Of a DNA stretch of 64,000 nt, positions 1 through 64,000 are shown in pieces. The DNA lies in assembly GCF_019649055.1 (NCBI RefSeq), contig NW_026570237.1:1178001-1242000 (forward strand), given 5' to 3'. The notes beneath the pieces are model-generated. The model worked only from the letters and a program-made list of their open reading frames with translations, was not told the DNA's origin and did not search any database. Position numbers and translations under genes: made by a program. This DNA comes from Paramacrobiotus metropolitanus. Taxonomy: Eukaryota > Tardigrada > Eutardigrada > Parachela > Macrobiotidae. The stretch's first letter is position 1. Every line of letters starts with the position of its first letter.

Positions 1-73
1 ATATAGATATACTGATTACAAGAGCATCGCAGATGCACGAACGGCCACTAGGCTATCGGTGACGCCGCTTTAC

Positions 74-381
74 GCTTTTATCGGACTGACAAATGGACGT
101 ATGATGCGTAAAGGCCGAAGTTCCGGCATGTTCGCCGCGGCTGAATACTTTCGAACATCTCCGACATTGGGCAAACGGCAACTCCTTCCCCGCCTCGTCA
201 AACACCGTGTAAAAATATTCCCAGAATTTCGCCCTGGCGTTCTCTTTGGGCTTCGTATAGTATCGTCCCGCAGCAATATTCGCTGCGCAGTCATCTTTTC
301 TAATGACATAGACCGGAGTGGATTTTGCCTTCTTCATCCCTTTTGTTTTTCTGCTGTCACTCGGCTTCAAAGCAGCCCCAT
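74..381 (-). CDS. Gene Z: BED-type zinc finger exon (partial gene, runs off left edge)
   Basis: One internal exon of a fourth member of the A/B/C family. It starts after an acceptor (TTGTAG|AT, phase 1) and ends at a GTAAAG donor in phase 0, the same phases as the BED exon of gene A. The peptide has FWEYF followed by CRRCSKVF and a paired-histidine segment FTHH..IC, which fits a BED finger (aromatic residues, CxxC, then His). It is clearly paralogous to the gene A exon at 3352-3701, sharing ELPFAQC, KPKE and TSxFTHH. Later exons would lie to the left of base 74, outside the window. I could not identify the first exon. BED fingers bind DNA and are common in hAT transposases and in host proteins derived from them. 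Confidence 0.65.
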
Positions 382-882
382 CTACAATCGCAATACAACT
401 TCAGTAACGCTTATTTCAATTTAGAAGTACATCTTAATAATTCGTCACCATGTTCCTTCACAACTTATTTATTCATTCACAGTTGAGTGGCGTTTAAATG
501 GACCACCACAGTTCGTTATTTGCGCAACGCAGAGTCCCATGAAGTTCGGTTGAACATAACACAGTGCGTAAAAAATTACAAAACTGGTTTATACACAATT
601 TAGTGGAATGTCTTTATTGTAGATGCACTCTCCGTCAACACGAGGAAACGCTGATATACAATTGTTCATAAGGCAATATCCTTTTTTGGGTTTACGAAGA
701 CAACTTCACTGGTTCTGGATCGCTTCCGCACAACACCCTTGCAATAAAGGTCATACGGCAAAATTCTCGCGATACAACAAGCTCGATTGCTGTTGCACCG
801 GGCCTTCAGAATGCCGGCTGCTTTCGGCAGATGGCCCAAAACACTTCCGCTACTTCTGCTCAGCGCCCATATATTCTGGAAG
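382..882. other. Intergenic stretch between gene Z exon and gene A 3' end
   Basis: AT-rich sequence with no ORF that resembles a known protein. It should hold the 5' exon of gene Z and the 3' UTR of gene A, but I could not place either with confidence. Confidence 0.4.
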
Positions 883-3800
883 CTAAACATCTTCGGACGT
901 TGTTCCTCTTCCAGTATCTTTCCTGATTGACGGAGGAATGACCATTGTTGGCATACGGCTGGATTGCAGCGCTCTGACTTTTTCTCGCTCACCACTATCC
1001 CGCTGGCGTTTGTACATATTATGGCGTTGGTGCGGGGCTTCCCTGAATGGATGTGTGTGCTCGCCATGTCTGCTCATATGGGATATTCGCATGATATGCT
1101 CGCGCTTGTACAGCGTGACGGTGAGGGTGAACGGGCATCCCGTCAACTTGGGAGTGGTCGGTTTGCGCTTGCCAGTAGACCCCCCACGGTGACTGCAATG
1201 GTAGATGACGCGCCGGAATTTGTACACTTCCTTGTCGGGATCCAGAGCCGGCAGCGGGACGGAGCGTTTCACGGTCAGGGTGGTCGAGGTGTCGGTCTTG
1301 TACCGCTGCAAGGCTGACATGAATTCAATGTAGGAATGGAATGTGGCACCTTGGTAGAGAGAATCGTGCTCTCGCGCCACCGCGGGTGCTGCAAGGTCAC
1401 CGTCGTCCAACTCTATGTCGTGCGCTGTATTAAGAGTCTGGTGCATGTTTGTCGCTACTCTCTAGCTATCGCCGTTATTTTTACCTCTTTCCTCTTCGAA
1501 ATCGGGATCATCTTCCAACCCAGGTTCAGGATGTTCTTCGTCACCTTCTGTACAAGCAAAAAAAGCCGATTTGCATACCGAAATACCCATTACACAGGAA
1601 GGAAAACATTGTGGAAAGTACTTACCGTGTGCAGAGGAACCGGCAGTGTATTGGGCGTATTCGGATAAAGGAAAATTCTGATTATCTGCGAAATTCAAAG
1701 CACGCCTTACCATTGCTTCAAAAGCCTTTTAGACGCTGCACTGATTAGAAGCGTACTTCTTTGTTAAAAATTAGCTACGCGCTTGCGAATTTTCAAAAAA
1801 ACACGAAAAAGAACGAAAAAATAAAGTATTAAAAATAAGACGCAAATAGTTTAATAGTTTCATCTCGGTAGCAGGTAACCCATTAACCTGAAATAGCTGA
1901 AATAAGACGATATCATAGTTTTGACTAACCATCTTCAGCGGCAACCCCACTCATTTCCGTATCTGCATCCATTACATCGGCTGGATTTCCTCCCAAAGCG
2001 TTCGTCGATAAATTATCAACTGAACCGTGATAATATGGATTCATATCAACAACTGTATGGCCACCGGTGGATGCCAATACTGTCGGATGGTCTCCGGTTC
2101 CGGTGTGAGATCTGCGAAGATGAAACAATTCACCAGATGAATATTCCAGCTGTGTTCATACACAGACAAATAAAAACAATCATACTGGCAATTCGAGTAC
2201 GGGTACACAGGCCTGGCACACGAATCGTATTACAGTCATACAGCTTTTTTTAAAAACAGTTTCATACGTATGACAGATAATTAAGCAATGTGAATCTTTA
2301 ATCGGCATCTGCCGTTACACATAACAATATGCCTGCGCGGGTTTACACTAATAAAAGTTCCAAATTTTAAACACTGAAAAACATCCAAAATCATTAGCGT
2401 CTTTCGTGAATTTAGTACGTGCGTTAAATGCAATTCTTCCGGAGCACCACTCAATTACAGTTACAAGTTACCAACCGTGTATCTGCAATTTACTGACCTG
2501 CTGGCTGCAATTCGTTGACCAAACTCTGTTCGTCCCGCAAATCGCGCGCGCTTTGGCTCGGACTGGGGAAGATACGATACGTTTTCCGTTTCATCTTCCT
2601 GCCAGTCGTCGTCCCTTCCGTCGTTCTCCTGCCCTTCCATCGCTTCCTCATCGGGTCGCAGCACTCCCACGTGTTCGAGGAGTTTCATGAGATCGTCCTC
2701 GTCGGAGAGGAAGCGCCGTCCGATCACCGCTTTAACGTAATCGGAGCTGAGCTGCGTCTCGTCCACGAACACCGTCGGGATCAGCCGGCCCTGCTTGTCC
2801 TCGCCCGAGGGCTGCTCGCGACACACCCGCACGCTCTTGCTCATGCGGGGCAGAGTGCCGCGCAGATCCACTTGGAAGAAGACAACCGTTTCTGCGGAAT
2901 GATCGATGGACTTCCGCCACGATGAGGGATTCGTCTCCGGGTCAATCCCCACCGCTCGGATCAGTTCTCGGTATGATATGCACGGTGTTGATTGGGGTTT
3001 CAACTGGTTAGACTTTGTGGATGACTGCAGAGGACGTCGAGCGCTGAACACGGAAGCAGGAATCAGCGCATTCGTGACGGTTTCCTTTGAGTCCGACATT
3101 TTCTGCAGAGGCTGCAATCAATGTTTAAAGAGTAATATAGCATTTTCAAGCAATACTGCATTTATAATACGATATTTTTGATTATTAAGTATATATCCTA
3201 ATTTATTACTTATAATTTATTATTATTTTTAATAAATTTAGAAAAAAAATCCATATTTTTTATGTATTATATTTTATTATGCTGAATGCACACGCTGCCA
3301 ATACTAGTCTAATCTCCGAAAAAATTAAATCCCGCAAGTTATCAGTTATACCTTGGCATTGAAAAAATCGGTGATTTTGGTTGGTGTTGCAGTGGGTCGA
3401 CAAATGGAGGAATGGTGCGTAAAGCCTGACGTTCCAGTGTGTTCGCCACGTTGGAATAATTTCGAACATCCCAGGCACTGGGCAAACGGCAACTCCTTCC
3501 CTGCTTCATCGCAGACAACGTGGAAAAATTCCCAGAAACTCGCCCGGGCCTTTTCCTTTGGCCTCGTGAAGAACAGTCCCGCGGCAATCTTCGCTGCGCA
3601 GTCTTCCTTCGTATTGCTACCGAATGCACTGGATTGCGACTGCGCTTTCGTTTTTGCCTTTACGTTTTGGCTGCCACTAGGCTGCGCATTAACAGCTCCA
3701 TCTACAGTCACAATTTTTAAAATAAGTGCTGTGCTAATGTATTTCACATCGGGCAGCTGCTCCAGTTAATGGCGCAAGAAAGCACGTTTTACGGCACTTT

Positions 3801-3918
3801 AAATTAAATTACAATATATTTATAATTTATTAATAATATACTGCATACCTGTTTCGCTATCGCTGCCTCCCAAGTCAGCTGCACGGAGGGACCGCTTATG
3901 GGAAGCAGGGTTTTCCAT
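883..3918 (-). CDS. Gene A: BED - conserved domain - acidic linker - FAR1/ZSWIM-like zinc-binding protein
   Basis: Seven exons, minus strand: 3918-3849, 3701-3352, 3111-2498, 2111-1930, 1685-1626, 1547-1485, 1424-883. All borders are GT..AG and all phases agree, giving about 626 aa. Residues about 62-125 are a BED finger (FWEFF, CLGCSKLF, FTHH). Residues about 186-295 are the family's conserved domain, from ISYRELIRAVGIDPE to DDLMKLLEHVG, with SSWRKSIDHSAETVVFFQVD; I do not recognise this domain. An acidic linker follows (EGDEEHPEPGLEDDPDFEEE). The last exon holds FRRVIYHCSHRGG, CPFTLTV and H..HTHP, like the FAR1/ZSWIM3 N-terminal fold of the WRKY-GCM1 group. A nuclear DNA-binding regulator is likely; targets are unknown. 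The neighbours Z and B are paralogs in the same orientation. Confidence 0.7.
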
Positions 3919-4875
3919 TTCACAGTCCGCAGGAATGGATTAGGTTTTGGAATGCACTTCTACAAATCCCAACAGAGCTCAGTGATAAATGCTCCGTCGG
4001 TTCTTGCGCGCCGTCGAAGTTGAACTCAAATGTTTCACAATAATCCGTCCCACGCCACCAGACGATGCTTCGTTCCAGCACAAAACTTCCAACACAAATA
4101 GCGGATAGTTTCGGAAATCAAAAAGTTAATTAACTAAAACTCCCGTTTAGTGCAGCAATGGCTGCAAAGTTGAGAACTCCGAAAACATTCAAACAACAAC
4201 AAATTTCCGTAAACTTCAGGCGTAAAGTTTTATTTTATCAAATGTTGCTGTCAGCCCCCCTAGGACGGCATTTGCGTTTGCAATTGTATATACGCATGTG
4301 GCTTTAAGCCGGAAGCAGCCACTTTTATCGTTAGTTTCTGGACAATCTCTTATTATAAGCCATGGAAACTCCTAATAATGAAGTGTTTCATAGGTAGAAT
4401 TTTAATCGAAGGCATTATGACTTATTAGTGATGTCCACAAAAACCTGACAGAGAATTTTCTAGAGAGAAAAAGGTAACGCAGAACACATTCGTGCGGAGT
4501 TGTTGGGTTCGCAACCAGAAGCGTTTTCCTCGCTTTCAAACGCATCTTCAGATGAAATTATCTCGGTTTTTTTAGATGACAGAACTCATTGAAGTTTATT
4601 TTTTCCAAGAGCGTTCCGAGTCTCTTATTTGCAGACGCAAGAGCAGATCAATCGCATTTGCACTATCCATGTTTACCAGGTGAGTTGTGGGGAAATAACA
4701 AACAAACCATAAAAAACGTTTCTCAACGCCATGCACAGATCAAAACAGACAGGAAATTCTGCGACTATGCAAATGACAGATGCATTTCAAAACTTTATAC
4801 AAATACCGCAAAAATGCAGGCTCGTGATTACTTTAGTGGCGATTACTTTAACAAACATTTACGCACTAGTTATCA
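3919..4875. other. Intergenic stretch between genes A and B
   Basis: Holds the 5' flank of gene A and the 3' flank of gene B. I see no ORF with a recognisable domain and no clear repeat. Confidence 0.4.
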
Positions 4876-7392
4876 CTATCTGTTTTCCAGAGAATTACCA
4901 TGTCTTTTTCGCATTTTATCCTCCGATTTGGTAAACATCATCTGCTGGGTAAACGGCCATCTGTTACGCAGTGCCTCATCCTCCTTCGTCGTTGGCAAAA
5001 TCATCCGGAAGTACGCGTGTAAACTGCCCCACTTTCTGGAACACTGCTGACTGGTCTTTTTCGGCTTGCCCGCCACCGTCGCGCGACTCACGGCTGCCGT
5101 CACTTTCTCCCACGCCAGTTGTTGCTGCCGGGTCCGGTCGGTCGTGCTCCCGCTTTGATTCTGCTTCCGCCACAGAACCGGATGGGCTTTGACGTTGTCA
5201 ATCAGCACCGTTGTTTCCTGATGAGTAAACAGTTCCGCTTCTCCCGTACCTTCTTCACCAGGTGTTTCATCTAAAGATGACAAATCCATCTCACCAAATT
5301 ACAGCAATAATAAAAACAGCCGATTATCCTAGATATTAGGCTTTTCTTAGACAATGTCATCCACGTCAGTAGGATTCAGTACATTTCCGCTGAAGATGTC
5401 ACATATTTTTCATAGTTGCGAGGCCTGATTTGGCCAAAGTGCCAATCAAGTTGACAATAAGAGCAGATGAGTACCCATACTGCAATTTCTATTTGCGCTC
5501 ATATTATTTTTACCGGTTGCGTCTTCGACATCGTTCTCATCCTCCAATCCAGATTCTAAGTGTTCTTCGTCATTGTCTGTGCCATGGACAAAACACCGAT
5601 AAGCGTAAATTATTTAAACAGAGGAAGCAAATTAATCGAGAACTACATACGGTGAGCAGAAGAGCCAGGAACGTCGTGTTGGACGTATTCGGGTAAAGGA
5701 AAATTATCGTCATCTGCGGAAATGGATAGCACATTCAGCGCTTACAACTCAAATATTCTGAGTTAATACATAGTCGGTACCACGACTGCTTCGATAAGAG
5801 GGTTATTTGCCATCACAAGAGAATTACAATACGCACCATCTTCGACTGCAGAACCTCCCATTTCCACATCTGCATCCGTAACTTCGGCTGCCTTTTCATC
5901 CGCAACACCCGTCGGTAAATGATCAGTTGCGGCTGTTGCGCTGCGAGGGTATGGAGGGAGATCAGAAGGTGTGCGATAAGCGCTGCCTGCCGATTCTGTC
6001 TGATGGCTTCCGGTACCGGTGTGAGATCTGCGAAAATCATACGATTCCCCTCTCGTTATTTCGACAGCGTTCATAGAAGTACACATTACATGTTTACAAA
6101 AACAAATACAAGAATCCATTTACAGTTTACAGCAGCGAGATTTACTAGTGGTTGACGTGTCGTAGTACAGAAGCAGTCGATAAAACTTCAAAGTAGTGTA
6201 TCACTTAGGAAAAGAATAAAACTTGAAAGTATCCAACAGATTTTTACACTTATGAGTCTACGACAGATTAATTCGACATCTTACATTCGACATCTTTGCT
6301 ATTTTACTGACCTATTGGCTGCAATTCGTTCAATCCGTTGGCCAAAATCCGTTCGTCCCGCAAATCTCGCTCGCTTCGGCTCGGGCTGGGGAAGATACGA
6401 TATGTTTTCCGTTTCATCTTCCTGATATACATTGTCCCTTCCGTCGTTCTCCTGTCCTTCCCCCGCTTCTTCATCGGGTCGCAGCACTCCGACGTGTTCC
6501 AGCAGTTTCATGAGATCGTCTTCGTCGGAGAGGAAGCGTCGTCCGATCACCGCTTTGACGTAATCGGAGCTGAGCTGCGTCTCGTCCACGAACACCGTCG
6601 GGATCAGCCGGCCCTGCTTGTCCTCGCCAGAGAGCTGGTCGCGACACACGCGCACGCTCTTGCTCATGCGGGGCAGTGCGCCGCGCAGATCCACTTGGAA
6701 GAAGACCACTGTTTCTGCGGAATGATCGATGGACTTTCGCCACGATGAAGGATTCAATTCCGGATCGATCCCGACCGCTCTGATCAGTTCTCGATACGAT
6801 ATCCATGGTGTCGATTGGGGTTTCATCTGGTTAGCCTTTGTGGATGACTGCAGAGGACGTCGGGTGCTGGCTGGTGCTGCTGTAGTTCGCAGCGAAGGAA
6901 TGGGATCGGGTGCGGCTGAGTCTGGCTGGGTTTCAGGGGGCGCTCTGACGCTGAGCACGCCGTTTCGCTCTGAAGCCACACAATAATAAACCCTCCACTC
7001 CACAACTTATCCATTTGCATCAGAATTGGGCAAAACACCGAGCATAAGAAAACGAACAGCTCAAACAGGAGAAGACTAATGAGAAGCAGCGAAACCTATG
7101 ATACAGTACTCACGTTTCACGGTACCCTATCACTTCACACTTGCCTCAGTTTCCTGATAGAATTTTCACTGTTCTTCAAAACGCCCGGGGCGTGTGTATG
7201 TGGGTCGCGCTCAGTTGCTACTCCATCAACATAAAACAGGCGAGCATTACACTGTTTCCTTTCTCGACAACGCCACTTTGGACAGTTCTCCGTTCTATGA
7301 TCTGCTCGTTTCCATGCTTCGATATACTCGTACCCATTGTAAATCAACACTTTTCCGTTACGGCTAGTCACAGAGAACGTTACTTCTGACAT
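4876..7392 (-). CDS. Gene B: FLYWCH - conserved domain - acidic linker - Myb/SANT (zeste-like) protein
   Basis: Six exons, minus strand: 7392-7145, 6944-6312, 6027-5837, 5713-5651, 5576-5514, 5270-4876, giving about 530 aa. The first intron is read as GC..AG (GAG|GCAAGTG), because this is the only junction that keeps the frame. Residues 1-80 are a FLYWCH finger (GKVLIYNGYEYIEAWKR, then CPKWRC, C.ARL and HTHAP). Residues about 132-240 are the same conserved domain as in genes A and C. The small exons 5713-5651 and 5576-5514 match gene A's 1685-1626 and 1547-1485 in length, phase and sequence. The last exon carries a Myb/SANT-like domain of the zeste type (FTHQETTVLIDNVKAHPVLW, QQLAWEKVTAAV, CSRKWGSL) where gene A has the FAR1-like module. 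Probably a nuclear DNA-binding protein; its role is unknown. Confidence 0.68.
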
Positions 7393-7679
7393 AATTTTCC
7401 CCGATATAAGAATAATAATTTGATAACAAGACTCAAGACGAATTAGAGAACGCTGTCTTAACTTTCAAGCTCGGATAACAGTCAATACAAACTAAACCGA
7501 AAATTCAGAACTGGCAAGTGGAGTGTTGAGTTGCTTGTGGCGCACAGTGATGCACAACAGCGCAACGTATTTCTCGTGTGCTGAAGTTCGTTTAACAATT
7601 TTTAACTAAATTTGCGTAGGCTGCACGACCGGATCAAACACCGAGGCGGTGAGCAGGCGACAGGCAGTCTGCAGATGCT
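7393..7679. promoter_or_regulatory. Upstream region of gene B
   Basis: No coding signal. This is the 5' flank of gene B up to the foldback element. I cannot place a TATA box or initiator with confidence. Confidence 0.25.
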
Positions 7680-8120
7680 TTGCTCAGTGTGACTGGCAGT
7701 GACTGCTGCTGGAAATTACATACAATTTAAATATTCGAAAATTTGTAACTTTTTTGTATTCTTTAGAAAAAAGAGATGCATCCATAGGCTTGAAAAACCA
7801 CATAATAAAATATATTTGTTGATAGTATGAATGAAATTTTCATTTCGCTTGCAACATTTTAGGACTCTCTGCATTTAACATAGTTCTCTCTGAGAAAATG
7901 GATTAAAGCCAATACCGGGTTTGCCATAGAACTATGGTAAATGCAAAGAGTCCTATCATTACGTTGCAATCGAAATAAAAATTCGTGCTCTATCAACAAA
8001 ATATATAATGTATTTCAGATCACACTTTTTCTAAAAAAGAGCTTTGAAAAAGTTACTAGACGCTCGATATTAAAGAACTGCATGTAATTTAACGCAATCT
8101 GCCAGTAACAGTATGAGCTA
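7680..8120. repeat. Foldback (MITE-like) inverted repeat, about 440 bp
   Basis: The two halves are imperfect reverse complements over almost the whole length. On the left, ATATTTGTTGATAG, TTTCGCTTGCAAC, AGGACTCTCTGCATTTA and CATAGTTCT follow one another. The complement of the right half gives TATTTTGTTGATAG, TTTCGATTGCAAC, AGGACTCTTTGCATTTA and CATAGTTCT in the same order. The centre lies near 7895-7925. The outer ends contain matching ACTGGCAG and AAATTACAT segments. This is what a non-autonomous foldback transposon or a long-hairpin RNA source looks like. I did not find a target duplication. Confidence 0.7.
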
Positions 8121-8195
8121 CCAATCGCCTACAACTATCATTTTCAATCCCGATCGTCTCTTCGAATAAGCACAATAACCTATACACTATAACTC

Positions 8196-8419
8196 TCACT
8201 TCTTCAGCGCATAGTTCTCTGTGCCATTCCGTTTAACATTACTGTTAACTTGCTTGCTTCGGGACATATCAGCACTCTGGAGACCAAGATTTTCAATCTC
8301 CTCCCTTGAGTACACAATATTTTTGACACTCCCAATGGAGATACCATACTTGGAAGCGAGTGTGCGGTACGAAGCATTCAAAGATTGCTCTTTTAAAAGA
8401 TCCAGCTTCTGCTGTAAAG
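8196..8419 (-). pseudogene. CENP-B/pogo-type HTH gene, 3' part, interrupted by an LTR retrotransposon
   Basis: This minus-strand segment encodes LQQKLDLLKE, then YRTLASKYGISIGSVKNI, a classic CENP-B N-terminal / psq helix-turn-helix, followed by a short tail ending in a stop at 8196. The reading frame runs into the LTR at 8420. The missing 5' end, with its ATG, lies on the other side of the element at 16834-16886. Counting only one copy of the AAAG target duplication, the two parts make one open frame of 91 codons (about 90 aa). It may have been a small pogo/Tigger-derived host gene or a transposase remnant, as no DDE catalytic domain follows. The coding copy in this assembly is interrupted. 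Confidence 0.65.
8416..8419. repeat. Target-site duplication (AAAG), left copy
   Basis: AAAG directly precedes the LTR start TGTTACACG at 8420. The same four bases directly follow the other LTR end at 16833. A 4-bp duplication fits Ty3/gypsy integrases. Confidence 0.7.
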
Positions 8420-8691
8420 TGTTACACGTGGTGGCGTGTATAACGGTCCCGTAATGGGAAGATCAGACGGAAAAGACAAACGGGAATAAAACTGCGGTTT
8501 TATTCGTATACAAAAACATCATCGGAAGGCACAAATCTGCGCGAATGGTAATGCGCAGGAAAATCGTAAAAGTCAGGGAAAAATCAGGAAAATCAGAATG
8601 ATATCATAATCGAAAAAACACTCACTCGATCGGATATGCCGATGAGGAGAAACAGAACAGGGAATCACATCCTATGCGTCGTCTACTCACA
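8420..8691 (-). repeat. 3' LTR of Ty3/gypsy element (272 bp)
   Basis: In element orientation it begins TGTGAGTAGACG and ends CACGTGTAACA, so it has TG..CA ends. It matches the other LTR (16556-16833, 278 bp) over its full length. By eye there are two substitutions and five small indels. The low substitution count points to a recent insertion. Confidence 0.85.
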
Positions 8692-8930
8692 TGGTGGAGA
8701 TGCGGGGAGCAGTCGGCTCTGACTGCACGGAACCCCGTTCAAAAAAGAGAACAAGAAAAACACAAGTACCATTATGCGGCACGATTATAGTACTGTAACA
8801 CATTAAGCGAAAAATAAGCATATATGCAAGAATCAAATGCGGCAAAAGTGGTTAACTGGAGAAATGCCGGAAATAAATGCAAAATTACGAGATGATGTCC
8901 TCTTCGTGGGGCGGTGTCCGCGCTCTTTTC

Positions 8931-10094
8931 TCACAAAATCTCCGGTGAGCTTTCGTGTCCGGATCCGCGGGGCACATCTGCGTGTCCCATCTCCGTTTCC
9001 TCCTGAGGCGGCATCTCGGCCGGTCGTCTGGCGCGCTTGCGCCCTTTAGTTGGCGCATGTCCGGGGGCCACACGGCGAACAGTTGATGCTGCGTGACGGA
9101 CGCGGGCACTCTGTTGGTGTATGGCAAACGGCTGCTGGGAGGTCACGGTTTGAATAAACCCATCGGTGAGGCGCACACGCCGAACCCGTGCATACTCACA
9201 TTCAGCTCCAGGTGGCCCGTCGTTGATGGAGACCACCTGGAAATAGCCCTCCTGATGGACGACTTCCACGATGTCACCCATCCCCATGGTGTTGCGCTTT
9301 CCCGGACGGACTCCGGGAGCCTCAGAAATCGGCGTATGGTGTGAGGCGGTCTTCAGACACTGTAATTTTCTTCCCGACGCCCATGATGTCCGCCAAGGTG
9401 TAGGTGGGCTGCTCATCTGGACTGCCTGTAAATCCGCGGTCGATAACGATGAACCGGCGTCCGGGCGGGGTTTGGAGTACACGTCGGACATGTTCAGCAC
9501 CACCTGGTCGCCGAGGCCAAAACGGTATCCTTCCGCTGGCGTCTTGGGCTGTATGGCCTGCATGACGTCGGCATGGTACTGTTCCATAAGGCCGTGGATG
9601 TCGGTAAGGCGGCGGGCAAATGTTTCGTTGTCAGCGCTCGAGGCACACGGGCGCGCTTTGACACTAACCTTGCGCTTGAGCTCCGACAGTTCTGCCGCTA
9701 ATTGCACTACCGGATTCTTGGGACATTTGGCCTGCACATGCCCTGTCTGTCCACAACAGAAACAGGTCCGCGAAGAGCCTGCAGGTGGGGATGGAGCAAG
9801 GATCGGTCGGTGGCGCGTGGGCGAGAAGGACGGCATGATGTCACCGTCAATATCCCCGTAGGCAGTAGTCGGACGAAGAAACTCCCAGCGGGATGCATTT
9901 CTGGCGGCCGCCGCCTGGTGATCACTGCGGGATGGCTGTCCGTAAGAAAGGTTGTATTCGCCTTCTTCGCCGCCATAATCGGGTGCAAAACGCTTTGGTT
10001 GGCGATCCATGATCAGCGGATTGGCTGATATCGGCGTAATCAGGTGAGGATACGGTAAAGTTCGGGAAATGTCCGGTGGCAATTCGGAATACAC
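8931..10094 (-). CDS. Retrotransposon accessory ORF downstream of integrase, with CCHC zinc knuckle
   Basis: An intact 387-codon frame in the position where env would be. The more likely start is the internal Met at MDRQPKRFAPDYGGEEG. About a third of the way in is a CCHC knuckle, CFCCGQTGHVQAKC, followed by a Leu/Lys-rich stretch (LAAELSELKRK). The C-terminal half holds GDIVEVVHQEGYFQVVSIND, which may be a small beta-barrel, then a basic tail (KGRKRARR). There is no signal peptide and no membrane helix, so it is not an envelope. The knuckle suggests nucleic-acid binding, as in a second Gag-like protein or a chaperone. I do not recognise it as a described family. It is the longest unbroken frame of the element. 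Confidence 0.7.
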   Translation of the reverse strand: MYSELPPDISRTLPYPHLITPISANPLIMDRQPKRFAPDYGGEEGEYNLSYGQPSRSDHQAAAARNASRWEFLRPTTAYGDIDGDIMPSFSPTRHRPILAPSPPAGSSRTCFCCGQTGHVQAKCPKNPVVQLAAELSELKRKVSVKARPCASSADNETFARRLTDIHGLMEQYHADVMQAIQPKTPAEGYRFGLGDQVVLNMSDVYSKPRPDAGSSLSTADLQAVQMSSPPTPWRTSWASGRKLQCLKTASHHTPISEAPGVRPGKRNTMGMGDIVEVVHQEGYFQVVSINDGPPGAECEYARVRRVRLTDGFIQTVTSQQPFAIHQQSARVRHAASTVRRVAPGHAPTKGRKRARRPAEMPPQEETEMGHADVPRGSGHESSPEIL

Positions 10095-10531
10095 TCTTGT
10101 TAACTGCTGGACTACTAACTGCTGACTGCATCACTGGACGGTAAATGCAATGTGCATTGAGTGTTTTATACTGGTTAGCCTCTGTGCTCGCATGCGATTG
10201 GCGCGGCATTGGGTTGGGGAATTCCACTGGGCGGCGCCTTTGATGTGCGGCATCCGTACGGCGGGAAATCGGCTTTCATAGCCAAACAAAGGATCGGTAG
10301 TGTCGGGATGGCACTTTTCAAAGTTTTCACTGGATGTGGTGGATGTGGATAAAATCAAAATACGGAATTAACTGTAACGTTTTGAACTTGCTGATCAACG
10401 TTGATTTCGGGGCTTTCCAGAGATGGAATGGTTCCCGAAATAATGGACATCTTTTCGGTTTTCGCTGGCGGCGCTTTCGTACGGCGTGATCACTTGGAAT
10501 CTGCTGGTGGATTTCCGCTGCAGGAATTTCG

Positions 10532-11936
10532 CTAAATCAAACGGTAAGATATCGGCCAATGGTAACGGTGGTGGTATCCGTGGTCGTCATCACACTGTGG
10601 AGGTGATATCGGTGCGACTTGTTCTGATATTACCGGTAACGCATTCGGAATACCGTAATCCGGTTCTTTAATGGTGGGAAACGGGCAGTCGATATCATAC
10701 TCTTGGGGCGGTTGGCCATACCACAGCCGCGGCTTCTTTCTCTCGTAAAATGGCTTCAGACTGGCTCCACTGACCTTTTGCATTCGTTCGTTGGTCTGAA
10801 CGTGGACAATCGAGTATGAGTTATCTTTCAACACGGCGGTTATTCGGTACGGTCCATGGTACTTCGGAAGTAGTTTTTTCGACAGCACCGGTGGCTTGTG
10901 CCAAGATTCCAGCAAAACCAAGTCGTTTTCGCGGTACGTTGCGGGATTACATTTCCGGTCGTGACGGTCACTGGACTTTTCGTGCATGGCGGAAATTCGG
11001 ATTCTAGTCTCTTCGTAGATGTGGGCCATTCTATCCGCGAAACGCTGCACATGCTCGGAGTATGTGGAGAACTTGGCTGGTGCAATGCCTTTAACAATGG
11101 CGTCAACCGGTAAACGGGCTTCTCGACCGAACATAAGAAAAACGGCGTTATCTTCGTGGTGGAATGTACGGTAGTGTTGTACGAAAACACGGCGGCAGTC
11201 ACATAACTGGACCAATCTCGTTGGTTATCGGTGACATATTTCGCAAGTGCAGCGGACAGGAAAGGCATTCTGGCTTCGACATTGCCATGCGACTGGTGGT
11301 GATGTGTGGTCGTAAAGTGGCGTTTCACTCCAATTAGTTCGGTAACATCCCGGAGTGCGGCAGCGGTAAAGTGGGTACCAGGATCACACATCAGCATCTT
11401 CGGCGGCCCGTACGGTAAAATTACACTTTCTTCGAGAAATCGGATGACCTCTTTGGCTGTGTTGCTGTACAGCGGCTTCGCGATCGTGAACTTGGAAAAC
11501 AGGTCGGTGTATACGGCGGCATACGTGAAACCGTCGTACGATTCGGGAAACGGTCCCAAAGGTCAATGGATCCGGCGGATTGGACACTTTCAACGGGAAC
11601 ATGATCCAAAAAACCGGTGGCGGCGTTTTTGTTTGGATTTCTCAGCTGGCAACGGGGACACGTGCGAACGTAGTCACGTACTTCCGACAGCATAGTTGGC
11701 CAGTAGAAGCGGCTGGACACGGTGTTCCAAGTACGGTCGAATCCAACGTGCCCGGCGCGAGGAACGTCATGCGCTTGGTGTAAAATACGGTCGGCCGCTA
11801 CTCTAGGAATGGCCAATCGGGATCGAACTGTTCCACGGCGGAAAGTGCGGCGATACAGCAAACCATCAATCAGCGAGTAGTGTTCGGTCAGGCGTAACTG
11901 TTCACCGGACAGTTTGGCCGGTGGATCGGACAACAA
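10532..11936 (-). CDS. Retrotransposon integrase (frame-broken)
   Basis: The N-terminal HHCC zinc-binding domain is visible: H....AGHVGFDRTW, FYWP, then CPRCQ. The catalytic core follows: SIDL (first Asp), CDPGTHFT (second Asp) and NVEARMPFL (Glu), which is the D,D,E set. The C-terminal part (ENDLVLLESWHKPP, LLPKYHGPYRI, LKPFYER) is the usual GPY/F-type SH3-like domain. No chromodomain follows. The reading frame changes near 11550 (around a GGG run before the core's GPFPESYDGF) and again near 11150, so three overlapping frames are needed. The product would insert element cDNA into host DNA in the nucleus. As read, the copy is not translatable end to end. Confidence 0.85.
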
Positions 11937-13667
11937 CTGGACAACCTTGCCCAGAGTTTGATCGTCACGCTGCGCGGCGGCGAAGGCACTTCGGGTGAAT
12001 TCGGCTTCGTCGACGGTCGTTTCCCGGCTAGGACGGCGTCGGCTCTGACTTCGGCGACGGCCGCTCCTACAGTGGGAATTTCAGCGACTAAGGTAAAGAC
12101 ATCGGCAAACAACGGTTCCAACATATAAGTATCAGCGTAGTTTGGTGATCGGCTGATGGCGTCGGCGTCCGTGTGCTGGTTTCCTTTGCGGTATATCACC
12201 TTGTACTGATACTTGGACAGCATGAAGGCCCATCGGTTGACTCTGGCGTTACCGGTACCGGTACGGCTGGACGAAAGCATGGTCTCCAGGGCTTTGTGGT
12301 CGGTTACAATGTCGAACTGGACGTCTTCAAGGAGATGTTTGAATTGGTCGACTCCGTAGATTACGGCGAGGCACTCCAGAGCAGTAATTTCGTAGTTCCG
12401 CTCGTAGTGGTTGGTCTTTCGGCTTACGGCTCCGATGATGTGGCCGTCCTGTTTAAGGATGGCTCCAACGCCGTCCTTGGACGCGTCTGTCACCAGCTGC
12501 GGACGTGGTCCATCCCGGTCGAAATGGGCCAGCACTGGCGCTGAGCTGAGAGCCGTTTTCAGACATTCGAACGCAGTCTGCTGGTCTTCTCCCCACTGGA
12601 ACTTAAGCCCTTTCTTGGTGAGACGGGTTAACGGTTCGGCAATTGTGGAGAAATTCGGGATAAACGTCCGGTAAAACGTTCCCATTCCAACGAATCGCTG
12701 GACGTCTTTCAGACATTTCGGTACTGGAAACTGGGCAATCGCGGAAATCTTTTCGGGTTTGGTCGAACACCGTCTGGAGACAGGATGTGGCCAAGAAACT
12801 CGACTTCTTGGAACGCAAACCGGCATTTGGAAGGCTTCACAGTAAGGTTATACTTTTCCAGGAGTTCCAAGATGCGGTCGAGGCGGGCGCACAGGTCTTC
12901 AAACGTCGCGGCGAAGATGAGGATGTCGTCGATGTAGACGATGCAGGTTATCCACAGTTCGCCGGCGAGCACGGTGTTCATCATCCTCTGGAATGTGGCT
13001 CCAGCGTTGCAGAGCCCAAAGGGCATCCGGACGAACTCGTACAGTCCGTCCTGGGTGCAGAAGGCGGTCTTGTGGCGGTCTTTTGGCAACCGAACTTGCC
13101 AATATCCGGACATGCAGTCGAGCGTGACGAACCAGGCGGCTGCTCCAATGGCGTCGATCGCGTCGGCAATCCGGGGCATCGGGTACGCGTCTTTAACTGT
13201 CTGGGCGTTCAGCCCTTTGTAGTTGACGCAGAAGCGTTTGGTCATCTTCTCGTTCTCGAATTTGTCGACGAGGACAACCGGTGCGGCATACGGTGAGGTG
13301 GAGTCGGCAATGATTCCATCCCTTTTCATTTCGGCGACCTTTTCGCGGATGAAGGCACGGTTCGTCCACGAGGTGCGGTACGGCTGTTGGTGGACTGGCG
13401 GTGAGTCGCCGGTTTCAATGGTGTGTTCGGTGGCAGTGGTGCAACCAACGGTCGGCCCGGTGACGGGAAAGCTCGGCATCGGCGGCGTAGCACTGCGAAC
13501 AGTCGGTCGCGCTGGGTGGCCGTCAGCCGTGGATTGATAATCATGGAGCGGAGCTGTTCCTCCAAGGCCGGAGAAACGGGCTCGTAGGCAGAGTCTGCCG
13601 CCGCTGGGTTGCTGTCCACACTGAATGAAAGGACCGGTGCGTCAGGGTTTTCCGTGTACAACTCCAA
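11888..13667 (-). CDS. Retrotransposon reverse transcriptase and RNase H (frame-broken)
   Basis: The RT core is at 13479-12709: KRFCVNYKGLN, FVTLDCMSGYWQV, RMPFGLCNAGATFQ and the active-site box YIDDILIF. The connection and RNase H follow at 12826-11888: FQWGEDQQTAFECLK, LVTDASKDGVGAIL (catalytic Asp), ALECLAV (Glu) and VTDHKAL (Asp). A linker frame at 13667-13326 precedes RT. Frame changes lie near 13470, 12735 and 11920. The order RT-RH-IN and the motifs place it in Ty3/gypsy (Metaviridae-like) elements. It would copy element RNA to cDNA in the cytoplasmic particle. Confidence 0.9.
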
Positions 13668-13779
13668 AGTTCCAAGCGGTGTGGATCCACGGAGGGTTAT
13701 GTCACGGTCCCAGTAGTTCTTTGCGAACGTGTACGCGGTTCCATTGTGGACGGTTACAATGGCGTGTTCGAGAAGGATA

Positions 13780-14462
13780 TCACCGCGGGAGAGCGCATCG
13801 TTTGCTGCGGGTGGCCGGACGGCTCAAATGGCGTGCGGGAAGGAATGAACACGTAGTCACCATCATTGGCGGTGGTTGAAGGAATGCTAATCGGATCGCG
13901 AGTCCGGACATGGCTGGCACTGTGACTTCCTCGGCAAGGACCACCGGGATCGAGACTGCTTGGACGCTGCAGGGGCTTAGCACATCGTGTGCGGCTGGCG
14001 ACCTTTGGGCGGATTCGGGTTCTGTAGGCACAGAATAATCCTGTTGGTCAGTCGCAGTGCGATAGCTGGATGAGCGTTCTCGCAGGTCAGCTTGGTAGTC
14101 GGTTGGGAGTGCAGCTTGTTCTGGGACAATGGTGCGGTCCTGGCAGCAAATTGGAAACGGTTTTCCCTCCATGACGTCCATGCCCAAAATGATTTCGGGC
14201 ATCGCATTGTCGTCACGGAGGAAAATAGTGCGCTGGTACGGTTCACCGAAGAGATTAACAGATATGTCGGCACATGTGGTCCCAACTGTCCGGTATCTCC
14301 GTTGCAACCGGTTACGCTATACGACTGGTGAGGTTCGGGAAGAGGTTTCGGTATAGCGTGCAGATCGGAACAAATGGAGGCTGGCATGATGGAAGTACTG
14401 GCGGCAGTGTCGAAAACAACTGGGCGTGACACTCCGTTGATGGTGACAGACTGGCGCAACAT
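13780..14462 (-). CDS. Retrotransposon aspartic protease (frame-broken)
   Basis: The active-site loop reads VVFDTAAST, a D-T-A variant of the usual D-T/S-G triad. The second hallmark, EIILGMDVME (the Ile-Leu-Gly segment), lies about 90 residues later but in another frame, so there is a one-base shift near 14290. The domain follows the Gag zinc knuckle and precedes RT, as in other gypsy elements. It would cleave the polyprotein during particle maturation. Confidence 0.75.
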
Positions 14463-16205
14463 CGTGAAATCTTCGGCTTGCCATCATGCACAAACGCTTC
14501 ATGAGACATCATTGGGACTTCGAAGTTTAGGTCGGAAGGTGGTGGTTCCGGTGTGGGATCGTTAGGAGATACGGCGTTGACGTGACCCACTGGCGTCGCC
14601 GCTAGTGGTTTTGGCTGGTCACTCTTCAGGTACACTTTCTCCGTAACAGGTCCAAAATCCGCTGGTTTGGTTGGGCAGCGATCGCTGTGATGACCCGGAA
14701 CACCGCAGAACCAGCACTTCGGTGGTTTTTGCTGATACGGACGTCGGTCTTGATCGCTGGTACGGGCTGGCTTTGGTGGCTGCGGTGGGCACGACGATGT
14801 GGGCTGCTCGGCCGGCTTGGGCTTCTCTGCCGGTGTCGGCACCGGTTCGCTGGTGCGGGCCGAAACGACGGTTTCGGTTTCCATGGCTGCTTCTCTGGCT
14901 TCGATTCCGAACTGGGTTTTGATCGCCGACTCAACGTTTCGTCAATGGCCACGGCTCGGCGCATGCGGGTCTGGAAATCGTGGATGGTGGCCGGTGCAAA
15001 GCTCACGATGCTGCGGTACAGCTCGGGTTGGCCGGCCAGGCCGTTGGTCAGAAACCCGACCACTTCCAACTCCGACATGTCCGGATTGACGGCAAAGGTC
15101 AACACTTGAATGGCCTCGATGTACTGGTCCGGCGTCTCTGAACCGGTGTACTGGCGTTCCTGTAGAGCCAAACGGGCTTTCCATGCACGGTCCTGGTCAT
15201 GGAAACGGTCGATCAGGACTTTCTTCAACTCGGTGTACGTCCGGTCCGGCTTCTGGGCATCAATGCGCATGAACACTTTCAACGCTTGACCTCAAAATGG
15301 GATGGTATTGCTGCCAGCTTCGCAGTATCGGTCCACTGATTTGCCTTGGCAGCGCGTTCGAACAGCACGAACCAGTGCTGAATGTCCATGTCGGAGTCAT
15401 CGAACGTCGGCGGCTTCACAAACTTCAGGTTAGACTTCGGTATGGGCTGATGCGGTGCTTCGGTGATGTAGACTGGACGCGTTTCAGCGGCAGCATGGCG
15501 CAACGGCGGTGTTGGACTCGGCGTCTGCGGCGACTTCTTGCGTCGTTCCTTCTCAAAAGCCTTGGCCAAGGTGTCCGCAAGTTGATCCGGATCCAGCACC
15601 ATCAGATGCTGGTTAGCTGTTGGTGACCGCTCGGGGCGGTTGGCGCGGTATTCCGGAGACTGTCGGGAAACTACTGTTTCTGCCATCGGTGAGTTACTGC
15701 GGCTATCGGACAGACGGGAGTTCTCGGCCAGCTTCGCATTCTGGGCCTGGAGCTGGGCAATGTACGCGGACTGGTCCTGGAAAACACGTTCTTCCTTCGT
15801 GATGGACGAACGGCTCTGGGCGGTTGGCAACACCGCAGAAATGGCGCTGCCCGCGGCTTTGATGGCGGATGAAAGGAAATTTCGGACTGTGGCCAATGAT
15901 TTGCCGCTCTGTATGGACACGATTGAAGAGTCGGATGATCGGCGGGATTGTTGAGAATGCGCTCGCGGAGGTTCGGCGTGAATGTCAGCCATGGTAACGA
16001 TAGCTTCGGGGTTCATCCTAGGACTGGAGACTGCACTTACTTGCTGGCCCGGTGTGTTCCGTGCGTGCTGATCTTGACGGCGAAAAGACTGTGGTTCTTT
16101 ATCGGCCATGGACATGATAGACGACGGACGCGGATGGCTGATCGGTGCAGGTTCGAAACCGTAGCGGACGGGTTCCTTCTTGTTACGCGTTGGCTTCGAT
16201 GACAT
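14312..16205 (-). CDS. Retrotransposon Gag with CCHC nucleocapsid (frame-broken)
   Basis: The 308-codon N-terminal frame (16205-15279) starts with a basic, Ser/Pro-rich region and ends in the start of the capsid fold (FKPPTFDD-type motif KFVKPPTFDDSDMDIQHW). The capsid continues in the next frame (15282-14626) with TYTELKKVLIDRFHD and VGFLTNGLAGQPELYRS, a typical retrotransposon Gag pattern. A third frame (14884-14312) holds the CCHC knuckle CWFCGVPGHHSDRC. The first break, near 15283, looks like one missing base. Gag forms the particle and packages the RNA. Confidence 0.82.
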
Positions 16206-16555
16206 GGTTTCTGAACGCCGATGAATCGTGAATGTGATTGGTTCGAAACACTTCGAGCGGGGTAATTCTCAAATCCGATTGGTCGGTCACTGGCTCCGCC
16301 TCTTCTCGAGTCCGCGGTAGACGCTACGTGAATGTAGGGAAAAACTTCGGAAACCTTCGCGGTTTTGACTCGGTGGTTTCTTTCCGTTGGAGGAAATAAA
16401 TGGCAAATGGCAAAATTAAATATCGGTTCCAGGATAAAATCGGAAGGGAAGATGCGGAAGATTGAGTGCTTCGTATAATGGTTCCTAGATTATTCCTCGT
16501 TGCGAGCTGGTAGGCTCAAGCAACGTGGTAACAACTAGAGGCTTGCGTTCCCCCA
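16206..16555 (-). promoter_or_regulatory. Retrotransposon 5' leader with candidate primer-binding site
   Basis: Non-coding leader between the 5' LTR and the Gag start at 16205. Its first bases in sense orientation are TGGGGGAACGCAAGC (16555-16541). They begin with TGG and directly abut the LTR, as a tRNA primer-binding site should. I cannot assign the tRNA. Confidence 0.5.
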
Positions 16556-16833
16556 TGCTACACGTGGTGGTGTGTATAACGGTCCCGTAATGGGAAGATC
16601 AGACGGAAAGACAAACGGGAATAAAACTGCGGTTTTATTCGTATACAAAAACATCATCGGAAGGCACAAATCTGCGCGAATGGTAATGCGCAGGAAAATC
16701 GTAAAAGTCAGGGAAAAAATCAGGAGAAAATCAGAATGATATCATAATCGAAAAAACACTCCAACTCGATCGGATATGCCGATGAGGAGAAACAGAACAG
16801 GGAATCACATCCTATGCGTCGTCTACTCTCACA
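16556..16833 (-). repeat. 5' LTR of Ty3/gypsy element (278 bp)
   Basis: Near-identical partner of 8420-8691. In element orientation it starts TGTGAGAGTAGACG and ends CACGTGTAGCA. The six-base length difference is explained by five small indels: AAAG/AAAAG, a run near TCAGGGAAAA, AGGA/AGGAGA, CTCA/CTCCAA, and CTCA/CTCTCA. Confidence 0.85.
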
Positions 16834-16886
16834 AAAGTCAACTCGCAGTATTTCCGGCCACCGCTAGCAAGCTTCCCTGACGCCAT
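16834..16886 (-). pseudogene. CENP-B/pogo-type HTH gene, 5' part with start codon
   Basis: ATG at 16886-16884 opens a frame that reads RKYCELT up to the LTR border. It joins in frame to the segment at 8196-8419 if the retrotransposon and one AAAG copy are ignored. The junction completes the helix-turn-helix lead-in ELTLQQKLDLL. The right AAAG copy occupies 16834-16837. Confidence 0.6.
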
Positions 16887-17891
16887 TTCGCGCTTAATAA
16901 ATCCCGGACCAGAAGTGTGGAGATTGTGCAGTGCTAACTTATTTCAGATAAGCGACTAGAGAAATGAGTGGCCCGTGAAAAATTTCTGTGTGTTTTTTCG
17001 CTTCCTAACCATTTTCTGCGCTCTGTGCATTTCCAAGAGGACCGGATAGATCCGTTCAAGCTGTGCTCATTGTTTACACTGGAGAGGTGTTCAATATTCT
17101 CGAGCCTCGCCCATGTTGTAGCCTACAAGATGCGTCGGTGTTCAGTGTACTCGAGTGTTGCAACTTGCAAGTCACAGGTTTTAACCCTAACCTGAAATCT
17201 GACCATTTCCGCCTCGTGCGCATCGAATTTTACGACAGCAATGTTTTTACGCAGATCATTTTCTGTGATAAGGGCATCATAAGGCAGTACTAGTACGGTA
17301 AAACTGCCGTCCACCAAACTCACAAACATAAAAAGCAAAAAACCTTAAAAACGACATGCACGATTACAGAAGTATGTACTTGTACTTATGTAAGTAATTC
17401 TCTTGAGAGAGGACTCAGAGGAGATGGGCATCCAGCCATCATTCTACGATAGTTGTTGTAGTTGCCGTCTTACACAAATCGCGCTCAGTACGAAAATCCA
17501 AATTATACTTTTACATTACAGTACGAGTGCAGCATTATCAAAGCGATCTCTTATTCTTCCGGTACAACAATTTCCGATTCTTCTGAGAATCCATAACATC
17601 CGTATTCATTACGCACAATTCTACAGTGATCTGTACAGAGTAAAATGGAGATCACTAAATAATTTCAATTCAAAAAAAGACAGCTGCGCAGCCTGCGCGA
17701 TGAGCAAACGGCTAAGCAAACATGTCTGCGGTTTTTTTCGAATAAACTACTAGCTGAGGCAGATAACATCCAAACATCCGACAACAACTAACTGGAACAT
17801 GCAAACTTAAAAGAAATTATACAAGCCTAATTATACAAACCTACATCCAAGTTTACAGGAATTATACAAGCTTTTGATGCTATTCCCCACT
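16887..17891. other. Intergenic stretch, upstream of HTH gene and downstream of gene C
   Basis: No ORF here resembles a known family. The open frames near 16968-17753 have no domain, codon bias or splice logic that I can support. It contains the promoter side of the interrupted HTH gene and the 3' flank of gene C. Confidence 0.4.
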
Positions 17892-19984
17892 CTAAATGTC
17901 GTTATCGGAGGGATGGTCGTCATCAGCCGTTCGCGCTCCTTTCCGCAGTTTACTGCTAATTTTCAACTGCGGCTTGATAAACATCATCTGCTCACTGAAA
18001 GACCACACGCCGACAAACTGTCCATTTTTCGTATTCATCCGCACGTCTCTTCGGAACGATGACAGCAAACTGTCCCATTTTTTGTAGCAAAATGCAAAGG
18101 TCTTTTTCTTCCGTCCCCTCGATTCCGCTACCCGATTAACGGCTCTCATCACCTTCTCCCAAGCCAACCGCTTTTTCTGAGTACGTTCAGGGAGATTTGC
18201 GCGCTGTCTATCGCTTCTCCAAAGAATGGGATTCGCTCGGATGGATTCAATCAACGCGCGGGTCTCCTCCTCGGTAAACCTGGCTGCTTCCGGCTTAGTA
18301 CTCCGCGGCCTTATCGGTCCCTTCCACTCTGTACATGATGACAAAGACATATCATTGGCAACTGCTCCATTACAAAGCAGCGAACAGCTTCACTATTCCA
18401 CAAAGAAATCCTTTCATTTGGCTCATTTCGACCTAGTGCAAAGTACCCTGGTTTTAAATTTTTTACCGGCTTCAGGCTCAGAGTCCTCCGGCTCTTCCGC
18501 GTCTTCCTCCGTGTGGTCGTCTTCACCCTCTAGAAACATGTAAGTACTTCGTTAATAGAGTAACGTCGTATTACCTTAGGACCGTGTTATCTTTCATACT
18601 ACAAGTACAAGTCATAGTTTTTGATTTCTTCTTACTGAAAGCAATTACGTACTGCACATGCACTTCGACGTTTTCGGATTCCGGACACTTTTATACTATC
18701 GATACTATCGATTCGCGTGCCGGACACCAGAGACAGGGCATTACTGCACATTAGAAAACTTGATAGTTTTTAATTATTCTCGTGCACAAGCTTGTATAAA
18801 ACAATAATTACTGCGTAATCAATTTTTGAAAGTTTTGCCGTGTGGAACAGCGCGGATAATACTTTGTCTCTGGTGTCCGGCACGCGAATCCATATTGTGA
18901 AGATGTCCGGAATGCGAAAACGTCAAAGTATCTATTCTTCATGCTCTCCTATTAGGCTATAGGCACTATAAGGTATCGAAGGACAAAAAATCAAGACGAA
19001 GGTGCCGAATGACAAAATGCCCACCTGCTGGAAGTGCGTCGCATTCCACATCGGAGTCAGTGGCGACAGTACAGTCCGGAGCTAATTCCGGTGAGTATGG
19101 CGAAGCATCGGCTGTGAAATCAAACTGCTGGAGTTCGCCAGTGGCGTCTTCATAAGAGTTTTCCGAAGGCGCAGTGTACAGAGAACGTCTGTGAAAAAGA
19201 AAAACCATAAAAATTGTTTGTTTTTCAATATGGACAACAGTGAGCACCAATCAGTAAATACAATCGAATGAAGAATTTGTTAATCATACCATTAACTCCA
19301 CGTGAGAGCGAATATTGTACAAATACATAGCTCTAGTAGAACGCCTACGTTCTCGGCACGATGGAACGAGCAGATTGAACATGCATACGCGTACCTTGTG
19401 GAAGCCTGGAGTCGTCTCGACGATCGCAGTCTCACGTTCTCCGGGGTTTTCATTCGCTTGCTTCGGGGTTGGGGTGGTGATGTTGCGTTCTCGATTTCAT
19501 CCAAATGGTCTTCTCCATTTTCTTGTTCCTGACCAACTTCCTCAGTATCCGCTTGCAACGCTGCCACATACTCCAGCAGCTTCATCAGATCATCCGCATC
19601 CGCTAGATACCGTCGCTTCAACACCTCGATGACATGATCCACGCTGAGCAGCGTGTCGTACAGATACACACTGGGCACCAGCCGCCGCTCGCCCATACTG
19701 TGCTCCTGCGTGATGCGCACGCTCTTGCACATGCTGGGCACGCTGCTGTGCACGTCCACTTGGAAGAAGACCACCGTCTCGGCGGTGTGATCGATGGTTT
19801 TGCGCCACGAGGACGGACTGGTCTCGGGCTCGATGCCCACCGCGTTGATCAGGTCTTTGTACGACATGCCGGGGAGCGTTGGTTTGGTCGGGTGGAAGGC
19901 CGTGGAAGAGCGGAGTGGAGGTGCTCGGCTGCTGGATGTGGCAGCTGGTGTCGATCGGTTGGAGGAGATCCGCTGTCGTTTCAT
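17892..19984 (-). CDS. Gene C: conserved domain - acidic linker - Myb/SANT (zeste-like) protein
   Basis: Four exons, minus strand: 19984-19395, 19188-19025, 18529-18467, 18328-17892, with all phases compatible, about 417 aa. Residues about 41-150 are the family's conserved domain (MSYKDLINAVGIEPE, SSWRKTIDHTAETVVFFQVD, DDLMKLLEYV). An acidic exon follows (EGEDDHTEEDAEEPEDSE). The last exon is a Myb/SANT domain: RFTEEETRALIESIRANPIL, KKRLAWEKVMRAV, CYKKWDSLLSSF. Unlike A and B it has no N-terminal zinc-finger exon that I can find. It also lacks the small DNQNFPLSEY-type exon, and a foldback repeat sits in the intron at that place. Probably a nuclear DNA-binding protein. Confidence 0.68.
18662..18936. 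repeat. Foldback element inside gene C intron 2
   Basis: The left arm (about 18662-18736) and right arm (about 18862-18936) are inverted copies of about 75 bp. Both contain GACGTTTTCG, TTCCGGACA and ATTCGCGTGCCGGACACC, followed by AGAGACA, in matching order. The spacer is about 125 bp. It looks like a small non-autonomous transposon. Confidence 0.75.
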
Positions 19985-20274
19985 GGCGATGCGTACGAAT
20001 TCCCACCACCAGAATTATAAAATTTACAAAGTTTTCTAAATTAAAAATTTCATTTAAAAAGAACAGAAGGCAAATAAAACAACGATCAACAATTGATTAA
20101 CAAGTGAGCCGAAAGCCTGAAGCAGATCAAAACTGAAGAGCGGAAAGAATGGAAAGAATGAAAACAGAATAAATTTTGGTGCTGCCCGTGTGCGGACGGC
20201 GCGAATGGACACCTTGCAGTCGCAGCTGGTCAAAACTGGAAACTTAAAATAATTGTGCTTACAGATTACCTATC
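19985..20274. promoter_or_regulatory. Upstream region of gene C
   Basis: AT-rich 5' flank without an ORF of note. It may contain an untranslated exon, but I see no proof. Confidence 0.25.
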
Positions 20275-20679
20275 AGGGCCGTAGCGAGGTCCGTGGGATG
20301 GGGTAGGCGCAATTTGGCTGCGCCATTTGCGACCGCTTCGAAGGTCAGTCTGAGCCCAATGTGCCCATAAATTTCGAAGCCTGCGCCCGTTACGCCCGTA
20401 TAAACAGGCCGGGCTAAGACTGGGCTTTAATACTTTAATTAATATAAATAGTTGAATTATTATAGTTCTTGATCGCCGTACGTCAGACCAAGGCACATCC
20501 GGCCAAAGTCCAATCTGCGCCGCGGGCGCACGGCCAGTGGCGCCCGCTGCGCCTTTTGAAAAATCCAGAAATTTTGCGCCCGTGCGCCTGTGCGCCAGTT
20601 TCGGGCGCAAATATTATTCAAAAGTTGGCCGAGGAGGGGTAGGCGCGCGCCAGTGCGCCTATACCCTCGCTACGGCCCT
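20275..20679. mobile_element. 405-bp non-autonomous DNA transposon with 15-bp perfect TIRs
   Basis: It begins AGGGCCGTAGCGAGG and ends with the exact reverse complement CCTCGCTACGGCCCT. The interior is GC-rich and has no transposase. An open frame in the interior (20266-20610) is a by-product of its composition. The TIR sequence type (GGGCCGTAGC) is common in animal cut-and-paste MITEs. I could not define a clean target duplication, so I leave the superfamily open. Confidence 0.75.
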
Positions 20680-20800
20680 TCGGCTATCTGTAATTTTTGA
20701 TTAAATAGTTTTTTACTTGAACGAGTGGAAGTTGTTGGACAGAATGGAAAAAAACAGATCGACCAAACTGCGCAGATTTTTTTTGTTATAGCATTTTTTG

Positions 20801-23053
20801 TTATAACTCCTCTTTGAAACCAATATTATTTCCGCAGTCACATTTACCGCTCTTTTCCGGCACCTGCGGAACCGCTGCAAAGCCATCATCAGCTGAGTAA
20901 GAATTCATCACAGTCATGGACGACCATTTTTCAAACAGTAAAACATAGTAACAAAACACATTAACAGGTAAGAGATTCTCTCTAGCATAATCAGATCCGC
21001 GTTTAGCAATTCGCTGCGCTTCCTCGTCATGGCTGCGCGCCCACTGCAACTGCTCCACCAAATCATCCAGATCTCTTCGAACCGGGATGTAGTGCGTCCA
21101 GGGCTGGAGATCATGATAAAAGTGCTCGTAATAGGCAGATTCTTGCTTGAACACCAGACTATCACCGGCCAGCAAATACGGGAATCGATAAGCTAAAAAC
21201 ACAGGATAAAATTGTAATTTATTGATGACTTCGCTTTCTGTTGCAGTTCTCGTCAATAATATTGAAAATTAAGGATTACCGGCAACGGTTCCGTCCAGGT
21301 TTAATTGGTATTTGTACTGGAAAAACTGGAAGAAATTCACACTCGGCACGGTTGGTCCGTAGAGGGGATTCCTGATCCCGAAAGAAGAAGAAATGTGTCA
21401 GCCCGGCATCGATCAAATCGGAGTTGTTGCGGCCAAGTTGCACCAGTTTCAAGCGCTCCTCTCGGGCGTCTCGGCCGCGCCAAAACGCTTTGGGAATTTT
21501 CTCTTGCCATACTGGAGTTTGTGTCGCTTGCACCGATAACATATCCAACGAAACACTATCGCACAAAATTTTTTGCAAATAAAACGGTCCATATTAGTGT
21601 ATTCTTTTTTGAAAGTCAACGAATTCGTTTGATTAAAATTGTACAAATAAATACAGATAACAGCAAAATTTCCTTTTTCTGTTGATGATAACGCTTTTCT
21701 GTTGTAAAAACATAAGTAAAAATAAGAGCATTCATTACTCGACGGAGATATCGCAAAAATTCCTATAATTTACTGGATAAGTTTTGTATCTAAACTAATC
21801 AACTGACCGGTCCATAGCGTGAAGACTGGATTCGGTAACATCGTACGTCGGCATAACAATATCGTAATGATCATCCGCTCCACACCAAGAAAACACCGGC
21901 ATTTTGTTGCCTTTCCTGTACTTGGCTGATAAAGGATAATCGCCCAAATTCACCACAAATTCCACATCCGGTAATTTGGTCCGTCGTAACAGCAACAAAA
22001 TCAGCTGATCCATGAACATGGCAAACCCCACATGCTCACCGAAACATTTCTTATACAGACGCTGATTTTTTATCATGTAGTAACAGAAACATGCCGACTG
22101 CGGATGAAATCGTGAGGACAGCGCCTCAAAGACTTCCGACATGTTGTATTTTCCCGATGGTGCAAACTGCTCAAGATCGCGATCGATCTGCGAATACGTC
22201 AGAGGACACTGTGAAAGCTGCAAAAACAAACATTTGAGAAATGTCACTCATTGATAAAGCGTAAAGAAAACAAATTTACAAAAAAACTACAAAGTAATCA
22301 TGAGAAATAACAGTAAAACAATTAATAAATTCATAACAGCCGTGATAATTCTAAAAGAACATAAAACAGGCAAAGACTACAGATACAGCATACATTACAA
22401 AAATATTCATCAGAAATAAATAAAATAGCTAACATAACAATAACAACCGTGACAATTATGAAAAAATAAATAAGTATTAATTGACAAATAAATTGCAGCA
22501 TAAATAACAAATTAACAAACTGCAAATACAGCGAAGAAAACTCCAAAGAAATTAGAAACGTCAATAAAATTCGCACTACCTCTTTCCATTTTTCCGCAGC
22601 AACGGGACAATCACAATCTGCATGCATCACTTTCCCCTCGAACACAAACGGCGATCCCGCCACATGCTGCCCATTCTCCGTGGTGATCGCGATCTGCAGG
22701 CCATCGCACGGCTCGTACAGCCGATAGCGCGCAAGATACGTGCCGTCTTTGCGATCCAGCAGTTCCTGGAAGATGGGACAGCGACCGCGGAGACTGTCGA
22801 TGCTCAGCTGCAAGGCACTGGCTCCAGGTGATGCGGTGTAATTCTGTCCGGACGAATCAACCGCTTGGATAAAAAAGTAGCGGGCTGGCAGTACTACGGA
22901 GGGATCGAGGCCGGGACCCCATGCGATGCTGTGCGGGGAGATATCAACAGGTGGGGATGATGTCGAAGCGGATGCGGAATTTAAAACTGGTACGGAGAGC
23001 AGCAGCCATATGGAGAGTAACAAACAGTTCGGGAAGTACGAAGAATCACGCAT
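20801..23053 (-). CDS. POGLUT2/3: Protein O-glucosyltransferase 2/3 (KDELC type), ER-retained
   Basis: Four exons, minus strand: 23053-22580, 22217-21808, 21555-21280, 21192-20801, about 516 aa. Residues 1-29 are a signal peptide. A filamin-like domain follows ([30 protein letters not shown]). Then comes the CAP10/GT90 catalytic region: [17 protein letters not shown], [42 protein letters not shown]. The C-terminus is KEEL, a KDEL-like ER-retrieval signal. The family transfers glucose to Ser in EGF repeats of Notch-type proteins in the ER lumen. The third exon carries one base too many: at GGGG 21364-21367, three Gs would restore the conserved E-S-L-Y-G-P. An assembly indel is likely, because the rest of the gene is well preserved. 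Confidence 0.9.
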
Positions 23054-24461
23054 TATTTCAAATCCATCAACAAAACCAATTTTTTCCAATAACATTTAAA
23101 CAGTAGAAATTTATTCATTTCAAAGATAAAAACATTAAAAAATGGTTGTGTTTTGAATTTTCATTCGCTTTTTGCGCTGTGACGTTGTCACACGGCACCA
23201 AATAGCTGCCGCCACACGCGGCTGCTGTTGCGATAAAGAAAATAAGCGTAACGAGCGCATTGCTTTAACCACATGGAATACAGGTTTTCAACAAAAAATT
23301 CGCAGACAGCAAATCTACCAATCCTAAAAACATGACAAACAAGATAAGCAGCAGTCTAAAAGACAGATTCCCCACATGTTGCACAAACTAGGTCACTGGT
23401 TAGCGGTCGAAACGCAAAGCGTTGAATTAATAACCCCAGATCACATCGTGCGCAACAAGCAGAAAATCCCGCTCCAAACTCCCACGTCCCATTCGCCAGT
23501 CCACAGAGCTCGGAAGATTCACCAGCCAGGAGGTTCGCGAAGATGACCACAGACAGTTGAATGAAATGAGCGACGAAATGACGAAAATGCCAGGGTCCTC
23601 CAGGGTTCCCGAGTCCAGATCCACGGTTCGCACCCTCACCAAACACGAGGGAAGCCCACACGGAACGCCAAAGCACTGCACTAGCTAGGTCACTGGTTAA
23701 TGGTCGAAACGCAGAGCGTTGAATTACTAACCCCAGATCACATCGAGCACAGCGCCCAGAAATCCCCCGCAGTCCGCCCCCATGGCCTGCTAAATTCTCC
23801 CCGTGGCCCGAACTCCAGGCCCCGCATGGCTCCATAAAACAGGCAGGAAAACAGTACGACATCAGATCAACAGTCATGAGTAAGAGCAGTAAAGAGTATC
23901 AAGGAATGAGATATGTGCTGGAAGACAGTTAGTGAGGTGATCCAGTACGATGGGCTCGTGGCGAACGATTCCGCGATATGGTTTGTCCCTGCCAATCTGG
24001 TATGAACCAGAAATGGCAGGGCTTGTAATTTGTTCGAAAAAGCTTACCAAAAATAAAGTGAATCGTAAGGAAAAACAAGAACTCTAGACAAGGGGGGGGG
24101 GGATAGCCACATTTTGTCCACGTAAATTAACCATGCTGAATGCCTCGTTCTGCCACTAGCGTTGTGCGTTCGGTTCAATCCGGTTGCCATATTTGATATC
24201 AGCGCCCTGCGGAGTGCGGACTGGCACGCGTTGAAGAATGCTGTTTTTTTTGCTTGATTTAATCGTCATTTGAACTCATTTCGTTTCGGATTTGCAACTG
24301 TGGAGGAATATTTTGAATGGTTATGAAACTGCGGGAGTATTGTTGTGTAATTACATTATCTGATTAATTTTTATGTGAAGAGTGGGAATTTAAAGTGCCT
24401 GGTGCAGCAGCTCTCTGGAAAACTGTAATTGTCGATCTGCTGTCGGACTCAGTTCTTCATG
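23054..24461. other. Intergenic stretch between POGLUT2/3 and the THAP gene, with a 297-bp-spaced direct repeat
   Basis: The two genes are divergent, so both promoters should lie here. The only structure I see is a direct repeat at 23380-23475 and 23677-23772 and a G9 run near 24091. The large frame at 23356-23877 arises from the repeat and does not look like a protein gene. Confidence 0.5.
23380..23772. repeat. Direct repeat, two copies about 95 bp long, 297 bp apart
   Basis: Both copies contain CTAGGTCACTGGTTA, GGTCGAAACGCA, AGCGTTGAATTA and TAACCCCAGATCACATCG in the same order (starting at 23388 and 23685). They may be two units of a longer satellite or the two ends of a small element. 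No inverted termini are visible. Confidence 0.65.
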
Positions 24462-26219
24462 ATGCCATCGCAGTGTGTTGGCTGGAACTGTCCCACACGT
24501 CGCAAAGGCGACGAAACCGACGATCCCACCGTCACATTCCACTCTTTCCCGCTGACCAAACCCGACTTATTAGCCCAATGGCTGCAGAACATGGGGGAGG
24601 CCAATTGGAAGCCGCAGCGCAGCAGCGTCCTGTGCAGTCGCCACTTTGATCGCAACTGTTTCCTGCAGAACTACGCCGTGCCGCGGCTGAAGCAGGGCGC
24701 CATCCCCACCTTCTTCGAGAAGCGGCCCAACGCGCACCTCACCGTGGATCTGGACCAGCGGACGGCCCATGAGAACCTGATGGTGGGGGGCAGCGGGGGG
24801 CAGGGCGGGGTGCCGGTGGGGCGGCGCCGCAAGGTGCTCAAGCGCTACGATCCGCAGGAGGAGATCGACAATCTCAAGCAGATGCTGGACGATGAGCGGG
24901 TGAAACGGCGCGAGCTGGAGCAGGAGCTGTTTAAGTTGCGGCAGGAGCGATCGGAGATGGCCTCCAAAATGGTGAGTTAGTGCGGTTTTCCATGGTTTTT
25001 CCTTGCCATTTGTAAAAGTTTACAGTTAACTTTTTAACAATACTTCTGCAGTTAACACTGTTAACTGCAAGTGAAAAAGAACGTAGCGCTTCCTATCTGT
25101 GTAGCCGTTCCTACTTGAGTATTGTGATCTATGCCGATCCGGATCAATCCTCTTAAAATTCTACAATTTTACATTTGCAGCCTTTCTGCAAATAGATTTA
25201 TTAAATCTTAAATGAATAGACAGAAAATTTTACAAAAATTACAAAATTTAATAGTTTAATTAGAAACATTAAAATGGGCTGAGTAAGAAAATTACGCGAA
25301 TTGCCTACTCGTAATGAGTGGTGGAGCATCACGAGCCGTTTGCATCGGTTGAGTTTAGAAAGGTTTTTGATCTCTTCAGTGATGGACTGGCAGCGATGAT
25401 GTGTGTGAAATTGTGAATTCGAAAAATTGTTCAAGTCGTTTGTGACATGCTGTGTTTAGATCTGTTTGGGCAAAGTGATTAACATCATATTAGTATTAGT
25501 CACTTTGGTATGGGTATCATTTATTTTTATGTTCTGATGTTGCAGAGTAAGCTGGAAGCAGCCAAATGTCGGCCGAATATTCCTCAGAGTCTGATTCCTA
25601 TTCTGGTTGATGCAATGGTAAGTCAACTGTCAGTCAACTTTTACTCGATTTTTCGGATTGTGCATCAATTTTCTGAACTCTGTTTGTCCTGTAGTTATTA
25701 CAAGTTCGAAACAGTAAAATGTTAAATATTGAGGAAATAGTCATAACCGTTAGATCGATTTTTTAAGCAAGACAGGAACATGAATGGAATTTTTAACAAT
25801 ATGGTGAATGACATTCGATGTTGCCGTACTTCGTGTACGGAAGATGTTTGTTAATGTGCGTAATTGCTCAACAGACACGCGGTGTCGATCCTCTGAAGAA
25901 GCCGGAACCGGCTCGCACGACGCCAGCCACCAAACGCACCGCTCCGCAGTCCGCTCCCGCCAGGGCTCCCGCGACGCGCACCGCCGCGGCGGCGCGTGCG
26001 GCTGCCGCCGCCAAGACAACCACACCCACCACGACGGCCGGCAGTCCCAGCAAGGTGGTCCTGCAGATCCCCGACAGCGCCAGCAAGTCCGTGCAGTTCA
26101 CCGTGCCCGTCAGCGGAGCGGCCAGCGCCACTGCCAGTGAGGCAGCGAAAACGGGGGAAGCGGCGGCGGAACCGGATATCGTGGAGATTCCGGTGGAAAA
26201 GGAAACCGCCGCCACATAA
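24462..26219 (+). CDS. THAP-domain protein with coiled coil and Ala/Pro/Thr-rich tail
   Basis: Three exons, plus strand: 24462-24971, 25546-25617, 25875-26219, all joined in phase 0, 308 aa. Residues 1-85 are a THAP zinc finger: C5-x4-C10 (CVGWNC), the family Trp at W40, C58-x2-H61 (CSRHF) and a GAIPTFF box at the place of AVPTIF. A Gly-rich linker is followed by a coiled coil (PQEEIDNLKQMLDDERVK onward). The last exon is a low-complexity Ala/Thr/Pro region that ends in an acidic tail (EPDIVEIPVEKE). I chose M24462 because it sits directly before the PSQCVGWNC start typical of THAP proteins. THAP proteins bind DNA and often recruit chromatin factors. It is a single-THAP gene and not a member of the D/E/F family. 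Confidence 0.85.
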
Positions 26220-27011
26220 ACGCCGTGGATTATTGATTTCTGTCTGTTTTGTTGTGGTATATCCTGGTATTGTATTGTTACGAGACTTCTGCGGTTCCCT
26301 CTATTAATCATTTAAACTCGTTCTTTATTTTGAAATGCGTATCTTCTGTTGTTGTTGTGTACCGGATTAATGTTATCTGGTTTTCTTATGGATTAACATC
26401 TCGTGCCTACTGTTTTCTCACAATATATGTATATGATAAGACTTAATGGTTATTAAAGTTATCATGCCTTAGATTTTCCAATAACCGGCAAATTTAAGTC
26501 CCGATTGCCTAAATTAACGCCGAGTAAGTCGCAAAAGTTTTTTTTTCGAGAATACGAAATGTAATTTTACGCAGTAAGGGTGCAGGCTTAATTACTAAAG
26601 ATGAATTTTATTGATGATGATGTCAGTATAACTCAAATACGAACTACGAAGTCACCGAAAATTGTAGTTTGTATATTCGAATATTTATATCCGTGCACTA
26701 CGCAAAGGACAACAATACATAATCTGCAAAAGAGAAATCTGCAGAATTTAAAAATAATACTCCTCATGAAAGGAACATTAAAAAAGCCCAAACGCTATGG
26801 AAAAAAACGCCCCAAGTAACATACAAGCTTCAGCCAGATTCCACCACAGTAAAACGTCATCAAGCAGATCCCAAGGAAGCATATCGCCGCATTCACTCTT
26901 CCTTTAAACCCTTTTCCCAACCGAAATCTAGCTATCGGAAGAAAAACAATCCCCAAACAAACACAACAAATGCAACATGGAACAGATAAAATAATACGAA
27001 ATCTGGCGACA
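26220..27011. other. Convergent 3' flanks of the THAP gene and gene D
   Basis: AT-rich, no supported gene. An ATTAAA near 26452 may serve polyadenylation of the THAP gene. The hydrophobic frame seen on the minus strand from 26795 is an out-of-frame reading across the ETS terminal exon. Confidence 0.4.
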
Positions 27012-30000
27012 TCAATCCTGCCATCCGGTGGCCTTTGGACCGAATTTGTATACCAGGCGACGTCCGAGAACGGGGAGGATAAATTCGGTTTTGTAGTAAT
27101 GCCTGCCAAGAATAAGAAAATTAATCACAACGCTGTGACAACTTTGACACATAAAAACTTATTTAAACCGGTTCAAAATCCAAGATAAAAATAAAAAGGA
27201 ATGCTTATACGAGTATATTTAAGCCAAAGTGGATGCAAAAATATTCTATGGCATTTGAAAATGTTTTTGAAAATCAAGTAAACACTAAATAAAAACTCAG
27301 AAAACTAAAAAAAGAAACTAAGAAGAAACCTTAGACAAATAACGCAAATAAGATTCACGCGAGAGAATAAAAAACAATAATATTATGTAGATTTGATAAT
27401 TTTTGCAGGATGCTTACTAACCTCATCGCGCGGCTCAGCTTCTCATAATTCATCCGCGGATTGCATTTCCTGGCGCCCCACTTGTCAGCCACCGCTTTCG
27501 ACTTGACGATGCGAAAAATTCCCGCCTTTTTGTCGTCCCATCGAATAATGGTGGGATTGCATCGAGGATCTTTCAACAAGTCCCGAATAAATTCCCATAA
27601 ATGGTTGCCTCCTGATTCTGCAAAAAAAGCATATTAAACCGAAAATCAGGTCCTAACGAGACCTTATCGGTACATACTGTTTCCTTTATGGAAGCCAGCC
27701 AGTTTATGATGCTGCCACTGCGCACTGTCGTCTTCCATTTCCTGATCCTCAAACAGACTATCGTCGAAACCATCTGAATCGCTATACTCACCTTCAAGGT
27801 CCGACATGCTCAAATCTGCAAAACGATTCGAAAAATGATAACATAATCATTATTGCTCGGGCTAAAATGGCAAATAATTCCAAAACAAAACCGAGATGAA
27901 TATACAAAACTGTGCAAACAGTACAAAATTCTTTTCGAATATTATACTTTCAGTACTGCAATACAACAACGCGCTTTTAAAATTAATTACCAACACATAC
28001 AAAAATTAAAATCACCAATGACAGTAACTGCAAAAAATGCCGCTGATAAATTGATTTGTGGTATTTACATAATCAGTTGGAAACTTCATTCTGCCTAATT
28101 ACGAACGACAGCACGGATTCTGGCTAAAAATCAGTTTTCGTTAAACGCAAAAACCGCGTGCGATCGCAATGAAAACAGTAACCTGGAACCATTTGCGTAA
28201 TTTGTGAAAAAAATGTCAGTATAAACAAAACACAATTTAATATTTTAACGATGAAAAATTCGTTGATTTCAGTTATGCAGTACCTGCTTCGTCTTCGACG
28301 TCCTCCGGGTATTCAGAGAAAAGGTTATTAAGCAGTTCGTGGGTTTTTCGGCCGGAAGACGTGCTACTGTTGCGATGGGAACCATTTCTCTCCGGAGATT
28401 TCGCCGGCTTCGTGCACTCATCACACGTACAGACCGACCCGGTCGCATGGGATAAAAAATGCATATCCAGACTGTCCTGCTTCGAGAGGCGTTTCTTTTT
28501 CGTAGGCGACGAGGAAGCGGCGGCTGCAGCTGTCAGAATCTGCAGTGAACTGGTGGCGATCTCTTCGCTTCCATGTTTCTTGAAATGCGCAGCCAACAGG
28601 CCATAATACGCGAATTTCTCTTCGCATACTCCACATCGGAATCCATCCCGACCCCCGTGCATAATCACGTGTATGTTTAACTTGCGCCTATCCTCGAAAG
28701 ACGTGTTGCAAAATAGGCATTTATTCGCCCGCTCTCTGGTCTGCAACAATATACGGAAAACACAATCACAACCGGCGCATTATAAGAAATTAATTAATTA
28801 TTATTAGCACTAATATATATTTTCATTAGAACATATTTATTTGATTATGGCTTTAATCGGCAGAACCATTAAATGACACACTACTCAACAGTAAAAAGTT
28901 AAACATTACAATTAATAATTAACAATTTACACAGTAATTTATTTTTTAATTTGAAGCAACTTATTTGAATTGAAATTTACGGACCTTCGCGGTGTTCTCA
29001 ACATCAGCGCCCGAGGTGAGATTGCCACCTCCCCCGCTACCAATGTTAGATGGGCTGGGCTGGATCACAGCAGAACTATTTAGACGATTTTCTTTGGAAG
29101 ATTCCTTCTGTGGAGACACCGAATTCTTCACTGCCGGTGCAGGATCCGGCCGGCCTCGCACCGGCTCCACCACCACTTCCTCCACATACCCGAAACCGTC
29201 TTCAATTCCCACCGGCACCGATGGACCGAATTCGGCGGAAATCACGGGTATGTATACATTCTGGGTGGTTATATCGTAGCCGTCCGCTTTTCTTTTGGCT
29301 GCGCTGGAGGGTTCCTCGGTATCTTCGTCAGTGGATGTCATTTTATCGGCTAAAGAATCGTGTGAAGTTAGTTGAAATTAGTGGTGCGTCGTAGTGAGAT
29401 GGCATTAATTTTATTGACACAAACTGAAATTCATTCTCTCATTCGTTCTGTACGCGTTTCGTTAACAAAATATAACTCGGACTTTGCTCGGAAAAATTTA
29501 CTGTGAATATTCTTTTAATAATTCGGCTCATGCTATTTTTAAATTTAAAAGTATCACACAATAGGTGCAACTAGTACTTAGTTTTGAGCGAATTACAATT
29601 TTGTTACGCATGCGATATTTTTGTCGTACTGGATTCATAATTCTTACGACTACAGTGCTTTGCTCACGGCTACAATGCTTTCCTTACAGCTTTGCTTTAA
29701 ACTGGATTTTAAAACCGAAACCATTTTAACTTAACTGAAATCTTTGCAATGTATATGCCCTAAATTATGATAAATTATGATATATGCCCTAAATTATGAA
29801 TTATGTGCAAAGTCCGCCAAAAGTATAACTTTATCATTCTTATCATTTTGTTACCAGCAAGGTAAACTGACACCGGTTTACCTTTCTTTCCGGGGTCAGA
29901 GCGGAGATTCAAAGCAGCAGATGCGGGCGCAGTCACCGCTTCGTTATACTGCTCGGAATACCACACTGTCAGTTCCTCCTTCGGTTGGATGGCCTTCTTC

Positions 30001-33000
30001 GTGACAAAGACAATCTCCGGTCCGCGCGCGAATACCAGCAGATTACTCTCCTCGGCACCCTTGGCAAATCGAACATGCTTCATCCAGTTGCATGTGTAAT
30101 CCGACTGCAGCTCATAATGCTTCCGCAGTGCATCTATCACCGAGAAATACCGCGCTTGTCCATCATCTCCGGTCGTTAGTGGAGCAATCAACGGCCCAAA
30201 CACGATATGCGCGGCGGGACAAGTTCCTTGGCAAAGACGGCCTTCCCTGAAAAACAGAACGCTAATTCAATACTAATGAAGAAACAGCGGTTTTTTCTGA
30301 ATTTTTACCTGTTGGAGAATCATGGCACAAGTCGATGGAGAGATTCTTAGGGGAGACTGCTGATTGCCAGCGGTGTGGTCGGCTCGTCTGGAAAACTCAC
30401 GGCATGCAGCCAACAGGGATTTCGCAGAGATATTTTGCACTTTTCACAATCTACGAACATATCGTGCGGAATTATTTTCGATTCATTCTGATAATCATGA
30501 AAGTCTGACATACAAAATGAAGCGCAATCAGTTGCAGATTTTTCGGAAGACACAGCAGATTTGCTGCACTGTTCTTCTACTGGCACCGGATGTGCCGCAA
30601 CGGATGAAGAACCACCTGTACATGTAAAACACGCTCCACGTGAAAATCCACACAGAAACCATCAAATCGCAACGCAAATTTAAATTAACTAAAATTAAAT
30701 TTTAATTAAACAAAACTATACTTGTAGCTTATTGGTACATATATAATGGTATATCGGTACATTTATAATATTAACATCTAAGATTAACAAAACTTATAAC
30801 AACACTATAATCTTTATATTTTAATCCTCCAATCATATTTTAAAAACTGTACTGATTACGAACAGTCGCTGTTGACGTACTTGTACTGCTCAGTTCGTTA
30901 TCAGCATTATTCTTCTCTTCCAACAGAGGGATCTCTTGTGTTGTAGCCGAGGCTTCAACCGTAGTTACATTATCATCAATCGGACGCAATCCTGGATCTT
31001 CTCGTGACACCCTTACATCCATATCGGTGAGCGGCGTCACTCGCTCCAGATTCTTCGCTACGAGATTCTGTCCATCTTCCAGTACGCCGTCCGTCCGCGC
31101 AGTGACATTTTGCGCACTTATAATCGGCGATTTGATAGATCTGATTTCTTCCGACTTACACATGGCAGTGCATCCTATTTCGGAATCAGATTTGACGGTG
31201 GGCGGCGGATACTGCAGTTGTATGCGCAGCGTCCACGACGGAACGGCCCGCGACTTAAGGACCCCGCTGGTCGGTCCGAGCGCGTAATCGTCGGGTGTGA
31301 AATGATTCTCGCACACCAGAGATCGATCTGTTACCACCTGCACGCGACCGTTCTGTTTGAGAAAGTTCATCCAGCCCCGCCGGGTGTTGGCGCCCGTCGG
31401 GAAAGGATAGAATTTCAGCCGCTCCGAGGGTTTGGTCTGGCCCGGTTTGCGACTGGCGTGGCATACCATACACTGCATAATTCCACTAACATCCTCGTGC
31501 CGAGTGTACACACCTGGAAAAATTTAGTTTTGCAAAATTAATAATTTGTTAAAACTAACCATTTAATTCTTTGTATACGAATACTGTTTTGCTGACTGAC
31601 AATACATGCCCAAATTTCTCCAAATACTAAAATTAACCCAACATGTATAAAACAATTTTAGCTGCTCAATTGTAACACCGCGTTAAATGTTTTCTATATC
31701 TTTAAAATATTTGAGAGCACTAAATTGTCCATAATCTGAAAAACTTTCGCTCAAATTAGTGTACTGTAATTAATTTTATTTGTACGGATACCAATTTTCG
31801 TGGTTCCGTTGTAAGACCGTATTAGTTTTCTGCCGACTATAAACACAACTACCACGAATCTGAGTGCACGAATTATTCTAATTACTGAATAAATAAAACA
31901 TATTAATGTTTTTACTTCACATGGATAGAAAAGTTTCCTTATACAACTGTAAGATCGTATTAATTTTTCGCCGACTGCAAATAAATTTCCCAACTTTTCA
32001 ACGCAAGATATTTCGCAAATCTGCAAATACATAATTTAATTTTAAATGTATACGAGAGTTTGTCATTCTCAATTGTGAAAGCGTACGAAGCACGAACCCG
32101 AATAGTGGAAGTCAATAATGCCGGCCAGATGACTGGGCATGGCGTCGTCTTTCAGCTGGCGCTGCGCCAGCAGCTCCCCGGTGTTAACATCATGATGCAG
32201 AAAATCCCCCGGCTCAAAATGCTGGCTACAGATGACGTCGGTCGACTTGGGCGTCCAGGTGGCCGCACAGCGCAGGCGCTGTGTCCACGTCTCGTAAAAA
32301 GGATGCGTGGACGGCCGGAAGGCATGCAGCGTCACCGCCTGCGCCATGGCATTCGCCGAGCTGATCGTACATCCCGGCACACAACACGCCTCCACAGCGG
32401 TATCCCCACCGGATGTTGCCGGTTCATCGGCGGGGTTGGCGGGCACCATGGACAGCGGCGACGCGGGCAGGGAGGCGGAAGTGCTGGGCTGCCGTGCGGC
32501 CGATAGTCCCGGCTTCTTCGGAGCCAGTTTGGGGAGTTTCGGTGCAAGACCCAGCTGACAGGGGGATGGTTCCTGTACTGGTTGGATCGGAGGAGCCGGA
32601 GGGGGAAGAGCGCACTGAATTGTAGGAACGGGAGTGGGATTATTGATGGCGTCGACGGACTGGGTCGGAAGGACGGGAGGGAGACTATTGGTGTCTTCGA
32701 TGGGTTTTTCTGGGATGCTTGGGTCCACGGCATCCACACGCTGCTTTTTCGCTATTTAATTCACCACATTAATTTCCCACTTGTTCGAATTTAATTTTTC
32801 AAATTTTATTTTATTTCTTATTTCTAAGATGATCGATCGGATACAGCAAGAGAATCATAAAATACTTTTCAAAAGGCTAATTTTAGCATTAAAGTACCAA
32901 TCACAGGTTCACCGATTATAATAAAAGTCAGACAGAACTATCATCTTCGTACAAACGCTATCCTGTATGTATGCGGTAGGAGCAGGAAGTGAATGCTGAT

Positions 33001-33488
33001 TTGACGATACATATTTGGATCGAGCCACTACACTACGCTGTAAGGAAGTTCTACATTATCGGTCATAATCAAAAAGACATACCAGGAGGTCCCGTTTCGC
33101 CATTATCCGATACCAAAACAGATGTCGATGCAGATGTTGATGGAGATGCTAATGGGTCTGATGTAGAAATTCTCGACTCAGCCACCATGACTTCAGCGTC
33201 AACCACATACGGACAGGCACCTTTTTTCAATCGCTTTCCTCGCTTCCCCGACTGATCCGCAGGCGTCGGCAGTACGGTGCCCGTACTGAAATGCCGACTG
33301 CACACTTTCGTGGACGGCGTAGGACTCCACTGACTGTCACGGCCTTTGGATAGGATCTCAATCCATCTGGAATATTTGGGATCCGTGACAGGAGGAACAT
33401 CGAAGTACCACACGTCGCTGACGCCGTGTGATGGCTTCGATAAGGGACATTGCAGAACGGCACACACGTTACTCTCGCTGACTGCCAT
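27012..33488 (-). CDS. Gene D: THAP x3 - zinc knuckle - PR/SET - C2H2 x2 - ETS chimeric transcription factor
   Basis: Ten exons, minus strand: 33488-33083, 32751-32098, 31513-30881, 30615-30309, 30246-29882, 29349-28985, 28740-28284, 27815-27678, 27617-27422, 27102-27012, about 1,200 aa. Exons 1-3 each hold a THAP finger (CAVLQC..CSRHF; CCVPGC..CSQHF; CMVC..CENHF). Exon 4 has the knuckle [15 protein letters not shown]. Exon 5 is a PR/SET domain ([29 protein letters not shown]). Exon 7 has two C2H2 fingers. Exon 8 is acidic. Exons 9-10 form an ETS domain ([22 protein letters not shown], then HYYKTEF and [12 protein letters not shown]-like). Two breaks: one extra base in GGGG 30350-30353, and a +1/-2 slip near 30207-30216. 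Every other junction agrees in phase. One transcription unit is likely but unproven. Confidence 0.65.
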
Positions 33489-35051
33489 CACTGCTTCATA
33501 CTAAAAGGTTAATAATTCCTTTTTAAAAGAGAACGCCGCAGATTACACAGTTTCCATCAGAAAAGCAACGAGGAAACCCAACACACCACCAGCGCACTGC
33601 GCTGATTTCCTGGTTCAGTATCTGCCCGTAGAAATGAGATCCTAGTGAATCTCTTCTTGCAAGACCTACTTCAGTAATACCTTGTTAAAAACTAGGTACA
33701 ATCTGCAAGATTTGTTGATAACGTTGCAAATGCTATCAAGCACTTCAAGATAATTTTCGTGAGCTGCGATCAAACAATTTAACGGACCGTAAAAAAATTT
33801 TATTAACACTGGTTGCAGGTTACACAAAAACAAGACCGTCGACAAACTCGGCTATCGACACGATGATCTGTATCGTACTAAGTCTTAAAGTACTGTAGGA
33901 TGCATTGCCCGCCACCCGTAGGCGGATGCGCGGCTTTAACCGTCCGCGTCGACGTCATGACAGACAACGAAGAAGCTGGCAAGTGGAAACTGGCAAGACA
34001 AAAATTACGGTTAGCAAAATTCTCTTTATTTTTATTTTTCAATATTGTATCCATAACGGAGATTGTGTCCATAAGGACCATAACGGCAAGGGACATAACC
34101 GGCGGCCGCATAACTGTTTCTCGTATCCGTTTAATGGGTCAAAATTAATTAGGCAGGTTGAAGATCGATTCAGAGAACAAAATTGCTAATTACATCACAT
34201 TCACATGGACAGCACTAAGCTAATGAATAGTACTTTATACCGTCTAGTGCGGGTACTTCACTTTTAATATGAATCACATATACATACTCTAGGTAAATAA
34301 TTATTAAGCATTATAGATTTTATGATGCGCGTGCGTTTTGCTGCGTTTGGTACAGATGTACAATATGTACAATACTTGCACTTGACCTGACCTGATTTGA
34401 CCAATAGCTTTTAATGACCTGACTTGACTGACTAATTTTGAATGACCTGACCAATAGCTTTTAACACAAATTTACACACGGGAAGATTCTATATTTGAAT
34501 GGTGAAATTAAATTATCTCGGCTCGCAGTTTTGTACACTGAATAGTGTTTACACTGTTACATTTAAATATATATATATATTCATTTTGAATTAATTACTG
34601 TAAAACAAGACTTCACCACCCAAAACAACGTACAAATAAAATAGTCCTGTACTTCTGCTTCTAATCGGTGGTACTTTCCTGATTTGGTATACTCCCCAGG
34701 AAGCCGGTTGCATGTCCTGTGGAAATCTCTAAGCGTTCTTGTTCGTGCATGTTTTAGCTTGCCCTATCCACCTGTTCGAACCAGTTCGGTTTTGTGAATA
34801 TCCGTGTTATGTGGCGCATGCGATCTTGCAAATTAAAAGTTCTGATAGACCTTAATTCTTTAAAGCCGTTTTCCATTGCTTCATTAAACTTCTTCTGATA
34901 TAGTACCTGATTTTTGGGCAAATTTACCCAAATTTAAAAGGGCAAGTATTTGTCACGGTTGTTCTTTCGGTTATATCGGCTCTAAATGTTAAAGCAATAA
35001 TATTATACAGAAATAGCCACCAGTTCACAAATTACAAGTGCAAGAGCCAAC
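33489..35051. promoter_or_regulatory. Divergent region between gene D and oxygenase copy 1
   Basis: About 1.56 kb with no supported ORF. It holds the 5' flanks of both genes. A cluster of TGACCT motifs lies at 34383-34448. The short frames at 33878-34189 have no recognisable domain. Confidence 0.35.
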
Positions 35052-37132
35052 ATGACTTCCTCAACTTCCCAGCAGATCATCCAATCTCTGAAAACCTGTC
35101 TTTTGGATCGCGCTCCCGTTACTTTCGGCGTCTGCCCCATTCCAGCAAATGATTTTGGGCTTTTTTACGGCAAAGGCGACACCGCACGGTAAGAAGTGAT
35201 GCAACAGCTTGAACACCTTTCTTCATACGGGTTTTGATTAGGGAAGCTTCCTCATAACCTTTTATGTTGGTATCCGATTCTCATGTAGGCAGCTGTATCT
35301 GCATACCGCATCCGAAGCTGAACTGGAGCTTCTGGCGCGTGCGTGCGTAGCGGCCACCTTTGGGATTAACCAGCAAGATGTCTTCGATGAGACGTACCGC
35401 AAAGCGGGCAAAATGGACGTTGACGCATTCGCCAGCAAACTCGACCTGGAGCGCTCGGGAATTTTGACGCGCATCAAGAATGATCTGCTGGATCGCACCA
35501 ACTTTGGCAGGCCTGTCGAGTGTGAACTTTACAAGCTCAATGTCTATGGTAAGCAGCATACGTATACGTGGAAAGCGATCTCGATAATAATTACTTATAT
35601 CGAATTTCATTATTAATTACGCAAACTTTGACTTTTGTCAAACTTAGCGTTGTAAGGTATTCCACAATATACTGTCATGATGTCATCGGGATGATATCAT
35701 CCTCGATGCGAAGATGACATCATAACAATACTGTACACATTGTTCGCCCATTAAACTTTGACTTGTTTTTCATGAATATGATAATTAACAAAATAAAATG
35801 TAGCTTCGTTCGTTGTTATATCAAGAGTTTTCAAGAGAAGGTCAGAATTAAAAATTTCGCGCTCGTAGGTAGTTTCCCGCAATTAGTGTACTACTATAAA
35901 ATGTAATGATGAAAATTGTTGTACAGTACTGTCATCGAATTAAAACTGATTTTCGATTGTCTTATAAATGTAGCTTCGTATGCCGGTATGCGGGATACGC
36001 TAGCGGTACATATCTATGCTTTGCCTTCAAAATTTTCTGCATGTCGTTACTGGCTTAGTTTGTATGCACGTATGCATTTGTATATTGCAGTATATACGAG
36101 GTACTTTTTCTCGGCATGACCTATAAAAGTTAATGCTATATTCGTGTAGGCGCCGGTGGCTTTTTCAAAGCGCACAAGGACACTCCACGAGGCGCTAACA
36201 TGTTCGGATCGCTGGTGATCGTGTTCCCGACGAAGCATAGCGGTGGAGAATTGAAGCTGCGTCACGGCGAGAAAGAGTGGATTTTCGATTCAGCCAACGA
36301 ACTGGCGGTGGTTGCGGAGCCGTCGATCGGGTACATCGCCTTCTTCAGCGATGTGGAGCACGAAGTGGCCGTTGTGCAGTCTGGATATCGTGTGACGCTG
36401 ACCTACAACCTGTACTTTGGCGAAACTCCCGCTCCTCCGGAAGCCATGGTCAACATTGCCGTCAACCATGAACTCACCTTCAAGACCGGATTGGAGCAGT
36501 TGTTGGCTGATCCGACTTTTCTACCGCAAGGCGGATTGATTGGCTTCGGTTTGCAACATAAATACCCGGTCAATGCCCAGACCAAGTTGTGCACTTTAAT
36601 GGAGCGCCTAAAGGGCAGCGATGCGCTGGTTAAAAAAGTTTGTGAGCAGTTGTCACTGCCAGTTCAGCCGAAAATGTTGACAAAGGGAAAGGATTACTGG
36701 GGCGGTGACGACGACGATATCGACGAGGAAATGCCTGGCGATTCCGATAAGACCTGCGTTGAAGACAATGGGAAGGGAGACTCGGAAAAAGATGCCGACA
36801 AGCGTCATCGAAACATCTTGGCCGTGTTAACCGACCATGTGGTTAATCTTTCGAAGATGGGTGAGGTGCAGAGTGCGGGTCATGAATTGATGGGTGTCAA
36901 AGGTAGCTTGGTTCTTCCTTATCCAAGTGGCAGAGCTCGTCAACGTTGGAACGCTAAGAAGACGGAGAAGGTCAAGTACTCCGTCGACATCCATTGGATA
37001 ACCGAATTGACAGCTTACAACAACGTGAAAACCGAGTTCCTCGCTTATGGGAACGATGCCAGTCTTGGCTACCTGTATGGCACCCTTTGCCTGGTTGCCA
37101 AAATCGGTCCTGTCGGAAAGCGTATCGAGTAG
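35052..37132 (+). CDS. Fe(II)/2-oxoglutarate dioxygenase, copy 1
   Basis: Three exons, plus strand: 35052-35188, 35289-35548, 36150-37132, 459 aa. The start is the ATG of MTSSTSQQIIQ, shared by copies 1, 2 and 4. The catalytic set is visible: H141-x-D143 in FFKAHKD, the distal H203 in SDVEHEVAV, and R213 in SGYRVTLTYN, which would bind 2-oxoglutarate. The double-stranded beta-helix core includes SLVIVFPT and GGELKLRHG. The arrangement is like prolyl-4-hydroxylase-type 2OG oxygenases of the kind widespread in fungi. There is no signal peptide, so the protein is probably cytosolic or nuclear. Substrate unknown. The second intron (601 nt) holds a palindromic repeat shared with copy 2. A strongly acidic low-complexity loop follows the core. 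Confidence 0.82.
35678..35724. repeat. Palindromic intronic element, copy in oxygenase 1
   Basis: ATGATGTCATC (35678-35688) pairs with GATGACATCAT (35714-35724) around GATGATATCATC. TGATGTCA is close to a CRE/AP-1-like octamer. A homologous element is in copy 2's intron. Confidence 0.6.
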
Positions 37133-38779
37133 AAAACATTCCGGATCCGGAGAGACTGGATGAAGCTTCCGTTTTGCAGTTTCTTTGAAATTGTTTGAAT
37201 AGTTTCGTAGCAATGGTTTGAATAGTTTTGAAAGGAAAGGTTGCCGAATTGACTATGAAGCACTACATTAGCTTATATTTTTTGTACGCCTTTTTTAATA
37301 GCTGCGTACATAGGTGAACCGCGTGTTTGTCAGTTTGAAGTTGATTTATCTGAACGAACTAATGTTTTCTGTTGGACGGAGTGTTTAATGACTATCTGAG
37401 TAGTGTTTTGTTTCTCTGGCGCGAAGTTCTGAGTTCTGCTTTGTTGTTCCGCACTTTTATATATATAACACACTGCATTTTTAATTTTAACGTATCATGG
37501 TACTTTGGCTACTTCAACTTGTTACTGCATTTTGATTAAGGTATTGGGCCTATTGGCACTTCCATATTTTTATATGAAATCCAGTTGCAAATACCTACTT
37601 TACATGCCGAACACGATTGCGAAATTAAGTAATAAGAATCTGCGTCCCTTTTCCGTGATCGGGCGGCCTACAGCAGCGGAATATTTACGTTAGTTTATCA
37701 CATACGAAATCCAAGGACCAAGGTGGCCCGATAATCAACGAAACTACATAATACTATTTGAATGTAAATTCGTTTTGTATTCGCAGTTTGTAACTATTTA
37801 ATTTTTAAGCAAAACTGCAGTGTATGAGTAAAGTATATTGTGGATGTACAATGCAGTATTACCGTATTAGTGACGGTATTACTAATGTATTACTAGCACC
37901 ACAACTAACAAAAAATTAAAACAACACAACGTGGAATTGCGGCGTCTGTAATCCGAGCATTTAACATTTGGTTTTAGCTGTCAAAACATTGACACCAATG
38001 TGGGAACAGGCGTAAGGTGCGGTTTTTAATTGCCAAATTCGTCTTATATGCTAACAAGTAAGTTGAAGCAACAAAAGTGAACTGGTAGATTCTTTTTGCA
38101 TTAATGCATAAAACTCGTATGTTTATTATTATCTGAATGTTCTACCTTGCCCATGGAAAAACATCTACGGAATTTCACTTACTGGAGTGGTTAGCTAAAT
38201 GTGCGGCACCTTTGAGGAAGTCGTTTAGTCCAAGGCTGTCCAACCACGTGTACCAGCTACGCTATCGAGGCTGGAGTGGTACAAGGTACTGTGCCTGGAT
38301 TTACTTACAATTTCTCGTTTTAATTTGCAATACCATGTTCAAAAGTAAGTATAACATTACGCGCCTGAAATTTGTAATTATTTATCAGATGGATTTTTAC
38401 CGAACAAAAACCTAATCTTCTTGATCATTACCATTCTTCAGATTTGCATGCACGAATACTACACGTCAACAACTAAACGCTTAGAAGCTGTTGATCACAC
38501 TTACATTTGGGACACTACGGCATAGCGTACATAGTCCGGACAATAGGATCAGAGTACCAAAAAGTACGCCCGCGGAAAAGGCGAACATTTCCAATTGATA
38601 CCAAATAAAGACAACGAGTGCAAAAAATAAAGCGGTATGTCCACATGATGGCTATATGCACATTCAATAGCGTATTAATTCATTATTACAGGTCAGCAAG
38701 TTAAATCGGCAAGCTTACGTACGAAATTATGAAAAGTACAAAACGGTTATCAAATCGTGCTGTTGTTCTGCTGCGAGCT
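37133..38779. other. Intergenic stretch between convergent oxygenase copies 1 and 2
   Basis: AT-rich, about 1.65 kb, between the stop codons of the tail-to-tail copies. The small frames here (for example 38137-38415) show no domain. I see no strong repeat. Confidence 0.4.
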
Positions 38780-40618
38780 CTACTCAGTACGCTTTCCGGC
38801 AGGACCCACTTCGGCAATCAGGCAAACGGTTCCATACAAGTAGCCCATACTGGCCTGATTCCCATACGCGATGTATTCGGTTTTCACATTATTGTACGAG
38901 GTCGCTTGAGTGATCCACTGAATGTCGATGGAGTACTTGATTTTCTCTCCCTTTTTCGCGTCCCAATATTCACGAGCTCTACCACTTGGATAAGGAAGCA
39001 CCAAAATTCCCTTTTCCTCCACCAATTCACTACCAACATTTTCCACCTGATACGCTTCCGAAAGGTCAATCACATGGTCGGTTAACACTGTCAAGACTTC
39101 TGGGTTGTCGCGGCTTGCTCTGGGTTGTCCAGTGCTCTGGGCTTCTGTTCCCGAGTCACCCATTCCATTTTCTTCAACACCAGTCTCGTTTTCCTCGTAA
39201 TCCTTCCACGCATCGTCACTGGCGCGATAGTAGTCGTCTGCCGTTGTCAGGATTTTTGGTTGGATGGGCAGTGACAACTGTTCGCAAACTTTTTTAACCA
39301 GCGCGTCGCTGCCCTTCAGATTTTTCACTACCGTGCATAACTCAGTCTTGGCACTGACCGGGTATTCGTGTGGCAAACCAAAGCCGATCCAACCGCCATT
39401 CGGCAAAAATGTCTGATCAGCTAACAACTGTGCCAGTCCGGTCTTGAAGGTATGTTCATGGTTGACGGCAATGTTGACCATGGCATCCGGAAGCGCGGGA
39501 GTTTCGCCGAAGTACAAGTTGTAGGTCAGCGTCACGCGATATCCGGACTGCACGACGGCCACTTCGTGCTCCACGTCGCTGAAGAAGGCGACGTACCCGA
39601 TCGACGGCTCGGTAACCGCAGCCAACTCCTTGGCTGAATCGAACGTCCACTCTTTTCCGCCGTGACGCAGAATCAGTTCTCCGCCGATATGTTTCGTAGG
39701 GAAGACGATCACCAGCGATCCGAACACGTTAGCGCCTCGTGGAGTGTCTTTATGCGCTTTGAAAAAGCCACCGGCGCCTAAAAACGAGTAATACATTGCT
39801 ATGATGTCATGGTCGCATCGAGGATGATATCATCGTGATGACATCATAACACTATATTATTGTGGAAATTAAATTGGACAAAAGTCAAAGTGTACTTCTT
39901 CAATGAAATCTGATATAATGAAATTTGATATTTGTAGGTAATTATCACCGAGATCGCTTTCAATGTATACCACTTACCGTATACATTCAGCTTGTAAAGT
40001 TCACATTTGACAGGCCTGCCATAGTTGCTGCGATCCAGCAGGTCATTCTTGATGCGCGTCAAAATTCCTGCGCTCTCCAAGTCGAGTTTGCTGGCGAATT
40101 GTTCGGTGTCCATTTTACCAGCTTTGCGGTAAGTCTCATCAAAAACGTCCTGATGGTTGATGCCAAAGGTGGCCGCTGCACAGGCACGCGCAAGAAGCTC
40201 CAGCTCAGCGTCGGTTGCAGTGTGCAGATACAGCTGCCTGAATCAGATACCAGCACAAAAGGTTACTTACAGTCCGCTGGAAGAAAACAGTGAAATTAAG
40301 GCTGGCATGCATTTTAACATTTCGCTGATCATAATTGCATTAATTAGAATTAGCCAATCTTAAATAAATATTGATAAAAAACTAATGAAAAAATAAACTG
40401 ATAAAAAAGTAAAGCAAAATAATTTTGATGAGTCTGATAAACACTATGATCGAGTAGAGGAAACATTTTCAACCTGTTGCATACCGTGCAGTGTCGCCTT
40501 TGCCGTAGAAGAGCCCGAAATCTTTTGCGGGGATGGGGCACACACCGTAAGTGACGGGATCGCGATCCAAAAGGCAGGCTTGCAAAGACTGGATAATTTT
40601 CTGAGAAGATGAAGTCAT
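38780..40618 (-). CDS. Fe(II)/2-oxoglutarate dioxygenase, copy 2 (inverted)
   Basis: Three exons, minus strand: 40618-40485, 40237-39978, 39777-38780, 463 aa. Exon 2 is exactly 260 nt, as in the three other copies, and intron positions and phases (2, then 1) are identical. H-x-D (FFKAHKDTP), the distal His (SDVEHEVAV) and the Arg (SGYRVTLTYN) are kept, so the enzyme should be active. This is the only copy on the minus strand. It faces copy 1 tail to tail and copy 3 head to head, so the cluster arose by duplication plus one inversion. Confidence 0.82.
39801..39847. repeat. Palindromic intronic element, copy in oxygenase 2
   Basis: The arms ATGATGTCAT and GATGACATCAT flank an inner palindrome GATGATATCATC. 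The same element lies in the matching intron of copy 1 (35678-35724), inverted relative to the chromosome as expected. Confidence 0.6.
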
Positions 40619-41101
40619 GCTGGCTTTTTCTCTCAATATTGTACTTGAACCGGTCTAACCGATGGATCAAATCATCAACGTAATAACGGTTACAAATGCT
40701 CTTTTTCCTTTACGCTAGTAAAGACGTACGTTGGTAACAAATGAATAAAAAAAACGACCTCTTCTTTACTGATTCAAGAATCTGCAGACAGATCGCTAGT
40801 TTACTAATAAATTACTGTACTCTGTACATCAAAATTTATTTAATTTACTAGAATTTACAGAAGCATTCACAAAACCGTAAGCTGAAACAAGACAAGACAA
40901 GCTGAAACAAGCGCGAACACGATGGAAGTGCGGCGCTTTACGCTTAAATAAGCTTCCTCCTACGTAACCGGCTTCCGGATAAGTGTGATGTCGTGATGTC
41001 CCGCTAGCAAGCATGTCCTGTGGAAATAGCGCCAATACTTACGTCATGTTCGTTTATGTTTCAGCTTGCGCAACTTTCAGCATGTTTGAGCCAGTTTGAG
41101 C

Positions 41102-41149
41102 CAGACTGTGCGTCTCTACGTATCTGCATACGTAGAGACGCACAGTCTG
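41102..41149. repeat. Perfect 22-bp-stem hairpin with 4-nt loop
   Basis: Bases 41102-41123 are the exact reverse complement of 41128-41149; the loop is CTGC. The core reads CGTCTCTACGTAT / ATACGTAGAGACG. Confidence 0.85.
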
Positions 41150-41155
41150 CAATCT

Positions 41156-41196
41156 GCATGCACTACTTATATCGGTCAGAGATAAGTAGTGCATGC
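41156..41196. repeat. Perfect 15-bp-stem hairpin with 11-nt loop
   Basis: GCATGCACTACTTAT (41156-41170) pairs exactly with ATAAGTAGTGCATGC (41182-41196). It starts only 6 bp after the first hairpin. Confidence 0.85.
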
Positions 41197-41242
41197 TTGT
41201 TTTTCGATGCTTGATGAGGTTGTTTTTCGATGCTTGATGAGC
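41197..41242. repeat. Tandem duplication of a 23-bp unit
   Basis: The unit starting TTGTTTTTCGATGCTTGATG occurs twice back to back (41197-41219 and 41220-41242), with one difference at the last base. Confidence 0.85.
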
Positions 41243-41429
41243 AATTCGATGTTGTGACTTGTGGGTAGATGTGCAGCACCGCCGAAGAGACAAAAGCGCA
41301 CTAGATCTAGAGTTAAATTTTGTTATCGATACTGTTAAAAGGGCATTCAGTTGCATCGGTTCCGGTACATTGTAATGACCATAGTGACTCTCTGACTGCT
41401 GACTGAATTGAGCAACTGCAAAAGCCAAC

Positions 41430-43702
41430 ATGGCTTTTTCGACTTCCAGGCACATCCTCAAGACTCTGAAAACCTGCCTTTTGGATCGCGATCCCGTAAC
41501 TTACGGCGTCTGCCCCATCCCAGCAAAAGATTAATTTCGGGCTGTTTTACGGCAAAGGCGACACTGCACGGTAAGGAATGGTGCAACAGGTTGAACATGT
41601 TTCTTCATGTAGCTTTTATAAAGTGGAGTAGCCTTTTTCGCTTTTTGTGCTTGGTGTCTGATTCAGGCAGCTGTATCTGCACACTGGAACCGACGCTGAG
41701 CTGGAGCTTCTGGCGCGTGCCTGCGTAGCGGCCACCTTTGGCATCAACCAACAGGATGTCTTCGATGAGACCTACCGCAAAGCGGGCAAAATGGACGTTG
41801 ACGCATTCGCCAGCAAACTCGACTTGGAGCGCTCGGGAATTTTGACGCGCATCAAGAACGATCTGCTGGATCGCAACAACTTTGGCAGGCCTGTCGAGTG
41901 TGAACTTTACAAGCTGAATGTCTACGGTAAGTGGCAATGTGGCATACGTAGACGTTGAAAGGGACCACGGTGACAATTACCTATACGGACAATAGGCTAT
42001 ATATAATTACTAGAGTAGTGCCTGTGATCCTGTTTCATGAAATAAATGAACTTGTGCCGAATCTATTCCACAGCATATACTGTAACGATATCATCCTACG
42101 TTTATTTATTGTCTTATGCAGCGGGACAGACGTCCCCTCTAGGCACTTGACAGTTTTTAACATAGTCTAAGATAACAACACATAACCACAAGTCCACAAC
42201 TATGAAATTGCGAAAAGGTAGACATGCTATCGAGGTATCAGCTGACGACAAACAAGAAAGGTCATACTACAAGTATAAAAGTGTAAAACGCTGCAAGTGA
42301 CTTTTGCCGAATCATTCCTTGAGTAACTTTATGTTACAAAAACTTTTGATAGAGTTCAGTCTCCTCCAGTTAACGGTATCCAACGCACTTGTAAACAAGC
42401 TGAGGGAGGCATAACTTTCCTTATCCAAAACAATTTCATTCCATAAGAGCGACAAGCGGCTTGGGAGAGAGTCCTGGGAAGGAGGTAGAGTCGTTCCACA
42501 CAATGTTGTAGGTGCCGCCAGGATGGGGAAGGGATGTGCTGATAGCCGTCTTGCTATCCTCGATGCGACGAGGTATTTTGTGTGTATTTTTCTAAGTCGT
42601 TATGTATTACGGTACTACTTTTGCCAGCGCGAATGACCTTTGAATTTCTGTGTTGTAGGCACCGTTGTAGGTGTTGTTTTGCTGGAATGACCTTTAATAG
42701 TGTTTTGTTTTAGGCACCGGCGGCTTTTTCAAAGCGCACAAGGACACTCCACGGAGCGCTAACATGTTCGGATCGCTGGTGATCGTGTTCCCTACCAATC
42801 ATGCCGGTGGAGAGCTGATCCTGCGTCACGGCGGAAAAGAGTGGACTTTTGATTCGGCCAACGAACTGGCGATGGCTGCCGAGCCGTCGATCGGGTACGT
42901 CGCCTTCTTCAGCGATGTGGAACACGAAGTGGCCGTCGTGCAGTCCGGGTATCGCGTCACACTGACTTACAACCTGTACTTTGGCGAAACTCCCGCCCCT
43001 CCGAATGCACTGATCAACCTGGACGTCAATCACGAATATATCTTCAAAAGCGGACTGGAACAGCTGTTAGCTGACCCAAAATTTCTACCGAAGGGTGGGC
43101 TGATCGGCTTTGGTTTGCAGCACGAATACCCAGTCAATGCCGCGACGAAGCTACGCGCTGTGCTGGAACGTCTAAAGGGCAGCGATGCGCTGGTTAAGAA
43201 AGTTTGCGATCAGCTGTCGCTCCCCATTCAACCAAAAATTCTGACCAAAACAGACGACTACTACGGCGATGACGATGTCTCGGAGGATTCGGACGAGAAC
43301 GAGGAGACTGATGAAGCTAATGCCTGGAGCACAGATACCGACGATCCGAACGTGTTGGCCGTGTTAACCGACCATGTTGTTGATCTTTCGAAACTGGGTG
43401 AGGTGCAAAATGCCAGTAGTGAATTGACGGATGTAAAAGGCGTCTTGATTCTTCCCTATCCCAGTGGCCGAGCGCGTTGGTCTTTGGACATTGGGACGCA
43501 TGAGAAGGTCAAAGACTCCGTCGACATTCAGTGGATCACCGAAGTGACAACGTACACCAATGTGAAAACCGAATACATCGCCTTTGGAAATGAGGCCTCT
43601 CTGGGTTACTTGTATGGCACTGTTTGTCTTGTGGCCAAAATCGGTCCTGCTGGAAAACGTAGAGTAGAGCCGTTCCGGTCGCCTGAACTTTGGCATATAT
43701 AA
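41430..43702 (+). CDS. Fe(II)/2-oxoglutarate dioxygenase, copy 3 (first exon disrupted)
   Basis: Three exons, plus strand: 41430-41570, 41667-41926, 42714-43702. Exon 1 is 141 nt instead of 137. A 4-base insertion at AAAGATTAATTTCGGG (around 41531-41535) adds an in-frame TAA and shifts the frame. Exons 2 and 3 are intact: H-x-D in FFKAHKDTP, SDVEHEVAV and SGYRVTLTYN are all present. Without the insertion the protein would be about 461 aa. It is either a young pseudogene, an assembly error, or a gene that starts further downstream. The 3' exon ends with a tail (VEPFRSPELWHI) not seen in the other copies. Confidence 0.72.
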
Positions 43703-44589
43703 GCAAATGACGTATTGATAATTTATGTACGAAGGTGTGCCGAAATGCAACACTATTAATGTTGCAAGTTTATGTGCATCTGGCCATCAGATATTCTCGC
43801 TCTCCTTCTTCCTGTTAATCGCCAATGGTTGCTTTAATTAAGCCCTGAAGAAAAAGTAACTGACCAACACTCTCCGCGCTGAACAAGTCTTTACCTATCA
43901 GTTTCTCTGTTGTGTTTTTGTGCTCTGTTGTCGGTACTCTGGTGTACCATAGAATTGCACCAATGTTAGCATATCATTACTTTGTTATTCTCGGTATTAA
44001 ATGCTACAATAGGTGATCGCGTAGATTAGAATGTTGAATGCTTTCTAACTGATTTATTGAATTTTGCAGCAAGACTGCACCATGCAAAACAGTGTACGAG
44101 ACTACTACGAGTAAAAGTAGTACGGCTTTATGTTAAAAACAATTTCTTATTTTATTTATGATTTGAACTTTTAAATATTTATTGCTAGAGAAGCTTTTAG
44201 AATTGTAAATTTACTATTAGTATTAGTTTTGATCTGCTACACTCCTCATTCCTCACTGTCAGGACGGCGGTTTCATATCCAGCGAAATAGGCGCCATATC
44301 AACGACTTCACTTCGTGCTTATGCAGTCATCTGAGTCATGCATGCACAGTCATGTTTCAACTTGCTCAGTTTGCGCGCTGCACCAAATCCGAAACAAAAC
44401 TTCCAAAAGAGGACGTTTTTCGTTGCAGAAGAAGCACTTTGATGCTTTAGGTTCGCCATCCATGCACATCAGTTCTGCAAAATCGGAGGTCCATTAATTT
44501 GTTATCGACATCGTTACCCATACGGGAATTTGTCACGGTGGATACCTAAGTCACTCGGTTTCAGTGCATTACAGTGAGCAAGTGCCAAC
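43703..44589. promoter_or_regulatory. Spacer between oxygenase copies 3 and 4
   Basis: No ORF is supported. The part before copy 4 (about 44330-44400, with CATGTTTCAACTTGCTCAG) resembles the region before copy 3 (about 41050-41100), so part of the promoter was duplicated with the gene. Confidence 0.4.
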
Positions 44590-46567
44590 ATGACTTCCTC
44601 AACTTCCAAGCAGATCCTCCAGTCTCTGGAAACCTGCCTTTTGGACCGCGATCCCGTTACGTACGGCGTGTGTCCCATTTCAGCAGAAGATTTCGGGCTG
44701 TTCTACGGCAAAGGCGACACTGCACGGTAAGGAATGGTGCAACAGGTTGAACACGTTTCTTGCATCTTTTACTTATGGTAAGTGGAGTTCGTTGTCACCT
44801 TTTGTGCTTGGTGTGTGATGCAGGCAGCTGTATCTGCACACTGCAACCGATGCTGAATTGGAGCTTCTTGCGCGTGCCTGCGTAGCGGCCACGTTTGGGA
44901 TCAACCAACAGGATGTCTTCGATGAGACTTATCGTAAAGCCGGTAAAATGGACGTCGACGCATTCGCCAGTAAATTCAACTTGGAGCGCTCGGGAATTTT
45001 GACGTGTATCAAGGATGATTTGTTGGATCGCACCAACTATGGCAGACCTATCCAATGTGAACTGTACAAGCTCAATGTTTACGGTAAGCGGTGCACCGTA
45101 ATTTTAAGTTTAACGATAAGGCGATGCTAAAAAATACGATCAAAGCCATATGATACGAGTAGTGTATGTGGTAACAATATTTAAATATACTTCTTCTGCA
45201 AATCTTTCACATACATATATCAAGAAATCGTTGATAAAATCGTTTTTAAGATTTATGCGAAGGCTAGGGCAAAATAATATGCAAGTAATATTATAATTTT
45301 ACTTTGTCATCAGTTAATTTTAAGATACAATGATTTATTGCTGGTAAAACTAGGAAAATTCTTTTTTAACAAATCTGCAAAAGTGGGCGCCGTATAATTT
45401 AACAGTTTCGTGGCTTCCAATCTGTATATGTACAGAGTACAGTATGTACTGTACCTAAAGATAGTATAGTTCATTTCGATATTTGACCTTTACCTTGCGA
45501 CCTTTAAATGTGGTATTTGTGTAGGCACCGGTGGCTTTTTCAAAGCGCACAAAGATACCCCGAGGGGCGCTAACATGTTCGGAGCTCTGGTCATCGTTTT
45601 CCCTACGAAACACACCGGCGGAGAACTGAAGCTCCGTCACGGCGGAAAAGAGTGGACGTTCGATTCGGCCAAGGAGTTGGCTGATGTTACCGAGCCGTCG
45701 ATAGGGTACGTCGCCTTCTTCAGCGATGTGGAGCACGAAGTGGCTGTCGTGCAGTCCGGATATCGCGTGACGTTGACCTACAACCTGTACTTTGGCGAAA
45801 CTGTGTCTCGTCCAAACACAATGATTAACGCTGCCGGCAACCATGAACACACCTTCAAGACAGGACTGGAGCAGTTGTTGGCTGATCCAGCGTTTTTACC
45901 GAAGGGCGGACTGATCGGCTTCGGTTTGCAGCACGAATACCCGGTCAACGCTCAGACTGAGTTGCGTATTTTAATGGAAAACCTGAAGGGCAGTGATGCG
46001 CTTGTTTGGAGAATTTGCCAGCAGTTGTCACTGCCCATCCAGCCGAAATTCTTGACTGAGACAAAAGAGGAAGAGGAGGACGATGATGACGAGGAAATGC
46101 GTGAGGATCCCGATCCCGATGCAAAGGAGAACGCCGTTAACGAGGATGGGAAAGGTGACTCGGTAAAAGATGGCCAAAGCAATCGAGAGGGCCAAGCGAG
46201 CTGCTACAAACCGAACGTATATGCCGTCTTGACTGACCATGTGGTTGACCTTTCGACACTATGTCATGTGGACAGTGCTGCTTATGAGATGTCCAAGAAA
46301 CCGGGGACTTTGGTTCTGCCACATTCAAGTGGCAAAGCTCGTCAACGTTGGAACGCTAAGAAGCAGGAGATGGTCAAGTACTCGGTCAACATTCAGTGGA
46401 TCACCGCATCGACAACGTACAACAAAGTGAAAACCGAGTACATTGCATTTGGGAACGAGGCCAGCCTTGGTTACCTGTATGGTACCGTTTGCCTTGTTGC
46501 CAAAATCGGCCCGCCCGGTAAGCGTATTAAGCCTAGTGACGCTTCGGGATCTGGAAAGACTGGATGA
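44590..46567 (+). CDS. Fe(II)/2-oxoglutarate dioxygenase, copy 4
   Basis: Three exons, plus strand: 44590-44726, 44824-45083, 45525-46567, 479 aa. Exons 1 and 2 have exactly the lengths seen in copy 1 (137 and 260 nt). The catalytic residues are kept in FFKAHKDTP, SDVEHEVAV and SGYRVTLTYN. The acidic insertion after the core is the longest of the four (EEEEDDDDEEMREDPDPD). The C-terminus is extended past the common GPPGKR end. The enzyme is probably soluble; substrate unknown. A prolyl-hydroxylase-like activity on protein is one option, a small-molecule substrate another. Confidence 0.83.
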
Positions 46568-47449
46568 ATCCTCCGTTCTACAGTACTGCCGCAACTGTTT
46601 TGATACCGATGCACCATTAGTGATTAATGCATGTGCACGCATACTTGGCCATCAAAAGTATTCGCTCATTTTTGCTTGCCTTTTTTAAGCTAACCGCGAA
46701 CGTTTGCTTTGCTAACGCGAGTGTTCCATCTTTTTTTCCTATATATAAATCTGTTCTTTCTGTGTTTTTGTTTTCGGATGTCGGCACTCTGCCAAGCCGG
46801 AGGTTGCACTGGACAGCCTGCACTGTAGAATCCACAATGCTGTTCAACCATAAAAAATAAATATGTTGATATTATTTTGTAATGTTTGTACATAGCTACA
46901 TGCGTTCATCGCGTTAGTATACGTACTTGTAGACGGGATGTTGAACTGTGAGTCTTTTTAATAATCATGAATCTGAGGCGTGTAATTGTTTGAATTGCTA
47001 GCAGCTTTTTCTTTTTGTAAAATCTGTAACCGCAAACATACAAACAAACCTGGCGCTTCCACCTTGTACATCCTACAATAATTCGTATCAAAATTTTTAA
47101 ATTGCACTGCATTGCAGTTATCCGGTTTTCAATGTTCAACTGAGCAAACTTTTAATCAATATAGCCAAGCAAATTCATATCAAGTTTTTTACTGTAACCA
47201 GCTATTGCAGAACATAATATGAATTCATCCTATTTCCAAAAACTGCCATGATCACAGGCGCCGGCATATGCACACTACCCACAAAAACAGTCAAACAATA
47301 CGAAATACAAACAATACTTCTGTTGAGGCTCTACAAATACAGTCCGCGATCAAATCTCTCAGCGTTAAAATAAACCGAAACGTAAACTTTACTGGAGAAA
47401 ATGTACGCATTCTTTCATTCTTTGGTCCACAATGGCAGCATGCAGCAAC
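46568..47449. other. Convergent 3' flanks of oxygenase copy 4 and gene E
   Basis: AT-rich. The first 300 bases resemble the sequence after copy 3 (a TTTCTCTGTTGTGTTTTTG / TTTCTGTGTTTTTG motif and GTCGG(C/T)ACTCTG), so the duplicated unit includes the 3' flank. No gene is visible. Confidence 0.4.
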
Positions 47450-50400
47450 TTACGAGGACGCGGAACTGTCACTGGATGCATACCTCTCCGCAATATACAG
47501 GGACTCTTCGGAGCTGCTGGAACTGTCACTATCAGATTCGTCCACATCTGCAACATCAACCCGTGACTGACAAAACTCTTAGCATAGCGACCAACTGCAA
47601 AACGCTGCCGCAAAAAGCGTACTGCAAGGCGGATGCCAAGCTGACAGTCAATTTGAAGGTAATCCATTTTACGCCATATAATATATGCATAAACCATGTA
47701 AAATATAAGGGAATATGAAAACCGAAATTAAAAGATGAAAAGTATGTTGCCGGACTCTATTTATACGCTTGTAACCGCCATTTAATTTTACACATACGGC
47801 GTGAAACAAACAGAGTTCCATACTATTTCGATGGATCTTAACTGTGCCAGTACCTTTCTTGTCAACCGGCAGCTCGCTTCTTTCCGGCGAAATCGTAATG
47901 GACGGAGCCTCCACAACCTCCGGCGACGCTTCCGGAGAATCCCCTTCATCTTCCTCCTTGTCCGAATACAGTGCTCCGTCTTTGGTACAGTGTCCCGCCG
48001 TATGCAGCTTCAATAATTCATTAGTCAGAAAGATGGCCCCGCAGAAGCCACACAGAAATTCCTCGTGGATGGCGCTGTACTCATTGTCGGAAGGCTCCTC
48101 CACCCCGTCACTGTCCGATGACGAGGCCGCGCGATGCATCCGTTTGATATGATCGTAGAGCTGGCGGCGGTCAAACCATCCATCACAGTGCGGGCACTGC
48201 TTCGTAGCTGTCCCGTGTCCCATGTCGACGTGTCGCAGTAACTTCTTCAGATCTGTGAATGACTTGCTGCACTGCGGACATTGACGTGTGCTCTCTTCAG
48301 TGTCAGCAGTACCGGCGTCTCCATGTTGCAGTTTATGCAGCCGATACAATTCCTCCAATTCAAATGTCATACCGCATTTCTGGCAAGTCAGGCTATGGAC
48401 GAGCACTGGTTTCCGGTGTTCCTAAACATGAACGTAACCTTACAAACCATCACCGAGATGTACGATATGCAGATACGTAGAAATACAGCTGAATGCAAGT
48501 TTCGAATGAAAAACAAATGTAAGTAGATTTTGTGCAGTTTTCCAAGCTTTTACCACCTACATGTATGTAACAGGCGTTTTAGCCATATGTTCAACGTACT
48601 TAACAAAGTCGAAATAATTTAGAAAATACAAATGCAATTTAAAAAAAAGTTCACAACTGTCTTGCAACGATATTTCCCATTGGAAACACCGGTCTGGTCT
48701 CACACCTTTCCGTCAGTTTTCGAAGATTCCGACTGGATATCAACTCCTCGATGTTCACGACGGATATGACTGCGCAGTTTGCTATACCACTTGCTACACA
48801 CCGGACATTGCTTGGTGGGCCGCCCATGGTCACTCACGTGGTCCAACAGCTCCGTTACCTCCTCAAACGTATCATGACATTCCGGACAGGTCGTCGTCTC
48901 GCACGGCGGCGTCTCGTCGCCGGTGTGCAGTTTGTGTTTCAGTTTGTGCAGTTCGCAGCCGGCATCCGTCCCAAAGCGTAGACCACATTCCTGACAGGTC
49001 TGATTGTTCATCGGCAGGCTAGTCTTGTGATTCTGTAAAACACCGCACTCTGTCCATTAAATGCAAATAGAAAAAAGTTCATCCGAAAACTTCACAGGGA
49101 AAGTTACTGGAAAGTTACGGGATACTTTTTTCCGAAATATTTTCTTCACAGAAACAAATGTTTTAAATTATATTTCTTGCCCTTTCGGCCTTTCCTCTTG
49201 CATAATAACGTTGTTTTCATGAAAATTAAATATTTTCTTTATGGAAGAATAAACTGGTATCAAATTTCCGATTGAAATTTTATTTTTTTTTCTCTTCTGC
49301 CATATACGTTTATCTCGTGACTTTAATTTCGATGATGTGAGTGAACACACCAACCTTCAGGTGCGCTTGTAGACTAATCCGCAATGCAAACCGTTTCCCA
49401 CACTGCGGGCAGGAAAATTTCTTCGTTCCCGGCTCAGCGGAATCACTGCCACCGTCTGCGTAGCGATTCCGTGTAACTTCCGGATGGTTTGCGTAGATAT
49501 GTTGGCGCAGCGCACCGAACCATTTCCCGCACACCGGACACAGCTTCGTGGGCGTCCCGTGCGTGTCGACATGCTGCGCCAGTTGGCGACACTCGTCGAA
49601 GGTGCGCGGACAGGCGGGGCACGCTCGCTGCTGACTAGCGGCGGAATCGTCGTGCGTCTGATGGTTCATTTGGTGCAGCCGGCACAGCTCTTGCGTGGCG
49701 AACCGCAAACCGCACTCGGTACATGTCAGTTTCGTGTACCCTGTCGTCGCGGTATATCCCGGCTGATGACTCTACGATCAGCCATAACAAATCGACACGT
49801 TGCCGGTTTTTATAGGGAATATTGCCGGTTCGACATGATTGAAAATTCCTCACCTTCATGTGATTCCGCAAACCGTTCTGTGAGTCATACTGTTCATGGC
49901 ACTCGGGGCAACGATACGCGTAATCCGAAAATTTTTGTTGTGTAGACGACATTTTGGGTTTTTGTTTAGCTGACGAAGATTTCCGAGACTTCGCACGCTG
50001 GCACAATTTGTCGGTCTGGATGGGATGTTCCGGATGAAAACTACGAAGGTGTGCCTCCAACCAAGCGAACCAAATTCCACACACGGGACACTTCTGTCTA
50101 CGGGAGTGTCCCTTGACGTGTTTTATCAGATCATGTACGTCTATAAACGATTCACCACACAGGGAACACTTTCTGCTCCCTTCTAAACCGTTCAAGGACG
50201 CTTTGGCCCCGTCGGGAATTTCCGGGAATTCACATGCGGCATCTAAACCGACTCGTCCATCACTCGCGCCAATAAAACTGCCATTTTCGGCAAGGTTCTG
50301 AAATATAGAAAATATTTACGTAACTCAGTCCAGTATCAAAAGAAACTTTCATTTTGATGTGAGCCAGTTAACCACAAAACAGAACTCACCGTTTCCGGTT

Positions 50401-53400
50401 CCCACAAGTTCTCCTGAAATTCAAAAGCCTTTAACGGCATCGTGGAAGTATTTGTAGACCGGCTCGTCAAGGCTGTTTCTTTGTCCAAAGGAACATCATC
50501 CGACATTTCCTCATCGGAAACCTGTTCTTCCTGACAATCATCGCTTACCATTCCACTCTCTTCCTCTGCGCCTGCCACTGGTAAAAAACAACGTTGGATT
50601 GCTTTGGATTGCCATTGGTCAAAAACAACCATCCAAGAATTTTATCACTTACCCGGTGTTTCTCCATCAAAGCAAAGATCGACAGTGGCAGCAGGAGTAA
50701 CGAGATCCAGATACTGTCTGGAATACCACACTCGTAGTTCTTCGTGCGGAGAGATAACTCTGTTTGTGACGAAGACGATCTCGCCTCCGCGCGCGAACAC
50801 CAGCAAATTGCTCGCTTCCTCGCTGTCCGCCAGTCGCACGTGCTTCATCCAGTTGCAGGCGTAATCCGAATCCAGCTGATACTGCTTACGCTTGACGTCC
50901 TCACCCAATTCGGAAACATCCATGTAACGGGGTTTATCTTCGTCGCTCGACACCGTCGGAGCGACTAACGGACCGAACACCGTGTGCCGCTCCAGCGTTT
51001 CTTTGACAAAAACTGTCTTTCCTAAACACGACATGTTTCTAATAATTATGCAAGCACAAAGAGATTGATCTTTATATATCACTAATTATGTATTTGTAAA
51101 TCTGAAAATAATTGCTTACCGGTCGGCGATTCATCACAGACGTCCATATACAAAACTCTGGGCAAGCTACCGACTGCCAATGGAATGACCGGTTCGTCCG
51201 GGATACTGTCCGAATGTATCCAGCACGGCGTTTGCATCACCTTGGAACATGATTCGCAGTCTGCCGGTTTCAAAAACAATTAAGGAACTCGTGAATACAG
51301 TTAACGAGAAACAAAAATCGCCAATTTCCACGTACATAAGAAGGAGTTACTGGGTGAAGTCATCGAGGGCGGAGCCGTAACTGCGTTTCCGGTGCGCGTC
51401 CGAGGCTGAACCACAGCTGGTGGTATCGCCCGTGGGGCAAACGCTACAACAACAAATTTTAAACAACTTTTTACAGCCAGCTAGTTCAATAGCACAAGCA
51501 AACTTACAAGCAGCCACAGATTCTTCATCGCCTGGTAGACCGTTGTGGGACACAACCTGTTGATTCGACGTGACAGATGAGGTACGGGTGGAATACACCG
51601 GTGCTGAGCTACTTTCCAAAGAGACACTCTCTTTCATTGGCAAATCACTGTCTCCATTCACTGCTTCCGTTTCTTCTTCACTTTCTATATCACTGGATTC
51701 AAAGGGAAGCCCTGCGTCTGGCGCCAAAGAATCACCAATGCTATCACCGACCGGTTGTACAGAAAGACCAGTGTCTTCGTTATTGTCGGTTGGGTAAATG
51801 TCGAAGGATTTCAATGACGGGACAGCCGTGTCCTTTAGCATGATTATGGATTCGCTTCCGGCGCGTGGTACAACCACCATCAAGTCATCTGGTGTAAAGT
51901 GATTTTCGCACACCAGCGATCCATCAGAGAGGACGAAATCCCGATTTAGCTTCCGGCAGGCCGCGATCCATGCGTTGCACAGGGCAGAGTCGGTCGGGAA
52001 ATTGAAAAATACCAATCTCTCGGACGGTTTACAAGGCGCAGTCGACCGGTACCAGCCACAAACAGAACAAACCTGTACTGTTCCATCCGACACACCGGAA
52101 TTTCCTGGCGTGCGAAACTTTTCAACGCACTCCATCCGAGAAGGAATGACACCCGGCTTTAGCCTTAAAGTCACAACACCTCCACGGCAAATAAAATTCT
52201 GTGCTGTAAAATGCTGACTGCACACCTTATGGTGACGCTCACGCGGCTGCCAGGAAACGGCACACCGCATGCTGTTAATCCATTGGTTCCGCCGCTTTCT
52301 GTCTGTGGGGAACGCACAATAGCTCAACCCTTCCGCAGAGGATGATGCACCGGGAATAAGCCGACATCCCGGTACACAACACAAATAACCGTCATCCTGT
52401 GGCATTGTTAATAACTCCCTGATCCCCACTGCAACTTCCGCATCACGGACACTGCTGAATAAGGGCAAGGCTTTTCGCGACGGAATGGCTCCGTTGTGAA
52501 GCAACAGTGTCCACAGTTTCTTCGGTCTATTACGATCCCGAGTGAAGAATAAATCCTCCGGCCGGAAATGGTTCTCACAGACCAGCGCCCCATCGCTCAC
52601 GACAAACTCCGGCTTCCATTGGCGGCACGCGGCGACCCACTGGCTGCGCAAAGTGACCTCGGCGGGAAAAGGGAAAAAGGTCAATCGTTCAGATCGTGTC
52701 GTGCATCTGTAGTCCAACAGCAGTGGTCGCCACCAACCGCACACACAGCATATCTTCTTCGACTTCAGATCAACCAGTGCCTCCGGATTAAGTGATGTGC
52801 GGAAGTCCTGCATGCACTCTAATCGGGACGGTACAGCGGTGGCTTTGGGATGCTTGCGTCCGTTGTAGTCGAAATCCTCAGGATGGAAATGCTGGCTGCA
52901 AATTCTATCGTGGAGCCAGGGTTGCCACGACACAGCGCAGCGGATACGGTCCAGCCACTGACTGTACCGCAGCGCGCTGGTGGTTATTACGCAGTGATAT
53001 GTCACGGTCTTCCCGACAGCGGATGTTTTCCAAACTCGGCATCCCGGTACACAACACGTGGTGTGACTGGTACGCAGAGGGTCCTTGGGAATCACCGCTA
53101 ACCGCGGGGTAACGGTACAGCTTGGCGGAGCAATTTGCGGTGCCGGCAAAACTATTTCCGGCCCGGCGCTAGAGGCTGCTGCAGGTTCGGCTCGGCGCTG
53201 GCCTTTCGATCTAGCTGATGCCTTAGTTTTACCCCGCAAGAGTGGCGTTGCCCCGAGAGCTGTTGGCGGCACACAGGAAACTGCTATTATTTCTGATCCG
53301 GCGCTGAATGGCACTGCAGGTGTGACGGGGCGCTCGCTTTCCGTGGAAACTGTAAGATTATCCTTCGGCTGCGAAGTCGGGATCGCAACAGCCGTTTGTG

Positions 53401-55829
53401 GCGACGGTAGCGGTGGACCGGCGACCTGGTGTTCCTCTGGCACGTGATCAGTCCACAGAGGGAACATTAGCGACGGAACAGCATCGCTCTTCAGCTCTCC
53501 ACCGCGTCGGTTCGCTACAAAGTCATCCGCTGCAAAATGATTCTGACACATCAGCGACTGTCTGGTTACTTCTCTGCGGCAGTTCTTTTCCACGAGAAAT
53601 TTCATCCATAACGTGTCCAGGTGGCTGTTGGTGGGGTAAGGATAGAACACCAGCGTTTCGGAGGGTTTCGTCCACCCCGGCTTCCGTTTGGCACCGCATG
53701 CGAGGCAGGTCTGCATTCCCGCGACATTTGTTTCTGCCGCGCCCTCCCGCATCCCCGAGTAATGAAAGGCACTGATGCAGGTCAATCGACTGGGCACAGC
53801 AAGCGGGTTCAACGTTCGGTTGAACGGAGCGGATGACACACTGCTAAGCGGAACGTCGGAGGCGTCAAAATGCTGATTGCAGATGAACAAGGGCGGCTGC
53901 GGCTCCCATGATGTTGTACAACGCAGCCGAGTGACCCAGATGTCGTACTGGAGAGGCTGTGTGGGCGACACGAAGGGGAACAGCGTGGCCAAATTGCGCG
54001 AGGCATTCCAGGAGGTGATGGGACAACCGGGGACACAGCAGATCTGCATGGGATCGGCCACTTCGGTTACGCTCTCCAGTTGATTCGGGACATCAACGGC
54101 CGTCACCGTCGGGGCAGGAGGAAACACCCTTACAGCAGGAGTATTTTTTCTCGGACCCCGTCGAATAAAGTGTAGCTGTCTACCAGAATTATGTTCATTC
54201 TGATGTTCAACTGGTGTTACCGAAGGAATAACGGTACTCGTCGCAGAAGAAATGCTCACAGCTGGAGTAAAATTATTCGCGCGCGATAGAACGGAGTACA
54301 AGTGACCATCAGAATTAAGCTGATTCTGGGAATTAAACAGCGCTACCGAAGGGGTGATCGTCACAAAAGGAACATCTGGTGGACGCGGCATGATAGAACG
54401 CAGCTGACTCCCAGAGACCGATTGATTAACAGATTTCATTGGCGATGCCCCAGAAGAAATCCCCACAGCATCAGCCATACTTGACGGACGCGGTAGAACA
54501 GGGCACAGTTGGGGAGCGATGGCGCTGTCAGTCTGGTCTGGATGGAAGAGGACATCCGGCGATGGGAAGGGGAATGCTGGTGCAGGAGGGACAACCGCCG
54601 CGACTGGAAGCTCCGGAATTTTCTCAGCGCTCGGTTTGGTGTTCTGGCTGTTCGGTTTGGCTAATTTTATGATTTTGGCGACAGGAGCTGGAGTCGTAGG
54701 AGTGCGTCGAGGAGGCAGGGATTTCCGCTTTAAAGAAGAGGCGAGCCTATCTGCATCATCCGCACTGCGCTTCCTCGCATCTGCAGAGTTAGGGGTATGT
54801 AAGTACTTGTTCAGAAATCACAAGAAAAACACAAAAACAAAAGCAATATGCGGCAACTGTTAAAACAAAATAATAAATCACGAACTGAAACATGCCCATT
54901 CTGGTCGGAATATAACCATTCCGTAAATTAAACATAACATTAAACTTACAATACAGTGAAAATTCAGCAAAAGTTACTAAAATTAGTGAAGTAAGAAGCC
55001 CATTTTGAAGACATGAAACCAAGGCGTTGCCGTTTGTTAAAAGCATACTGAATAAAGTTATCAATCTAAAAATTAAAAATAATAGTACCCAGTGGCACCT
55101 AGTAAGAGTGGTAATTAATTATTGAACTTTTTTTACCATTATTTAAAATTATGGAAAGTATGGTTTAAAATTAATGCCGTCGTCGTAAAAGACGACGAAT
55201 CTGTCTTGTAGTTGGTGTGAGCCGACAAAACCAACTGCTGGGCTCATGTCATATTTCAAATATTTCAACGGCTAATTACTGTTCATTCCTAAAACGGCGA
55301 TTATTAATTTGTTACAGCCGCAATACTCACTGGAAGATCCGATGATCGAACCGCCTGGACGAGAGCGAGACTCCCGCGGGGGATCCACACGCGCTGGCAG
55401 ACCTTTGAAGAAACACGGCGACGTCAGAACAGATGCCTCGCGTACACTGCACTGCGTGAAATTTCACTACTCACTGTTTGAGCCGATTTCCGGGCTGTCT
55501 GGTCGCGGAACAGACTCCACGGGCGGTTGCAGGCTGCGCGGGATGCCTTCGAAGAGACTCGGCAGCGCATCGTGTTTGAGACGCTTCTCCGTCTTCTCGC
55601 AGTCCTCGGCTGACGGCACGGAGAGGATATCCGTAGAGCAAAAGTGTCGACTGCAGATCTTGCTGGCTGCGGATGGAGTCCAGTCTTTTGCACGCCGAGT
55701 GCGCTCAATCCAGACGGGATAGCGCGGGTCGCTCGGATGCGGGAAAGCGAAGAAACACACGCTGCGCATCGAACGGGATGGCTCTGACAAGGGACACTGC
55801 AACACGCAGCACACGTCGCCGTTTGCCAT
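47450..55829 (-). CDS. Gene E: THAP x7 - PRDM9-like knuckle - PR/SET - C2H2 array (about 2,090 aa)
   Basis: Eleven exons, minus strand: 55829-55475, 54780-51508, 51443-51351, 51260-51120, 51021-50653, 50577-50390, 50297-49854, 49771-49355, 49032-48706, 48421-47854, 47547-47450. All splice phases agree. Exon 1 has one THAP finger (CCVLQC..CSRHF). Exon 2 (3.3 kb) has six more in alternating types: CCVPGC-x-CxQHF, then CxxC-x-CxNHF, three pairs. Exon 4 carries CESCSKVMQTPCWIH, the same C-x2-C-x7-C-x2-H spacing as the pre-SET knuckle of PRDM9. Exon 5 is the PR/SET domain ([34 protein letters not shown]). Exons 7-10 encode about 14 C2H2 fingers in three-finger cassettes. Exon 11 is an acidic Ser-rich tail. 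A nuclear DNA- and chromatin-binding factor is likely. Gene F is its tandem duplicate, gene D a smaller relative. Confidence 0.78.
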
Positions 55830-57186
55830 TCTGCAATGGATCTGCGAAATGCAGGCTATTTATAATATAAAGTCAAACAGCGAAAGAGACGGAAGTTTCG
55901 TCATGGAAAAGAGATCCAGTTGAGCTACCAAAACACGATCACGAGTGACGAGTACGGCGTCTTTCGCACGACTTTCCACTACGAACAACTTTAGTCGATG
56001 CGTCAAGAAAAAATGGCTCTTTCAAAAGCCTGCACGAAGATTAATGACTTAATTCTCAACCGAACAAATGAAGCACCATCCAAGTATGGCAGACAAATAA
56101 AAATTGCTGGAGCCATGAGCATAAATGGCAAACGGATCACAAAACTTGAATCAAAAATCAAAATTCAAAAGCAACGACTGCAACGTGCACCAGTTTGCAG
56201 ATTCATTTACGACCATAAGTGACGTACGCGCGGAAGACGTTGCTGCCACCCGTCGGGTGGTCATGGCGACCCACGAACATTTTCTGCGAAGTGGAACGAA
56301 TCTTGTTTTTCACAGTTCCGTTCGAAGTTTCGATTTTTCTACAATTTGCGTTTGAGAATATGTGACCGTTGGTTTTCAACCAAAAGAAATTATTACAACG
56401 ATAACTTTGAAGAAACGAGCTATGTTTATTTCACAGATCCCTGGTGTTTTACATCTAAATTTTGGTTAAGTACAGTAATAGAGATATACGTAGATTGAAA
56501 AAGTTTTTGCCGTTTCAGATACCAGGGTCAGTCCGCATTTTGTTGTACGCATGTCAGTACGCTTTCAGTTGCAGCAGCGCGTACTCCACACTGCCGCTTC
56601 CGAAAGTGCGACCTCCATGCGTCAGCCAGTCAGGTACAGTTCTGATCATTAACAGCTGTTTTGTAATGCGTGCCACTGCACTGCATTATTACTCTTCGCT
56701 TGTGCTTCGATTTCGCTAATAACCTGTTGCACCCTAATCTCTATCGTGGCTATTCTCTTTTTCGCTTTAAAAATGTACAGAGTAATGAGAGTGTATATTT
56801 CGTACTATCAACTGACTGACCACGGGTTGAAATTATACAAGTTTGATGTGGATTATTCCTCGGTCCGATGTAATCCACGCATCAATGATGCTAATAAGTT
56901 ATCACATCCCGAAGCAGTAAACAAAAGATTCTTAACAATCAACAAATCTTGTGGAAAAAAATTCTTTGTCACAAGATGCAGCAGCCATCGACATGAAATG
57001 AGCAAAACCGGCACCAGATTATAGTATTTCAATATTATACGTATTAATCCAAAATTTGTACTAGCTCATCTTTTTGCGTCATCAAACACCCGATTTGTGT
57101 CGTGACGGAGCCTCCAGTATTTCCGGCGAAGATTCCCGGTAGACTGTTACATTATTCTCCATTGCGTAGCGGAGATTCGTACAAAT
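55830..57186. promoter_or_regulatory. Upstream of gene E / downstream of gene F
   Basis: About 1.36 kb. Small frames here (55998-56222, 56462-56719, 56746-57024) lack domains and splice partners. The first part should be the promoter of gene E. At 57080-57186 the minus strand continues gene F's frame past its stop codon. Confidence 0.35.
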
Positions 57187-60100
57187 TTACATGCCGCTGT
57201 TATGCTCTTTCGCATGCACCACCAACAATGCTTTCGCCAAAAAGATGGCACCACAGACGCCGCACACACATTTCGCGCTGACATTGCTGTTCTGGCCCGA
57301 CTGATGCCGCCCATCCACACTGTTGGACAGTGCGGCCGCATGACTGCGTCCTATGTGGCCCGGCAAGTGGCCAAACCAGCGATTGCAGTGCGAACATTTA
57401 TCCGTCGTCCTCCCATGTTGGTCCACGTGAACCACCAGCTCCCTAACGTTTTTGAACGATTTGTTACAATGGGGACATCGCCGTTCACGGGGATGCTGAA
57501 TTGCGATGTTCCCGTGTTGTAAAACATGCAACTGGCGCAGCGCTTCCGCTGTGAACCGCATTCCGCATTCGTCGCAAGTGAAGCTCTTAATGAACGTCAG
57601 ATTCAAGTGCTTCTGCAGTAATACAGAAGATTATTAAAAACAGTGTACTACTTCAGTTTTTAAATTACCAGTCAGGGTCAATATGGGCAAACGCTAACAT
57701 TCACTTCACACTTGTGTTATGCCAATAATTACATACTTTCTGATGATCGGACAGGTTAGACTGCTGCTCAAACTCTTTTCCGCAATCCTGACAACTGTGT
57801 CGACATGCAGTAGTGGTATTAGATGATCCCCGCAACCCCATGAAGCGAACTGCAGACCGCAATGGCTGCAGGTGACACCGTCAACGAATGCCTGCCGCAC
57901 TGAGCGTGCGGCTTCCACCACTGACTTCTATAAAAATTAAATAAATCTGCCCAATAATATCACAAGTATAATCGCATATGCTGCCAAACCCAATTTATAC
58001 GCCTGTAGCCGCGATTTAATTCGCTGCATACGGCATAAGCAAAGGTCCGGACAAAGTTCGATACCATTTGGTTGGAAGCAACTATACCAGTTACCTTTCT
58101 TGTCAACCGGCAGCTCGCTTCTGTCCGGCGAAATTGTAATGGGTGGAGCCTCTACAACCTCCGGCGACGCTTCCAGAGAATCCCCTTCATCTTCCTCCTT
58201 GTCCGAAGGCAGAGCGCCGTCATTGGTACAGTGTCCCGCTATATGCAGCTTCAATAATTCATTAGTCAGAAAGATGGCCCCGCAGAAGCCACACAGAAAT
58301 TCCTCGTGGATGGCGCTGTTCTCATTGTCGGAAGGCTCCTCCACCCCGTCACAGTCCTTTCCCTCAGTTTTCCAGGATTCCGACTGGATATCCACTCCTC
58401 GATGTTCACGCCTGATATGACGGCGCAGGTGCCCGGTGTCTAGCCACTGGCTACACACAGGGCATTGCTTGGTGGGCCGTCCATGGTGTCCCAAGTGGTC
58501 CAGCAGCTCCGCCACATCCTTAAACGTGTGCTGGCATTCCGGACAGGTCGTCGTCTCGCACGGCGGCTTTTCGTCGCCGGTGTGCAGTTGGTGTTTCAGC
58601 TTGTGTAGTTCGCACCCGGCATCCGTCCCAAACCGTAGACCACATTCCTGACAGGTCTGATTGTACGTCGTCCCGTTAGTCGTATGGCTCTGTAAAACAC
58701 CGCATACACCGTCCACTAGTTCAATAAAAATGAAAAACTGTCATCCGAAAAATGCACATGAAAAGTTAATGAAAATGTCCAAAAAAACTTTTATACGAAA
58801 TTTTCTCTTTACAGAAACAAATGACTTAAATTTTTGTATTTCTTGCCCTTTACTCGTGATCTTTTTTTGCTTGAAAACGCTGTTTTTATGAAAATTAAGT
58901 ACTTTCTTTCGGAAGAAAAAACTGATACCAAATTTCCGGTTGAAATCTTATTTTCATTTTCTTCTGCTATATACATTTATCTCGTGACTTTTATTTGGAT
59001 GGTGTGACCGAACGCACAAACCTTGAGATGCGCCTGTAAGCTAATCCGCAGTGCAAATCGTTTCCCACACTGCCGGCAGGAAAATTTCTTCGTCCCCGGC
59101 TCAGCAGAACCACTGCCACCGTCTGCGTAGCGATTCCGTGTAACTTCCGGATGGTTTGCGTAGATATGTTGGCGCAGCGCACCGAACCATTTCCCGCACA
59201 CCGGACACAGCTTCGTGGGCGTCCCGTGCGTGTCGACATGCTGCGCCAGTTGGCGACACTCGTCGAAGGTGCGCGGACAGGCGGGGCACGCTCGCTGCTG
59301 ACTAGCGGCGGAATCGTCGCGCGTCTGATGATTCATCTGGTGCAGCCGGCACAGCTCTTGCGTGGCGAACCGTAAACCGCACTCGGTACATGTCAGTTTC
59401 GTGTACCCTGTCGTCCTCGTAAATTCCGGCCGATGACTCTACGACAAGCCATAACAAATCGACATGTTGCCGGTTCGACATCACTGAAAATTCCTCACCT
59501 GCATGTGTGTTTGTAAACCGTTCTGTGACTCATACTGTTCATGGCCCTCCGGGCAACGATACGCATAATCCGAAAATTTTTGTTTAGTAGACGACATTTT
59601 GGGTTTTTGTTTGGTTGATGATGATTTCTGAGACTTCGCACGTTGGCACAGTTTACCGGTCTGGATAGGATGTTCCGGATGAAAACTACGAATATGTGCC
59701 TCCAACCATGCGAACCATTTTCCACAGACGGGACACTTCTCACTACGGGAGTGTCCCTTCACGTGTTTTATCAGATCCTGCACGTCTATAAACGATTTAC
59801 CACACAGGGAACACCTTCTGCGCCCTTCTAAACCGTTCAAAGACGCTTTGGCCCCGTCGGGAATTTCCGGGAATTCACATGCGGCATCTAAACCGACTCG
59901 TCCATCACTCTCGCCAATAAAACAGCCATTTTCGCCGAGGCTCTGGAATACAGAAAATATTCACGTAACTCTCATTTCCATGTGAGCCAATTAACCGCAG
60001 AACAAGGAACTCACCGTTTCCGGTTCCCATAAGCTATCCTGCAGTTCAAATGCCTTCAACGGCATCGTGGAATGATTTGTAGACCGCTTCATCAAAGCTG

Positions 60101-63100
60101 TTTCTTTGTCCACAGGACCATCATCCGACATTTCCTCGTCGGAAGCCTGCTCTTCCTGACAATCATCGCTTACCATTCCACTCTCTTCCTCTGCGCCTGC
60201 CAATGGTCAGAAACCACACTGGATGCTTCATTAACCTTCCAGGAAATTTTTCACTTACCAAGTGTTTCTCCATCAAAGCAAAGATCGGCAGTGGTTGCAG
60301 GAGTAACGAGATCCAAATACTGTCTGGAGTACCACACTCGCAGTTCTTCGTGCGAGGAGATGGTTCTGCTTGTGACGAAGACGATCTCGCATCCGCGCGC
60401 GAACACCAGCAAATTGCTCGCTTCCTCGCTGTCCGCCAGTCGCACGTGCTTCATCCAGTTGCAGGCGTAATCCGAATCCAGCTGGTACTGCTTGCGCTTG
60501 GCATCCTCACCCAAATCGGAAACATCCATGTAACGGGGTTTATCTTCGTCGCTCCACACCGTTGGAGCGATTAACGGGCCAAACACTGTCTGCCGCTCCA
60601 TCGTTTCTTTGACAAATACAGTCTTTCCTAAACACAGCATGTTTCTAACACAGCATTTTAACACAACACACCATTTTTATGCAATCACAAAGAGATTGAT
60701 CTTCATATAATTTATTATTAATTATGTATTTGTAAATCTGAAAATAATTGCTTACCGGTCGGCGATTCATCACAGACGTCCATATATAAAACTCTGGGCA
60801 AGCTAGCGACTGCCAATGGAATGACCGGTTCGTCCAGGATACTGTCCGAATGTATCCAACAAGGCGTTTGCATCACCTTGGAACATGATTCGCAGTCTAC
60901 GTGTTTCAAGAAACAAAGACAATAAAGTTAATGCGAAACGCAATCGGAGTATGCATCCAAAAGTCAGATTAATTTTACATACACAAGAAGGAATTACTGG
61001 ATGCAGTTAGCGTGGGCGGGCCGTTGACTGCGTTTCCGGGGCGCCTGTGAGGCTGAACCACAACCGCTGGTATCGCCGATGGGACAAACGCTACAACAAC
61101 ACATTTAAAACAATTTCTAAAGCCATCTAATTCATTAGCGCAAGGAGCTTACAAGCAGCCGCAGAATCCTCATCGCCTGGAAGACCGTTGTGGGACACAA
61201 CCTGTTGATTCGACGGGACAGACGGAGTACGGGAGGAAGACGCCGGTGTTGAGCAACCTTCCAGAGAGACACTATCTTTCATCTGCAACTCACTGCTTCC
61301 ATTCACAGCTGTCGTTTCTTCGTCGCTTTCCATATCACTGGATTCAAACGGAAGCCCTGCGTCTGGTGCCAAAGAATCATCAATGCTATGATCACCAACT
61401 GGGTGTACACGGAGACCAGTGCGTGCATTATTACCGGTAGGGTAAATGTCGAAGGATTTCACTGACGGGACGGCCGTGCCCTTTAGCATGATCGTGGATT
61501 CGCTTCCGGCGCGTGGTGTGACCACCATCAAGTCATCTGGTGTAAAGTGATTTTCGCACACCGACGATCCAGCAGAGAGGACAAAATCCCGATTCAGCTT
61601 CCGGCACGCCACGATCCATGCGTTGCATAGGGCGCCGTCGGTCGGGAATTCGAAAAAGTTCAATCTTTCCGACCGTTTACAAGGGTCTGTTGAGCGCCAC
61701 CAGCGACATACCGAGCAACTGCGGACTGCGTCATTCAACAGCTGGGCATTTGCTGGCGTGCGGAACTTTTCCACGCATTCCATTCGCGAGGGAACAGCAT
61801 CGGGCTTTATCCGAACGCCTGGGACGGCACTGGAAAAAAAATCCTGGGCCGTGAAATGTTGACTGCACACCAAATCGTGGCCATCACGGGGCTGCCAAGA
61901 AGCGGCGCAACGCATGCTGCTGATCCATTTGTTGCGCAGCTTTCCTTTACAGGGGAAGAAAAAATACGCCGACTTTCCGGCCGAGAATGGGTCGGAAACA
62001 GTCTGGCATCCCGGCACACAGCACACATGACGGTAACTCTGGAGCGCTGATGTTTCCTCTGGGACATTACTACATAAGGGCAAGGCTTTTTGTGAAGGAA
62101 TCGCGCCGCTTTTAAGAATAACCGTCCAGGGCTTACCGTCCAGGACGAAACTTGTCGTGAGTGCTGGACAAATCATCCGGCCGGAAATGGTTCTCACACA
62201 AAAGCGTAGCATCTGTAAGGACAAAATCCGTTTTCCATTGGCAACAGATGGCTGTCCACAGGCTGCGCAGAGTAACATCGGTGGGAAAAGGGAAAAAAGT
62301 CAATCGCTCAGATCGTGTCGTGTTGGCCACCAAACACGGTCGCCACCAGCCGCAAACACAGCATATGTTCGCATTATTTAGGCCAACGGATTCTGCCGGA
62401 TTCCAGGGTGTGCGAAACTTCTGCATGCAATCTAACCGAGATGGCACAGCGGTGGCTTTTAGACGCCTGTATGGCGGGCCGTCGAAATCTTCGAGATTGA
62501 AGTGCTGGCTGCAAACTCTATCGCTTAGCAAGGGCTCCCATGAGACCGCACAGCGGATACGGTTCAGCCACTCATTGCGCCGCGGACCGATGGTGGTTGG
62601 TATAGAGTGACACCCCACAGCCTTCCAGTTTTGTCCAGGGGCACTTTTCCAATCCCGGCATCCTGGCACAGAACAGGGGATGTAACCTGCGCACAGAGGA
62701 TTACTGGGAATCACAGCTAACCGTGGAGTATCGCCACAGCTTGGTGGAATGTATGGCGCCAAGGAACCAATATTAGCTGGTGGAATATTTCTCGGTTGCG
62801 ATTTTCGGATCGCAATTCCTTGCGGCGTAGAGGAAACTGTTTGCGGTGCAGCGACAGAGACTGCTGATGCAGTTCGGTCCTGGCCTCTTGATCGAGCTGG
62901 TGTCTCAGTCTCGCGCTGCAAAATTGGACTCGTCGTAGCAACGGTTCGCGGAGCACAGGAAACTACTATTTCTGATCCGGCGTTGAATGGTACTTCTGGT
63001 ATGGCTCGCCGCTCGCTTTCAATTGGAACCGAAAGACTGTTCTCCGGATGCGAAGATGGGATCAGAACAGCAGCCGTCTGAAGCGACGGTAGCGGTGGAC

Positions 63101-64000
63101 AGGCGGCCTGTTGTCCGTCGGGCACGTAATCTGTCCGTAGAGCGAACATCAGCGACGGAACAGCATCGCACTTCAGCTCCCCACCACGCCGGTTCGCTAC
63201 AAAGTCATCCGCTGCAAAATGATTCTGACAGATCAGCGACTGTCTGGTTACTTCTGAGAAGCAGTTCTTCCCCGCGAGAAATGTCTTCCATAACGCGTCC
63301 AGGTGGCTGTCGGTCGGAAAAGGATAGAACACCAAAGTCTCCGAAGGTTTCGTCCACCCCGGCTTCCGTTTGGCACCGCACACGAGGCAGGTCTGCATCC
63401 CCGCGACATTTAATTCTGCCGCTCCCTCCCGCAATCCCGAGTAATGAAAGGAACTAATGCAGGTCAGTCGACTGGGCACAGCAAGAGGGTTCAACGTTCG
63501 GTTGAACGGAGCGGATGACACACCGCTGAGCGGAACGTCGGAGGCGTCAAAATGCTGACTGCAGATGAACAAGGGCGGCTGCGGTTCCCATGATGTTGTA
63601 CAACGCAGTCGAGTCACCCAGACGTCGTACTGGAGAGACCGTGTAGGCGACACGAAGGGGAACAGCGTGGCTGAATTCCGTGCGGCATTCCACGATGTGA
63701 TCGGACAACCGGGAACGCAGCAGATCTTCATGGGATCAGCCACTTCGGTTACGCTCTCCAGTTGAATCGGGACATCAACGGGCGTTACCGTCGGGGCAGA
63801 AGGAAACGTCCTGACAGCAGGAGTAACAATTTCCGGAGGTCGTTGAATGGAGCGCAACTGGCTATCTGAATTGTGCAGATCCTGATGATCAACTGGTGTT
63901 ACGGCTGGAGTTAACGAGACGACAGGAGTACTCGTCGCAGGAATGCCCACAACTGGAGTAAAATGATTCGCACGCGATAGAACGGAGTACAAGTGACCAT
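57187..64000 (-). CDS. Gene F: tandem paralog of gene E (THAP array - knuckle - PR/SET - C2H2), open at right edge
   Basis: Exons, minus strand: >64000-61153 (THAP array), 61090-60998, 60896-60756, 60627-60259, 60196-60015, 59942-59499, 59438-59022, 58689-58095, 57920-57737, 57612-57187. Six THAP fingers match those of gene E in order. The knuckle CESCSKVMQTPCWIH and the PR domain ([29 protein letters not shown]) are nearly identical. Two frame breaks: one extra base near 62133-62138 inside the fourth THAP, and one base missing in exon 57920-57737, next to the C4 runs at 57828 and 57836. Exon 58689-58095 is a fusion of two gene E exons. Two finger exons at the 3' end have no counterpart at that place in gene E. 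The first THAP exon is outside the window. Confidence 0.72.

Follow-up and report, generated by a model that had tools for sequence, protein, structure and literature searches.

Given that exons for THAP zinc fingers, a zinc knuckle, a PR/SET domain and C2H2 zinc fingers follow one another in a 64,000-nucleotide stretch of the Paramacrobiotus metropolitanus genome (the window, meaning the whole stretch of DNA analysed), we wondered whether these modules are joined in single proteins, to which PRDM proteins they are related, and whether they would act as methyltransferases of the PRDM9 type or in some other way.

Gene models across the locus

Gene E runs on the minus strand from position 55829 to 47454, and its 12 exons join through GT donors and AG acceptors with matched phases into a frame of 2,118 amino acids that contains no stop and is, at its 3' end, not closed by a stop codon (Table 1). 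The predicted protein holds, in this order, seven THAPs, a C-x2-C-x7-C-x2-H knuckle, a PR domain and 14 C2H2 fingers. Pfam matched THAP in the frames of exon 1 (2.2e-12) and exon 3 (six stretches), both PRDM2_PR and SET in the frame of the PR exon, and C2H2 in all four finger-exon frames. The THAPs display the C2CH zinc ligands along with the Pfam match, and the combination of PR/SET and C2H2 fingers within a single protein is that of the PRDM family. The count of seven THAPs is based on Pfam and our own HMM, while a looser, overlapping THAP pattern giving 10 counts in gene E was set aside. At the PR exon, an acceptor at 51038 was rejected for breaking the frame; the one at 51021 fits and yields the junction sequence of the NCBI proteins.

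Three NCBI models of genes of the array (P0001 for gene F, P0002 for gene G and P0003, labelled partial) also hold THAP, PR and C2H2 in one protein, are alike in exon layout, and each cross the joint between THAP and knuckle. P0001 (LOC129585459) combines two THAP stretches, the knuckle, the PR domain and C2H2 fingers in the layout of gene E. It starts past a frame break near position 62140 in the THAP exon of gene F; the first THAP exon of this gene is probably to be found past the end of the window (THAP at C17:1243977-1244237). Gene G is open over 1,764 amino acids from its start codon. Two side observations concern these genes: P0002 starts with the exon type of gene E exon 1, and our own HMM gave more C2H2-like matches in gene F, on to position 57202.

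Gene D is a degraded copy, since its PR match lacks the first 23 profile positions, its two C2H2 stretches near 28.7-28.5 kb are weak and fall under the Pfam cut-offs, a stop directly follows SSLP in the knuckle frame, and the PR frame does not reach back to the expected splice site; our own finger HMM gave no match in this gene. Elsewhere, C17:1259797 holds a fragmentary PR copy, and two THAP exons (C17:1309025-1309660 and 1277618-1278199) are interrupted by stops. Because some copies are broken (F, D and those with stops in other THAP exons), decay may be under way in part of the array.

The union of THAP, PR and C2H2 in one protein is confirmed at the level of these predicted proteins. The preliminary description had put forward genes E, F and D as three cases of several THAPs, a knuckle, a PR domain and C2H2 fingers in one protein, joined by phase-compatible exons. 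Its first two cases are borne out by the open joined model and the NCBI models: the exons of gene E do join in phase, and profile searches recognise both the THAP and the SET/PR parts; gene D, by its decay, drops out.

Table 1. Coordinates of the exons and domains of genes E, F and D in the window
Feature	Position	Strand	Basis
Gene E exon 1: start codon and THAP 1 (55811-55551)	55475..55829	-	Pfam, own HMM, splice joining
Gene E exon 2: 24 codons	55331..55402	-	GT-AG, phase 1/1; small matching exon in P0002
Gene E exon 3: six THAPs	51508..54780	-	Pfam THAP 1.5e-58; own HMM
Gene E exon 3, individual THAPs	54040-53783, 53707-53465, 53056-52820, 52750-52475, 52381-52133, 52069-51812	-	
Gene E exon 4: linker, 108 nt	51336..51443	-	Splice joining; NCBI protein mapping
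Gene E exon 5: zinc knuckle C-x2-C-x7-C-x2-H and start of PR unit	51120..51260	-	
Gene E exon 6: PR/SET domain	50653..51021	-	PRDM2_PR 8e-22, SET 1.2e-5; best PDB match PRDM10
Gene E exon 7: acidic linker	50390..50577	-	
Gene E exon 8: C2H2 fingers	49854..50297	-	Pfam, own HMM, splice joining
Gene E exon 9: C2H2 fingers	49355..49771	-	Pfam, own HMM, splice joining
Gene E exon 10: C2H2 fingers	48706..49032	-	Pfam, own HMM, splice joining
Gene E exon 11: C2H2 fingers	47854..48421	-	Pfam, own HMM, splice joining
Gene E exon 12: acidic tail, no closing stop codon	47454..47547	-	Splice joining
Gene F THAP array: six matches, frame break near 62140	61460..63722	-	Own HMM
Gene F knuckle exon	60751..60894, ends approximate	-	P0001 codon mapping onto genome
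Gene F PR exon	60257..60622, ends approximate	-	P0001 codon mapping; PRDM2_PR 5.7e-19 (Pfam)
Gene F linker and C2H2 exons of NCBI model	57884..60194	-	P0001 mapping
Gene D: degraded relative	28276..33500	-	Pfam, own HMM, frame reading
Gene D THAPs	33464-33201, 32386-32126, 31472-31233	-	
Gene D knuckle	30448-30350	-	
Gene D PR	30230-29937	-	

Relationships of the knuckle and the PR domain

Across 14 aligned rows of the family, the C, C, C and H columns of the knuckle do not vary, and the C-x2-C-x7-C-x2-H spacing is found in gene E and its close relatives, some distant members having x8 or x9 in place of x7; a knuckle lies near 33 of the 34 PR rows. By sequence and tree, the PR domain is nearest to PRDM10 (compared with PRDM1, 4, 9 and 11), which is also the best PDB match of the gene E domain. 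In this tree, which contained no PRDM15 and no invertebrate PRDM10, all 34 members group in a single clade next to PRDM10 and are thus co-orthologous to it at best, rather than one-to-one orthologs. The predicted folds are nearest to PRDM10 and PRDM4, which tie. PRDM PR domains took the top rows of the fold search with the P0004 model and ranked from 5 on, among zinc-finger chains, with the P0001 model, for which the Foldseek E-value placed the PRDM4 chain before PRDM10; the VIA-align comparison covered only chains ranked by Foldseek. Mean pLDDT was low overall (51.1 and 54.5), only the core of the PR domain and some stretches of the fingers being modelled with confidence.

In PRDM9, Y276, Y341 and Y357 are catalytic tyrosines and N320 binds SAM (excerpts of PMC5519329 and PMC9861158). 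Y276, N320 and Y341 are kept in none of the 34 members and Y357 in 31, and some of the replaced residues are shared by PRDM4 and PRDM1. From these residues, we predict that the PR domain lacks PRDM9-type enzyme activity; since Y357 persists in 31 of 34, weak or different methylation by the PR unit may still occur.

The PR/SET fold proposed in the preliminary description agrees with the Pfam matches and with the predicted structures of P0001 and P0004, which fall next to PRDM PR domains. Its view that a THAP array stands in place of KRAB/SSXRD also holds, as neither was matched in the eight gene E frames (E up to 1) or in P0001-P0004 (E up to 0.5). Its PRDM9-type label survives for the knuckle spacing and the order of modules but not for the PR domain, which is nearest PRDM10 (and by fold PRDM4 too); moreover, since the spacing occurs in PRDM11 and a knuckle in PRDM4, PRDM9 is not singled out.

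A tandem family and selection on its domains

The P. metropolitanus genome contains 85 PR matches over the Pfam cut-off at about 84 loci in tandem arrays; these are matches rather than proven genes, two on C2 share one locus and some copies are broken. With 150 of 180 THAP candidates scored, which makes genome-wide THAP matches a lower bound, a same-strand THAP lies within 2 kb upstream of 20 of the 85, on four contigs, and none lies within that distance downstream or on the opposite strand; within 4 kb, the same-strand counts are 20 (upstream) and 3 (downstream), and the opposite-strand counts are 3 and 1, respectively. The remaining 65 have, under the same scoring, no Pfam THAP within 2 kb upstream. 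In 2,000 random shifts, the upstream, same-strand count at 2 kb averaged 3.0 and reached a maximum of 11, versus the 20 observed: THAP-PR pairing exceeds chance. THAP-PRDM genes are a large tandem-expanded family, and the expansion is strikingly large, with 85 PR matches against a published range of 2 to 19 PRDM genes per animal (an earlier survey, as cited in an excerpt of PMC10451705) and counts of 2 in nematodes and 3 in arthropods (excerpt of PMC2082429).

Among the matches listed in a search of 5.8 billion proteins, narrowed by a shared-word filter and a ceiling on the number of candidates, at least 13 are family proteins, of which 12 carry a species name (11 Paramacrobiotus, one Hypsibius). 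No Pfam THAP was matched in 10 of these 13; at the P0005 locus, a THAP frame lies 1.4 kb upstream and was left out of the model. The Hypsibius exemplaris protein (P0012, named "putative zinc finger protein 786"), which matched the family profile at E 2.8e-39, resembles the family in its knuckle-like C/C/C/H stretch, PR domain and C2H2 array, but shows no Pfam THAP match.

The C2H2 fingers of gene E are spread over four exons, and neither in E nor in F was a tandem repeat called or a minisatellite found in the exons that encode fingers. Positive selection at the finger contact residues was rejected: none of the eight pairwise comparisons, two of which are E versus F taken both ways, gave excess change at DNA-contact positions (p 0.35 to 1). 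Between E and G, the fingers diverge more than the PR domain. For all computable regions and pairs, dN/dS lay between 0.10 and 0.59, ratios being missing from the four region comparisons with saturated dS (E-G, F-G and E-K for the fingers, E-K for the linkers). By these coding-sequence estimates, the domains are shown to be under purifying selection.

A possible role and the known systems

Gene E and its neighbours form a tandem PRDM10-like family with THAP arrays at the N-terminus, and its proteins are probably DNA-binding regulators of genes. Both the THAPs and the C2H2 fingers would contact DNA, and the knuckle-PR unit would serve as a non-catalytic docking platform recruiting partner proteins. 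Copies would diverge in target via their fingers while keeping the PR platform. Because the Hypsibius relative has no THAP match, the THAP modules may have been added after the knuckle-PR-finger unit existed; alternatively, they may have been lost in the Hypsibius lineage. It is conceivable, if doubtful, that in this tardigrade lineage transposon-type THAP arrays were grafted on a PRDM10-like body, giving rise to a large, tandem-expanding class of chromatin regulators for genome surveillance that would read transposons and other targets with both arrays, as a tardigrade counterpart of KRAB zinc-finger proteins.

KRAB and ZAD zinc-finger families recognise transposons and silence them. A genome defence of this type, with tandem-expanded copies recognising and silencing transposons, is an unlikely account here. 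The tandem arrays with about 84 PR loci, the greater divergence of fingers than PR between E and G, the THAP-bearing transposase-like genes of this genome (14 of 18 PF21787 matches have a THAP within 3 kb) and the example of the six-THAP HIM-17 of C. elegans, which regulates transposon-derived germline promoters (excerpt of PMC9757741), would all suit it; however, the DNA-contact residues show no excess change, and no repressor motif was identified. That the array consists mostly of decaying pseudogenes with no present role is improbable: the frame break in F, the stop and frame change in D, the PR fragment, the interrupted THAP exons on C17 and the partial P0003 are consistent with decay, but E (2,118 amino acids) and G (1,764) are open from a start codon and dN/dS stays at 0.10 to 0.59 wherever computable. 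Very improbable, in turn, is that THAP and PR exons are separate adjoining genes or that the THAP exons are inserted transposons. The 10 of 13 family proteins without Pfam THAP, including P0005, would agree with separate genes, whereas the phase-matched open joints in E, the crossing of the joint by P0001, P0002 and P0003 and the identical order at loci on four contigs argue against them; a transposon next door was rejected, as none of the 18 PF21787 matches lies within 20 kb of any PR match. Finally, PRDM9-like methyltransferases marking meiotic hotspots, with THAP replacing KRAB and SSXRD, are hardly credible, since, despite the similar knuckle spacing and order and the Y357 retained in 31 of 34, PRDM9 membership was rejected in view of the active-site residues Y276, N320 and Y341 gone in all 34 members, the tree (PR nearer PRDM10 and PRDM4), the finger organisation (four exons, no tandem repeat called, contact positions without excess change) and the N-terminus.

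In the open-licence literature we found no description of a THAP and PR protein, in line with the preliminary description, nor of a THAP array, knuckle, PR domain and C2H2 fingers combined in one protein, and no paper on PRDM genes in tardigrades; excerpts of PMC12941274 mention neither THAP nor PRDM, and a word search of PMC11191345 returned 0 occurrences of THAP, PRDM, zinc finger, PR domain and tandem. The described N-terminal module of PRDM9 is KRAB (excerpt of PMC2082429), and THAP is a DNA-binding family that P-element transposases share (excerpt of PMC9757741); with THAP, a PRDM would have acquired a module at its N-terminus for a second time, independently. The PRDM10-like family offers a testable case for the origin and spread of regulators with two DNA-binding arrays.

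Among known systems, human PRDM10 (PDB 3ihx) has the nearest PR domain by sequence and tree and the best or tied-best predicted fold, and shares the SLP..LY, FGP, CNWM, VR and ELKVWY-type motifs with the family. To our knowledge, no THAP occurs in PRDM10, PRDM4 or PRDM11, PRDM10 is not a tandem family in human, and HIM-17 has no PR domain. For PRDM10, a review table gives no histone mark (excerpt of PMC4009873). PRDM4 is the second-best PR match and, as in the family, has a knuckle preceding PR (excerpt of PMC3811882), while PRDM11 has the same knuckle spacing and, unlike the family, no fingers (excerpt of PMC4009873). HIM-17, with six THAP domains, is by description similar in its multi-THAP array (excerpt of PMC9757741). 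PRDM9 shares the succession of C-x2-C-x7-C-x2-H knuckle, PR and fingers, from which the family departs in bearing THAP instead of KRAB and SSXRD, in its replaced Y276, N320 and Y341, in its fingers, which form no minisatellite, and in its more distant PR domain.

Architecture of gene E and its relatives

The preliminary description had placed THAP domains, a PR domain and C2H2 fingers in one protein, and this architecture proved right, both in our open model of gene E and in the NCBI models of three relatives. The window, from the tardigrade Paramacrobiotus metropolitanus, corresponds to C17:1178001-1242000. For gene E, 12 minus-strand exons (see table), spliced at GT donors and AG acceptors in compatible phases, join into 2,118 residues with no internal stop, the 3' end of the model having no closing stop codon. 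Pfam matched both THAP and SET/PR in these frames (PRDM2_PR, 8e-22; SET, 1.2e-5), as well as C2H2 fingers, of which a pattern count gives 14; the total of seven THAP domains was also reached with a purpose-built HMM. Three of the 14 fingers are unusually short, with the non-standard C2H2 spacing C-x2-C-x9-H-x4-H (window 50034-50090, 49484-49540 and 48751-48807).

The protein search matches include no NCBI model of gene E itself. By Pfam, THAP, PR and C2H2 are combined in LOC129585459 (P0001, gene F; 1,021 aa, two THAP stretches), in LOC129585452 isoform X2 (P0002, gene G, PR at C17:1250701; 1,764 aa, five) and in the partial LOC129585551 (P0003, gene K, PR at C17:1307357; 1,735 aa, four). Mapped on the genome, these predicted models match the exon layout of the independently built gene E, in which a THAP exon is followed by one of 35 to 39 codons, then by an exon with the C-x2-C-x7-C-x2-H knuckle and finally by a PR exon. 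The first exon of P0002 is of the same THAP type as that of gene E, and a further protein, P0004, has its knuckle and PR exons arranged likewise, without THAP. Another clustered family lies inside the array at window 36134-46567; its four open frames are related to one another and belong to the 2OG-Fe(II) oxygenase superfamily (PF13640).

Features located in the window
Feature	Position	Strand	Basis
Gene E exon 1	55829-55475	minus	THAP by Pfam in frame, 2.2e-12
Gene E exon 2	55402-55331	minus	splice model
Gene E exon 3	54780-51508	minus	six THAP stretches by Pfam in frame, 1.5e-58
Gene E exon 4	51443-51336	minus	splice model
Gene E exon 5	51260-51120	minus	splice model
Gene E exon 6	51021-50653	minus	splice model
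Gene E exon 7	50577-50390	minus	splice model
Gene E exon 8	50297-49854	minus	splice model
Gene E exon 9	49771-49355	minus	splice model
Gene E exon 10	49032-48706	minus	splice model
Gene E exon 11	48421-47854	minus	splice model
Gene E exon 12	47547-47454	minus	splice model
PF13640 open frame 1	36137-37132		PF13640 match
PF13640 open frame 2	38780-39826	minus	PF13640 match
PF13640 open frame 3	42704-43702		PF13640 match
PF13640 open frame 4	45473-46567		PF13640 match
Retrotransposon-like stretch	8931-16268	minus	reverse transcriptase and integrase zinc-binding matches
Separate single-THAP frame	24432-24980	plus, opposite to array	THAP, 3.1e-16

Family expansion and THAP-PR linkage

Above the Pfam cut-off, the 169.8 Mb assembly contains 85 PR matches (50 on C17, 10 on C73, 9 on C12, 5 on C104 and 11 on nine other contigs), two of which share one locus on C2. 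Since published counts in animals are 2 to 19 PRDM genes (PMC10451705), an expansion of this size is unusual in its own right. Within the contiguous 262 kb covered, THAP(n)-knuckle-PR-C2H2(n) recurs in tandem, and a stretch at 1.075-1.115 Mb has knuckle-PR-C2H2 with no THAP match. Same-strand THAP lies within 2 kb upstream of at least 20 of the 85 PR matches, a lower bound like all THAP counts here (150 of 180 candidates scored): 14 of the 17 in C17:1.20-1.41 Mb and 6 of the remaining 68, on C12, C26 and C73. Within 2 kb of the 85, no scored THAP lies downstream on the same strand, and none lies on the opposite strand. With a 4 kb limit, THAP is found upstream of 20 and downstream of 3 on the same strand, and of 3 and 1, respectively, on the opposite strand. 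For the same-strand upstream count at 2 kb, random shifts of 20-200 kb (2,000 draws) gave a mean of 3.0 and a maximum of 11 PR matches with THAP. On C73, the N-terminal sequence of the NCBI protein P0007 falls within an open frame carrying a THAP domain (C73:232947), and the P0005 model begins past an upstream THAP frame, which it omits (C73:415757).

Further PR clusters, at C17:832-1000 kb and C104:589-630 kb, perhaps form a further subfamily; most of their matches stop at around position 90 of the 123-position profile. At C5:1458859-1462092, a PR fragment of unsure identity, with one internal TAG and less than half of the alignment columns filled, grouped with PRDM9 in the tree (97/84), on a long branch.

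Several copies are broken. The THAP exon of gene F has a frame break near 62140, past which its NCBI model begins. Gene D is a degraded copy. It retains three THAPs above the Pfam cut-off, the knuckle, two weak C2H2 stretches and a PR match from which the first 23 positions of the profile are missing, but in the knuckle frame a stop immediately follows SSLP, and the PR frame fails to continue from the splice site expected there. Outside the window, stops lie inside two THAP exons (C17:1309025-1309660 and 1277618-1278199).

Constraint and catalytic residues

The dN/dS values for E and F (THAP 0.27, knuckle-PR 0.18, fingers 0.20) and for E and G (THAP 0.24, knuckle-PR 0.10, finger dS saturated) indicate purifying selection on the domains where measurable. 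With 90% identity in knuckle-PR and 48% in the fingers, the E-G pair combines a constant knuckle-PR platform with fingers that diverge. In PRDM9, DNA-contact positions of the fingers change more than other positions; the family differs here, since none of eight comparisons showed a significant excess (E-F changes, 10/40 contact versus 16/60 other positions). Synonymous distance in the E-G pair (C17:1228-1251 kb) is about 0.48 in knuckle-PR versus saturated in the fingers, a contrast that may reflect gene conversion among the PR exons or shuffling of finger exons.

PRDM9 catalysis depends on Y276, Y341 and Y357 (PMC5519329), and Asn320 binds the cofactor (PMC9861158). Among the 34 members in the alignment, Y276 is replaced by L (27) or M (7), N320 by R (31), Q (2) or H (1) and Y341 by F (31) or L (3), with Y357 retained in 31. 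The PRDM9 affinity initially proposed, with catalysis left open, does not hold. Three of these residues are replaced in every member, and we predict from sequence that PRDM9-type methylation is absent. At 276, 320, 341 and 357, the same alignment gives V, R, Y, Y for PRDM10 and L, R, F, Y for PRDM4; the table of one review carries no histone mark for PRDM10 (PMC4009873).

Origin and putative role of the THAP array

A Hypsibius relative (P0012) resembles the family in its PR and C2H2 domains (Pfam) and knuckle-like stretch; because it has no Pfam THAP match, it suggests that the array was gained later or lost in that Hypsibius lineage. Of 18 genome matches to PF21787 (transposase-like genes), 14 have THAP within 3 kb, so a THAP source is at hand. 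That the PR-adjacent THAP exons are themselves such elements is rejected, as no PR match has any of the 18 within 20 kb of it.

THAP-PRDM is a real PRDM variant, of which we found no description in the open-licence literature searched. The THAP and finger arrays would each bind DNA and the PR unit would dock partner proteins, with the copies differing in target. HIM-17 of C. elegans, which has six THAP domains and regulates transposon-derived germline promoters (PMC9757741), shows the kind of function that such an array can have. A role of the family in meiosis or transposon control is possible.
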